Positions 1-64,000 of a stretch of 64,000 nucleotides of DNA are shown piece after piece. Source of the DNA: Hypericum androsaemum (lineage: Eukaryota; Streptophyta; Magnoliopsida; Malpighiales; Hypericaceae); the NCBI GenBank assembly GCA_963995505.1, contig OZ023184.1:19094228-19158227 (forward strand). Direction: 5' to 3'. The position numbers and the translations under genes are program-made. The notes under the pieces were generated by a model, which made no database searches, was not told where the DNA came from, and saw nothing but the letters and a program-made list of their open reading frames with translations. Numbering within the stretch: position 1 is the first letter of the stretch; the number at the start of each line of letters is the position of its first letter.

Positions 1-443
1 TAAACATACCATATTTACAACAAAAAATGTGTTAATCTCAATACATTCTCTCAAATAAAGCTACATGCCAAAAGTTTACAATTTCCCAAGAAGATATATG
101 ATTATTTTTTCCCTGTATTATTTGCTAGCAATTATCTGCTACAGATGATTGCCCTGCAGTTTCCATGTGGAAATAAGGATGGGAGATGAGAGAATATGGG
201 GAAGTCTGCTAACCAAAGTCTCATTGGATTTTTTTTATAAGTAAAATTTTATTTCAATATAAGCATATTTATATTTTCTAGGTGTTAAATTTTTTTATCA
301 CGAAATTACAATCACAACTTCATTAAAATCATACCGAAGTAAAATTTCGTGAAAAACCTCAGTAAAAATGAAAGTCTCATTAGATTTTACTTTTTAAACA
401 AGTCTCACTGGAGATATCTACTCGAAACACAACCAGGATATTA
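1..443. other. A/T-rich intergenic DNA
   Basis: I see no gene, clear repeat or regulatory site here. It lies outside the target duplication of the neighbouring retroposon. Confidence 0.5.
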
Positions 444-1618
444 GTGAGAGCTCTTCTCTATTAATATTAGCGAGGCCTATATTAAACAGAAGTTACAGTA
501 CAGAAAAGATAAATACATAGACATAAGACGATAAAACCAAACAGAAAATGAGAGCCAATCTAATGACAGCATAGTGGCACTACGGGGGGGGCGATGGACG
601 ATCGAGATGGCAGGAGAGCCAAAAGACTGGGCGAAATTCTGCCAAGATAAAGCTACGTATAATAACCATCAGACAAACTCGTGGGCATTTGAATGCATAC
701 AAGATGCACGCAAATTAGAGCCAAGGTTGACCTAAGTCTACCAAAACAAAGTTCTCCACCCGCAACCACAGAAAAGGCAATGAAATCCGAAAGGATCTTG
801 GATCAGGCATAAACCGATTCGAACAAAAGACCACACAACAAAGAAAGCACACATGAAAGTAAATAAACATAAATCCGAGTCCACGAGACACGAGATCAAG
901 CAAGAAAGCTACAAACAGGAATAACAAGACGATAAAAGCCATAAATAAACAGAGAACCAACGGACCCGTCGGCCCGGAGGGAGGCCACCCAGTGACCAAC
1001 CCTCCGGTCGACCTCAGGTGATGGTCAGCACTCTGGCAAGAGCACCAGGCGGCCGATGAGGGCGCCTGTCTCGTAACAGCAATTGTGCTCCGTGATGAGG
1101 AAGACTGGAAGGGAGGAAACCGGAGGACAAGCAATTTCGGAGGAGACGGAACGAACCCTAGAAGTCGAGCTGCTAATGTGGGGCCGATTGCAGAGGGCGA
1201 GATCCGAAGACGAAGAGGGTAGAGGAGGTGACAGGGGTTAAGTTAAAGCTGAAGAGGGCAAAGTCCAGCTACTTCTAAAGCAAACCCAGAGACGGCTTTT
1301 GCTGAGCGGGGAGAAGGCGAGGCTGAGCGGATCTGCGTGGATGAGAGCTGGGCGGCGGGCCGAGGAGATGAGTGGCGGGTTGAGGAGCTAGGTGGTGGGC
1401 TAAGCGGCTAGAGGCGAGAGGCGAGAGGCGAGAGGTGAGACTAGGCGGCAAGGGTGGTGGGAGTGGGTGGGTGGGAGGGCGGCAGCAGAAAGATAAAAGA
1501 ATAATAAACCCTAGATAGGTGTTCTCAATGGAAGAAAGTGAAAGGGCTCTCAGTGGGAGAGAGAAAAAAACATGTCAAACTAGAGGTTGAAATTTTTTCA
1601 TATGTGAGAGCTCTTCTC
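444..1618 (-). mobile_element. LINE-like retroposon, copy A, with 15-bp target duplication
   Basis: The body (about 459-1603) is flanked by a perfect 15-bp direct repeat, GTGAGAGCTCTTCTC, at 444-458 and 1604-1618, as expected for a target-site duplication. On the minus strand its last ~600 bp match, with many substitutions, the 3' part of copy B at 1.64-2.68 kb; both end near AGGCCTATATTA read on this strand's complement. No convincing poly(A) is present at its 3' end, which instead ends in a short AT-rich tail. No reverse transcriptase or endonuclease is encoded, so it is 5'-truncated or non-autonomous. The 139-residue open frame inside has no recognisable domain and I do not call it a gene. 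The class (LINE or SINE-like) is inferred. Confidence 0.6.
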
Positions 1619-1626
1619 ACCGTTTG

Positions 1627-2700
1627 AAAACTTGGAGAATTATCTCTCCCTCTTACGAGTGGAGCTTTCTCTCTCCCAAAAAGTGGAGCTCTCCTAGGTC
1701 TTTTGCCTCTTTTCTTCTTGCCGCCGTTGGTGGCCTCTCTTTGCTATCTTCATCTTCTACCTTACATCTCCACCCTCCTTCACTACACAAGTCTTCCTCC
1801 ACTTCGTCTCTTGCAACCTCCAACGACCACCACAAAACCTCGACAGTTTGCAACCTAGTGCCTCGTCGTTTACCTCTCTGGCTAGCAGATCTTTTGAGAT
1901 ACAAGCCGTGTTGTCCTAGCCCGGTTCACATGCAGCACCTCCAGGACACCATCCATCCTCCAGAGGCCTCTCCCGAGCCCGGGCGGTCTCCTCCCCTTCT
2001 AGCTCAGCCGGCCCAGCCTTCCTTCGGACTCACAGCCACCGTCTCGACCCTCCAGGCCTCTGTCTTGCCCTCGCCGCTTCACCCGAGTCCTGGCCCTCCC
2101 CCAACTACGTCTGAGGCGGTCTCTTTTGGGGGTCGGAGGGGCTGGTCACTGTAGACCTCCCCTCCGGCCCTCGGTGGTTTTAATTTTCAGTTTTATTGTC
2201 TTATGTTCGTGCTTTAAATATTTTGTTGTTGTTATTTTGTTGTTGTTATGTTTGGTGGCTTCCTGGGACTTTGTTTATTTTCTACTAGTAGTGTGTTCTT
2301 GTTTGGATTTTGGTTGGATCTGCTTTTGCTTGTTCTGAGATCTTTTCGTATCTCGAAACCTTTTCTGTAGCTACAGGTGGAGAACTTTGTCTTGGTTGAA
2401 TTTATTCGACCTTGGCTCTCATTTGGATGCATCTCGTATGCATTCAAATGCCCACGAGCTTGTCTTGTGGTTATTGGCCGTAGCTTTGTCTCGGCAGAAT
2501 TTCGCCCGGTCGTTTGGCTTTCGTGCCTTCTCGATCATCCTTCGCTCCCCCCTGTGCCACTCTGCTGTCATTCGATTGGGTTTCGTTTTCTGATTAGTTT
2601 CTATCGTCTTATGTCTTTGTATTTATCTTTTCTGTTTTGTAACTCTTTATTAATATAGGCCTGTGTGACTTTTTCCCTAAAAAAAACTTGGATAATTTAT
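1627..2700 (+). mobile_element. LINE-like retroposon, copy B, opposite orientation
   Basis: This copy (about 1644-2682) ends in a short poly(A) preceded by TTAATATAGGCCTGTGTGAC. Its flanks AACTTGGAGAATTAT (left) and AACTTGGATAATTTAT (right) look like an imperfect target duplication. The 3' ~600 bp resemble copy A inverted, so the two copies form a long imperfect hairpin around their 5' parts. A 176-residue Pro/Ser-rich open frame (1624-2154) covers the 5' half. It has no recognisable domain and starts within the flank, so it is not annotated as a gene. Confidence 0.6.
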
Positions 2701-4363
2701 TTTGACTAAAATATTATCAAAAAATTACTTGAAAATGATTTAAAAAATTAACATAAAACTACAAATGGTCAGTTTATGAGCGATTTAATTGTTGTTTGGA
2801 AAGGCGAAACGTCGAATCTCCTTAACGCTATTAAGAATGGTAAAGGGACGGGATTTTAATTTACTCTTGCGGGCCGATTGGGGTGTTGAGTCTTCGTAGT
2901 ATTTCGAGGTGCGAGGTAGTTATGCGGTCAAATTAGGAGATATATTTTAGGCAGTATATTATTGATTTGGCTAGTTTTTTTACTTCTAACTCTCATGGTG
3001 TAACTTTTCTAATTGGAGTAATATAATTATACCTTTTTTAAAATAAATAAAACTACAAATAAATAAAACCTATAAATCTGAAAATATCCTTGTGCAAAAA
3101 GATAATCGAGTAAACATTTTCAAAAAAAATCGAGTTGAGGCAAATCCTACGCAACCATCCGGGAAAGATGAATTTTACCTTATTCATTCTGATCTCCTGG
3201 AATGAATGGCAAATGTCATTTCAATTGAATAATCTCGTGATAGTAAGATGTTACCTTCAATCTAATATACATTTTTTTTCAAGTAATCACAATTCACATG
3301 TTTTGATACCAATGTAGAATAAAAAATTGGATTTAATCCAATCCTATATACTAATTTTTGCGACGCTAACATAAATGCACAGTCCAAAACAACAGCTTGG
3401 TTCTGGTGCTACCGCCTTTTGCTTTAACACACAAGGAATTATCACAGTTTGGTACTGGTTCCGGTGCTACCGCCTCCCATAAGATAGCGAATTTGTGGGT
3501 TTTTTTTAATATTCACCGTGATTGTAATTAACGATGTCATAATCTCGATCTTCGTTAGCCGCAACTCCAAAACGTGGAACCCTTATACATTCCCATGTGT
3601 TAGTGTCGTGTATCAAGGGAATCACACATGCAACGTAACAGAAGGGACGAAACTAAATCCAAGTAAATTCGATGGTTTTGGTCAGATTTCCGGTATCTAT
3701 CCTCCATGTGAAAGCCCTTAGAATCCGAGCCAAAGGACAAAGAGGCCATCACTACAAAGGGGAGAGGGTTTGCCTCCAAGTCAAACAACAAAAGTCGACC
3801 CATTGGTCCCATTATCAGTTTATATCCTTTTCCAATTTATAACGCCCAAGACAGCTTCCTGTATGTTTCTTATCCATTATCTCTCTTTCACTTCCCATAC
3901 CCCTTATCTGGATTAGTTCTTAGTCATCGGATCCTCTTTGTGTGTACAAAACGGATCCAATTCTGTCATATGGACAGAACTTGGATGAATAATATTGTCG
4001 TCTCATTCAGTTCGTTGGAATGAGATTGGAAATTGGAACAGTTGATTCAGTTGGTTGGTGTATGTATTGTGCACGGTGGAAGTGGAAGGTTGTTGGCTGA
4101 GCGTTCACTGACCCATTTTTTATCATCGTATCAGAACGAGTTGATCTTGTGACCCGTTGTGTTTGCATGACCATCCGAAATCACAAGAGGCCCGTGCAAA
4201 CATATATTAATATGCACATTCGAGTTAGATATGAAAATTATAATACCCTTGTTTTTAGTTTTTGATATTTTTCAGTAATGAATTGTCAAATATTTTTAAA
4301 GTTTCTCTAACGTTTCCTGATTCGACCGACTGGCTCCACAAGAGGTAATCATCCATCATGAAA
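2701..4363. other. Intergenic, no gene seen
   Basis: A/T-rich DNA without a supported coding region. A ~25-bp motif containing GGTGCTACCGCCT occurs twice, near 3390 and 3455. Short open frames here have no recognisable content. Confidence 0.45.
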
Positions 4364-5580
4364 TTATTTCAGGTCAATTACGTTTAACTTTGTAGTTCTC
4401 TCAAGATATTTGATGAGTGTGCAAACACTCAAGTATTTGTCATATGTTTCGTATGTATTCAATCGTGTTTCATTCGGTTTTTGCCATGTCCAGTAGAGTC
4501 TTTTGTCGTTCGTATGTGTTTGAGTCGTGGAGTGGACTTCTACTATTTTTCGTGTGTTTTTATAGGTACTTGGAGAGGTTCGAGCATGGATGAAAGGACG
4601 AGAAGGCTTGGCCAAAGGAGCAGGCAGCCCAGCGGCCGCTACCCCTCTGGCCCTCGCTGGGGGGGACTCACATAATGACCAAGAATTTTGGACCCAGCGG
4701 CCGCTAGGTCCCCGATGGCAGCTTCGTTCGGACATCTTATTTAGTCAGAATTTTGGCTCGTTTCAATTGTATTCGACTTTTGGCCCCTGTTTCGGCCCTA
4801 GAACTATAATTATATTATTTGTTGCATTACTTGGCTAGCAAGACTCCTAGATTAGGTTAATCTCTTCTAGGTTTTCCTATTGTCTAGCTTGGACATTTAG
4901 CTATATATAGGCCATAGTCTTTTAGGTTTAATATACTTTTACTGCGACATTGAGACAGCCTAAGATGCTTAATAAAGTCAGGATTTCATTAAGCTTCGTG
5001 GAGGAGATTGGCAAGGCTTGCTCGAACGACTAAGTCCCCTCTCTCCTTATACTTATGCTTTTCTTATACTTATACTTTCTGTTATAATGCCCTAGCATCT
5101 GATTAATTACCTATGTTAATTTATGGTTCGAATATCTTGCGAATTAGTTATTAATTAGTGTACTTTATGTTTAGCCTAACTTGATCACTTAGGTTATGAT
5201 TAGAGTTGATGAGAGTGGACCGAGAGGCACTCGAATTAATAAAAAAAACTAATTAACATGTTCTTAGGTATTAATGAGACGTCTTGATATCATAAGAATA
5301 ACCTGCTAGGAGGAATCATCATAATTTGGATTAGCATAGTTCTAAGATTAATTGATGAGCGAAAGCGTCAATTAATAACTTAGACTCTTGATATCTTAGT
5401 TTTATCTCTCTAATGAGCGAAAGTGTTAGGAGGATGCACTAGAATACTCCGGATACTAGTTGGGACTTAATAAGAACCATAATTTCCACATAGGTAGTCA
5501 ATCCATAGGGTATCGTGCTCATTTGTCTCCATTGAATTTACAACTCTTTTATTTACGTTTTCGATTTCGTTTATTTACTT
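4364..5580 (+). repeat. Possible solo LTR or retrotransposon remnant
   Basis: Non-coding stretch with features often seen in plant LTRs: a TATA-like CTATATATAGG near 4901, a purine-rich region, and the repeated phrase ATGAGCGAAAG near 5354 and 5414. I could not find matching LTR ends or a target duplication, so the assignment is weak. Confidence 0.28.
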
Positions 5581-6638
5581 GCAATCTTACAACCTTATAA
5601 ATTTTTTAATTCTCTCGCTTCACATAATTACTTGCCTTGATTTCGTGTTCAAACCTCAGTTCGAAGAACCTTACTTTCCACTATACTATTTGATTGTGTG
5701 TTTTATTGCTTGTCAATTTTTCGTATATCAATATTTGCCAGAAAAGGAAGTGCAATATGGATTACTTAAATCAAATCAATTAAGACTTTCTGAACATACA
5801 CGATTTACAGTTTATCACAATTTCTATATCTATCTATATTTTTACTTAATATGCACCTTGCCAATTTTCTTTGGTTGGATTCACAAAATTTACACATATA
5901 CCAAGTTTTTTTAATGCATTAATTTAATATTATTTTGTGAACTGTAGTAAAAAATATCAGTTGTCTATAGGTATATTGCATAAAAAAGAGTTCTATTATT
6001 TTTTGAATAAGTTAAATTTATTATAGTAATATTACTTACCCATTAGAAAAACGGCAATCTTAGAGCCGTCGGACTTTTCAAAATCCTAGTACGATAAAAT
6101 TTCTCGGAAAAAAAAAGCACCAGGAAAAAGGTTCTATTATCTATATCTATGCAATTTTTGTAAACCTAACAGATATTAAACCCTAGAACTCTATCGATTC
6201 ATGCTACGTCTAGTGCTGCTAAGCTAAATATATTTTAGCATATCTATACTATATATATATATATTATTTGTTAAATTTATAGGTAAAATTTTTAAAAGTT
6301 TTCTATATCCATGATGTAAATTACCTATTACATTTTCTCTATTAGTAAATTTCTATCATTTCCCCCGAAAAAAAGTAAATGTACATTGCTCATATTTTTT
6401 GTGCCTATAAAACTAAAAATTACCCTGAATGGATGTGAGTCATCATCTCTCCAGGGTCATAAAATACAAGGTCGGTCAGGTGATCAAATTCTTCGACGTG
6501 CAATTGCAGATCTTTCCCACCTTTGTAGGGAAAGTTAGTAATGGACAGAGAGATTCATATACTCGTAGAGAGAGACACGCAAAGCTAAGGGCAGCAGAAT
6601 CTTCGTGGGTCCATCACCTTTCCGCCTTTTACTTTTTT
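5581..6638. other. A/T-rich intergenic DNA
   Basis: No gene is supported. The 111-residue open frame at 5579-5914 is low-complexity and starts within A/T-rich DNA. Confidence 0.4.
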
Positions 6639-6904
6639 TAATTTTTAGGGAAAAGTCCACTTTAGTACCCTGTAGTATCGCCCAAAATCAATTTAGTACC
6701 TTGTGGTAAAAAACCGACCAATCGAGTCATACTTAATCCAATTAACATCAAAAAGGTCCTCGGGCAGCTGCCCGGACCTGCCCGAACCCTGCCCGGACTA
6801 CGTGGCCAGCCACGTCACCAAAACTTGATGACGTGGCGCCACGTGAACATCCATCTTCTTCCCTCTCTTCCTCTCCTCCTCCTCTTCTCCTCCTCCGCCT
6901 CCTC

Positions 6905-6940
<36 letters not shown>

Positions 6941-7458
6941 CTCCACCTCCTCCTCCTCCACTTCGTCCTCCTCCTCCTCGTCCTCCTCCTCCTCCTCCTC
7001 CGCCTCCTCCTCCACTTCGTCCTCCTCCTCCTCCTCCTCCTCCACTTCGTCCTCCTCCTCTTCTCCTCCTCCTCCTCCTCCTCCTCCTCCTCCTCCTCGT
7101 CCTCCTCCTCCTTCTCCTCCTCGTCCTCCTCCTCCTCCACTTCGTCCTCCTCCTCCTCCTCCTCTGCCTCCTCCTCCTCCTCCTCCTTCTCCTCCTCCTC
7201 ATCCTCCCCCTCCGCTTCGTCCTCCTCCGCCTCGTCCTCCTCCTCCTCCTCCACGTGGCACCACGTCATCAAGTTTTGGTGACGTGGTTGGCCACGTAGT
7301 CCGGGCAGGGTTCGGGCAGGTCCGGGCAGCTGCCCGAGGACCTTTTTGATGTTAATTGGAATAAGTATGACTCGATTGGTCAGTTTTTTACCACAGAGTA
7401 CTAAAGTGATTTTGGGAGATACCACAGGGTACTAAAGTAGACTTTTTCCTACTTTTTA
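6639..7458. mobile_element. Mutator-type MITE with (CCT)n core, copy 1
   Basis: The element (6648-7449) has ~230-bp terminal inverted repeats starting GGGAAAAGTCCACTTTAGTA. Candidate 9-bp target duplications, TAATTTTTA and TACTTTTTA, match at 8 of 9 positions, as expected for a Mutator-like element. The arms include the paired segments GACGTGGC and GCCACGTC and a GGGCAGCTGCCC palindrome. The centre is a long (CCT)n tract. It encodes nothing; the long Glu/Arg, Ser and Pro frames are microsatellite translation. Related copies lie at 49.6 and 59.7 kb. Confidence 0.8.
6886..7252. repeat. (CCT)n polypyrimidine tract
   Basis: An imperfect CTC/CCT trinucleotide tract of about 370 bp interrupted by GTC, GCC and CAC units. 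The complementary strand is a G-rich polypurine. Confidence 0.9.
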
Positions 7459-7996
7459 TGATAGTCTCTCTTTTTATCTTTTTAACTAATCTACAATTAT
7501 ATACAACAATTGGCCGCATGGTGGTCATAGTTTAATTAAGAGTTTTTTAGTTTGTGGCAGCATTAAATACTAATTATAACATTTTTGTCAAATTTTAAAA
7601 ATTTTATCAGATTCATATCTCGATTAATCAATCGGTATAAACCAATAAAAACGTACGCGCTGTATTGACCTCCATCATATGTTTGTCATCACCCTCACGT
7701 GATTTTAATCCTTTTCCTCGATCTCTCATGCTTGCCCTTTCCGTGGATCCACGGGAACAAAAGTTTTTAATTTTTGCATGGCAATGCTCGTATGGTTCTG
7801 TGTAAATTGTTCTTCCAAATGGAAGGAACTAAAATGGAATTTTTTATCAGCAAAATATGCATCTAATTGTTAAAGAGAGTTAGTTGTTCGAAGTAGTACA
7901 AAGTTATAATTTATTTAGAGAAATCATATGATAAATCTTAGGAACGTAACTAAAAATATTATTAAAAAAATAACGTTGAATTTTACGTACGAGACA

Positions 7997-8047
<51 letters not shown>

Positions 8048-10311
8048 CTAGGGAATCTCCTGCACTCGGCTCGAAGATCGATGGTGTTGATGTCCTCTTT
8101 TTACTCCTACCATGTACCAGCTAATCGATTACTTTGCTAGCTCCCCCGTTGATTATCTATCCATCCCTTGTACAGTGGATCACGTGAAATTCTCTGCCCG
8201 TAGGATCACTTTAACTATTATTTCTTCCCATGTCCTCCTCACATGCTCCAAATTTTTTACTCCCCAACAAATTTACCCCCGTCATTTTTTTACTGTGTCC
8301 AGCAATATCATAATTACTCAAAACCTGAATTAATCCAAATACTTGAAACATTTTCCATCAAATTCCTCTCTTGTATTAAGACGGTGAAGGTTATCGGCCT
8401 AAGGCAACATGATGCGCACTAAGTTTCTGCTTATAAGCCCAATTGCAAGAAATTTGGTGGTATCTTGAGGCTCTAATTAATCTACAAATACACGTCACAA
8501 ACAACCAGTACACATCGATGACAGTTGCTTAAGAGTCAATTTTGGTCATATCACTACCAAAAGAATTATTAGGTTCGTATTTTTTAATACCAAAACTCAA
8601 ATTATCGCAAATGAACAAATACCGTTAATAGTAACTTTACAATTAGTCAAAATCGCTTGATATTTAGGTATTTATAGGACAAACTGATTCGATTTCGAGG
8701 ACCCACAGGCTTATCATGTCATGGTTGGTGTGAAAGAAATGGTATGAATGGGAATCAGTCAAGCTTCCAGTTGGGAGGTCTTCCAAAAAAAAACAGCTCA
8801 CAATATTTGCTATCTTCCTGTTTTTGAGTTGCACCCAATTTTTTTAAAGTTCTAATATTCGAAATATTGTCTGGTCCAATTTTAGCTAGCAACTCTTCTA
8901 ATTTTGAATTTACATGTATATCAAATAAAATATTTGTGATGTTTCAAATCAAAAAGACCTATTAACTAAACCCAATTTACTAACCATGTTGTGCCAACAA
9001 CCGATATTGCACTCAAGTTTTGCATAATTTTTTTGGTGGAATCCAAGTTTTGCATAATTGCATGTGTCTATTACACGCCGCATGTGGGCCACTGAAATTA
9101 ACCCAAGCTCTTCCTATTGTATTGACAACACCAAAATGCAGAAGCTTATTCATTTCAACTGGCTTCTAACAACGACACAACTACATACATTTACATTTTA
9201 CTCTCCTGTAATTTTCCACTGGTACAATTGACCCATCTCTCGATATATTAATCTTAACCACACTAACTCTTCACCAACCCAAGCAATGAAAACAACTTTT
9301 TTCCAGAATGCTTATTTTAGGAGATAATTTTTTTCAATCATTTCTTTTAATTCAGTTCAGTATTTCGATTAACTCTTATAAATCACATACCATGTTCAAT
9401 TCTCACCTACTAAGAATTAGTCCAAAAGATAAGAGACTTAAATTTACTAAAAAATTCTAAAAATAAATGTAAAAATATAATTATAAGAATTATTCTTAAA
9501 GTATAACCCAAAATATTCAACTACGGGTATATATATTCACTAAATTCTCACCCTGCAGCTGTTGTTGACCAAAGATTACACATGGTGCCCACAGGGCATG
9601 TTATTTTCGTACTCTAGTGTAAATGTGGGGCCACCGTCTCTGCCCCTCCCATGTGGCAACATCGCCCCGGAATTTATTAACCCCATCTGAGCACCCGTCC
9701 ACCTCCGGTAGCTAATTATTATTACTTGTAGTTGTAGCCGAATATATGCACGTTGAATACCGCAACCAAACACTCTATTTTAATAAATTCCGCCTCTTAA
9801 TCCCTTGTTAATTCAGCTAAAAAAATAAAATCTGATAATGGTTAGTTTAAGTAATACAAAAAATTAAAAAACTATGTAGGATTATAATCTCTTTTTTTAC
9901 ACGTTTTCTAATTAGTTTTTACTTGCCTAAATTTCTATTTAGACTAGTTTCCTATTGTTTATGGTTATGCCTCTTTAAGACTTGAGAATATTTCGTATTC
10001 CTATTTTGTTGAGGACTAGTTGGTTACCTGAATAATTAGTTGGTCTTCGTCTTACGAAAGTCCGATATAAAATTATCAATTATTTTAGTTCAAATAAAAA
10101 TAACATTACTATTATCTTATAAATTCGCATTTTAAAATTTCAAATTCTAAAATATAAATGAGTATCCGAATATTTTATAATTTTCATAAAAGAAAGTGAG
10201 GAACAAGTAATTTGCAAGTAGAAACATTAGGCCAAAGGTTTATTATTGTGGGGAAAAAAAAACCCGCGTACGGTAACAGTTTCCTAAACAAGCAACATCC
10301 TCGTGTCCTCG
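7459..10311. other. Long intergenic region upstream of the TORL gene
   Basis: No gene is supported in these 2.8 kb. It holds a (TA)n microsatellite and A/T-rich DNA. The open frame 9576-9773 on the minus strand has no recognisable domain and is not annotated. Confidence 0.5.
8000..8045. repeat. (TA)n microsatellite
   Basis: An uninterrupted AT dinucleotide run of about 45 bp. Confidence 0.95.
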
Positions 10312-10323
10312 ACATTTAAATAC
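10312..10323 (+). promoter_or_regulatory. Possible TATA element of the TORL gene
   Basis: A TTTAAATA-like sequence lies about 65 bp upstream of the first ATG of the TORL gene and is followed by a pyrimidine-rich leader. Weak match, assigned by position only. Confidence 0.25.
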
Positions 10324-10381
10324 CTACCAAAACACCATCTTCCTCTCCTTATTAGTTCTCCCACTACCACAACCGACTCAA

Positions 10382-13309
10382 ATGCGGAGCCCCGAGACCA
10401 AAACAATGTCGTCCCAGCCCAAACGACCGTCCCCGGCCTCGAGCCCGCCACCGCCTCACCAACAAAACGGCGCCGATCTGAAGCAGAAAATAATAAACTC
10501 ACTCAACAAGCTCTCGGATAGAGACACGCAGGCGATAGCCGCGTCGGAGCTGGAGGCGATAGCCAAGTCGCTGACGAACGACAGCTTCCCGACCTTCCTC
10601 AACTGCCTCCACCAAACGGACGCTTCCTCCAAGCCGACCGTCAGACGACAGGTCGTCCGCTTGCTCTCCACCATCTCCGCTTCCCACGGCGGCGACGCCA
10701 TATCCCCTCACCTCCCGAAGCTCGTGTCCACCCTCACGCGCCGACTCAGGGATCCCGACTCCGCCGTCCGGTCCGCCTGCGTGGTCGCCTCCGGCGACCT
10801 CTCCGTCGCCGCCGACTCCTCGCCGGTGCTCCTCCGGTCTCTCCTCGAGGTCCTGACGGGGGAGCAGGACGCGAACTCGCAGGCCGGGGCAGCGATGTGC
10901 CTGTCGGCGGCGGTGGAGGCGGTGCCGGAGGGGGCGGAGCGCCGGGAGATCCTTAGGAAGGCGCTGCCACGGCTGGGGAAGCTGGTGAGGGGCGAGGGGT
11001 TCAAGCCGAAGGGGGCGGTGCTGGGGCTGATCGGGAGCGTGGTCGGCGCCGGCGGCGCGTCCGGCAAGGGCTCGTTGGACTGGGTGGTTCCGTGCCTGGT
11101 GGGGTTCCTGAGCAGCGAGGACTGGGCTGCGAGAAAGGCGGCCGCGGAGGCCCTCGGGAGGGTGGCGGTGAGGGAGAGAGAGCTGGCCAAAGAGTATCGG
11201 AGTGGGTGCTTGGTCTCCTTGGAGAATAGAAGGTTTGATAAGGTAAAAAAAGCTTCAATCTTTTTATCTTCTCTCTCTATTTTAGGGTAGTTTCTGATGT
11301 GAAAAAAAGTCTGATCCTTTGCCTAAAGTTCATAGTTTTGCCTCATTGTTGCCATTAACCGAAGCGCGGATGCACGCTTCGGTTGATGGTTGATTTGGTT
11401 CTGTTGGATTCGCGAGGGGAAGCATTTTCTCGTCTTCGTCGAATGTAAAAAATCTATTCGCAATGTGGTTTTTAGTTTGAGTTGTTTTCTTTCGCAGGTG
11501 AAGGTGGTTAGAGAGACTATGAACCGTACATTGAACTTGTGGAAGGAAGTTCCAAGTGTTCCCGAGGAGATTCCTCCTCCTGCTCCATCTCCAGCTAGAT
11601 CTCCGGTCAGCGGTAAGAACCATCTGTTGCTTCCCGTTACTCTTCGTCCTTTAAAACTTTGAGATGCATAAATAAGAAGGTTTTTGTTTGATTAAGCTAA
11701 AAGTTGTAGTTTGTTGACCAAGTTTGAAAAGAGAAAGTTGTTATTAAGGGAAAGTCAATGTGGTTCATTTGATGCAAAAAGTGTTGTATGCTTAAGTTTG
11801 CATCCTGATGTTAACTTTGCTGAGCATAGGTCCCATTATTGTTATCTCATAAAATCTTTTAGCGTGGTCCAGTTTCATATTCTTATGTTTTTTGCTTATC
11901 CGGATTTTTCCATGGGACCAGATACTTCTAATTCTATTGGTGCATCTCCTCCTTCTGTCACCAAAAGTTATCATGATGTCGGCTTCAAAACTCCTTTGAA
12001 GAAGAAAACTGTCCCTGCTAACAGGTCACCACCATCCGATGCTTCGTGTGTGACCACTGTCAGAAAACAAAGCATTGGAAAGAGTAATGACAAGAATTTA
12101 ATGCCAGGCAGTCATTTGGACCAGGAGAAGAAGGCATCCTCCAGGAAGATTGAAGTTGCTGGGCTTACAGACCTATCACGTAGAGATGGTACCAGTGCAC
12201 ATGATTCTGAAGTTCCTCAGTTGAGAGGGAATGAGGACCACGGGAATTCTAAGCCAGAAACCAAGCGTGTCCTATTCAGTAGTACGCGCTTGGAGAAATT
12301 GCACAAATCTGGCGGTTTGAAATCTGGAAGAGTGGTCCCTTGTGTGGATGATGAAATCTGTTACAATAAAGACGTTGAGTTTAGTCGTCCAACTGAAGAA
12401 GTTTATGATGATCACAAGGATTATGAAGATCTTTCGTTGATAAACAAACAACTCATTCAGATTGAAAACCAGCAATCTAATCTTCTGAACATCCTTCAGG
12501 TAGATTCGATTCCATACTTCATCATTGTAGGTATCTCTAACTCTGTAAAGAGAGGTACTTAAAATGGTTAATATGGTGATGCTGCTAACTTGATATGCTT
12601 CGACAATCTCGTTGGGCTATTTGTGATAGTATATACTGCTTTTAGAAACTCGATCAATCCATATGGTGCTTTCTCCTCAAAGCTGGAAGAAACTCTGAAT
12701 TCTGTATTTTACCCCCACTAGAATGCACAAGCATATATTACTCTGTGTTGGCTTCAGATATGATACTGATGCCCATGATTATGCTATCAACCTGTTTGAC
12801 TAATTTTTCTTTTGCTTGAACAGAGGTTCATTGGGAAGTCCCAGAGTGGGTTAAATTCTCTGGAAACACGCGTTAACGGGTTGGAGATGGCATTGGATGA
12901 GATTTCGTATGACTTGGCGCTATCAAGTGGAAGAATTCAGCATACTGACTTCACAGACAATACGTGCTGCAAGCTGCCCGGCACTGAATTCTTGAGTCCT
13001 AAGTTCTGGAGGAGAACGGAAGGGCGGCTGTGTGCTTCAAAATTCACATCCACCGGGAGTGTCCAGGACACTGTGATAGGTACCAACCAAGATGCCGTCT
13101 CTGAAACTTACGTCACTGCTGGCCAAAGATTTAACCATAGAGCTATGAATGGACCCTTTGTGAACCCATCAACTGAAATCCCTTACGGAGTAGGAGTAAG
13201 GGGACGGTCAGGGTTTTCGTCTAGTCAAATTTCAGCTGATCTGGCCAATGATAATTTACAAGTTTGCGATGCCCGTGGATTTAGCAGATCTCAACCACTC
13301 CGTGTATAG
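10382..13309 (+). CDS. TORL3: TORTIFOLIA1-like HEAT-repeat microtubule-associated protein
   Basis: The family (TOR1/SPIRAL2 and relatives) binds cortical microtubules and affects directional cell growth. Four exons join in frame: 10382-11242, 11498-11612, 11922-12499 and 12824-13309, giving about 679 residues. Residues ~30-285 form HEAT/ARM-like helices; LVSTLTRRLRDPDSAVR and WAARKAAAEALGRVA are characteristic. Residues ~519-550 form a short predicted coiled coil, followed by the family motif SPKFWRRTEGR near residue 575. A second in-frame ATG at 10406 could be the true start. The C-terminus lacks the long tail of TOR1 itself, which fits the shorter TORL3/TORL4 group. The protein ends just before a GT-rich donor-like site, so a 3'-UTR intron or alternative C-terminus is possible. 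The tail-to-tail neighbour is CCB4, as I recall for TORL3 (At1g59850) in Arabidopsis; the symbol rests mainly on that. Paralogue assignment was not tested by alignment. Confidence 0.85.
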
Positions 13310-15171
13310 GCAGGCGAACATAAGCGGCAGGTACATATGTGATCAACAGTTTTACTTGGTTTTAATTTGTGACTCTGTATTACCTACCTTCTGTCATCTG
13401 GAAATTACTCGACATGCCAACATGCTTCTCTTCATTTGTTGGCATTGTCACTAGAATCACCAGCTGTTTTATTGTCTCTTTGTGACTTGGCTTCAAGTAG
13501 ACAGAAGACAGATTCATTCTCTCGTCCGAGCATCATGATGTGTATGTCCATATAGCTAGCTGTCACCAAAATTTGACGCATCACCTGGTTAACGTTCTTA
13601 TCAATTTTCTATGTAATAACCATGTCTTTTTTTTGTGTGTCATCAGATGGCATGCCTGGTAAACACATGAACTCCACTCGATTGCATTCACACCCTCGTT
13701 AGTCATCTCCGCTCAACAACAGCAATGTCTTGTTACATTTTCCCGACGCTTGCAAAATCGGTATCACCATGGAGATCGGAACTTCTCTTTCGTCGACCGC
13801 ACCACTGCACCTCCGAATACAGCAGCAGCAGCTGAAGTTCCAGAGTAGGAATTCGCCAAAATTTATTTGTACATATAGGCCATTCTGCGGCATGTAATAT
13901 TTGACGATAGAGCTTTGCATCTACTTCCCGGAAACGCGCCTAGAGGCAAATTGTTCTGGTGCCCTCCATGTCTTGTATTGCGCTGTTCGTGCGTCTAGGT
14001 ATTTAGTGAAAGTGGATGAAATCAATTTCGAGCTTAATATCATCTCAGGATAAACGAGGAAAGTTCACTTATTACTTGCCATTGCTACGACAAAGCATTG
14101 TCTTGCGCAATTCTCAAAATTGATATTGACCAAAAGTTCATGTTCCTGTCATGTAGGCACAGCGAAGCCAGAAATTTCCATGGGCCAAACTGACTTTTTT
14201 ACATTTTAATATTAAATTTTTGGGTTTGTCTAATTTTATACAGAATCAAGTTTACTTTTTTTTGGTGTGTACATGTAAAAAAATGTCATTTTTTAAAAAT
14301 TATCTAAGGACTAATGTTTTTAAAAATGACTTGAGAGACTTATTTTGTTCTCAGGATCGTGGTCGGAGTTTGTCAAATCAGAATCCATCGATTCAACTAA
14401 GTGAATTGGTCGATTCAACTGAGCTGATTAACAGTATGACCGTGGTAACCACCAATTTTTCGAGTGTTGGGATTGAATCGACCCATTTTGATTCATATGA
14501 TCATATCAATGATCAGACCACATTGCAAATCACATTTGTGGGTGGTTTAGCTAATGAACACCTCTTTTTTGGCCCTTGTATGTGTGCGTGTTTCATTAAG
14601 CCTAGTTTTATTTTAGCCCGTTGGGTTATTTGCGACATTTCCTAAATTGTCTTGCTATTTGATTATTTCTTGATCAGAAATTTCATAATTAGCTATTTTG
14701 ATCAGAAATTTCATAATTACTCTTGCTCACTTGCTACTTTTTATGTTCATTTTCTTCTGTTCTCAATCACATTTATTGTCGCCCCGTTCTTCTGAATATA
14801 AACACGTGGTAATGTAATAATTCCAGCTGGTATCTAAAATTTTAAAGTACGGACAAGTAACCCATACCATTGTAGGACCAATGTTAAAAAAAAGTGTGGT
14901 CCGACTAGTCAGACTGTAATCCGTCATAAACACCTTTATTTTCCCCTAATTCGGAGGACGGTTCGTCATTGTAGGCCTATGTTTTCATCTTCAAAACTAC
15001 ATAAACATTGAAGCATATAAAGAAGCACATGTGCGAGAGGTAAAATCAGCTACTGACAGCCTCAAGAAAAATATAGACCACGGCTCAATGTAACAAGAAG
15101 ATCACCTGGTGGTGAAGCACCCTCTGGTGCACGAAGTTGGTAAATCGTGTTCGCTTCGAAACGCGCATCGA
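13310..15171. other. Convergent intergenic region between TORL and CCB4
   Basis: This holds the 3' UTRs of two genes transcribed towards each other. At 14671-14722 a ~25-bp unit containing GATCAGAAATTTCATAATTA is tandemly duplicated. Around 14880-14930 a segment reading TTAAAAAAAAGTGTGGTCCG resembles one end of the hAT-type MITE at 37.7 kb and may be a decayed remnant. The 141-residue frame at 14220-14645 is not supported as a gene. Confidence 0.45.
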
Positions 15172-17035
15172 TCAGCTGCTGATTCCATGTTTAGCTATCA
15201 CAGCATCCAGCTTCTCTCCAACAAAAGTTATCCATGCCTGCAGTCAACTTGAAGACATACATGTAAGTTACTAAATTTTCTGAATTGAACACGTGAAATG
15301 CGGCAAGTTACAAGAGTAGTTCCGATACAAGAAGAGTATGACAAAAAAAATGTACCTGGTCAGAACTTGTGTAGCCCCTAATTGTGTTGCCACCGATCAA
15401 CATTATACCTCTGTGCCCGAGCGGCTGCAAAATCACAGCCTGGAACATGAAAAGTCAACTTCGGGATCTCAGAAATTGGTTTGGAGGTGTTAAAAAGAGG
15501 TGCTATAAGCACGCATGAGGTCTTCCAAGAAGTAAAACCTCGAGAAACAATCAGGAAAAATTCCCCCAAAAATGTTAAGAATTAGAATTCTAATTTACTT
15601 CTCAACACCAATCAATGAAGATTCCGGCCAAGTAATTACCTCCCTATCCCCTGTTCCAAAACTGATCTTGTGAACAAGAACCTGACTTGAAATGATTAGT
15701 TTGTATTTTCAAACTACTACGACATTGACCAGTCTGTTTGGTTCAACAGAGAAATGATTACCTGCGTGTTTGGTGGCAAAAAGGGAAGCTCGGACCTTCC
15801 AGGATATAAAGAAAGGTTGGCCAAATAGCTCTCTGCAAAGTATTCAGCAGATCATACATCTCTAGACCATAATGGAAGAAGATAAGCACCTAAATGGAGA
15901 GACAAAAGCGCCACTACAACTTACGAGCTCCAGATTTAATAACGGATTGATACAATGATCCTTCTACCAGATTGGCGGCCTCCACAGCCACTGCTTCGCC
16001 ATTCACCTGAGACGCAGCCGCCACACCGACTTGAAAAATACAAACGCAATCGTAGACAACAACCAGAGACCTGCAGCAAGTTGCAGCTGACAAAGACTCC
16101 CAGACCCTGAGATGCCCAGCAATTATCATTACCGGCAAAAGCTCTCGTCATCGAGATTACAGGAAACATCAAGAGTAGCGCAGAGGTAGATCGGAAGCTA
16201 AAAATAAACAACGCGCACATAGCCACAAAAACGAGGAAGAGTTCATAGTACCACAACAGCTCAGAGACTACATAGTCAGGGAGTTCGGATCGCATAAACC
16301 GGCACTCTACGCCTTCCGGATCCACCTAAGAAACCGCAACAAACGCGTTCCACGGATGATTAACATCAACGAAGCATCAATCAGTCAACAAATAAGAACA
16401 CAAAAAGTTTCCATTACCACGGTGATGGCCTTCGGCCGGATTGTGAGCCATACCAAACCGGCCAGAATGTTAGTAACCGCTAACCCTAATGTCAACAAAT
16501 CCGCCCTCGACTGTGAGCTGCAAAATTCCACACATTATTACATTACAACCGCAACAAAAAAAAACCGTCTCCGCATCTCTGAGTCGGTTCTGTCCACGTG
16601 GCGAGTCGTTACGAGAGATTCACCGAATAAAATGAGAATCGCTTCGACGAATCCAATTGGATGTACCTACTGGCGTCGGCAACGGGAGCTATCCCCGAAA
16701 CGGTACGGTTAAACAGAACGGCCAAGAGTGAGCCTCCGCCGACGTATATAGGCAAGCTGCGCACCGTTTCGTCGTTGTCGGACACCCAATCCGCCACCCG
16801 ATCCCTCCTCGGCTTCGGCCCTTTGTAACTGCCACTCGCCTAGAAGAACAAAAAAGACAAAACAAGTTCCTTATGTAACTACGAGGATGAAGCTTAGCAA
16901 AAAAGCCGTTGAGGCGCTAAAAAGGCGGAGGAGAATTACGAAGAGACGGGAGCTTCGGGGCGGAAACGACGGCGGGAGTGACCGTTTCGGGTGGTTCCAC
17001 GGGGTTGATTTGTGGAGGATTTTTCCCGCGTTCAT
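15172..17035 (-). CDS. CCB4: CCB4, cofactor assembly of complex C subunit B (chloroplast)
   Basis: CCB4 acts with CCB1, CCB2 and CCB3 in attaching haem c(i) to cytochrome b6 of the b6f complex in the thylakoid membrane. Nine exons join in frame on the minus strand: 17035-16883, 16839-16667, 16517-16418, 16325-16252, 16106-15925, 15832-15762, 15681-15640, 15439-15356 and 15237-15172, about 314 residues, close to the Arabidopsis length as I recall it. The N-terminal ~50 residues are Ser/Arg/Pro-rich and read as a transit peptide. Two hydrophobic stretches follow (GGGSLLAVLFNRTVSGIA and LGLAVTNILAGLVWLTI). Conserved phrases include SELLWVWESLSAATCCRSLV, NLSLYPGRSELPFLP and GIMLIGGNTIRGYTSSDQAW. 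The first exon and its donor are the least certain part; all other borders keep the frame. Confidence 0.9.
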
Positions 17036-17668
17036 TTTTTTTTGTTTCCGTTGTTTGTTTTTTTTTTTTGGTGGGATTAGCTTTTTCGTGGAGATAGAAT
17101 GGGAGAGGCTCTGGAGAAGGATTGGCCATGGGCGACGACGCCGTTTTGTTGCTAATCTGGACGGACCATAGATGAGATCAGTCCGGCCCATTGGGTTCAG
17201 TTTGTTTCTTTTTGGGGTCGAGATGTTCTGTCAATGGATCAGTTGTACCCGGTTTGGCTTGGAGATCTGGATCCGGATTTGGCTCCGTTAGATTTACATT
17301 ATTACCAAAATTAAACAGATCCGAATCCATGTATTTATCCTTGTGTATTGAATTTACAAAACATATTTACCCTTTATTACTTTTTGTATTATTCTTTTCT
17401 CGAATATAAAATAACATATTTAATACATGTGAAACTATGTTACATAATCGATTAATTCAAGTTTTAGTCGGGTTAAATTTTTGAAAGATAGAAAATCACA
17501 TCCAACAAGTATTTAATACTACATTTTTAAGAATTTGAACTCAAAACATGATTAAAGTAAAATAATTTAGATCCATAATATGATATGCATGTTACCTATA
17601 TTAGCTGCCGCAGCTTCCGTATGTACCAGTACCGATGAGAGCCAAGTGGCTGAAGCCTGACATCAATT
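17036..17668. other. Intergenic, 5' side of CCB4
   Basis: Probably contains the CCB4 promoter. No clear TATA element was identified and no other gene is supported; open frames on both strands at 16.9-17.4 kb are low-complexity. Confidence 0.4.
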
Positions 17669-19019
17669 GAGGATGCGGTGTGGTGTGGGTTTTTTTCCAA
17701 TATGTTATTGCAGTTAAAAAGTTTTACCAAAATGGAATTCTAAATTAAAGTTTTTCGGATTTGGTGTACCTAAAAAATGACTAAAAAAGACATAAGATGT
17801 CGTATTGCGGTAAAAAGACATTAAACGCATTCAGTCTTGCTAGTCTAAGGTGCTATCTCTTACTTCATTTAGATAGTTGGATTGATCTAAGGTATTACTT
17901 CGATGTGAAAGATCATAGGTTAAAATCTTCTTCTTATACTATTTTTTGTAATTTCATTTAAAGTAATAATCAGTAATCTACCTTAATTACAATAGATAAA
18001 AAAACTTCAATTACCGTAATTAAAAAAATGCGAGAGCGAAAATAAAAATCAAACAACGTATTTGACCAATTACTAACTCTCGATTACTTTGACGAGTATA
18101 AATTTTTTTGACAATGTAATTTTAAGAATTAGCAGAGTTAAATATTGTTATAATATTAGTGCACGATCCAAAATTTTAAAATAATATGATGAGTATGTAA
18201 ATTTTTAGCTATATAGACTTCTTGGTCAAATAATTATAATTTAATTAATTTTATATAATATTTCTGCCGGGTAGTAAACAAAGTAGCAATTAATACCATA
18301 GTTTTAAAATATGGATTTTGGTCCGTCCTCTGGGTCGTCTGATCTGACCGGTCGAACCAAAAATTTTTGTAATTTATTTTACCATTATTCGATATTATAT
18401 AGATCAAAATACTCGAAATATAGGTTTTTAATTCATATTTTAGAAATATCAACCAATTTATATCATATAAAATATACTTTTTTTGTTAATTTGGAGAAAT
18501 CGAGCATATGATACAATTTTTTTATTTTTATTTTTTCTGATTTGGATAAAATCTGGTCAGACCGGGTAGGTCGAGTCAAAAACCAGGACAAACTGCTATG
18601 TCCGACTGGATTTTTGGGGATTCGACTGAAGGCCGTATAATTCATGAAAATGGCCCGCTTTCTAGGGTGATTCCTGGTCCGACCGGTCGGACCTTATTTC
18701 TTAAAACAATGATAAATACCATGCTTTGGGATAAGAGGCAGCGTCTCTCGCTAGGTTCAACGCATTAAATGTCTTTACCACAATACGAGATCTTATATCG
18801 TATTTTTACAGAATACAACCTTTTTAGATGTTTGATGCATACGATAAAAAAAGTTGTGTTGTGGTACGAAAAAAAATCGTAATTTGACATGGACAGTAGA
18901 TTGAGAAAACTTTAATTTTGGACCCTTTTTATTAAAACTTTCCGAATCGGGGACACTTGATTGGGCAAAAACCCTGTGGTGTGATTCCACCAAAAAAAAT
19001 AGAGGATGTGGTGTGGGTA
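17669..19019. mobile_element. Candidate inverted-repeat element flanked by a direct repeat
   Basis: The direct repeat GAGGATG(C/T)GGTGTGG flanks this stretch, near 17669 and 19000. Inside it, the left ~170 bp resemble the inverted right ~250 bp; for example AAATTAAAGTTTT and a segment with TCGTATTG(C/T)GGTAAA occur in both arms. The left inner end is T-rich and the right A-rich. A hAT-type MITE (18.3-18.7 kb) is nested within it. Whether this is a TIR element or a retroposon is unclear. Confidence 0.4.
18289..18719. mobile_element. hAT-type MITE, copy 1
   Basis: The element (18297-18711) has short terminal inverted repeats of the form CATAGTTTTAAAA / CATTGTTTTAAGA. Candidate 8-bp target duplications ATTAATAC and ATAAATAC match at 7 of 8. 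Near both ends it carries GGTCCG and GACCGGTCGG motifs shared with the better preserved copy at 37.7-38.2 kb. It encodes no protein. Confidence 0.65.
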
Positions 19020-19364
19020 ACATTTGACCGGGATGGGGACACAATACATTGACATGCACTTTTGAAAAACAAACACAGTAGAAATAATTGAAAATAGAGA
19101 AAAAAATGACTTTAGTATATGTGTTTTGGCTATTTAATACTTATATTTTTGTGATTTAAAAATGACCAAAATAGTTCTTTGTGATTTCATGGACTGACTT
19201 ATTATTGAAATTTTTTTGGTTTTTATGAAACAACACAGATTTGATCAACTTCCGAGTCATTTTTTAAAACTATGCACATGTGTCAAATTGTCAAGGCAAT
19301 AAAATGTACTTTATTTGGACGACTTCTGTTCAAAGCTAGAAAAAAAGTAGTCTTTATAAAAAAA

Positions 19365-20165
19365 AGAGTAAATTACCCCTAATTTTCTGGCATTTAGTGA
19401 AATAGACGATGGCACCTTTGTAGTTTCGATATTGATTATGTTGTCCCTGTAGTTCGGTTTTACTATATTATGGAATCTCTGGCTGACATTATTGATCAAT
19501 TTTTTATTTTATATTCGAAATGACGATTATACTCATACTCTGGTCAACCAAAAGTCCCCGTCATTTTCTTCGGTCATTTTTTATGTGACAACCGACATCG
19601 ACCCAAAATAAAAAAGCGAGATTTGAGACTACTCTCAAGATCTGGGAAGAAAAAATCGAATTAGAACATCCAGCAATCACGATACCAACATTAACATCCT
19701 CATCCATCAAATTACATATTTGACCCGTGAATGGCCGCCATTGTGGTTGACGTCTGAGGGGAGGGAGGGGGAATAAAGGATCAAACATCGCCGTTTGTGG
19801 TTGTCGGCCGGGACCACCCAAATAGCCCCCTCTAGATCATCATCTCTCTCCCTCCCGCAGCTTGCGAAATTCCTCTTTGTGGTCGGGAATCCATCACCGG
19901 GGCGGTATCGATCGTGGTCGGCGAGGAATTGGTCGTGGTCGGCGTCGTCGTCGTTTGTCGGGAGGAAATTAATGATTTTATATTTTTGTTAAGGGTAAAA
20001 AAGTTATTTCAATGATAAAAAATGGTCGATGACATTAACAAAAGATCCGAGAGTATAATAAAATTAAACTATATGGACAATAAAATTAATATCAAAACTA
20101 CAGGAGTGTTAGAATCTATTTCACCAAACAACCCGAGCTTAAGGATAATTTACCCTAAAAACCAT
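19365..20165. mobile_element. Foldback/MITE-like inverted repeat
   Basis: Arms of about 170 bp (approx. 19368-19560 and 19975-20160) are imperfect inverted copies: both read roughly AGGGTAAATTA...GTGAAATAGA outwards-in. The ~410-bp centre is more G/C-rich and non-coding. No clear target duplication was found. Confidence 0.5.
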
Positions 20166-21052
20166 GGGAAAATTTATGGGTACGGGCATCCACTCCACCA
20201 CTCACATCCAAAGGTCGAGAGGCAAAGACAGAGAAAGAGGCAGGGTAAGCAAAGACCGAAAAAAGCCTACTCCGATATATCCGTATTTTTGGATGATTAA
20301 TAACAATCGTGAGACTATTTGTCTCCTCGTTTACAAAAAAATATAAAGATCGAAATGGAGAGTAATTTTCCAGTATTTTTGCATTTAAATGATGATGATA
20401 ATTTTTACTGTATTTGAATTAATAATTTTTTATTGAATTTAGAAGAGGAAAATAATTCGGCAAGGAATATAGTAAGACATACAAAGTAAAACTTTTATTA
20501 ATCAGTTAAATATTTTTGGTTCACGACAAATATTATAGTTTCAAGCAAAAAATGACACCATACATTACATAATGACAAATTTATGAGAAAATTTAACTTA
20601 ACTAAGAGGTTTTGACTTTGAGTTATTGGAATGTAATATTATAAATTTTTATTAAAGATAGTTTTATTATTATTCAAAATTTTTATCAAGCTCGAACTTA
20701 AATTAATTAATGAAATGAGTGTCGAATTAATTAAGAAATCTCAGATTTGGATTATTAATGATGCAACAATGTTAAATACCATTAAGAAGTTTTGTCATTA
20801 TTCATGAATTATATTCTAATCAAATCTGAATTAATCTATCAAATGAGTATCTGAATACGAGAAATTTCAAAATTTTATTTATAATGTAGGTGATGGGTGG
20901 AGCCCATAGTTTCACATCATCCACAACCAGATCATCCACCACAATATTGATGGGGTAATTAAATAACACGGGGGACACAGAGGTAGAGACAAAATCTCTC
21001 TCAATGGAGGCAGGGGATATGCCAAGTCGACGGTGGAGAGACACCGGGAGAT
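20166..21052. other. Intergenic DNA left of the giant MULE
   Basis: A/T-rich with no supported gene. A short frame starting ATGGAGGCAGGGGATATG at 21005 runs into the MULE insertion point; I cannot tell whether it belongs to a former gene. Confidence 0.4.
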
Positions 21053-21061
21053 TTTTCAAAA
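21053..21061. repeat. Left candidate 9-bp target duplication of the MULE
   Basis: TTTTCAAAA directly precedes the left inverted repeat. The base run after the right end (36919-36927) is TTTTGGAAA, a match at 7 of 9 positions. Nine bases is the usual Mutator target-duplication length. Confidence 0.5.
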
Positions 21062-21136
21062 GGGGGTTGATTTCCCTGGCAATTCCCTGAATGGGGTTGT
21101 CAGGGAATGTATTCCTTGTCTGGAGTTGAGCTGGAA

Positions 21137-21345
21137 ACCGCTACGGTCGGAGCATTTTTTGGTTACCAAAAATCGCTCCCGTGGGGGCGTTATTTCTTAT
21201 ACCAAAAACCACTCCGGGCGGACCGATTTGTTTCATGCGACAAACCGTTCCCGACGGACCGTTTTCTTTCATGCCACAAAACGCTCCCACGGGAGTGTTT
21301 TCTCTCATGCCACAAAACGCTCCCGCGGGAGCGTTTTCTGTCATG
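21137..21345. repeat. Palindrome array 1 (left TIR)
   Basis: About five units at roughly 40-45 bp spacing, each a G/C-rich palindrome with T/A-rich flanks. The best unit is a perfect 24-bp palindrome at 21314-21337, with core CGCTCCCGCGGGAGCG between runs of A and T. The spacers repeat CATGCCACAAAA-like text. Confidence 0.85.
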
Positions 21346-21699
21346 CCAAAACCTTTTTGGAGCAATTTTTTTACCAAAAATTCCACCAATTTAATTCCAA
21401 TTGTCCCATTTAAACCAGACCCCGGATTATATACGTAAGCTTGCAATAAATCTCTTAAATTTTTTTCGTAATAAATCTCAGATTCCATTATTTTTTTAAC
21501 TTTTACCTGTATAATATATAATATATATGGTAGTATAAGTTATTGGGCAATTAACATCTGTAATAACGAGTCCACCCCGGTAAAACATCCACAATATACG
21601 ATAGAAACTTTTAATTTATTTTGTTAATTATCTGAAAACTAGAAAATTAAAATTGAAGGCTTAAAAAATAATAAAGCAACGAAAACTCATTACAAAAAT

Positions 21700-21862
21700 G
21701 CTGCCACAAACCGCTGTCCGGGGAGCGTTTTGTTTTTAACCAGAAACCGCTCCCGGGGAAGCGGTTTGAGGTAAAATTTTTGGGTAAAAAAAAGCCACCG
21801 GGGGGCGAATTTTTGGTTAAAAATAAAACGCTCCCCCGGGAGCGGTTTTTGGTTGAATAGAA
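21700..21862. repeat. Palindrome array 2 (left TIR)
   Basis: Three to four units of the same family, e.g. CGCTCCCCCGGGAGCGG near 21830, in T/A-rich spacers containing TTTTTGGT. It is inverted at about 36120-36275 in the right TIR. Confidence 0.8.
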
Positions 21863-22354
21863 AAATTTTTGGTAAAAAACAAAACACCTGTTTGTGGTAC
21901 AATTTTTATACCAAACATTCCATCAAACCGGCCAAAAACCGGTCCACAGCGTTTTGAATATACCAAAAATCCACGGACCATTTTTTTATCCCGCAATTCA
22001 ATTCCAATTGTCTCATTTAAACGGTCTTAACCATCATACATGTAAGCTTGCAAAAAATCTCTTAAATTTTTGTCGTCATATATTTCCATAAATCTCAGAT
22101 TTTATTAATTTTCTAACTTTTACATCTATTGTATATATGGTATTATGTTATTGCGCAAAAAATTGACAACATACAATAGAAACTTTAAATTTATTTTATT
22201 AATTATCTAAAAATTAGAAAATTAAAATTAAAATAAACCGCCTCAATGGCTAAAAAATAATAAAGCAAAACAATATATTACAACAATCTCTAGTATGAGT
22301 ACATTTTTACCGAATTCAAGGAACAATAAAGCAATACATATAGAGATTATATTC

Positions 22355-22844
22355 TCAAGTTGATGAAGTTTTGCCATGTTTCTTGAACACTTTGATGACG
22401 TTCTCATTAGTACCCTTAAGTAATTTTTGGCCATCCCCAGTATCATCCACTTTGACCTAATAAAATAACACATTAGTAAGTCAATATTTTTTCAAACCAT
22501 TTTATGGTATCATATGAGAGTGATAAAATATCTTACATTTTTTAGAACCAACACACATCCAGCAGCAACACTACCTGTGGAGTCACGTATGATACCAAAA
22601 AGACTACCGGTAGGGTCCACTAAAATCAAAATGCCCTTAGGAACGAATGTTTTCATATACAATACCATCTACAATACAAACACGAATAATACTTTATGTG
22701 GTTATTTTTTCTGAGATTTTATAGACAAATTGAATTTCTGTAAAATATTACCTGTGAAATTATACTACCACCGGGCATCTTATTGAACTCCTCAATAGGT
22801 ATCCCAATAAAGGTATTTCCAATTAGCATACCTAAAAAAATATG

Positions 22845-22893
<49 letters not shown>

Positions 22894-23241
22894 CCACAAT
22901 AAAAATGTAATAAGACAATTTAGGTAATAACATGTGATACCTTGAGCCTTATCAAAGTGAACTACTGATGTCCATGGATCTCTTTTGAAAATTTCATCAC
23001 TACGCTTCGGGACAAGAGGTAGACAACGTTTAGGGAGATTTTTTTTGTAGTCCTTCGGTTTGCCTTGAAGCTCTAGCCGTCGATCTTTAATACATTGTTT
23101 CATATCAAAATGTGAGCCATAAATTTTTTTATAATCTATACACTGACATTGAGGAGAAAGCTGGGATAGTGACAATGGACATTAAGATTCTTCTTCGCTC
23201 TCTATGTCTATATATTCTTCCCAATTTTGTGATGGATTCAT
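22355..23241 (-). pseudogene. HROB-like OB-fold protein, copy 1 (one premature stop)
   Basis: HROB (C17orf53) is an OB-fold protein that acts with MCM8-MCM9 in homologous recombination. Exons 23241-22941, 22831-22752, 22668-22537 and 22456-22355 join in frame to 204 codons. The diagnostic OB-fold strands are LVDPTGSLFGIIRDSTG, AAGCVLVLKNVKV and NENVIKVFKKH. An acidic N-terminus (NWEEYIDIESEEES) precedes a central PWTSVVHFDKAQG segment. A TAA at codon 20 interrupts exon 1, where the second copy has TAT. The intron that splits the second copy just before DPTG is absent here. It lies head-to-head with copy 2, inside the left half of the MULE. The HROB assignment rests on remembered motif similarity, not a profile search. 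Confidence 0.65.
22846..22891. repeat. (TA)n microsatellite in an HROB-like intron
   Basis: An AT run broken by single G bases, located in intron 1 of the minus-strand HROB-like gene. Confidence 0.9.
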
Positions 23242-23689
23242 TTTCTAAAGTTTTGAGATTTTGAAGGTGCGAAAGAATGATGATGTTCACACATATATAT
23301 AGATCGGATTGCCCTTATCCCTAGTATGTAAAATCCAAATCTACTTAGTGCTTCTTATAAAGATGTAAAAATCTAAGCAAATTTATTTAAAATGTCTTAT
23401 AGTCGGCGTGTTAACATAAAATGCTGTTATTAGAGCGTGGTACCAAAACTGCTGAAACTTTAGCATTTTCAGGCCTTCTCTACTATAACCCATTTGTTTG
23501 TCTAATTTGTGCTACATCATGTCTTACCCTACAAAAATTGGGATTCTTATCCAAAATTGGGATTCTTTATGATAAATCTAAATAATCTAACAACTCTATA
23601 TATATGCATGTATACAACAATTTTCTTTCACACCTTTTGCAGCTTTTCCAAATCAACTCATCTTTTATAAAAAATTGTTACTCCAAAAA
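23242..23689. promoter_or_regulatory. Shared upstream region of the two HROB-like genes
   Basis: About 450 bp separate the two divergent coding regions, so it presumably carries both promoters. TATA-like ATATATATAGAT (near 23291) and CTATATATATGC (near 23596) face the two genes. I see no CGCTCCC palindrome here. Function is inferred from position only. Confidence 0.4.
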
Positions 23690-24655
23690 AGGGATCCATT
23701 AAATAATTGGGAAGATTATTTACAATTGGATAGCGATGATGAATCGTATTATTCTTTGTCCCTAACACAATCTCTTCCTCCTCAACCTCGAACTAGTAGG
23801 ATCGCTGGTACTGCTGGCCACTACCAAAATGCTACACGAAGGGCGTTAGCTAATCGTCGTGATGGCATTAGCTCCCATCCTGAACTGACAACTCAGCAGG
23901 CCATTTATAGAGAATTTACCAACCCAATCTCTGACGACATTTTTGAAACAGATCCATGGACAACAGCAATTTCCTATATAATGGCTCAAGGTATGATGCA
24001 CAACATCTTCTATAATTTCTTTTTATTTGTCGTAATATGATATTAAAAATATTATGTTATTTTAATAGGTTTGGTAGATAGAGATATTTTTATGACCACT
24101 ATTGATGAGGCTAAACACACCAGAGATGTGCATAAAATTATGCAGGTACAACAAAATTGTTATATATTAATATATTTGATTATTTTTCATATGTAACATT
24201 TTATAACATGCATATTTTATAATTGTTGTAGATGGTTGCGATGGTCGAAATTTTTACTTCTAATGGTTTAGGTGATGCCATGGTAGTTTTGAAGGTATAA
24301 TGATAATAATTTTAAATATCCCCATAATTACTATATTTTTGACTACTTTAATTAATTTAATTTTTTAAGGACCCAACCGGTACGCTGCCTGGTAGCATAC
24401 ATCACCGTATCTTCACTGAGAGAAATTTTGTGATTGGTGCTAGATGTGCAATAATATTATCAAATGTGAGTATATCCATTTAGCGATGAAATATTACATG
24501 ACATTATTATTATCAGTACATTTATGTAACAAATATTTATTGCTATTTTTTTCAACAGTTTGTCGTTTGGGCTCCATTGCAGCGGAATGTGTTCTGCGGT
24601 AACATAACCATCAATAATGTGGTGGCAGTGTTTGCACTTGGTTCAACCATGTAAC
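23690..24655 (+). pseudogene. HROB-like OB-fold protein, copy 2 (frameshift, start codon lost)
   Basis: Paralogue of the divergent neighbour. Exons (~23690-23990, 24069-24145, 24232-24294, 24370-24465, 24559-24655) keep the frame up to the last. The OB-fold core reads DPTGTLPGSIHHRIF, IGARCAIILSN and then NITINNVVAVF. Two lesions are visible. The codon matching the neighbour's ATG is AGG (before DPLNNWEDYL), and the last exon has one base too many around 24600, giving an immediate TAA at 24601-24603 and moving NITINNVV to another frame. The N-terminal acidic stretch (LQLDSDDES) and the PWTTAISYIMAQG segment align with copy 1. An upstream start elsewhere cannot be excluded. Confidence 0.65.
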
Positions 24656-25036
24656 CATATGAGAGTGTGATTTTATGTACTTTTGTCTACATTTTGCGAT
24701 GATGTGTTTTCCCGATTATGTAATAGAAACAATGTGTTGTTATTAAATATATTTTTATGGAATGTTATACGCTGTTTTAAGAAAGTAACAACCATATAAC
24801 CTGAAATAAAAAATACTAGCATCCATATCAAATAACACAACAGAATACATAACAATAATCTCTAAAACCAAATAGTAGTATCAAAATAATACTATAAATA
24901 GATAATTTTCTGATGACTTAATCGATTTTTTAAGGACTTCAAATTTGTCGTTGGAAGGCATCTTTATTTATTAACAACCTTTAAATCACTAGACAAGAGT
25001 AGTCTTGTCCGAATAGTACAGTCATGACTAATAACA
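24656..25036. other. Intergenic within the MULE
   Basis: A/T-rich DNA after the second HROB-like gene. No gene or clear motif is seen. Confidence 0.4.
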
Positions 25037-25460
25037 TCCAAAGAGTAATAGCATCAGCTATATTGATTCGTATTCAAAAACTAATATTTCACTCTACAAA
25101 AAGTACGAGGGCCAGGGCTAGGTTTGTCATTTTTAGTAATAGTGTGCCTTTGCTTTCACTTTAGTAATATGTAATAATATTCGACAAAAAATATTGTTGT
25201 CTTAGCTTTCACTTTCCAAAAAGTATATTGCACCTATTGTCCAAAGAGTAATAGCATCACCTATATTGATTCATATTCAAAAAGTAATATTTTACTCTAC
25301 AAAAAGTACGAGGGCCATTCAGAGGCACGTTAGGGCTAGGTTTGTCTTTTTTTAGTAATAGTGTGTCCTGAGCACATTGATGTGTCTTGTCATTCAATTC
25401 ACAGGCCTGTTAGGTCTCACAGGCAGTCTTTAGGGCTATTTTTGTCGTATTTTAGTAATA
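25037..25460. repeat. Imperfect tandem duplication within the MULE
   Basis: The segment 25037-25142 (containing CAAAGAGTAATAGCATCA and AAAAGTACGAGGGCCA) recurs at 25229-25372, about 190 bp on. A third partial copy containing TTTTAGTAATAGTGTGCCT lies near 25420-25460. It is non-coding. Confidence 0.75.
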
Positions 25461-25609
25461 GTGTGCCTAGGTACATTGATTTTCGTCATTCTGCCAACTG
25501 AAACCTATATTATATAGCATGAGCTGTATTGATTTGTATCACTCGTTCTACTTGAGCCATTTTAGCTCGCGACAAGTGTAGTGCAAGGGGGTGGGGGTCG
25601 ATTTGCGAA

Positions 25610-25815
25610 AAAAAGCCGCTCCCGCCGATGCTTAAAAAAAATAAAAACCGCTCCATGTGGAGCAGTTTTTTTAATACCAAAATCCGGCTTACGGTATTAA
25701 AAAAAACCAAAAACCGCTCCATTTGGAGCATTTTTTTTAATTCCAAAAATTGCTCCAGCAGGAGCGGTTTCTGGTATTAAAAAAAAATGTTCCAGCAGGA
25801 GCAGTTTTTGGCTGA
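25610..25815. repeat. Palindrome array 3, upstream of the transposase
   Basis: Four to five variants of the TIR palindrome (for example AAACCGCTCCATGTGGAGC and GCTCCAGCAGGAGCGG), alternating with TTAATACCAAAA-like spacers. The array ends about 200 bp before the transposase ATG. The loop bases differ from the TIR units while the CGCTCC/GGAGCG half-sites persist. Confidence 0.75.
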
Positions 25816-26021
25816 TTTAATTGTTATAAATTTTGAGTTACGATTTCATTCGTACTTACCGAGTTTTCTTCTACCAAAAACCAAAAAAATCAGAGGACAT
25901 TTCCTAATTTCAACGAGAGAACCAGGTAATTTTAACATTTCGTAAAAAGTTACTGAATTTGTTATAACTTCTATAGGTTATATTAAACTGATGTAAGATT
26001 TTTTTGTAGTGGAAGCATAGT

Positions 26022-28680
26022 ATGGTAGCAGAATTCTTGTTGAGATATGATGGTAATTACTATAACGGTCCCGAAGGTCTGGATTATATCGGAGGACGGA
26101 GCAAAGTGATCAGATTTGAACATTCATTTAAATATAACCGTCTTTGTGGAGCCATTAGAAGCAAGATTGGATTTGGTAAAAATGAATATATAAGCAGGCT
26201 TCTGTTTAGATTGCCAATATTATTAGGACCACCTATTCAGTTTACTTGTATGGATGTTTGTGATGATGATGTGGACACCATGGTTAATAGTATGAATAAT
26301 TTTCCTGGTTTAAAATATCTACAACTTTATGTTGAGAAAGGAGCAATTGCTATACCACAAAATATTCATTTTGTGGATGGTCAATTGAATGTAAATAGTA
26401 CTCTTGCTTCTGAGTTCACGAGTACTATGCAATATAATTCGAGTAGACCAGGAACTTCAAGAGTGAATGATTTGGATATAAATTCTTTTCCTGCGGATGA
26501 GCCTCAGCGTCATTATAATGTTGTACATGACCCAGAATTAGAAATTCTAGTACAACGTAATAAAAATGCTGTGGAAACACTGTATCCAAATTTTGATTCA
26601 ACTGATGACGAAGATGAGCCAAATTTAGATGGTGATGCGGATGACGTACGTGAGGCATTGGTCGCTTATGATGAAGGTTGGGTCGTCAACAACCAATCAG
26701 TAGAAAGAGATTCTGATTTGAATGAGGATATGATTTGGGCAAATAAGAAAGATGTGATACAGACAGTGAAGAGATACTCCATGAAAGTTAGCTGTGACTA
26801 TTTTGTCGAAGAGTCAAAAAAGCATTGTTGGGTCGTTAGGTGTCTTCATGCGGAAGGAAGTTGTAATTGGTATTTTCGGGCATCAATTAAAAAGGGTTTT
26901 TGGGGGGTTGCCAAATACCGATATCATAGACAACTAGACTCCAAATTTATTGCTCGGTGCATATGACGTCGGATAGAACATCAACCAACTATTCCAATTA
27001 TTTCTATTATTACTGAGATTCAAGACCATCTGAAGTTTAAACCCTCTTATAAAAAAGCCTGGGCTGGGAAGCAGAAGGCAATTGCCATGATATGGGGGGG
27101 GGGGGGGGGGTGGGGGGGTTGGAAAGAATCATACAATATGTTGCCTAAATGGTTTGCTGCATGTCAAGCGGAAAATCCAGGAACAATAGTGGAGTGAGAA
27201 TATCAATATTGCTACACCGGCACCAATATTCTTGTGCCACCAAGAACTAGAATATTCAAGCGAGTGTTCTGGGCTTTCAAGCCATGCATCGATGCCTTCA
27301 AGAAATGCATTCCCATTTTGCTAATTGACGGGACGTTCCTATACGGAAAATACAAGCAAACTCTATTAATTGCAACTGCAGTAGATGGAAATAATGCTAT
27401 CATTCCGATAGCATTTGCACTTGTTGAGAGTGAAAATATTGATAGCTGGCCTTGGTTTCTGCTTCAAATTAAGATTCATGTGACAGATCCTTCTGGAATA
27501 TGTATTATTTCGGATCGTCACCCTGGCATTAAAAAGGCGATGACTACTGATGTTTGTGGCTGGGGTGAGTCGTCAGGAGCAGTCCATAGATATTGTCTTC
27601 GCCATGTTGCGAGTAACTACAACAAATACTTCAAGTGCGAGAGAATAAAAAATTTAATGAAGGTGACAGGTAACTCATTTTGAATCTTGTATTGTACGCC
27701 GACTATTAGTGAGTTCACATTTATACGGCAATGATGATTATAATTTTTTCACAGGATCAAAAGCGCAGAAGAAAAAGTTGGACAATGATTTGAATCGGAT
27801 TAGGGAAGCCCATCTTGAGTCATACCAATGGATTGAAAAGTTGGGAAAGGAAAAGTGGAGTTTAGCATATGATCACGGATATAGGTACGGCTAAATGACA
27901 ACATATATCGCAGTTATTTAGTAGTTAATTATTTATGAATGTGTTCTTTCATTCATGCTAGGTACGGCCATATGACAACAAATATTGCCGAGTGTGTTAA
28001 CAATGTGTTTAAGAAGGTCCGTCATTTGCCGGTCGCAGCTTTGGTTACTTAAACATTTGAAAAGTTACGTGACTATTTTCAGCAAAGAAGAATAGCATGC
28101 TCACAAGAAGTTGCCTCCGGTGTGAGGTATTCCGAAAAGGTGAATACAAGTTTGGAAAGGTGGAAGGCTAAGGCTCGGGGTCATACTGTGAGATTATTTG
28201 ACCATCAGCAAGGCATATGTCAAGTTACTACAGGAAGAAATGCACACTTCGACAAAGGTGGACACGATTTCGAAGTCAACTTGAATGCTAGGAAGTGCCA
28301 ATGTGGAAAATTTCAGGCACTGCATTATCCTTGCTCACATGCAATAGCTTGTTGTGTGGCGCTAAATCTCGACCACAGGTTTTTTTATTGATAAGTGCTA
28401 CAAAATGGCAAACATAAGAGATTGCTACGAGCAATTATTCCATCCACTTGGAAATGAATCTTATTGGCCACCGGTTGACTCTCCTGATGTGATACTTCTT
28501 CCAGATGACACATTATTGAGGCAAATAGGTCATCCAATGAAAAGAATACAGAATGAGATGGACCAGACACCTCGACAAGTTGTGTGTTCATTGTGTAAGA
28601 ATGAGGGCCATTCTGCCGCACATTGTACTAATGTTGAGAGTCTTGCCAGTACGAGTGGAAGAACACATCGTGGGCGTTGA
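26022..28680 (+). pseudogene. mudrA: MudrA-type MULE transposase, degenerate
   Basis: Transposase that would cut at the TIRs. Exons 26022-27669, 27755-27884 and 27962-28680 join in frame. Domains in order: an N-terminal segment with an Asp-rich linker; the MuDR DNA-binding domain (about codons 245-305: WANKKDVIQTVKRY through CHAEGSCNWYFRASI); the DDE core with first Asp in LLIDGTFLYGKYKQTLL, second in IISDRHPGIKKAM and the Glu in TTNIAECVN; a SWIM zinc finger CQCG...YPCSHAIACC; and a C-terminal knuckle CSLCKNEGHSAAHC. Lesions are TGA at 26964-26966, an in-frame Gly run from poly(G) near 27095-27119, TGA at 27195-27197, TAA at 28050-28052, and a frame change at a T7 run near 28381-28387. It cannot make full-length protein without repair or readthrough. 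Confidence 0.88.
27093..27119. repeat. Poly(G) run inside the transposase gene
   Basis: Two G runs of about 17 and 7 separated by one T. The run preserves the reading frame (Trp, Gly5, Trp, Gly2) and appears to add about six codons compared with the usual linker. It could also be a sequencing or assembly artefact. Confidence 0.8.
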
Positions 28681-29301
28681 ATTCACCAAATTTTTTTGGG
28701 AGTACTCTTTCCTTGCTGTTGGTTTCTCCTACTGAGTTTTACAACAACGTGTTTTGAACGAATCCCAGACCCATGCTATCAGAGTTATTGCTCATTTTTC
28801 GTCTTCGTAGTTTCTACGATTGTTTGTCACTTTCTCTGTTGTTGTACCTTGTTTATCGACAGTTATATTTGCTTGTAATATAATGTTAAATCTAGTGTTT
28901 AATTTGGAAGTGTGGAGGTTGTGTTTAATACATAATTATTTTATATTGTTTAGCAGGCCCAATGACGAATTATACTCCAGCCGATATTTTCTTCAATATG
29001 GGTCGATGGTGGGCCCTAGAAGATGAATTTTATTACCCATTCGACCCGTTGCTGATCAATTCACCTGCTGTAGCCCGCACAATGGTGAGTGAATGGTCTT
29101 TTCGTATTAACCAATCACATTGTCTACGTTCAGATGCACGTAGACCTGACCACGGTTCAAATTTGGACGAATTCAAATCGAATTTATTCGAATTCGAATT
29201 CATCAAAACATTAAACCGTATTCAATTCTTCACAAGACTAATCGAATACGAATTATGAATTTTTGAATTAGAATCGAATTATAATCGAATTCGAATTCGA
29301 A

Positions 29302-29802
29302 TTAATTCCAACGATGTTGAACATCTTGTGGAAAACGTTTTGGTTTCATGTTGTTTAATTTGCAAAAAATTTTCCAATCTTTTAGCAATTTTGGGCGAGC
29401 CCATAATAAATTAAGTGTTTGTTTAATTGGTCCTAATGTAGAGTCTAAAGCTTTAATTCCATCTTGGGTACAAAAATTAAATATATGACATGCACATCTA
29501 ATATGAAAAAATTTTCTTCCGAATCGTGTACAAAAAATTTCTAAATCTTTAACCATAACATTATTAGAACTTGCATTATCTAGAGAAATTGAAAATATTT
29601 TTTGAACTAGATTATATTCTTGTAAAATAGTATGCAATATTTTATAACAATTATTCCCACTATGACTATCATCAAAAACTCTATATGCAATTATTCTTTT
29701 TTGTATATTCCATTCATTATCAATCCAATGACATGTAACACCAAAATATGAATGTGTTTGCCAATGATCACTCCATATATCACAATAAGAGAAGTAGCTC
29801 AA
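29302..29802 (-). pseudogene. hAT transposase fragment
   Basis: A 166-codon open frame matching the middle of plant hAT (RICESLEEPER/Tam3-like) transposases: CDIWSDHWQTHSYFGVTCHW, then FSISLDNASSNNVMVKDL and FFHIRCACHIFNFCTQDG. The BED zinc finger and the C-terminal dimerisation domain are missing. The frame ends in the right-hand inverted-repeat DNA. Its similarity is strong but it is only a deletion remnant. Confidence 0.88.
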
Positions 29803-29929
29803 ATTAGTAAACTTGAGGGAGAATTTGAAGAATAAGAGGTGGTATGTATAGAGTTGGGAAGAAATTCTGAATTTATAAAAAAAAATTTAAAAAGTACCAA
29901 CAGTAAAAAAATGGTAACCTAGGGATTAA

Positions 29930-30090
29930 GAAAAAAATGGTAATTTGCCCCTGAAATTCAAATTACCCCCCTTTTGAATTCCCGGCCGCCCCCCCTCCCC
30001 TCCTTTTTTAAATTCCCCCCCCCCCCTTTTTGTAATTCTCGCCCCCCCCTCCCCCCTTTTTTTTAAATTCCCGCCCCCCCCCCCCTTTTT
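29930..30090. repeat. Tandem C-rich repeats in the hAT element
   Basis: Repeated blocks of CCCCCC followed by TTTTT and AATTC, four to five copies. Long C runs here are prone to length errors. Confidence 0.8.
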
Positions 30091-30580
30091 GAATTCGAAT
30101 TTGAAACGAATTACAAAAAAACTTGAACCGTATTCAATTCTTATCATGATGAATTCGAATCGAATTTTTTACGAATCGAATTATTATCGAATCGAATCAA
30201 ATTTTTTACGAATCGAATCACGAATCGGATTCAATTCATGGCCAGGTCTAGATGCACGGAGAGTAAATGTTAAGGTTCCTCGACCTATAGCTATCAACAT
30301 GCCACGCTTAAATGCCGAATTTATGCAGAGAGCTCTTTTTCGAATAAGGGAAGAAAATAATCGTATTAAGATAGATCTGAATCGATATGAGTTGAAACAG
30401 AGCATCAAAGAGTTTATTGAACATGGTGATATTCAGAGAGCACGAGAATATATATTTATGCTACAAAATGGCACAAATCCAGTAGTGGGCGATGAAGATG
30501 GCGAGTGCGTTACTAGTGAAGTCAACGAATTTGCATCAGATATTGAAATGTCAGATGAAGATAGCTAGGATATTGATAAT

Positions 30581-30991
30581 TTAGTCCTCATCGGACATGT
30601 ACTCATCAGACATATATTTTGCATTATTAAAAATACTATCACGATGCATATCTGATAAGTCTTTACCTAATGTTGATACTTGCTGTCTTGCCAAATCAAG
30701 CATATGATATCGATTTCGTCGCAGCATCATGCGATTATTCTCGTGATGGATCATGATCAGAGCTAATTCATATGAATCTATCTTGCTTTTTTCCACGTCC
30801 AGTGACCTCCTCTTCAAAACAGGCACATTCAATATTCGCAGACCTGCAACAAGTGTTTCAGACTCGGCTACTCGAAACACCCACTCTCTTTTTAGCCCAG
30901 CAAAATACTCTCTTATATCTGTATGATGTTCTTGCATATAATCATCATTAAATTGAGGAAGTATCCACCTCTGGCGGTTTCGGTGATTCAT
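30581..30991 (-). CDS. Small acidic-tailed protein, intact paralogue
   Basis: An intact 136-codon frame convergent with the broken paralogue, with 12 bp between the two stops. Shared positions include EW.FR, the block AL..I..ENNR....NRY, and an acidic end reading MSDED. The N-terminus is basic and aromatic (MNHRNRQRWILPQF). No known domain is recognised. It is the only uninterrupted frame of this length among the accessory genes of the MULE. It may have a structural or DNA-binding accessory role, but this is only inference. Confidence 0.6.
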   Translation of the reverse strand: MNHRNRQRWILPQFNDDYMQEHHTDIREYFAGLKREWVFRVAESETLVAGLRILNVPVLKRRSLDVEKSKIDSYELALIMIHHENNRMMLRRNRYHMLDLARQQVSTLGKDLSDMHRDSIFNNAKYMSDEYMSDED

Positions 30992-31496
30992 TTATATTTT
31001 TTTTGTTTTGCTATGCAAATACCAACATCGGTAAGCTTCTTATTTATAGGCTTAAATTCGTGTGACTTTTTTCAATCCGTGAATCTGTAGTTATGAAAAA
31101 AATAGTACACCTATTATTATATGTGTCCAAAATCTCAACTGTTGTGACGTGAGTGTGCAGTCGTACTAAAATATTGTAATAAAATTATTTTTCTATCAAT
31201 GGCAAAAAATGCTGCTCCGTGGAAAATTACTTCCGGATCAAATTTTATTTCCCCAGGATCAAATTGAACCAACATGTATATCTTCGGTGGAAAATAACTC
31301 AACGCGAGGTACTATCTACCAAAAAATAAGAGCATTCTAAATTCACGAAAATCAGCCATAAGAATATGAACAATCAAATTGTAAATAATACCATAACCAA
31401 GCGAGAGTTTCGAATATTTATTAAAAATAGAGTTTTCAACCAAACTAAAATTCAACATATATCACTAATAGTTTTTCCAAAACAGTGTCCCACCAT

Positions 31497-34327
31497 TCAG
31501 CTGCGTTTGCCTCTACGTTTCCAAAACATATTTTTTTCACTAGTCGTGTATGGCTCTGGAGCGTGATGGTCTCTAATGCCTCGGCGTAGTTCCACAGGTT
31601 GATTGTCACATTCTCTTTCCTCTTCATTGTCACTTTCACCATCAACCTGCATGTCTTCATTGTTATTTATCGGTTCACTCACAACTGTTGTTAGGTGTGC
31701 AACATTCGGTCCACCAATATCATGTTGTACACCTGGACTTATTATGTTCATCAAGTCACCGACATCTGCAAAAGACCCCGAGATATGGGAAAAAGGCGTG
31801 TATGACAATATACCAGCAAAATTTTGAAAGGTTGGAAGTGCTGGTGTCCCAAACATCTGCGGTCTATATAGATTTTGCTGTGACGATTGTCCTTCCATCT
31901 CTGAATGCCCATACAATTGATGGGAACTTGACCCCGGAACACCAGGATCATGAGGTGGCATGTAATCATTCCATTGTAGGGGTGGCATAACAGGATTATA
32001 AGGTATCGGTTCCACACTCGGAACTGGTCTCCTGCCACTTGCAAGGATTTTTTTACGTCTACCCCACGGTTTCTAATAAGATAAAATTAGGTAAGTTAAC
32101 TTAATATATTTAATATTAAAAATTGAGTCAACTTTGTAACACATTCTACCTTCTCTTCTTCTCGAATTCCATAATTCGCATTGAATTCGACACTATAGAA
32201 TTCCTCAGAAATGGGCATACCAAGATAGCGGCGTTGCTCTTCAGCTACACCAAGTGCTGATTCCGCCATACGACGAAGCTCATCATTTTGAGACATATGC
32301 CTCATCTGTTCAATTGCATCACCCTATTATACAAAATTGTGAATCATTAGTATATAATATTAATTTAAAAGACATCTTAATTTTAATTTATATAATAAAT
32401 TTACTTACCAATATAGGTTGTACGGCACCACGCGGTGTTATAAAGCGTACCGTTATTTGCCTGTACCAATCCAAGTATCTACTGTGAAAATGAATATCCA
32501 TATTATTTGCAGGAGGACCTCTTACCACATGCCTATGGCGATTTAACCACACTTCCACATGACATTTATATTGGACTTCCCAGTCTATATCAGTTCTACC
32601 TCTGCGCTGTCCCGCATGGATACCGTTGTCGGGCTCAGGATGCTGTGGGATGGGTTGCGCTATCCCAAATTGTCTCAAAACTTGATCTGGATAGTGCCAC
32701 TCCACAGCATGAAAACTAATTAATGGTACTTGGGCTTTCCAGCACTGTACAATTTCTTCATCAAAGCTAGGTTTCTCGTCTATTAGTGATTGATAAGGTT
32801 GCCACATAATCTACAATAAAAAAGTAAACTTAATGAATTTGATACAAAAAACTATGAGCATGCATTTTCTTTAAAGATGATATGTAATAGAAAATGTAAG
32901 ATGACATACATCTGAGGGGGAAAGATTTTCAAGCACTCGTCTTATATCAGCCATATTTGTCTTAAAAGACCTCTTCTTGTTAATGACCGAAGTCCACCTG
33001 CATTAGAAAAATAATTGTCAAGAAAAAATGGATAATATAACAAAGACCTATTTACATTTAACTAATTATAAATTCCAACCTGATGCCTATAGCTTCTCCA
33101 GGTTGTGGTATTCGTTCCTTTTTTAGAACGGGACGACAAGGACGAATCTGCTCCCAAGCCCACATAGAAATCAAATAAGTGGCTCCAGCGATTTCGTTGC
33201 TTTTTGGGTTGGTAGCAATACACAATTGGTTGTAAAAATGGGCCAAACATGCGCTACCCCAGCTATATATATCAAGAAATTCCAGATCCTCGAGAAATGG
33301 CAACCAGCAAGTATGAACATGGCTATCACTCTTCTCGAAAAAGAGTAAGGCTCCCATCAAAAAATATATGTTTGCTCTAACATACTACCGAACCATCTCT
33401 TCCGGGGCATCTTCACTTAGATCAGATGGATTGAATTCAGATAGCAACCAATTAAAACTTATTGTGTTACCCCTGCTACCATTTGCATATTGAGAAAGAT
33501 CTTTACCAAAAAGATTAAAGCACAACGCTCCCCAATCATTCGGAGTCTGCAGTCCAGTGAGCGGTTTTCCATCAACTGGCAGCCCTAGCAAAACTGACAC
33601 ATCTTGAAGAGTGATGGTCATTTCACCATCAGGCATATGGAAGGTGTGCGTCTCAGGACGCCATCTCTCCACCAATGCAGTTATCAAAAACCAATCGATG
33701 TGCTTTATAAATCCAATGCACCACACATGCCCAAAACCCGATTCAGCCAAATAACGTGCAAATCTCGCGTTCTTAACTGGCCTCTGTTTGAATTCTCGAC
33801 GACGAACTCTTATTGGTTCGTCAAATTTGTTGTTGAACGCCTCTCCACGTTGTTTGTTAACCTACACGAAGTTTCACAAATTAATAAAATATATAATTGA
33901 ATACAAGTTTTTAACAACAAAATACGGTGGTGAGGTGTTACGTTTTGCTTTGCTTCGTTTCTTTTATCAAATTGTTTTTCATCCCGAGTATTAACTAGGT
34001 TAACTAATATAAATTTGGGTGACTTTAAAAACATAGAATTTTTTCTAACAAAATTTTTAGGTTGCTTCATCTAAATTTCAAAATAGATAAAATAACTAAA
34101 AACGGTGATGAGGTAGTTCATATAATTGAATACAAGTTTTTAACAATAACTGGCATATCACGAATAAAAAAAAGTTTTGAACTATTTTACAAACAATTTT
34201 ATACTATACGAACCTCATTAATCCATACGGCTTTTGCACGATGAACATTAGATAATGTTAACAATTCTCTAGATTGCGATGTTCCTTCATGTTCGATGAA
34301 ATCAGACGAACATGGGCGTTGCTCCAT
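31497..34327 (-). pseudogene. Plant mobile domain protein (MAIN/MAIL-like), one premature stop
   Basis: PMD proteins (Arabidopsis MAIN and MAIL1) act in silencing of transposons and genes; TE-borne versions are known in MULEs and gypsy elements. Exons 34327-34214, 33861-33080, 32997-32910, 32810-32409, 32323-32150 and 32072-31497 join in frame to about 711 codons. PMD core motifs include FGHVWCIGFIKHIDWFLITA, ALVERWRPETHTFHMPDGEM, TITLQDVSVLLGLPVDGKPL, YSWGSACLAHFYNQL and SFHAVEWHYPDQVLRQFG. The C-terminal exon is Pro/Gln/Ser-rich with an acidic stretch (ESDNEEEREC) and resembles the tail of 'phosphatase 7 long form homologue' proteins, but I see no phosphatase domain. A TAG at 33387-33385 interrupts the core between EEMVR and YVRANIYFLMGAL. 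All other borders are clean, so the loss looks recent. Confidence 0.85.
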
Positions 34328-35815
34328 CTGTAACAAAAGCAACAATAATTTAAATTGCTATTTTTTAATCAATAAAAAAGAATTCTGTCCAAGCATCTTT
34401 ATAATCATCAACTTACCACATTTTTATACAAGTCAAGAAAACTACACAAGTCATCAACTTACCACATTTTTATACAAGTCAAGAAAACTACATGAGTATA
34501 GTATAATATATTGTTTGCCAAGTAGCAGAAAATATCATAATATAATTCTGTCTTGGACCAATTTTCTATTATACTAACGAACCTACAAAAAAGCTAATCG
34601 CCATACAATCGAGATAACAATCGACATGCAATCGAGATAACAAGTTAAAAAATAATAAATAATAAAACGATAACAAGTTACAAAAAAGCTACAAAACAAT
34701 AATAACGAAGCTACAAAAAAGCTACAAAAAAATCAATTACATGCAATCGAGAATGGAGGCAAAAAAAAATAACAGGTTGAAATCGAAATCGAAAGCTGGG
34801 AAGTTTTCGTTTTACCCGGAAAAAAAATCATGAATGCAAAACATGCAAATTGGGGATCTTGGGAGCTAATCTGAAAAACTTAAAAAAAAAACTGAAAAAC
34901 GCTAAGAATGGAGCGGTTTAAAAAAAACCAGAAAACGCTAAGAATAAAAAACCAGAAAATGCTAAGAATGGAGCGGTTCTAAAAATATAACCAAACCGAC
35001 TACTCCAATTCAGGATCTTCCGCTGCACGGAGGTTCAGAGCCAAACCGAGCCAAACCGACAACTCCAAGAGCACTCATCCATAAACCGTTACTGGTACAA
35101 ATAACATAAAGAAATGTAACCAACGTTTATTGAAAAAAAATACCATGAATAGGAAACATGCAAATCTGGGATCTTGGGAGCTAATCTAAAAAACAGCAAG
35201 TTAAAAAAAAATTGGAAAACGCTTAAGATGGAGCGGTTCTTAAAAAAAAACCAAAAACAAAAATGCTCAAGGCCGAGTGTTTCTAATGTTAAAAAAAAAG
35301 CTGAGATGTGAAATTGGAAACATGCAATATCGAAAACGAGGAAATTAAGGAAATTCCTTGGGTCTCCGGTGGTCGGGGCAGCTTCCTTGGGTCTCCGGTG
35401 GTCGGGGCAGCTTCCTTGGGTCTCCGCTGGTCCGGGTCGTCTATGTTGGTAGGAATTAAAAAGAGAGAAAATTAGAGGAGAGAAAATTATTTTTAGTGGA
35501 GGAGGCAGAGAGGAGAGGCAAACATAGAGGAAGGAGGAGATAGGAGGTAGGGTTTTAATTGATTTTTTTACAATTACATAAATAACCTTGGTAAAAATAT
35601 AATTTTGAGGGTAAACCACGCTACCGGAGGAGCAGTTTTTGGTCAAAAAGAAAATGCTCCCCCGGAAGCGGTTTGTGGGTAGAAAGAAAAATTTTTGGTA
35701 AAAAACAAAACGCTCCCGGGCAGCGATTTTTGGTAAAATTTTTTGTTGAAAAAGAAAAAGCTCCCCCGGGAGCGGTTTTTGGTAAAAAAAATCTGAGATC
35801 TGAGATTTATGGAGC
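34328..35815. other. Right internal flank of the MULE
   Basis: No gene. It holds a ~45-bp tandem duplication (34417-34490, ACATTTTTATACAAGTCAAG twice), a ~300-bp-spaced duplication (34826-34930 and 35133-35245, both with GATCTTGGGAGCTAATCT), a 29-bp unit in three copies at 35359-35445 (GGGTCTCCGGTGGTCGGGGC), and palindrome half-sites GGAGCGGTT among A runs. The 247-residue frame on the minus strand is read through these repeats and is rejected. Confidence 0.6.
35630..35815. repeat. Palindrome array 4, inside the right TIR
   Basis: About three units of the CGCTCCCGGG/GGGAGCG family with GGTAAAAAA spacers. It lies just inside the right TIR without an evident inverted partner at the left end. 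Confidence 0.7.
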
Positions 35816-36918
35816 GGTTTGCCCAATAACATATAATACCATATATACTATAGATGTAAAAGTTAGAAAATTAATGAAATCTGAGATTTATGGAGATATA
35901 TGACTACAAAAATTTAAGAGATTTTTTGCAAGCTTACATGTATAATGGTTAAGACCGTTTAAATGAGACAATTGGAATTGAATTGCGGGATAAAAAAATG
36001 GTCCGTGAGTTTTTGGTATATTCAAAACACTGTGGACCGATTTTTGGCCGGTTTGATGGAATGTTTGGTATAAAAATTGTATCACAAACAGGTGTTTTAT
36101 TTTTTACCAAAAATTTTTCTATTCAACCAAAAACCGCTCCCGGAGGAGCATTTTCTTTTTAACCAAAAATCTGGCCCCCGGTGGCTTTTTTTTTACCCAA
36201 AAATTTTACCTCAAACTGCTTCCCCGGGAGCGATTTCTGGTTAAAAACAAAACGCTCCCCGGACAGCGGTTTGTGGCAGCATTTTTGTAATGAGGTTTCG
36301 TTGCTTTATTATTTTTTAAGCCTTCAATTTTAATTTTCTAGTTTTCAGATAATTAACAAAATAAATTAAAAGTTTCTATCGTATATTGTGGATGTTTTAC
36401 CGGGGTGGACTCGTTATTACAGTTGTTAATTGCCCAATAACTTATACTACCATATATGTTATATATTATACAGGTAAAAGTTAAAAAAATAATAGAATCT
36501 GAGATTTATTACGACAAAAATTTAAGAGATTTATTGCAAGCTTACGTATATAATCCGGGGTCTGGTTTAAATGGGACAATTGGAATTAAATTGGTGGAAT
36601 TTTTGGTAAAAAAATTGCTCCAAAAAGGTTTTGGCATGAAAGAAAATGCTACCGCGGGAGCGTTTTGTGGCATGAGAGAAAACGGTCCCGTGGGAGCGTT
36701 TTGTGGTATGAAAGAAAACGGTCCGTCGGGAGCGATTTGTGGCATGAAACAAATCGGTCCGCCCGGAGCAGTTTTTGGTATAAGAAATAACGCCCCAACG
36801 GGAGCAGTTTTTGGTAACCAAAAAATGCTCCCACCGTAGCGGTTTCCGGCTCAACCCCAGACAAGGAATACATTCTCTGACAACCCCATTCAGGGAATTG
36901 TCGGGGAAATCAACCCCC
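35816..36918 (-). repeat. Right terminal inverted repeat of the MULE
   Basis: Inverted copy of 21062-22157, including both palindrome arrays (about 36120-36275 and 36640-36845). Its terminal CAACCCCC mirrors the left GGGGGTTG. Confidence 0.88.
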
Positions 36919-36927
36919 TTTTGGAAA
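36919..36927. repeat. Right candidate 9-bp target duplication of the MULE
   Basis: TTTTGGAAA, matching the left TTTTCAAAA at 7 of 9 positions; the pair suggests the insertion is not recent. Confidence 0.45.
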
Positions 36928-37728
36928 CACCCTGCTCGTTCACCACCCCTTTTTCCTCTATTATTTTTCTAGAGTGTAGACATTATTTTCCAATTCGGTT
37001 TTTAGTCATTAATCGGTTATCATTCTTCAGATTAGTTTCCATTAATGTCCAGACAATTCCCACTAATTACAGAGATTGGATTCAGTGAAAACTACATAAA
37101 AATTATCTCCATAGTATGGATTAAATTTGGATCATATAATTTAATTTTTAAAACTCATTTTTAGACCTGACGATCATTATCATTTGAGAACACAATAATA
37201 TTTTTACTCAAAAAGACCACCTAAAGAATGGAATACGAAGGGGAACAATTATTCAAATCATCTTCTCTGCACTAACCCTAATCCAATTTGCACGAGAAGC
37301 TTGGAGGCGGCCATATGGCCGGATCCAGCCTTATCGCCAAACAAGGTGATGGTCATTAATCTTCCCAAGCTTTATCTTCCCAAGAGCTAGATCGAAGACG
37401 ACTTTGCCCCCTCCATCTTCCTAGTCCCACTCGACACCAGATCGCAGACGACTTCACCTCCTCCACCATGAAGCGCCAGATCGAGAACGCTCTGGAGATG
37501 GCTAAGGCTTTTGGGGTTGTTGGACTTCGTCCAGGCTATGGTGACGCTCCGGTTTTGGTTATGCCTCCTCGTCTTTGAAGAAATAGCCATGTACAGATGG
37601 ATTTTCTTTTTATAATTTTTTTAGTTATATACTTTGATTAGTATCTGATTGTATTCTGATAAATTGTGAGATCAACATTTAAATGGTAATGTGTTGCTTC
37701 TTCATTTTCTTACACTTGTTAATGGGTT
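36928..37728. other. Intergenic right of the MULE
   Basis: No supported gene. A 36-codon frame at 37468-37578 (MKRQIENALEMAKAFG...) shows coding-like composition but no recognisable family; it may be an exon or gene fragment. Confidence 0.35.
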
Positions 37729-38198
37729 GAACTGACCATGGTTTTAAAAAACATGGTCCGATCGGTGGTTCGACCGGTTGGACCATGAAACGGGCACAAG
37801 ACCGGGTCGTTTTTAGGTTTTTGACCGGGGTCTGTACTAACCGGACCAAATCCGGTCGGACTGGCCTATTTTGAGGTCCATCCTGACCGGTTGAACCCGG
37901 TTAGTACAAAAATGGGCGAAATTGACTTTTTTTTGGTGGTTTTCGAGGAAAAAAATTGATTTGACAAATTTATAAAGTAATAAATAAATTTAAAAAGTAC
38001 ATTTATAGAGTGGAGAGATAAAAAATTAAGTCTACTTTTTGTTGTATGGAAAATAAGTATATTTTAACCACATATATATTATTTAAAAATAAAAAATTTG
38101 GTCTGACCGGTAGTTCGCCCGGTCCGACCGGTCGACCCGGAGGACGGGAGAAATCCCGGGTCGGCCTCCGGGTCGATTTTTAAAACCATGGAACTGAC
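37729..38198. mobile_element. hAT-type MITE, copy 2
   Basis: The element (37737-38190) ends in the inverted repeat CATGGTTTTAAAAA. It is flanked by a perfect 8-bp duplication, GAACTGAC, at 37729-37736 and 38191-38198. The arms are rich in GGTCCGAC/GACCGGTCGG motifs. It has no coding capacity. It is the same family as the copy at 18.3 kb. Confidence 0.85.
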
Positions 38199-38287
38199 AG
38201 CAAGCAAACAATGAGAGAAAAATGATGGGTTGTGGGTGAGAGATTTCAGCCCGAGAATGGTTCACATGTTTAGTAACGATGGTATGT

Positions 38288-38705
38288 ATGATTTTCAATA
38301 CCAATACCAGAGAAGAAGGATACCAATACCAGAGAAGAAGGATACCAATATATAGAAGAAGAAAATCAATACCCGAGAAAAAGGATACCAATATCCGAGT
38401 ACAATGATATCAATATCAGAGGAGAAGAAAACCAATACCAGAGAAGAAGGATACCAATATCAGAGAAAAATAATACCAGTATCCGAGAAGAAGAAAACCA
38501 ATATCATAGAAGAAGGAAAACAATACCCGACAAGAAGGATACCAATATCCGAGTACAATGATACCAATATCTGAGTAGAAGAAAACTAATATCATAGAAG
38601 AATGACACCAGTATCAGAGTTAAAGGATATCAATATCATAAAAAAAGCAAACCAATATCTGAGAAGAAAGAAACCAATATCAGAGTACAAAGATACCAAT
38701 ATTCT
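38288..38705. repeat. Minisatellite of ~20-bp units
   Basis: About twenty imperfect tandem units around GATACCAATATCAGAGAAGA. Variants differ in CCAGAG/CCGAG and AGGAG/ACAATG positions, so the array has decayed by point changes while keeping its register. Non-coding. Confidence 0.9.
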
Positions 38706-39056
38706 TATTGTATTTTCTTAAATTGTATTATTTTCTATAATTGTATTTTCATAAATTGTATTATTTTTTGGTGTTACTGATAGTGTTGTTAGGATAATTG
38801 GATAATATTTATTTTTTTTAATTATTTCTATAATTGTATTTCCTAATTTATAATTTTTTTTATTAATAATGGTGTACTAATATTACCCATATTCCTATCA
38901 GTAGACTAAATTCGAACCCCTAATTACATAGCTTTTGACCGACATGCGGAGAAAAATATTAGATAAGACATTATCACATCCAATATTGTTTCGCTTTCTT
39001 CTTCCGAAGATATTCGATCCGATTGGGGCATTAATTAACCTTCACAAAAATTATAT
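38706..39056. other. A/T-rich intergenic DNA
   Basis: Low-complexity TTGTATTTTC-like repeats directly after the minisatellite; no gene. Confidence 0.4.
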
Positions 39057-39720
39057 AATTAAGGGCAAATTATTTTTGTGTATGTCATAATTATTAGTAG
39101 GATCCCTATTTAAAATATTATTTATTATTTTCGTTTTTTTTAAATGTTGGTCTTGAGGGCCAGAGAAGAAGACATGGGTACCAGATTGCAGAGTGGCGTG
39201 AGGACCACAAGCTCAGATCGGGAAATCCGCTGTCGCCGCTGAGAACCCATGATGACCGGAGAAGAAGACATTGGCAGAAGACATGAGTTGGCTCCATTGT
39301 TTGCGGGTGCGGCCATGGACGAGGGTGAGCTTAAGGACGAGAGACTGAGGTGTTGTCGATGTTCTTGGAGATTCGTAATTGCAGACTTTTGAGCTTAGTT
39401 GCAGATCCTCTCTCCGACAGATTTAGGTCGTCGAGGATCTTAGGGTTGATTTTTTAGCTTGAAGACGACAGTTTCTTGGAGACGAAGATGGCTTCAATTG
39501 CAGAGACGAAGATTGCTTCTTGGAGACTGAGATATGACCGAAGAAGTCGACGTGGTTAGAAGATAGGGGTATAATTGTCTTTTTTTAAATATAAAATAAT
39601 AATAAATTAACTAATGACGTTAGCCAGGGATCCGAGACCAATATTTAAACAAAGAGCGAGAATGACAAAGTAATTTTTTAAATAGCAGAATTATGACATA
39701 GAAGTTATCCTATAATTAAT
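39057..39720. mobile_element. Candidate inverted-repeat element
   Basis: The outer ~90-130 bp are imperfect inverted copies: both arms read roughly ATGTCATAATT, then GGATCCCT, then TTTATTATTATTTT inwards. The more G/C-rich 400-bp centre is non-coding. No clear target duplication was found. Confidence 0.4.
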
Positions 39721-41343
39721 CTTTATCCAACCTTATCTCTCCTTCAGAAAATATCACACTTTTCTTAAGGAGAGATCACACTTTTCCACCAAAAAAAGAG
39801 AAAAGATCACACTTCTCATCGCTCTTAAAATTGGGTTTGGATTACGTGCGAAATGCCATTTTTCCAAAGAATTTGAACTAAAGGACAAGGGGTATCATTT
39901 TTGTGAATAAATTAAAAAATAAGGACAAAAATGACAAAAGCGAACGCGTGGCAAGGGATCTAAGCAGATAGTCGACATGTCATTATCAGAAACTGGGGCA
40001 TGCCATTGTTATAACTGCATGTCATTATCAGTAATTGGACATGCCATTTTCGTAACGGGGCTGCCATTGTCAGAATCGGGATATGCCATTATCGATAACC
40101 TTCAGTCTAAATAATTTAGAGTGCGCCTTCACTCCAGACCCAATACAAAGACCTTAAAACCAGTCTGCCATCCAAATATTCATATTGATTAGACTAAATT
40201 AATTTCAAATGAAGTCGAATCACAGATAATATAATTTTAATACAATTATGTTCTCACCGTCTAAACTCAATTTTTTAGTTAAATTATAATAATGTACTTT
40301 TTAAAACGATTTTCCTAATCATCGTGTACTAAATTCAAATTTTTTTGGGTAAGATAGTGGAGGTTTAACTTTTGATTTTGGTTTCCTTCATCCTTCGTAA
40401 ATATTTTCAAAAGGAAGTAACTTTATGTAACCCAAAGTTTGCGTACCTAACAAGAACTCAATGAAAGCAATCGCTTTTCTTTTAAAATTAGTCGCCACCA
40501 TGTGCTAAATTGTACGACATGCAGAAAATCAAAAACTAAATCAATGATGCTTTGAATCAAAATGAATTTTTAAATTAGATAATCTTGCAATTCAATTTAT
40601 CTTTTTGTGAGGGGAAAATCCGTACGCTCACTTAGAAAAAGAAACAACTACGTGGGAATAAGGTAATGTGCCTAAAGAATAAATAATGCCAACCGGCCAA
40701 TAAAATGAGGGTATTGTGCCGAAGAATATACCACCCACTTAAATTGGCCACACCGAAGACGGAGGGGGCCAAACCATTGGACGGCCTCAAATAATTTATC
40801 AGTTTTTTTTTCAAAACTACTAAGTACGTAGTTGACTGACTAATTTTTACATCGAATAATTCAGATTGAAACTAAACCAGTTTTTTTAATAATTTTTTTT
40901 CTTAACTTGTGATACAGCTACTTCTATGAACAATGAAGTCAAAACTTCCAAGTAAAATAAATTATTAAAAAGGTGGACGTTACGAAAACACATGTCCTCG
41001 TTTACATAGCTGTATAGTCGGGCACTTTGAACGCTCCAGATTTAACGATAAGATAAAATACAATTAAAAAGAAATAGATACAAATTCAATTAGCGGATCG
41101 GTCGCTTAGATATTAGCTAAGAAGCTTATTGATTTGTTTTATCGAGTGATCGAACTATTAAAAATATATTAATAATATTTGTTATAAATTTTTTGACAAT
41201 GTTACATCAAATAAAATATCTAATTTTATACAATCATGTACACACTTATAAAATCGACTAATATAAATTTGAGTCGAGTAAAAGTGAAATACCGAATTTT
41301 TTTTTGAGGGGAACACCGATTTAGCAGTGTCGCCGTGAGTATT
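39721..41343. other. Intergenic region upstream of the MYB gene
   Basis: No gene supported. CATGCCATT/GGGGCATGCCATTG-like phrases recur several times at 39960-40090 in the style of a decayed short repeat. Confidence 0.4.
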
Positions 41344-41350
41344 ATATAAT
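41344..41350 (+). promoter_or_regulatory. Possible TATA box of the MYB gene
   Basis: TATATAA about 185 bp upstream of the MYB ATG, in otherwise mixed sequence. Assigned by sequence and distance. Confidence 0.35.
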
Positions 41351-41532
41351 CCAACCAAAGAGCCCTTGTCTCTCTTTTTTCCATGAACGATATCTCTCCA
41401 CCCCACATAAATTCTAGGCTAATTTCTACCCACTACCCCTAACCCCTGGTCGCTTCTTTGCATGGACCAAAACTGACGAAACCCACTAACCAGGGGAGGG
41501 GAAAGAAAGCGAGGGCGATATAGGAAGAAATT

Positions 41533-43149
41533 ATGATGTCTCGAAGCGGCCACAACTCCGCCGCCTCCGACGGCGGCGGAGGAGGGGAGAAGGGCGGGAT
41601 CATGCTGTTTGGGGTTAGGGTAACGGAGGGCCACGCGACGACGTCGTTCCGGAAGAGCGTGAGCATGAACAACCTGTCTCAGTACGATCAGCCTCAGGAC
41701 CCCGTCATGAGCGCTGACGTGGCCGCCGAGGGCTACGAGTCCGACGACGTCGTCCACGCCTCCGGTAGGAGCCGCGAGCGCAAAAGAGGTACTTTTATAC
41801 ATCTTCGTGAACACTTCTTTTATTCTTAATATAATGACAAACAATTTTAGCTATATCAGAATTTTGATAACATCGTTGATTGAAGAAGTGCGAGTTCTCT
41901 CGTTACGATACATAATTAATAAAAGGAAAATTTACTTTTCCAAAAGTAAAAATATTCTCTAAATCTTCTCCTTCGCTGCAACTCCGTATTATTACGATGA
42001 ATTTACTGTCTGTGTAAATATTACTATATATCAATAAAAAAAATTTGCCTATCAAAAAAATTGGAACTACTAATAGGAGGTGGTCTGAGATTTTGATTTT
42101 CTATAGGACGTTTCAGTTTCAAAGTTTTACCAAAGAAAAAGATAAAATTGAAAGATTCGATGCTGGACTCGAAATATTAAAACGTTTTAATTAATATTAC
42201 AGGGGTGGCGTGGACAGAGGAGGAGCATAGGTTATTTCTGTTGGGTTTACAGAAGGTAGGGAAAGGGGATTGGAGGGGAATATCTAGGAACTTTGTGAAG
42301 ACGAGGACGCCTACCCAGGTGGCCAGTCACGCTCAGAAGTATTTCCTCCGGCGGATCAACCAGAGTCGCCGCCGCCGGAGATCTAGCCTCTTCGATATCA
42401 CCACCGCCGATACTGTAAGTACACACACAAACCACCTACCAATTTTTCTATTAATTTCTTTCGACGGAATAAGAATTTTTTTTAAAATCAAAGTTGGACT
42501 CAAGTGATTTAAATTAATAAAATAGAACTGTCCATGGATTGGATGTTTTCTGTGGTGACGAATACTAGCTTTTTTGGGTGGCAGTGCAGTGGCGAATAAT
42601 TTATAGGAAGTAGTTAAATGGCTTATAATTTTTTTTTTGGAAGGAGAAGGTAATCGAGTCGGATATCACGTTTAAATGCTGACAATTCGAAAAATTGTAC
42701 AGGTAACCAATTCGTCCATGGAGGAAGATCAATCACCAGTCCACCAGAAGCCCGCGAAGCTACTACCTCTACCACAAGCCAAGTCACACTCGGGCAACAA
42801 CATGGTCGGATTCTGCATTCCGCCTTTCCCCGCCGGCCTCGGTCCCTCGTCGGTCTTACCCGCCGCTGCAGCCGCAGTGTGCAGTGATCATGACTATTCT
42901 CTGGAGAAGCTCACGTTAGGACCATCACCAAAGAAGCTCAACCGTCCGGTCCCGATCCCTCCCTCTTCGAAGATGGCCGAGCTCAACTTGAGCCACACTA
43001 GTCCGAAAGAGCCCCTCCTCCCTCTGTCACTGAAGCTCTCTACTCCATCCTCAGAAGACCAGCCCCCCGCGGCCTCGGCCGCCACGACAAGCCATTCCTC
43101 AGCATTTCAGCCCATGTCAAGTGGTGATAGCATCATTAGCGTCGCGTGA
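41533..43149 (+). CDS. SHAQKYF-type single-repeat MYB transcription factor (MYBD-like)
   Basis: Nuclear DNA-binding protein of the R-R/MYB-related SHAQKYF group. Exons 41533-41788, 42203-42414 and 42703-43149 join in frame to 304 residues. The N-terminal block LFGVRVTEG...[15 protein letters not shown] and [11 protein letters not shown] are typical of MYBD (At1g70000) and relatives. The MYB repeat (about residues 86-138) has [40 protein letters not shown] and AQKYFLRR. A Leu-rich [11 protein letters not shown] near the C-terminus looks like an EAR-type LxLxL repression motif. Unlike the family members I recall, the start reads [12 protein letters not shown] and lacks the CX2CX4HX4C zinc knuckle. 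The second ATG at 41536 could also be used. Confidence 0.9.
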
Positions 43150-43745
43150 AGTACATGTATACATAATTTAATTAGATGGATCATATGAATACTGAATTAT
43201 GACATAAAAAAAAGTAGATTGTTAATTGGAGGATTGGATTAGGTGATTCCTTTCGGGGTGTATAGAATGACTACAAGATGGGGTGTCGTTTTCGTATGTG
43301 GTGAGGGGAGGAAGATAAGATAGGATTCTAGGGCTTATTTGGTCGTCCTCGCTGCTTGGTTTTCTATATTGAATTGATAGGGCCCCAGATTGTGTGTGTG
43401 TCTCTCTCTCTGTTTGTTTGTGTTTCTCTCTGTCTGTTTGTTTTGTCACTTGGAGTTGAATATTCTGGCTTATGTTAATTCTTAAATGTGCTTTTCCTTT
43501 TTATTAACCTCTAAAATTCATAGTTGATCATGGATCGCTATTTGATCTTTTAGAAAATTTTAATTTATTTATCATGTACTTTTCCTTTGCACCGTGCTTT
43601 TTTTTTATAAATCTCTTGGGGAAGGTTGTTTGAGTTCAGATGTTTTGTTCAAAGCTTTTATAGGCCACCCCACCGTCTTGATAGTTGATAATTGACATTA
43701 ATATCCGTCATTTGCTAAAGGGAAGCTTGGCTCCTTTGAGTTCCT
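43150..43745. other. 3' flank of the MYB gene
   Basis: Holds the 3' UTR and a TC/TG-rich stretch at 43398-43440. No other feature is seen. Confidence 0.4.
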
Positions 43746-44358
43746 ACGCTAAAATCTCTGTAAAGTGACCTTTTCTAAAGTGATAATCTCTTTAAATTGA
43801 TAAAAAATCCTAGTCCCGAGTCGGGACCAGTGTTAAAATGTGATAACCTCTCTATCGTAATAACTGATATTTTTTCAGAAAATTTTAGTGTAAAATTACG
43901 GTCCCAATTTTTTCATTAAGTGATATTTTCGAATAAATACACATATTTTTACGTACTTTGCGAATTTAAAAATTATTTTAATATGTTAATTTGTACTAAA
44001 TTTTCTTGTTTGATAACTTTTAAGTCATCATTCATCTTTTGAATTATCTTCAAATGGTCCTTGTGATCGTCGTCTTGTTGTAAAAAATATTTCAATCGAG
44101 TGTAGTATTTGAATAACGCTTTAAGTCGAGATTTAAGTTATCTCGTGACTTTTATTTGCATTTTTGTTTGATTGATTCAAAATTGCATCGACAATATCTT
44201 GTTTGGTAATGTAGCAGATAGAGAAGTATTGGTCAAATGAGAATTACACAATAATTTTTTTGTAGTAAAAAAATGTAAACTCCTATTATATGATAACCTC
44301 TCTAAAGTGATAATTTTTTCCGATTCCAACAATATCACTTTTGAGAAATTTTACTGAT
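43746..44358. mobile_element. Pogo-like (Emigrant/Lemi1-type) MITE candidate
   Basis: Both ends carry the repeated phrase TAAAGTGATAA with TCTCT and end in CTAAAATCTCTG / CAGTAAAATTTCTC-type sequence, similar to the TIR of plant pogo-like elements as I remember it. TCCCGAGTCGGGA near the left end is a 13-bp palindrome. The TA duplication is not clear on the right side. Confidence 0.45.
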
Positions 44359-45095
44359 CCACGTTTCCAAAACTGCCGGTTCCACATCGAACTTAAATCG
44401 GAACCATCGTATGGGTTTAAGGGTAGCTCCAGAATCACGTAATTTGAATGAGTGGTTCAATGTGACGATTTACTTTTTTTTGGAAAAAAATAAAAAATTA
44501 TTTAGTTCCAAAAGAATCAAAATTTGGCCTTGTTTTCGGTTTGATAATTCTCTAAAATACCAAATTTAACCAGAACTTTCATAAAAAAGTTCCGAGAAAG
44601 TTCCTTGAACCGAGTCCACAAGTTAGGTTCCAAATTGGCTGCTGGTCGATTAGAACAACCGCCCTTGAGATTCTTCGTATATTCAAATATCGCCTTTAAG
44701 ATTTTCACGGTTTGAAGAATTATTTTGTGATAAATTCAACTCTTAAGACCTCATTCGTTGAGACCTTCAAAAAAGATTTCTTTCGTTGAGCTAATCCATA
44801 ATAAGCTCTTAGGCCTAATATCGTCTCCGAAATTCAAAATCCAGAGGGGACCCAGTCCGGCCAAAAAATTTATAATGGGCCGCCAACCCTTCCACTCTCT
44901 TTCTCCACATCTTTGGCTTCGTTTGGTTCCACGAAAACATGGATCCACTTCCCGGTGGACACAACTTCCGACTTCAAGCGTCCTCCTTAAAAGTTAAAAC
45001 GCAGAAAACGATTCAGAAGAAAAAAACCTCCAAATCAATATATAAAAAAACTTTTTTTAAAAACTCAATTAAAAAAAAAGGAAGGAAGGAAGCAA
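44359..45095. other. Intergenic region and likely promoter of the membrane-protein gene
   Basis: No other gene is supported. TATATAAAA near 45039 lies ~50 bp upstream of the ATG and may be a TATA box with a very short leader, or an A/T-rich leader feature. Confidence 0.35.
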
Positions 45096-46832
45096 ATGAA
45101 ACCTCCTCCGCGTCTCCTTCCTCTTCTTAGCTTCTCCATCTTCTTGTTATCCGCGTCTGTCGGCGCCTCGGATCACTCTTCGTAAGCTTCTCGGCTCAGA
45201 GTTTACCTTTTCTCCGTCGATTTTGAAGAATTGTCTTTTTTTTTTTTTGTTAATTATATGAAGAAACGAGCAGGAAAGGAAGCGAAGGAGGAGGAGGAAG
45301 AAGAGCTTTACTTAGCTTCAAAGAGAATCCAAGCGGAAGTAACCTCACCTACGATTGCTCTCCCTCCGGTCCCTGCGTCCCTTGCCTCTACTCCGAGAAG
45401 GTTCTTCTCTTCTCTTCTTTTCCTTTTTTCTTCTGTTTCTGTTTCTGTTTCTATTTCTATTTCGATTTCGTTGTTCTTAATTTCCTAATTTTGAAGTTCC
45501 TTAGGGCTTAATCACTCATTATTACACGCATTATATTGCTGAGAGTTTGGATCTATGAGTATTGAAGTGGATCCCTAGTTTTAGGCCAGTCGGCTGTTCG
45601 GTAATGATGTCTCTGATCGAAATTCGGAGTTTGAATCCGTTATTTGCTGTCATCGGACGTGATGGACCAGCTCCAACCGGAGAGGAACTTTGACTCTTCC
45701 CGTGATTGCTACCGTATGATCTGTTTGGTGTATTTCTAATCAGATCAGATTAGATTTTACATCTGAGATTATTGTTCCGAATTTCTTCAGAAGGAGGCTA
45801 AATACCGGTGCAGCGAGACTGGCTATCGTATACCTTTTAAGTGCTTGCCGATCAAGGATGTTGTGAAGGATGGAAGTGGCAAGAAATCTCAAAAGAGTCG
45901 ATCTGCTCTTGATGTTACTCAGACTGATGCTGCTCAGAACGGAAGAGTCGATGAGAATGCTAATGAGCAGAGAAGTTTGCTAGACAAGTCTTCAAAGGAA
46001 GATTCACAGGCGTATGTTACTTACAGAAGCTGCATTCCACCTCCTGAAGAAGAGAAGTTGTCGGTGCTTGGTTTCGAGGTACGTGAAGTCGTATTCCTTG
46101 TGTTCTCTGTTCGGAAAGGTTTGATTTGGTCTCTTTCAGCAGAACACTGGTTATGATTTACATGTTCTTCCACACCATGTGTTCACTCAATTTGCCAATT
46201 GGACCGAAACAAACCTTCTCATCGTAATTGGTTGATCGCATACGAACTGATTGTGAGGTATGGTGGAAACTTTAAAAGGAAGCTGGGAGATGCTTCCTGG
46301 TGATACTTATGTGTAGCCCTTGAATCATCACGTGCTTCTGTGTTTGAGCCGACCAGTCTTCTTTTTGAATTCTCTTCTGTGTGCGAAGAAGCAGGCATAA
46401 GCAGTTAGTTTTTAGGAAAGTCCGAATTTCCATCTGTCAATTCATAAGCACCGAACTAGTCTTTTGCAAATTGATGTTACAGAAAGAAAGGCACTTAAGC
46501 ATGAGTACCTACGTTTGAGCTGACCACAAGTAGCGGTCTTGATGCTTTAACTTTATAGGAATTGCTTTCGTGGTACCTATCTTATGTCAAAAGCACGAGG
46601 GCAACATGAAATGCATAGTTCGGTGCTCTGCGGTTTTCTTCGAACCAAAGTTTTGTCGTAAGTTCTCTATTCATGTAATTGTTGCAATAGCTGAAATCTG
46701 TCTCACGTCTTACAGGCTATCATCTTCGGTTTATTGCTTATAAGCGGCTCATTTGTATTCTTAAGAAAAAGGCGGAGTGCCACCTCGCCAGGAGCTGGAG
46801 CAGGAAGGATACAGATGAATTCCAGGTTCTAA
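45096..46832 (+). CDS. Conserved plant single-pass membrane protein of unknown function
   Basis: Exons 45096-45181, 45274-45400, 45791-46078 and 46716-46832 join in frame to 205 residues. A signal peptide (RLLPLLSFSIFLLSASVGA) is followed by an extracytoplasmic domain with five Cys: YDCSPSGPCVPCLYSEK and KYRCSETGYRIPFKCLP. Then come a polar linker, the segment YRSCIPPPEEEKLSVLGFE, one transmembrane helix (AIIFGLLLISGSFVFLR) and a short basic cytosolic tail. The layout suggests a type I protein of the secretory pathway, with the Cys-rich part outside. I recall an Arabidopsis family of this layout (At3g44150) without a known role; no function can be assigned. The acceptor of exon 2 could be shifted by one codon. 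Confidence 0.8.
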
Positions 46833-47765
46833 TCTCATGTTCACTTTTATCATCTGCTGTTGCCTTTCTGCAACACCAGTTTCGGATGCAATAACCCGAA
46901 CTCGTCTTCAATGAAGCAGAATTAGTCACCAAGCACCATCGGAATGTTGCATCAGATCGTCAATCTTATTCATTTTCCTATCTGCAAGTGTCTTATCAAT
47001 TATTTGCTGGAAATCCGCCCTCAAAAAGTCCGCAAAATCCTCGTGGAATGCTTAGAACACGATCGCAGCAGATTGTGCGTGGCTCAGTGTGTAACATAAC
47101 GTCCAACTCAAGTCTATATTTATAGCATTTCTGCTTCATTTTCGGTACAATCCTTTACGCCCCCCAGTTACAAGGAAATATTGCCAATAAACTAGATCAT
47201 GGAAAATCTAGTAAGGGCGATTCCGGGCACATGCGAACCCCTTCTGTCAAAATTAACATACCAAATCATCATACTGAATCATGTTAAAGGCGCAAGACGA
47301 TCTTAAACCAGTGCTGTTGAACCCTATTCGGTTTTGAGAGAAATGGTCACCATTAGCAATCAAAACCGAGCAATTCAAGCAGTTTGTTGAAGATTGCATT
47401 GTTGTTACTTGTACCATTCTTCATCGCTCAGATCTACAATGTTTTCCGCATGTAATCAATCTAGTAACATGACAGCATACATTTTTTCACAAGAAAACGT
47501 GTTTTCTACCTCAAGACGGTCGGAGTTACACGAAGATGTTATTGACATTTTCCTCTTTAGAGACTATACAAGATGTTGGCGGAAGATGTTGGCGGACGCT
47601 GTCGCCTCCTTCGATCCTGTGAGCCACTAAGCGCATCGCAGCAGCGGGAAAAAACTCCTCGGTATGCAGCTGATCAACCTCGCCTCGAGCACCATAAATG
47701 CAGCTCCACATGCAACTACAGGGGCATCCAAGAGGTGAAGACAATGAACATCATCCTGAAATAAA
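46833..47765. other. Convergent 3' region between membrane-protein and PP2A genes
   Basis: Mostly the 3' UTRs of the two genes. Short open frames near 47.4-47.9 kb are antisense shadows of the PP2A gene and its UTR. No other feature is seen. Confidence 0.45.
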
Positions 47766-49243
<1,478 letters not shown>

Positions 49244-49529
49244 CCTCTTTCCCTACTCCCGGATTCACCTAATCCCTCCCCTTTCTCCTCCTCGCGGGGG
49301 TTTGGTTCACCCGATCCGTGGAGATCCGCCTCTCGTTGCTCCTCTCCTTTCTCGCTGTTTCATTTGTTTTCCACGTCTTCTTACCTTTTTCTTTTGTTTG
49401 TTTTAATTTTTTTTTCTCTCTCTCGCGGGTGGAGAAGGTAAGAGAGAGGAAGAAAATGGAAATAGGAACGTGGAATGAAACTCAAATGCAGGTGAGATGA
49501 AAATTATTGATTAAGATCGAGTCGAGACC

Positions 49530-49530
<1 letters not shown>

Positions 49531-49571
<41 letters not shown>
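49531..49571. repeat. (GA)n microsatellite upstream of PP2A
   Basis: A GA run of about 40 bp, about 290 bp upstream of the PP2A ATG, in the region likely to hold its promoter or leader. Such GA/CT tracts are common in plant promoters. Confidence 0.85.
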
Positions 49572-49574
<3 letters not shown>

Positions 49575-49603
49575 GCTTTACTTTATTTTTGTTTGTTTGT
49601 TGG

Positions 49604-50055
49604 TTATTCTTTGGGAAAAGTCCACTTTAGTACCCTGTGGTATCGACCAAAATCACTTTAGTATCCTGTGGTAAAAAATCGATCAATCGAGTCATAATTA
49701 TTCCAATTAACATCCTCTCCGCGTCCTCCTCCTCCTCCCCGCCTCCTCCTCCTCCTCCTCCCCGCCTCCTCCTCCTCCTCCCCGCGTTCCCTCCTCCTCC
49801 CCCCCTCCTCCTCCTCCTCCTCCCCGCCTCCTCCTCCTCCTCCTCCTCTCCACGTGGCGCCACATCATCAAAAATTGGTGACGTGGCTGGCCACGTAGCC
49901 CAGGCAGGGTTCGGGCAGCTCCGGGCATCTGCCCGAGGCCCTTTTTTATGTTAATTGGAATAAGTATGACTCGATTGATCGGTTTTTTACCACAGGTACT
50001 AAAGTGATTTTGATCGATACCACAGGTACTAAAGTGGACTTTTCCCTTATTCGTT
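49604..50055. mobile_element. Mutator-type MITE with (CCT)n core, copy 2
   Basis: The element (49613-50046) has TIRs GGGAAAAGTCCACTTTAGTA and its inverse. Flanks TTATTCTTT and TTATTCGTT match at 8 of 9. It is shorter than the copies at 6.6 and 59.7 kb: most of its left inner arm is missing and the CCT tract starts about 100 bp in. It lies ~360 bp upstream of the PP2A ATG. Confidence 0.8.
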
Positions 50056-50344
50056 TCTTGTATGAATAAATCAAATTTCGCAATCATAAGGGAAAAGTCC
50101 ACTTAAGTACCCTGTGGTATTCCCGGTTATCACTTGAGTACCCTATGGTTTAAAAATGATAGAACCGGTCCAACTTTTTCCAATTTTTCTCACTTAAGTC
50201 CACCCAACCCGGTTCACTCGTTTTTTGTCAAAACGACGTCGACTGGGCGCTTACGTGGACTGCCACGTCAACAATGGTAAATTACAAATTAGTACCAAAT
50301 GTGAAATAAGTCTTTCTTGAAAAAAGCACAAAGTAGTTAAGTTA

Positions 50345-50407
50345 ATGGGACTCGAACCCAGGTCTTCAAAGTGTGAGGATGTCATCCCGACCAACTAGGC
50401 TACAACA
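50345..50407 (-). other. tRNA-like sequence with Pol III A and B boxes
   Basis: On the minus strand TAGCCTAGTTGG (A-box-like) and GGTTCGAGTCC (B box) are spaced as in a tRNA. The acceptor and anticodon stems do not pair, so it is not a working tRNA; it may be a tRNA- or SINE-derived remnant carried in the element. Confidence 0.4.
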
Positions 50408-51059
50408 CCCGTGTTGATTATACGTGGCATAAAATTATTTTATTATGTTATTAGGCGTGCTTTGATATTTACCTTCTTCCCTACCTTCTTCCCTCCGTCA
50501 AGCACCAACTCGACCTTCAAAAAAAAACTAAGGCACCAACTCCGCTCCCCTGCCTCCACCTCATCTCGCCACTCCCGAATCTCGTCCCCGACAAGTCCCG
50601 ACCGGCGGCCTCTAATTCCCCAACCCTAACCTGCCAGACCCTCTCAACCGCCGTTGGTGAGGTCAGAGTCAAGGGTGCTGAGGAGGATGGCACGCCGTTC
50701 CTCGCCTTCTTCGCGTCCTTGACCTATCTGGTCCTCGCCCTCCGCTCCCTCTACGACGACACTGACGACGACACCCCCGCCGCCCCTATGGTCGTTGACG
50801 ACACCACCGACCTCCCCAAGGACGACTTCGAGGGCATCGTCGAGTCAGTGGTCACGGTGCACTGCCCTCCTACGCCCTCGAGTCCTGCCTTGGGGACTGC
50901 CGTCGGGCGATGGAGGTCCGGTACGGGAGAGGATGGCGCGCCGTTCCTCGTTGATGATGCCGTCGCCAATGATCTTGATGGTGGTGTCGGGGGAGGCGGC
51001 GGCGAGGCAATTCCTGTAGTCGTCCATGGCAACGTCGTGGATCGTGGGGAGGAGGAGGA

Positions 51060-51063
<4 letters not shown>

Positions 51064-51129
<66 letters not shown>
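51064..51129. repeat. (AG)n microsatellite
   Basis: An uninterrupted AG run of about 66 bp inside the Pack-MULE-like element. Confidence 0.95.
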
Positions 51130-51132
<3 letters not shown>

Positions 51133-51806
51133 GATGAGGACGAAGGAAGAATGAGAGGAAGGAAGGAAGGTGAGGGTTTTATTTTTAATTATAAACAAAT
51201 TAGGTACTAATATGGTAATTTACCTATTGCCACGTCAACAACAATTCATCTGGGTCACCACGACGTGGCAGTCCACGTAAGCGCCCAGTCGACGTCGTTT
51301 TGAGAAAAAACGGGTGAACCGGGTTGGGTGGACTTAAGTGAGAAAAATTGGAAAAAGTTGGACCGGTTCTATCATTTTTAAGCCACAGAGTACTCAAGTG
51401 ATAATCGGGAATACCACAGGGTACTTAAGTGGACTTTTTCCCAATCATAATAGCAACAAACAAAGTCTTAAGTACTAATAAAAATTAGTGGATGTGCTTG
51501 GGTTGATATATTATTGAAATATCTGTCCCTAAATAGAGTTAGTTCTGTACAAAGATTTAAAAAAATTATTAAATTTAAGCTATTGATGACGTATTAAATA
51601 TTTAGTTGAATAATTTTTTATCATTCAAATATTATAATCAACTCTAATTATTTAGTTGATTAAGTGTCTGAAATACCGCAGACTATAAAAAAATCAAAAA
51701 TTGGATGCAAAATGCAGAAACGTGCCGAACTTGATTTCTGCGCGTTCAAAGAGGGAAAATGGTTTTAAAAATTAAAGCGAAATAACAAAAGGAAAATTTA
51801 TGATGG

Positions 51807-52252
51807 GATAAGTTAATTATGTATGTATAGTTTCACGCAATTTTATAGAAGTATCCTATAGTTTCACTTTTTTATTTTAGTGATAGAATTTTTCCAAATT
51901 TAGTATTTTTTGTGATAAATTTCTAATCAAAATTAGTTTTGTCTCAATTAGAATTTTCTACCAAAATTGGTACACCATAGGTGGCGCAGACGTGAAATGC
52001 ACTAATTTTGGTAGATTTGAGAGATTAAAGATTTAAGTAAATTTTTAAAAATTTTTTTTCACATCATTACCAAGGATGTGGTTTTTTATGAATAATCATA
52101 GAAATACTAACTAGGAAAAAATTAACTCTGATTATGAGTTTTTCACCATAAGTATAAAACTTAGAAACTTCCGTACCAAAATAGAAAAAAGTAGAACTAT
52201 AGACTAAATAAAATTTGTGAAACTACAAAGTATTTAATTCAACTTATCTCAA
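51807..52252. mobile_element. Candidate MITE with imperfect inverted repeats
   Basis: Arms of about 80 bp run inwards from GATAAGTT(A/G)A on both ends and share TAGTTTCAC and CTATAGTTTCAC-like text. There is no coding capacity or clear target duplication. Confidence 0.45.
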
Positions 52253-52579
52253 ATATTAAATATGTATTGGGGGAGATGAAGGGAGGGAGTTTTTTGGAGA
52301 CTGTATTGGGTGAGGACTAAATAAAATTTATCTTCAGATGAAGATTACAGATACAAACCAATATTACTTTACAGACAAATAAATATCACTACATATGTAA
52401 ACCAATATTAGTCACCTGCAAATCAATCACAAATTAATATTTATTGAGTTCCCGTGGACGACACATGTTTTTTTGTCTTCGGCGAGTCAGAAAGTATTAG
52501 AATCGTCTCGAAGGACGACACGTGTCCGGTCCAGTCAGCCACCTGATTGAATGTATTTCGACGCGAACCGAGTTATTTT
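52253..52579. other. A/T-rich intergenic DNA
   Basis: Nothing recognised between the candidate MITE and the LINE insertion site. Confidence 0.4.
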
Positions 52580-52611
52580 AGTTATAGGATGGGCCGTAAA
52601 TAGACAACCTC

Positions 52612-54381
52612 ATGGAGCCTGAGTTCTCTCCACATCACCATCCCTCACCCCAACCTCACCCACCCTCACCGGAGCCGCCTGACACCTCCCCCCAGCCTCC
52701 ACCTCCTCCTTCCCCCAACACGACCCCAACCCCACCTACCCCCCAGAACCACCAACCCCATCCAGCCCCCTTTAACTCGCCCCCGTCTCAAGGTAACCCT
52801 CCCGATGAACCCCCTCCGCGTAAGAGTTATAAAGAATCAATCCAAAACAGCCAATCCTTCCCCAAGTCCAAGGAGAAGGAGGAGGATTGGTTGGACCTTG
52901 GCCTCGCCTCTCTGGACGAAATCTCTGACCTAGATCGACCGAATCTGATTCTAACCCAAGAAGCTGAAGAACAGCTCAATGAGCCATGGAAGCGCACTGC
53001 CCTTGTTAAGGTGCTTGGGAAAATAGTGGGGTACAGAGCCCTCTTGAATCGCATTCAACATGTATGGAACCCTAAAGCTGCTCTCAGGCTAGTGGATCTC
53101 CCACATGGATACTACCTAGTATGCTTTGAGGACCAGGATGACTACGACAACGCGATCTCAGGAGGCCCATGGACGTACTTAGATCACTATCTCACGGTCC
53201 AACCATGGGAGCCGGAGTTTGTCCCATCAGAGAAAGATGTGTCCAAAACTAGAGTGTGGCTGCGTCTACCGAACCTGCCCATGAGGTACTACAACATTAA
53301 TCTGCTGAACTGTGTGGCAGCGACGTTAGGCAGCCCCGTTAAAATCGACCCCAACACGGCAGGATGCGTCCGAGGCCACTTTGCTAGAATCTGCGTTGAA
53401 GTAGACTTCACCAAGCCACTACAAGGAGAAATTCGAATTAATGGTAAGACCCAGAAAGTGGAATACGAAGGATTACACTCTATTTGTTATGGCTGTGGTA
53501 GGTTTGGGCATCTCAAAGAGGCATGTGGCTATGGTGGCCGGAATACCACGCCGGAAAGGACAGGCCAAGAGGCTGGCGGGGAAGCTCCCACTCTAGATGG
53601 CAGTATTAGCCACCAACAAGGAGGAAACCCTAGCCCTCCGAATCCCGATGGAAAAAGAGAAGATCTGGGCCCTTGGATGGTGGTGACTAGAAGAGGAAAA
53701 ACTTTTCGCCCCACCATTTTCAAGGCTGGAAATACTTCCGAAAATAGGTATAACGTCCTCTCCCCCACTGACGCCCCAGCAGAGAAAGAGACAAATGGAG
53801 GTGAGCAGGTGCCAGGACCAATGGAAAACCTAGGTAAGACTACTACCCCCATTTTCAGACATATCCCCTCGAAAAGCCAAAAAAACCCTCTGCACCCTAA
53901 GATTTTGACAGCTAAAAAAACCCTAGCCTCGCCAGCCCTAGCCCTGCCAACCAATAAAAAACTAGCCCCATTCCAGTCCAAAAATAGTTCCCCCAGCACT
54001 AGCTTCCCCACTACCAACAAAAGGCCCCGGAATGACGAAAATGTCCTTCACCAAAAACTCGACCAAGCCATAGCCAGACTCCAATCAAACAAAGAAAACA
54101 AAAACCCGAACCCAGGCCTTCCAGATCTCCACCCGCCTGATTCATCCACCCTGCACCCCATCACCCACCTAACCAACCACAACTCACAAAACATGTCCCA
54201 GACCCTTAGTGATCCTTGTGACATGATGGAAGGGGAACACTTATCAGACCCACTAGATCGGCCCCTGGCACCTGCGGAAAATATAGAACTCGACAAAGGC
54301 AAGGAAGTAGCCGAGTCAACAGGGACAAATCAGCCTAGAAGAGTGGAGACGGCTGTTGGCCAAACTCCCAACGATTTATAA
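52612..54381 (+). CDS. LINE ORF1: DUF4283 and CCHC zinc-knuckle protein
   Basis: Intact 589-codon frame. ORF1 proteins of plant L1 elements bind the element RNA. The N-terminus is Pro-rich and probably disordered. A DUF4283-type domain spans about residues 120-225 (WKRTALVKVLGKIVGYRALL, LVDLPHGYYLVCFE, SGGPWTYLDHYLTVQPWEP), followed by CYGCGRFGHLKEAC, a zinc knuckle near residue 290. The C-terminal half is Pro/Asn/Lys-rich. It ends 43 bp before the ORF2 ATG. Confidence 0.9.
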   Translation: MEPEFSPHHHPSPQPHPPSPEPPDTSPQPPPPPSPNTTPTPPTPQNHQPHPAPFNSPPSQGNPPDEPPPRKSYKESIQNSQSFPKSKEKEEDWLDLGLASLDEISDLDRPNLILTQEAEEQLNEPWKRTALVKVLGKIVGYRALLNRIQHVWNPKAALRLVDLPHGYYLVCFEDQDDYDNAISGGPWTYLDHYLTVQPWEPEFVPSEKDVSKTRVWLRLPNLPMRYYNINLLNCVAATLGSPVKIDPNTAGCVRGHFARICVEVDFTKPLQGEIRINGKTQKVEYEGLHSICYGCGRFGHLKEACGYGGRNTTPERTGQEAGGEAPTLDGSISHQQGGNPSPPNPDGKREDLGPWMVVTRRGKTFRPTIFKAGNTSENRYNVLSPTDAPAEKETNGGEQVPGPMENLGKTTTPIFRHIPSKSQKNPLHPKILTAKKTLASPALALPTNKKLAPFQSKNSSPSTSFPTTNKRPRNDENVLHQKLDQAIARLQSNKENKNPNPGLPDLHPPDSSTLHPITHLTNHNSQNMSQTLSDPCDMMEGEHLSDPLDRPLAPAENIELDKGKEVAESTGTNQPRRVETAVGQTPNDL

Positions 54382-54424
54382 GTCGATCACTGGATCGGAG
54401 TACCCTTTCTCAGTCTAATTTTTT

Positions 54425-57400
54425 ATGGATTTTAAAACCATAGTGTGGAATGTATGTGGAGCTCGAAAGCCAGGTTTCCTGCAAGCTTTCAAATACTTGA
54501 TACGAGTGCATGGAGTTAGCATGGCTGCTTTACTTGAAACCCAAGTGAGTGGTAATACAACGGCAGATATCTGTAGGAAAACGGGATTGAACAACTACCG
54601 TGTAGAAGCCATCGGTCGCCGAGGGGGCATACGGCTTCTTTGGAACCATGACATGAACATCAAGGTTCTGAAAGAGGATGCCCACTTCCTCCATGTGGAG
54701 ACTTCTTTCCAGAATCAAAGCCCATGCCTTATAACTATTGTCTATGCTCTCCCTCCTGTTAGTGGATCTGAAAGTTATTGGGGGGCCATAGCGGCACTAG
54801 CCCCGAGCAACTCTACACCTTGGCTCGTAACAGGAGATTTCAACGCGATTACCTCAAAGGAAGAACGCAAAGGAGGCTCCGGAAAACTCAGACTCCAGGA
54901 CAAAAGATTCCTCACCTGGATCAACAAGCACGGACTCATCGACTTAGGGTACATGGGGTCTCCGTTTACTTGGTCCAGGCGCACTGGAGATCGAGGCCGG
55001 GTCTCGAAACGTCTTGATAGAGCCTTAAGCAACGAAAAGTGGCGCATACGATGGCCGGAGGGAACCGTGAGCCATTTAGCACGGTTCCAATCGGACCACT
55101 CTCCCCTTCTCATTCACTTTTCCGATAAAGATAACAGGTCAAGGAGAAGACGACCCTTCCGCTTCCAAGCAGCCTGGCTCTCCCACCCGAGCTTCGCTAG
55201 AGTTGTTGGAGCAAAATGGAACCATACAACAGAAATTCAGCAAGCCCTCGACGAGCTGAAAGAGGAACTCAAAACTTGGAACACCAAAGTGTTCGGAAAC
55301 ATTGAGGCACGAAAGAAGCGACTTTTGGCGAGACTATGTGGCTTACAAAAAGCCCTGGATTTACGCCCAAATAGAGGGTTGGAAGAGCTGGATGAGAAGC
55401 TTCGGTTACAACTGGAGCAGGTACTACAGCAAGAGGAAACTCTTTGGCTTCAAAAATCCAGAGAGAAATGGATTGTGAATGGTGACAGAAATACGAGCTT
55501 CTTTCATACCTCCACCATAATCAGACGAAGGACAAACAAAGTGGATAAGCTAAGAAATGGAGTGGGGGATTGGGTTATAGACAAGCAGCAACTAGAGCTG
55601 ATGGCCCTTGAGTACTACAAGGACCTCTACTCGGAGGAACCGACCCAGTGCCCCGCCCCCTTTCTAAGGAGGCACTTCCCACAATGGTCAGACGAGGAGA
55701 TTCGGAAAGCCACTAGACCCCCGAGCATGAAGGAGATACATAGTGCCCTATTCAATATGGCTCCAATCAAAGCTCCGGGCCTCGATGGTTTCCACGCCAT
55801 TTTCTTCCAAAGAAGCTGGAGCACGATAAAGAACTCTCTTGCTATGTTCATCAGGAAAGCCTTTGAGACGGGGAAACTACCTACCACTATCAACGAAACC
55901 CTCATTGTCTTTATACCCAAAATCCCTGCCCCCGAAACCATGAAGCAATTCCGGCCAATTAGCTTATGCAATGTGGCTTACAAAGTCCTAACCAAGCTTT
56001 TAGTTAACCGAATTAAACCTAAACTACCCGATCTTATCTCTCAAGCCCAGGGAAGCTTTGTCCCCGGGCGACAGATTACTGACAACGTTGTTATTTTGCA
56101 GGAAGTCCTTCACTCGATGAGGAACAAGAAGGGTCATAAGGGTTGGATGGCGATCAAACTGGATCTGGAGAAAGCTTATGATAGACTTAGGTGGAGCTTT
56201 ATCGAAGAAACACTACAGGATGCCGGGCTGCCCAACTCACTCACACAAATTATCCTCTCTTGTGTCACAGGGACGACGATGCGTGTTATGTGGAGTGGGG
56301 AGATGTTAGAACAATTTGTGCCAACAAGAGGACTACGCCAGGGCGACCCAATTTCACCCTATCTCTTCGTATTATGCATGGAAAGACTGACCCATTGGAT
56401 ATCTGAGGTCGCTCATCGGAAGCAATGGAAGCCCATCAAGCTCACGAGGCAAGGACCGGCGGTAACCCACCTCCTTTTTGCTGATGACGTGGTCCTTTTC
56501 GCAGAAGCATCACTAGAACAAGTGGAGCTCATCAAGCAAGGACTCCAAAGATTTTGTGCAGCTTCGGGACAGAAAATCAACGAGGAAAAATCTCGTGTTT
56601 TCTTCTCTCCAAATTTACCGACGACAACCACACGGAGACTAAGAAGGCGGTTGGGCATTCGCACTACCATTCCTGCTCTCCATTCGAGAGTCACCACGGA
56701 CACCTTCAGATACATCGTTGAGAAGGCGCAATCAAGACTTGCAGGCTGGAAGTCCAAGAACCTCACTATGGCGGGAAGAATAACTCTGACCCGCTCAGTT
56801 ATTGCAACCCTACCTTGTTATGCTATGCAGGTTGTTTATCTTCCCAGAAACCTCTGCGACAAGCTAGACAAAATCTGTAGGGAGTTCATATGGGGCGATA
56901 CCGAAGAATTGAAACACATACATCTGGTCAAGTGGAAGGAAATATGCAAACCTAAATCCATGGGAGGACTCAGAATCCGGAGCGCCCGCGAAGCAAACGA
57001 TGCACTCCTAGCCAAGCTAAGTTGGCGAATGCTTACACACCAGGATACTCTTTGGGCTCAAATTCTAACAAGAAAGTACAGGCGAAATACTAATCTGCTT
57101 GCTCCTCCGGTCCCCCATGCAAGACAATCGGCCATATGGGCTGGAATCACCAAGGTTTCTGGGCTACTAAAAGCTGCAAGCAAAAAGAAGGTGGGGGATG
57201 GCACACAGACTAGTTTCTGGAGAGATGCTTGGATCCCCGGGTACGACGCTCTAGCCAGCTACGACCTCCAGATCCCTTCAGGACACATGGAAAATCTAGT
57301 TTGTGACTACCGGTCAGACGATCAAGGATGGGACTGGACACTTTCCAACCTCTCCTTCCAAGAGAATGGTGGGCAATAATGGAAGCAGTGTTTGTTGATG

Positions 57401-58533
57401 AAGTTGGTAAGACTGCAGACTCACTGACATAGATACTTACACCTACGGGTGAGTTCTCTACCAAGACAGCATACATGTTAGCCTTGAACAATCCCCAGCC
57501 ACCAGCGATTCAACACGAGGGCTGGAAGAATATATGGTCGCTAAAGGTACCTGATAAGATCCGAGTCTTCTTATTTTTGTGCAAGAAAGAACGAATTATG
57601 ACCAACAAGGAAAGATGGAGAAGGAAGTTCGCTACTAATCCATATTGCCCTACTTGCAAGGACAGGCAGGAAACAATTCTTCATGTCCTGCGAGATTGTC
57701 CGAAGGCTGAAAGAATTTGGAGAAATCTAATACCTCGGAACCACCAGGGCCTCTTCTACTCCCTGAACCTGCATCATTGGCTGGACACTAACGTCACAAC
57801 CACCATCTGCGGGCCCACAGACACCCCTTGGAACATCATATTTGCTACTACGACATGGTGGCTATGGAGATGGCGTAACAACGAAATTTTCAGCACTGAC
57901 TACTTCCAGGGAGACAAGTGCTCCTTTGTCTTGATGCAGGCCAAAGAATTCAAGTCTGCTTGGCAGAATTCCATACCGAAACTAGGACCCCAGAGGCACA
58001 GAGAGGCAAGAAGAACACATTGGAGCCCTCCCCCTACAGGATGGCTAAAGTTGAACGTCGATGGCTCCTCCAGAGGCAACCCAGGACCTGCGGGAGGTGG
58101 GGGCGTCTTTCGAGATGCTGAAGGAAATTGGAACCTTGGTTTCCTCCAAAATACTGGCCAATGTGACGCGATCACCTCAGAAATTTGGGCAATCTGGCGA
58201 GGATTAAAGATTGCTCGAGAGAAGAAGTACCCCCGGCTTGTGGTCGAAACTGACTCGCAACTGGCTGTCCGGTACCTAACCGAGGGAGTGGCAAGAGACA
58301 ACAACCTATACTCCCTTGTGAATAGCTGCAAGGACCTTATTCGTCTTATTGAGAGAATAGACGTCGTATTTTGTATTAGAGATTGCAACATTGTAGCTGA
58401 TAGGCTAGCCTCCCTTGCTCTCGACCTCCAGGGTGGTTATCAGGAGCTAGTCGACCCCCCGGAGTACTGTATCCCTTTACTTTCCGCAGATGCTGCTGTC
58501 ATTTCCTGCTGTAACTTAATTTCTAATGAATGA
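54425..58533 (+). pseudogene. LINE ORF2: endonuclease-reverse transcriptase-RNase H, broken twice
   Basis: ORF2 nicks target DNA and copies the element RNA into it. The endonuclease (about residues 1-230) has VWNVCGA, LLETQ, TGDFNAI, RLDRAL and SDHSPLL. The reverse transcriptase has FRPISLCNVAYKV, QGSFVPGRQITDN, KLDLEKAYDRLRW, TRGLRQGDPISPYLF and the catalytic FADD. Frame 1 stops at 57379. Shortly before, at about 57365-57375, the frame shifts, and the next frame contains TAG at 57429-57431, probably a Trp codon originally. From 57475 a 352-codon frame carries a zinc-ribbon (PTCKDRQETILHVLRDCP) and an RNase H domain (LNVDGSSRGNPGPAGGGG, DSQLAVRYL). The reverse transcriptase is thus intact and the RNase H is cut off. 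Confidence 0.92.
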
Positions 58534-58588
58534 AAGGGTGCCTTGCACCCACCTTTTCCACCAAAAAAAAAAAGTTATAGGATGGGCC

Positions 58589-59531
58589 AACATTGGGAGC
58601 CCGCTTGCCCATTTGGGCTGGCCGGCACTAAATTTGTTTTATTTATTTTTGGTGGGTCAACTATAGTTCAGGTCAAATAAATGGAGCTCGTAACAATATC
58701 TACTCTATAGTTATTAATGACATCATTTTTTTCTTTTCCCCCAATTACGAATTCTAAAACTCCATGTAAACAGGATTTCATTTTTCTTCATACAATTTTT
58801 TTTTCATTATAGGATTTTGGATCATAGTTCACCCGATCAAACCAAGTTTTAAAACAGTGCTCAAAGAAGAAGGCAAATTTTGTTCAGTAGATTTTCCAAT
58901 TGTCTAAGATTTTTCCGGTACATAAAAAAATAACAGATAACCAAATAATTGATCGTATAGAAAATTACTTGACGTACCAAACTGTCCCCTTGTTGGAATT
59001 CTTACTATCTATGTTAACCAGATTTCTAATTCAAAATTTTTAGAGCGTAAATGTTAACTAATTGTTAGATAATTTTTATATATTTATAAAGTCATATTCG
59101 ATTAAAGTTTAGATTAATCGACTAAATGAATCAGTATATTATTGCTTAGTCCGGGCCCAAGGTAGCCCACAACGCCATGCAACCAGGCCGTAAAGCGTCT
59201 CTTTTTTTTTAACGGTCATTAATTGTGCTTTAGGAATAGATCAAAGAAGAGCAAATAACACATTAACTGCGCCAATAATTCGTCGTATGCGTGCATTAGA
59301 CGTACAGGTTATGGATTCGGATCTCACGGACATAATTAGGTTAAATTCGATAATAAAAAACTATTTTTTTATTAATTCAAACTCAAATTAGTTATACCAA
59401 TAATTTTTTAATACCAAATGTTTTATTTAAAAATTGTCCCAAGTTTGAATCTTGTTACCTTTTGGGCTTGGTCTCGCGGACCAATGAAAACCAACAATGA
59501 AAAAAGTGGAAAAGCTAAAGGGAATATAAAG
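58589..59531. other. Intergenic DNA
   Basis: A/T-rich with no supported gene. GATTCGGATCTCACGG near 59320 looks like a degraded B box and could be a SINE remnant, but no A box or ends are evident. Confidence 0.4.
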
Positions 59532-60333
59532 CTCCGGTACCACACTGGGCAGGGTTTCATGGGTAGAGGGGGTTCGGGTATTCCCTGGTGAGTTCTGGGT
59601 GGGTCTTGTAGATAGGTTTTTTCCTTTTGTTTCGTTGCTTTCTTTCAGTTGTTCTGTCCTTTTTTCTTCTATTAATAAAACATTTTTACCTAAAAAAAAA
59701 GGGAAAAGTCCACTTTAGTACCCTGTGGTATCGCCCAAAATCACTTTAGTACCCTGTGGTAAAAAACCGACCAATCGAGTCATACTTATTCCAATTAACA
59801 TCAAAAAGGTCCTCGGGCAGCTGCCCGGAGTTGCCCGGACCCGCCCGAACGCTGCCCGGACTACGTGGCCAGCCACGTCACCAAAAATTGATGACGTGGC
59901 GCCACGTGGACAACCATCTTATTCCCTCTCTTCCTCTCCTCCTCCTCCTCCTCGTCCTCCTCCTCCTCCTCCTCCACTTCGTCCTCCTCCTCCTCCGCCT
60001 CATCCTCCTCCTCCTCCTCCACTTCGTCCTCCTCCTCCTCCTCCGCCTCCTCCTCCACTTCGTCCTCCTCCTCCACTTCGTCCTCCTCCTCCTCTCCTCC
60101 TCCTCCTCCACGTGGCGCCACGTCATCAATTTTTGGTGACGTGGCTGGCCACGTAGTACGGGCAGCGTTCGGGTGGGTCCGGGCAGCTGCCCGAAGACCT
60201 TTTTGATGTTAATTGGAATAAGTATGACTCGATTGGCCAGTTTTTTACCACAGGGTACTAAAGTGATTTTGGGCGATACCACAGGGTACTAAAGTGGACT
60301 TTTTCCAAAAAAAAAACCTCCAGTACCACAGTG
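59532..60333 (+). mobile_element. Short retroposon 3' end with a MITE nested in its tail
   Basis: CTCCGGTACCACACTG (59532-59547) and CTCCAGTACCACAGTG (60318-60333) match at 14 of 16 and flank a body of ~150 bp that ends in TATTAATAAAACATTTTTACC plus poly(A). The poly(A) is split by the MITE at 59701-60306. The body is only a 3' fragment, with the tail of a plant LINE. Confidence 0.7.
59692..60316. mobile_element. Mutator-type MITE with (CCT)n core, copy 3
   Basis: The element (59701-60306) has the same TIRs as the copy at 6.6 kb (GGGAAAAGTCCACTTTAGTA) and a (CCT)n centre at about 59935-60110. It lies between A9 and A10 runs; nine of these form its target duplication within an older poly(A). 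Coding-looking frames in it are microsatellite translation. Confidence 0.85.
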
Positions 60334-60855
60334 CTGTTTCTGTTTTCCTCTTTTCCGCCGTTGAACATAGAACGAGTTCGTATGTGCCAAATACTTTTTT
60401 GTACGTTAATTCTAAGTGGTAATGAAATCGAATTTTATTAAGTAGGTTTGGGTTCATGATCAAGATTTACAGATAAAAAAGATATATTGAAAAAATTAGG
60501 TTTTCAATAGAACACGATAACATTCGATTCTTAAAATAAAAAAAGTGCATTTGTCTTCGTTCCAAATACATAAATCTCTTGCTATTTACTCTTAATATAA
60601 ATCTCTTGCTATGGACCACTAAGAATCCAGCGGAGACAATGAAGAAGATATGCATTTTCTTTTAGTTCCTTTTTAAATTGCTAGACTATATTTACTTAAG
60701 AATCCAGTTTTGAGAGGCATTTAATTTAAGCATTTTAGAGTAACTACAGAAAGTGAGGCACGTTAATTAAATGTATTGGAATGTGGAATATATATAAAAG
60801 TTAAAGCCAGAGCATGCAGATTTGATTCTCGTGCATGCAAGGCATTAAAGTGTTG

Positions 60856-60925
<70 letters not shown>

Positions 60926-61746
60926 TTCAAGCTCATTTTTATTTTCTCTTAGCAGCAAGTTTATTTTGTACTTTTATAGTGTAGTACATTTTCTATTGAC
61001 ACTATATCAGATAACTCCAAATAACAAAGCCTGCAAAAAGCAACTATTGGTTTAAAGCCAATATAGATGCTCGCTTCATATCTAGATAAAAATAGTTCAC
61101 TAATCTACCAAAAAATAAATATAGTTCAATGAAAAGTGCGTAAATTAATTGATAATGAGTTATTTTAGCTTAATTATAGGTCGAGTCAAAGTTGAAAATA
61201 CAATTGTGTTAAAATTAAATACAAAAATTCACTTTGTGTTGTTTTAATTGACTTGGCATGACACTCGTCAGAGTTTGAATTTTGAACCTCTTTGAATTTA
61301 ATAACGTCTTATGTAATAAGTATAAATATATAAGATAGATTCCATCCAAAAAAAAGTTAAATATAGCTACACCAAATCAACTATGTTAATGAATTGCCTC
61401 TGTTATATATGTTACCTCTGCGTGCGTAAATAAATACATACATATTGTAGAAGCACACAAAATTTCAGAAAACGAAAAAAAGAAAGATAAAACAAGAAAA
61501 CAAAACAATGTAAAGAAACAAAGATTCTCCTACAAAAGGCTGCTTCTTGATCTTCCTTTTGCTTGATTCTTTTGAACTTAATTATATCTCGTGTATGAGA
61601 TGATCCTCCCTTTCCCTTTGCCTTTAACCCTCCAAACTTTTGCACAAAGACAGGCTTAAGGGAAAATATGGCTCAAGGAATATTTGGTCTCCTCAATTAC
61701 ATGCCTTGCCAATAATATGTTTCGTCCATTCTTGGCGGCTTATGCT
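60334..61746. other. Intergenic DNA downstream of the CLE gene
   Basis: No gene is supported. The part next to 61747 probably holds the CLE 3' UTR. The (TA)n run at 60857-60923 is listed separately. Confidence 0.45.
60857..60923. repeat. (TA)n microsatellite
   Basis: A TA run of about 65 bp. Confidence 0.95.
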
Positions 61747-63001
61747 TCATTTCCTATTAAGCGAGCCAGGCGGTTGCATGGATTTCCCAGCTCTCCTAAA
61801 ATGGAACAATTAATTAAAAAACATAAATTAAATCATCCGGAGATGTAATGAATGGTTACAATGATCCAACATATATTCGAGAACCGGATTATGTAATAGT
61901 TAAATTGTATTAATTTTACGAGTCTAAACGAGATCTATTTTTTTAAATTACAATGAGATAGAGACAAAGACATGGATAATGAAAAAGGAACTCAAATCAC
62001 TTTTTTTCAAAGAGGAACTCAAAGCCGTCAGAAATGTGGAGATTGCGTAAAACTTTATTCTGAAGCAGTCAAGCTTTTTCTATGTGGCCACTGACTCATC
62101 TTTAATTTGCCAAAAAAAATGTTAAAAGAACAAGAAGGATATATGCGAAAAGGAAATCAATATAACAGTTTACTTTGCAAGGCAATGCAACAGTTAAAAA
62201 AAATTCAATTCTCCTTAAGAACAATTAAATATGTACAGCTAATTGGGGTCGCTTACTAAAATCAGATGATTAATTTGGGGGATTTTTTTTTCCTCTTAAT
62301 GAAATTCGTTTTAAAAAGAAGAGCAATTAAAACTAGTCAAACCGAGACTTTGAATTTTGTATTTACAAGTGAGAGAGAAACTAAGGGTCCCTCTTTTAAA
62401 ATTCAATTGACTCGTTCAACATCAATATGAACGAAATGCAGAAATTAGTGATATCATGTTTGAATTTTTAAATCCAAATATAATAAATTGATAAAATTTT
62501 AAAATAAATCGATTATAATTCTAACTAGCATCATAGAATTATAATTCTAATTCAATGGAGCATAACATTATAAATTTTGAGTTTCTATATATCTTTTCAG
62601 CTTTCAAGGTCAGAATAGGCAGCGTGCATGCTAATTTTGGCAGTCTTACCAAACTATAAGATCACACTTGATCTCTTATAAAACTTCTCAATTCAAATTG
62701 AATAAAATAATTTTATAAACAGCATCAAATGACTAATTTTTTTTATACGTACGTACCTGTTATGAATAGGATCGGGCCCATGAGGAACTTTTCTCTTGCT
62801 CGTTCCGAAGTTCCGACCAACTTCATCTCCGGCGACCTCCTTGTCGTGCCTGGAGTTCCCCACCGGCTGACCCTTTAAAGACGTCGTCCCCAATAGGGTT
62901 GCTCTGCTTTCAATCGTCCCGACCAAAAGAAGCAGGAAAAAAGCCGCCGTAATTGCCACCTTACCAAACAAACAATAAGAACCGCCATATCTAATAACCA
63001 T
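61747..63001 (-). CDS. CLE25/26: CLE25/26-type signalling peptide precursor
   Basis: CLE genes encode secreted precursors trimmed to 12-13 residue peptides that signal through CLAVATA1/BAM-type receptor kinases. Exon 1 is 63001-62757: signal peptide (VAITAAFFLLLLVG core), a variable region rich in charge and Gly, and the CLE domain RKVPHGPDPIHN preceded by SK. Exon 2 (61795-61747) adds RRAGKSMQPPGSLNRK after the joined Arg codon, which resembles the basic tail after the CLE domain in CLE25. The total is about 97 residues. The motif differs from remembered Arabidopsis CLE25 (N) and CLE26 (R) only at position 5 (H). An upstream in-frame ATG at 63052 would spoil the signal peptide. Exon 1 is confident; exon 2, across a 961-bp intron, rests on splice signals and frame. 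Confidence 0.88.
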
Positions 63002-63265
63002 ATCCGTATCTTTCTTGAAGACCTGAATATTAATGGGGAAAAATGGCAACAATTGAAAGTTTCACTCAGATTTTTTTTAATGGGTAATTGTAGATTTTGT
63101 GCTGGTTTTGTGTTTCTAGTAGCTAGGGGTTGGTGTGCTTTATAGGTTGCAGCGATTCCGTTGCACTTTCTCGGCCCTCTAGAGATAGGAGGGGAGAGAG
63201 ATTGAAAAGAATGAGCTGTTTTGGAACATTACAAGTTTACAATGGAGGATGATGTCTATCTGCTT

Positions 63266-63272
63266 TTTTATA
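63266..63272 (-). promoter_or_regulatory. Possible TATA box of the CLE gene
   Basis: TATAAAA on the minus strand about 265 bp upstream of the chosen ATG, implying a leader of about 235 bp. Confidence 0.4.
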
Positions 63273-64000
63273 GTGAAGTGAAGTTCCCAATACCAATTTT
63301 TTTTTGTTTAACATGCTAAATATTCGGTTAATCAGTACTTTTTTTTATCAATCGGTTAATCAGTACTTTCACATTCTATTTTTAAAAAATATTTTTTTAA
63401 TAATATATTTTTTGATCATAAAAATTGAACTTATTTTTTAATAATAAAATTCAAGTCTCTTTCTTCGGGTTGGACCACTCTCATTAATAAGTTCTCAATA
63501 CCCTTTTTTTTCCTTTTTTTGGGGTTTTGATTGATGCCTAAAAATTAAATGAGTCTCCCTATATCTTTTACGTAAATACAGATAGCGAAGCAGGTACAAA
63601 AAACTACGAGGAAGGGAGGACCGTATTATTGGTTGTATACGCGGGAGACATACTGTTAATTAATTACACGGATAATGAAAGTGACCAAACTAGTGCTAGG
63701 TTCACTTATATATAAAAAATAGGGCTGGATTCCCTTAATTAACCCTATTTTAAAATTGATATTCAGATTAGATCTTATCGAGAATAAATTTCTCAATAAT
63801 TTATTTTCATTCATAAAGACTTCAAACTAAAATATCTGTAACAAATTCAAATTCTTTAACAAAATCTCATTAGTTTATTCTCATTCTCTGGGGGACCAAT
63901 TGAAACTTATTAGGACTGCTGGTTATTTCAATAAAGGGAACTAGATATGCATGTCCGCCTCCCCACGCCTCGTATTTTTTTGGATAATTTTGCTTTTCCA
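63273..64000. other. Upstream region of the CLE gene
   Basis: A/T-rich DNA to the window end; probably part of the CLE promoter. No gene or repeat is recognised. Confidence 0.4.

Follow-up and report, generated by a model that had tools for sequence, protein, structure and literature searches.

A degenerate member of a six-gene MULE family from Hypericum androsaemum, with an HROB-like gene pair, a small-protein pair and a PMD gene

Introduction

Cut-and-paste elements gain copies when gap repair uses a template that bears the element, and the larger the element, the longer the synthesis that is needed. Among Mutator-like elements (MULEs), maize MuDR is like the family described here in having long terminal inverted repeats (TIRs), in belonging to the class with target-site duplications (TSDs) of 8–11 bp and in its internal deletions, and it is about three times shorter than the element presented below; we know of no description of its mudrB gene as an HROB. 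The RPA-like proteins of Helitrons likewise place an OB-fold repair-related protein in a DNA transposon, but they belong to another protein family and to a rolling-circle element.

Maize MuDR contains mudrB in addition to mudrA (PMC6446971), and the element analysed here likewise has genes beyond mudrA. VANDAL and Kaonashi elements (mudrA, vanB, vanC and ULP1; PMC6446971, PMC13317346) are also multi-gene MULEs, with one accessory gene that acts against silencing; VANDALs, however, are described in these sources as having no TIRs or short degenerate ones, whereas the TIRs of the present element are long, and, unlike in VANDAL/Kaonashi, no match to ULP1 was found among the eight proteins scanned. 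A plant mobile domain (PMD) borne by a MULE has been published for grasses and Amborella, where it is described as fused to the transposase (Ikeda et al. 2017, PMC5418596); in the present element, in contrast, the PMD protein has a six-exon gene of its own on the strand opposite to mudrA, and two gene pairs, one of HROB type and one for small proteins, are present besides.

Two contacts of human HROB, one of its OB-fold with MCM9 and one of a stretch further upstream with MCM8, are important for stimulation of the helicase (PMC11055865). Loss of HROB/MCM8IP lowers long-tract gene conversion most (PMC7290032), and deletions of maize MuDR have been ascribed to interrupted repair (cited in PMC10288884). 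No MULE with an HROB gene was found in the open-licence literature by title, abstract or passage, and a 2026 gene-capture review (PMC13317346) does not mention an OB-fold or a mobile domain. The gene complement, which the initial annotation of this locus had proposed as new, appears to be new, as far as the open-licence literature goes, in its HROB part; a PMD in a MULE was already known (PMC5418596). Here, we analyse this locus in a 64,000-nucleotide stretch of DNA from H. androsaemum (contig OZ023184.1, designated C5 below; hereafter, the window).

Results

Structure of the element

The window contains a MULE of ~15.9 kb (positions 21046–36932), in which six genes lie between TIRs of 1.1 kb. 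Its features are as follows.

21046–22146, no strand: left terminal inverted repeat (from arm comparison, end from siblings)
22355–23241, minus strand: HROBm, four exons (22941–23241, 22752–22831, 22537–22668 and 22355–22456), one in-frame stop
23690–24654, plus strand: HROBp, five exons, head-to-head with HROBm, frame open
26022–28680, plus strand: mudrA transposase (PF10551, SWIM), frame broken by three nonsense codons and a frameshift
28962–30568, plus strand: smP, 162 aa, split by a hAT-like insertion
29141–30250, no strand: hAT-like element of 1110 bp, nested in smP, which it splits; its minus strand has a remnant resembling a transposase
30581–30991, minus strand: smM, 136 aa, open, paralogue of smP
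31497–34327, minus strand: PMD gene, six exons, 711 aa, one in-frame TAG
35833–36932, no strand: right terminal inverted repeat (from arm comparison, end from siblings)

The inverted arms (21053–22146 and 35833–36927) are 95%/94% identical, and all six genes are present between them, which bears out the initial annotation of ends of ~1.1 kb flanking a mudrA gene and five further genes. Comparison with sibling copies shifts the ends of the element 5–7 bases outward, to ~21046 and 36932. The left TIR contains an internal repeated unit (69% identity across 284 bases), in which it resembles MULEs with multiple TIRs, described as having TIRs in tandem and, in one family, a gene fragment (PMC3310237). 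The two arms of the window copy are 95.7% identical over 1104 bases and are thus more alike than those of six other copies (74.6–89.0%, for the highest-scoring pieces of 193–927 bases), which suggests that the ends of the window copy may have undergone conversion or rearrangement.

The search for a TSD of 8–11 bp at the window copy gave at best 6/8 matching positions, which is inside the background. The same search with six siblings found perfect TSDs at the L029 and C10 copies, one at the 99th percentile of the background at C8 and two at about the 95th percentile (8/9 at L032 and 7/8 at C11), with nothing above background at C4; TSDs of 8/9 were obtained at C4 and C6 only with ends placed by eye. 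A candidate pair, TTTTCAAAA/TTTTGGAAA, was dropped, since it derives from palindromic TIR sequence. Of the features that define a MULE, the element in the window has the transposase domain with the SWIM finger and long TIRs; it shows no TSD above background, whereas at least three siblings do.

Decay of the window copy

The mudrA product matches PF10551 (68 bits, 8e-19) and the SWIM family PF04434 (27 bits, 3e-6). As judged against the C4 and C10 copies, its reading frame is shifted in the window at a run of T; two of its three nonsense codons are common to the C10 copy, and none of the three is present in C4. A frameshift at a poly-G run was also considered and ruled out, the reading frames agreeing on both sides of the run. 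One further stop interrupts HROBm, and the PMD gene has one in-frame TAG. The insertion that splits smP is flanked by an 8-bp TSD, GATGCACG (29133–29140 and 30251–30258), and the C4 and C10 copies have a single, empty site at this position; we take the insertion to be a hAT-like element from its TSD length, terminal sequence and ORF. With mudrA carrying stops and a frameshift, PMD and HROBm a stop each and smP split, the copy in the window is decayed and dead, and it is not autonomous.

The HROB-like gene pair

HROBp matches the HROB family PF15072 above the curated cut-off of 30.8 bits, both in the window (62 bits, 4.7e-17) and in the open copy on C6 (70.7 bits, 1e-19). The HROB and PMD assignments made initially are upheld by these matches and by that of the PMD protein given below, with the reservation that HROBm stays under the same cut-off (26 bits in the window and 26–28 in open copies). 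HROBp in the window has no ATG where its siblings start. Open HROB frames with GT..AG introns were found on C6 (both genes), on C4 (HROBp) and in L035 (HROBm). The HROBm stop was considered as one change common to the window and C4; this was rejected, since the counts, with two private stops and no shared one, indicate that two different stop codons occupy the same position.

A protein-database search with HROBp returned four matches, none of them named as a transposon protein. HROBp aligns with these HROB proteins over the N-terminus, the GPAG region and the OB-fold; the N-terminus is present in two of the four rows and GPAG in two of the four, other rows being shorter. Thus, compared with host HROB/MCM8IP (PF15072; PMC7290032, PMC11055865), HROBp keeps all three parts, and within the element pair, it alone has the plant-HROB N-terminus and GPAG upstream of the OB-fold. 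The C-terminal LPxxTDxQL tail, found in three of the four database rows, is absent from the element proteins, which stop just past the OB-fold and are 204–210 aa long as against 297–360 aa in the database rows. The element HROBs, therefore, differ from host HROB in being shorter and tail-less, inside a transposon and arranged in divergent pairs. Comparison of HROBp with PDB sequences gave two matches, both insignificant.

The small-protein pair and the PMD gene

The products of smP and smM share 32% identity over 62 aa (E 5e-9) and are, as initially proposed, paralogues. Neither matched a Pfam family above the cut-off, and neither of the two candidates in a protein-database search with smM gave a score. 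The structure of smM predicted alone by AlphaFold had a mean pLDDT of 42.7 and was discarded.

The PMD protein matches PF10536 over the full profile (positions 1–347 of 347; 253 bits, 5.2e-75). In a tree with 33 references chosen among 120 hits listed, none of which is labelled PMD-A or PMD-B, it forms a long separate branch (support 94/88) and does not fall among the rows of MAIN/MAIL, the proteins with which the MULE-captured PMD-C clade groups. Annotated proteins that combine PMD and MULE parts are also found in Vitis and Senna. A divergent PMD at C16:11327311–11327859 is not enclosed by the TIR pair of 1.3 kb listed there and was left uncounted.

Recurrence of the gene set in the genome

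Marker matches in the genome numbered at least 40 for PF15072 (best 150 of 298 candidates), 84 for smM (114 of 114), at least 152 for a mudrA exon (best 150 of 570) and at least 150 for a PMD exon (best 150 of 419). HROBp gave at least 165 rows (best 150 of 174), many of which are exons of one locus. The PF10551 matches listed (best 150 of 736) all outscore the window's own and were not used for co-location.

HROB, mudrA, smM and PMD occur together at six or more loci, on C2, C4, C5 (the window), C7, C12 and C17; the count rests on these four markers, smP being outside the marker set. Among the mudrA matches listed, a PMD is present within 13 kb in at least 97 of 150, and in all 97 the nearest PMD is downstream and on the opposite strand. 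A mudrA gene with an oppositely oriented PMD gene is thus present at about a hundred listed loci, and the HROB pair and the small pair appear to be extra modules found in only part of them.

Viewed from the HROB side, 15 of the 40 PF15072 matches listed have smM, mudrA or PMD within 13 kb (0.77 expected by chance), and 25 have no listed partner nearby. For the listed loci with HROBp exon 1, the window included, the corresponding numbers within 16 kb are 20 of 28 with a partner (0.2 expected by chance) and eight without a listed one. The partners of HROBp are all downstream, mudrA on the same strand (10/10) and smM (12/12) and PMD (16/16) on the opposite one; a head-to-head HROBm is visible by cross-similarity alone at 14 of the 28 loci. 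The 14 flanks of seven copies are mutually unrelated, save for one 594-bp repeat and a 52-bp match. Since the same gene order is found at loci with unrelated flanks, the gene set is not a chance assembly.

Sibling copies and deletion derivatives

At least 288 TIR matches are present in the genome (best 40 of 530 candidates). Among 18 TIR loci taken with 1.5 kb flanks (L003–L020), five contain HROBm or PMD and 13 contain none of the genes; the latter were taken for short non-autonomous elements, as judged by the listed TIR spacing. Siblings were read in 19 stretches around TIR matches, some of them adjoining; as these loci were chosen by their TIRs, they are uninformative on the occurrence of the genes outside TIRs.

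The C4 copy contains all six genes and is 94–96% identical in DNA sequence to the window copy outside the TIRs. On C6 (13445271–13457722), both HROB genes are open, mudrA is truncated and PMD is present; the C10 copy has mudrA, smP, smM and PMD and is without HROB. Shorter copies were found at C8, C11, L029, L032, L035 and L038, and those at L029, L035 and L038 are smaller TIR elements that carry one or two of the genes. In seven derivatives out of eight (the exception being C10), the junction interrupts one or more genes, and in six there are overlaps of 1–9 bases (raw counts). The shorter siblings therefore arose from the long element by internal deletion and are not the building blocks of it. 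A whole and intact element was not found among the copies read.

These results bear on two expectations set out with the initial annotation. The same gene order was expected elsewhere with intact frames: the order recurs at the six loci, all six genes are present on C4 and HROB frames are open on C6, C4 and L035, but none of the copies read was found intact as a whole. TIRs without any of the genes together with genes outside TIRs, or each gene in a smaller element of its own at this place, were to count against a single element: 13 of 18 TIR loci show none of the genes in their 1.5 kb flanks, but the small elements that carry one or two genes between TIRs are deletion products, and this objection applies only in part.

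Other element families and selection on the genes

Five further stretches were read at three places with PF15072 matches (C16, C14 and L041). The element on C16 contains HROBm, HROBp, mudrA and PMD in the order seen in the window; no match to smP or smM was found in it. The C14 locus is related to the window family by 38–49% identity at the end of mudrA and 30% in PMD. Its divergent HROB pair is far closer (dS of 0.25 for HROBp and 0.43 for HROBm, as against 1.0 or saturation for the mudrA tail) and is located at the opposite side of mudrA, which makes the gene order unlike that in the window; a third HROBm-like piece and related non-coding DNA are also present. Thus, either the HROB pair has moved from one element family to another, or the remainder of the element has been replaced around the pair. 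L041, on C8, has diverged HROB pieces, and no mudrA was found in the 6 kb read there.

The dN/dS ratio of HROBp is 0.32–0.33 in comparisons with C16 (p 1.1e-4 and 8.4e-5) and 0.43–0.49 with C14 (p 0.001 and 0.0065). HROBm gives 0.50 with C16 (p 0.023 and 0.013) and 0.60–0.62 with L041, which is not significant (p 0.13–0.14). Between families, PMD gives 0.55 (p 5e-7), and mudrA gives 0.58–0.66 for exon 1 (p 0.006–0.054), 0.46–0.47 for its last two pieces (p 0.06 and 0.018) and 0.83, not significant (p 0.49), for the second exon piece. In-frame stops are present in the rows of C16 and C14 (one per HROB comparison with C16), and such decay raises dN/dS. HROBp, then, is under purifying selection between element families. 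No signal of selection was found within the young family, where nonsynonymous and synonymous changes number 21:9 among shared and 267:99 among private ones (p 0.68).

Discussion

The sequence shows that a six-gene MULE family is represented in the window by a decayed copy. The best explanation of its gene set, to which we give slightly less than an even chance, is that the HROB pair aids gap repair and that PMD, smP and smM act against silencing. In its favour count the second six-gene copy on C4, the constant strand pattern, the dN/dS ratios between families, the HROB pair in a MULE with far diverged mudrA and PMD, the open HROB frames and the junctions of the deletion derivatives. The mudrA product would excise the element. 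The HROB proteins would then engage host MCM8-9 at the excision gap and favour long homology-templated DNA synthesis, by which a 16 kb element would be copied back and not lost, and the internally deleted siblings would be products of interrupted gap repair. Gap repair via MCM8-9 is likely the most economical role, given the MCM8 and MCM9 contacts of human HROB, the loss of long-tract conversion and the MuDR deletions; we infer each functional step of it, and the proposed anti-silencing and gap-repair functions alike are drawn from domain biology. A more specific history, in which a MULE lineage took a near-full-length host HROB that was duplicated into a divergent pair and passed between families as a gap-repair cassette recruiting MCM8-9, is offered as a tentative proposal, in which we place limited confidence.

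Several observations count against gap repair. Among the matches listed, mudrA–PMD pairs (at least 97) exceed HROBp loci (at least 28), so HROB is not required for amplification. Young copies decay neutrally, and many HROB loci have no listed partner nearby. What we take to be the MCM9 contact residue of the human protein, an F, is replaced by W in HROBp and lost in HROBm.

The HROB proteins might, instead of helping gap repair, target host MCM8-9 or RPA in another capacity: they could be decoys, or cofactors of transposition that, for example, hold the excised DNA for insertion. The element HROBs are without the C-terminal tail of plant HROB and HROBm has diverged at the OB-fold, as such a role would allow, and the selection signal speaks of constraint while being silent on the direction of action; however, HROBp retains the OB core together with the N-terminus and the GPAG motif, beyond the needs of a minimal decoy. 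We regard this role as possible but not probable. Alternatively, the accessory set might serve mainly against silencing: PMD would be a decoy for host MAIN/MAIL1/PP7L, the small pair would play the part of VANC, and HROB would be secondary. Host PMD proteins work in TE silencing, an anti-silencing action of captured PMDs has been called a “tempting speculation” by its authors (PMC5418596), and a listed PMD lies near 97 of the 150 listed mudrA exons; this reading, however, leaves the HROB pair unexplained, and the element PMD stands on a long branch of its own. As the main account, we likewise regard it as possible but not probable.

Gene-fragment capture is frequent in MULEs (PMC13317346), and this, together with the neutral decay of young copies, would fit accessory genes that are transduplicated passengers of no function for the element. 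Such passengers would hardly be expected to keep the same relative strands from locus to locus, to have open frames with their introns complete, to include an HROB pair common to distinct families or to be under purifying selection between these families; the idea is improbable in general and, for HROBp, largely refuted by a dN/dS of 0.32. That several one-gene elements are nested in one another, as the small elements of one or two genes between TIRs (L029, L035 and L038) and the nested hAT-like insertion might suggest, is scarcely credible: the small elements are deletion derivatives, with junctions cutting into a gene in seven cases out of eight, and the combination recurs at six loci. The proposal of one MULE, made in the initial annotation, thus stands.

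To return to the six-gene family with gap repair and anti-silencing, the recurrence of its gene set suggests that some jumping genes may bring their own repair helpers. A transposon with a relative of a long-tract conversion factor makes the idea that links gap repair to element size testable, and the element HROBs are variants that have evolved outside the host. MULE accessory genes here behave as exchangeable modules (a PMD core, an HROB pair and a small pair), which provides a frame for the anti-silencing question. If the HROB pair is indeed a cassette that recruits MCM8-9, this would be a DNA transposon that encodes its own repair choice.

Arms of the Element and Other Repeats in the Window

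The two arms of the decayed MULE (positions 21046–22146 and 35833–36932 of the window) are 95.7% identical, while those of six sibling copies reach only 75–89% identity in their best pieces. Since the window copy is, in addition, without a target site duplication, this difference suggests gene conversion or rearranged ends. Other repeats found in the window are as follows:

584–2552, inverted repeat with 245 bp arms, 80% alike, and 1.5 kb between them
6642–7451, 49836–50048 and 60094–60306, three occurrences of a short repeat
38286–38747, tandem array of a 22-bp unit, immediately outside the MULE
52600–58533, non-LTR retrotransposon, LINE-like as judged from its ORFs

The first ORF of the LINE-like element encodes 593 aa; the second, broken at 57379/57433, has by its look an endonuclease, a reverse transcriptase and an RNase H. 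The short-repeat occurrence at 6642–7451 is an inverted pair flanking a low-complexity stretch, and the inverted repeat at 584–2552 is a possible small DNA transposon.

Related Sequences in the Genome and in Other Eudicots

A genome-wide search with smM, a small-protein gene of the element, retrieved a second family of more than 20 rows (54–71% identity) on contigs C13, C18, C19, C4 and others. Other MULE domains adjoin some of these rows (C10:4961036 and C18:7795963), and no PF15072 (HROB) domain was found near these two among the matches listed. In the C14 element (stretch L043), a third HROBm-like piece lies at 1636–1864, beside the divergent HROB pair.

A related MULE+PMD family of the same genome is large and appears to be young. 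Among the matches listed, its mudrA sequences are numerous and near-equal (63–71% to the window mudrA), a good part of them have open frames of >500 aa, and PMD is located on the opposite strand, ~6 kb downstream of mudrA. MULE-borne PMD genes seem to be present in other eudicots as well, since PMD and MULE domains are joined in single annotated proteins of Vitis piasezkii (P0045) and Senna tora (P0093).
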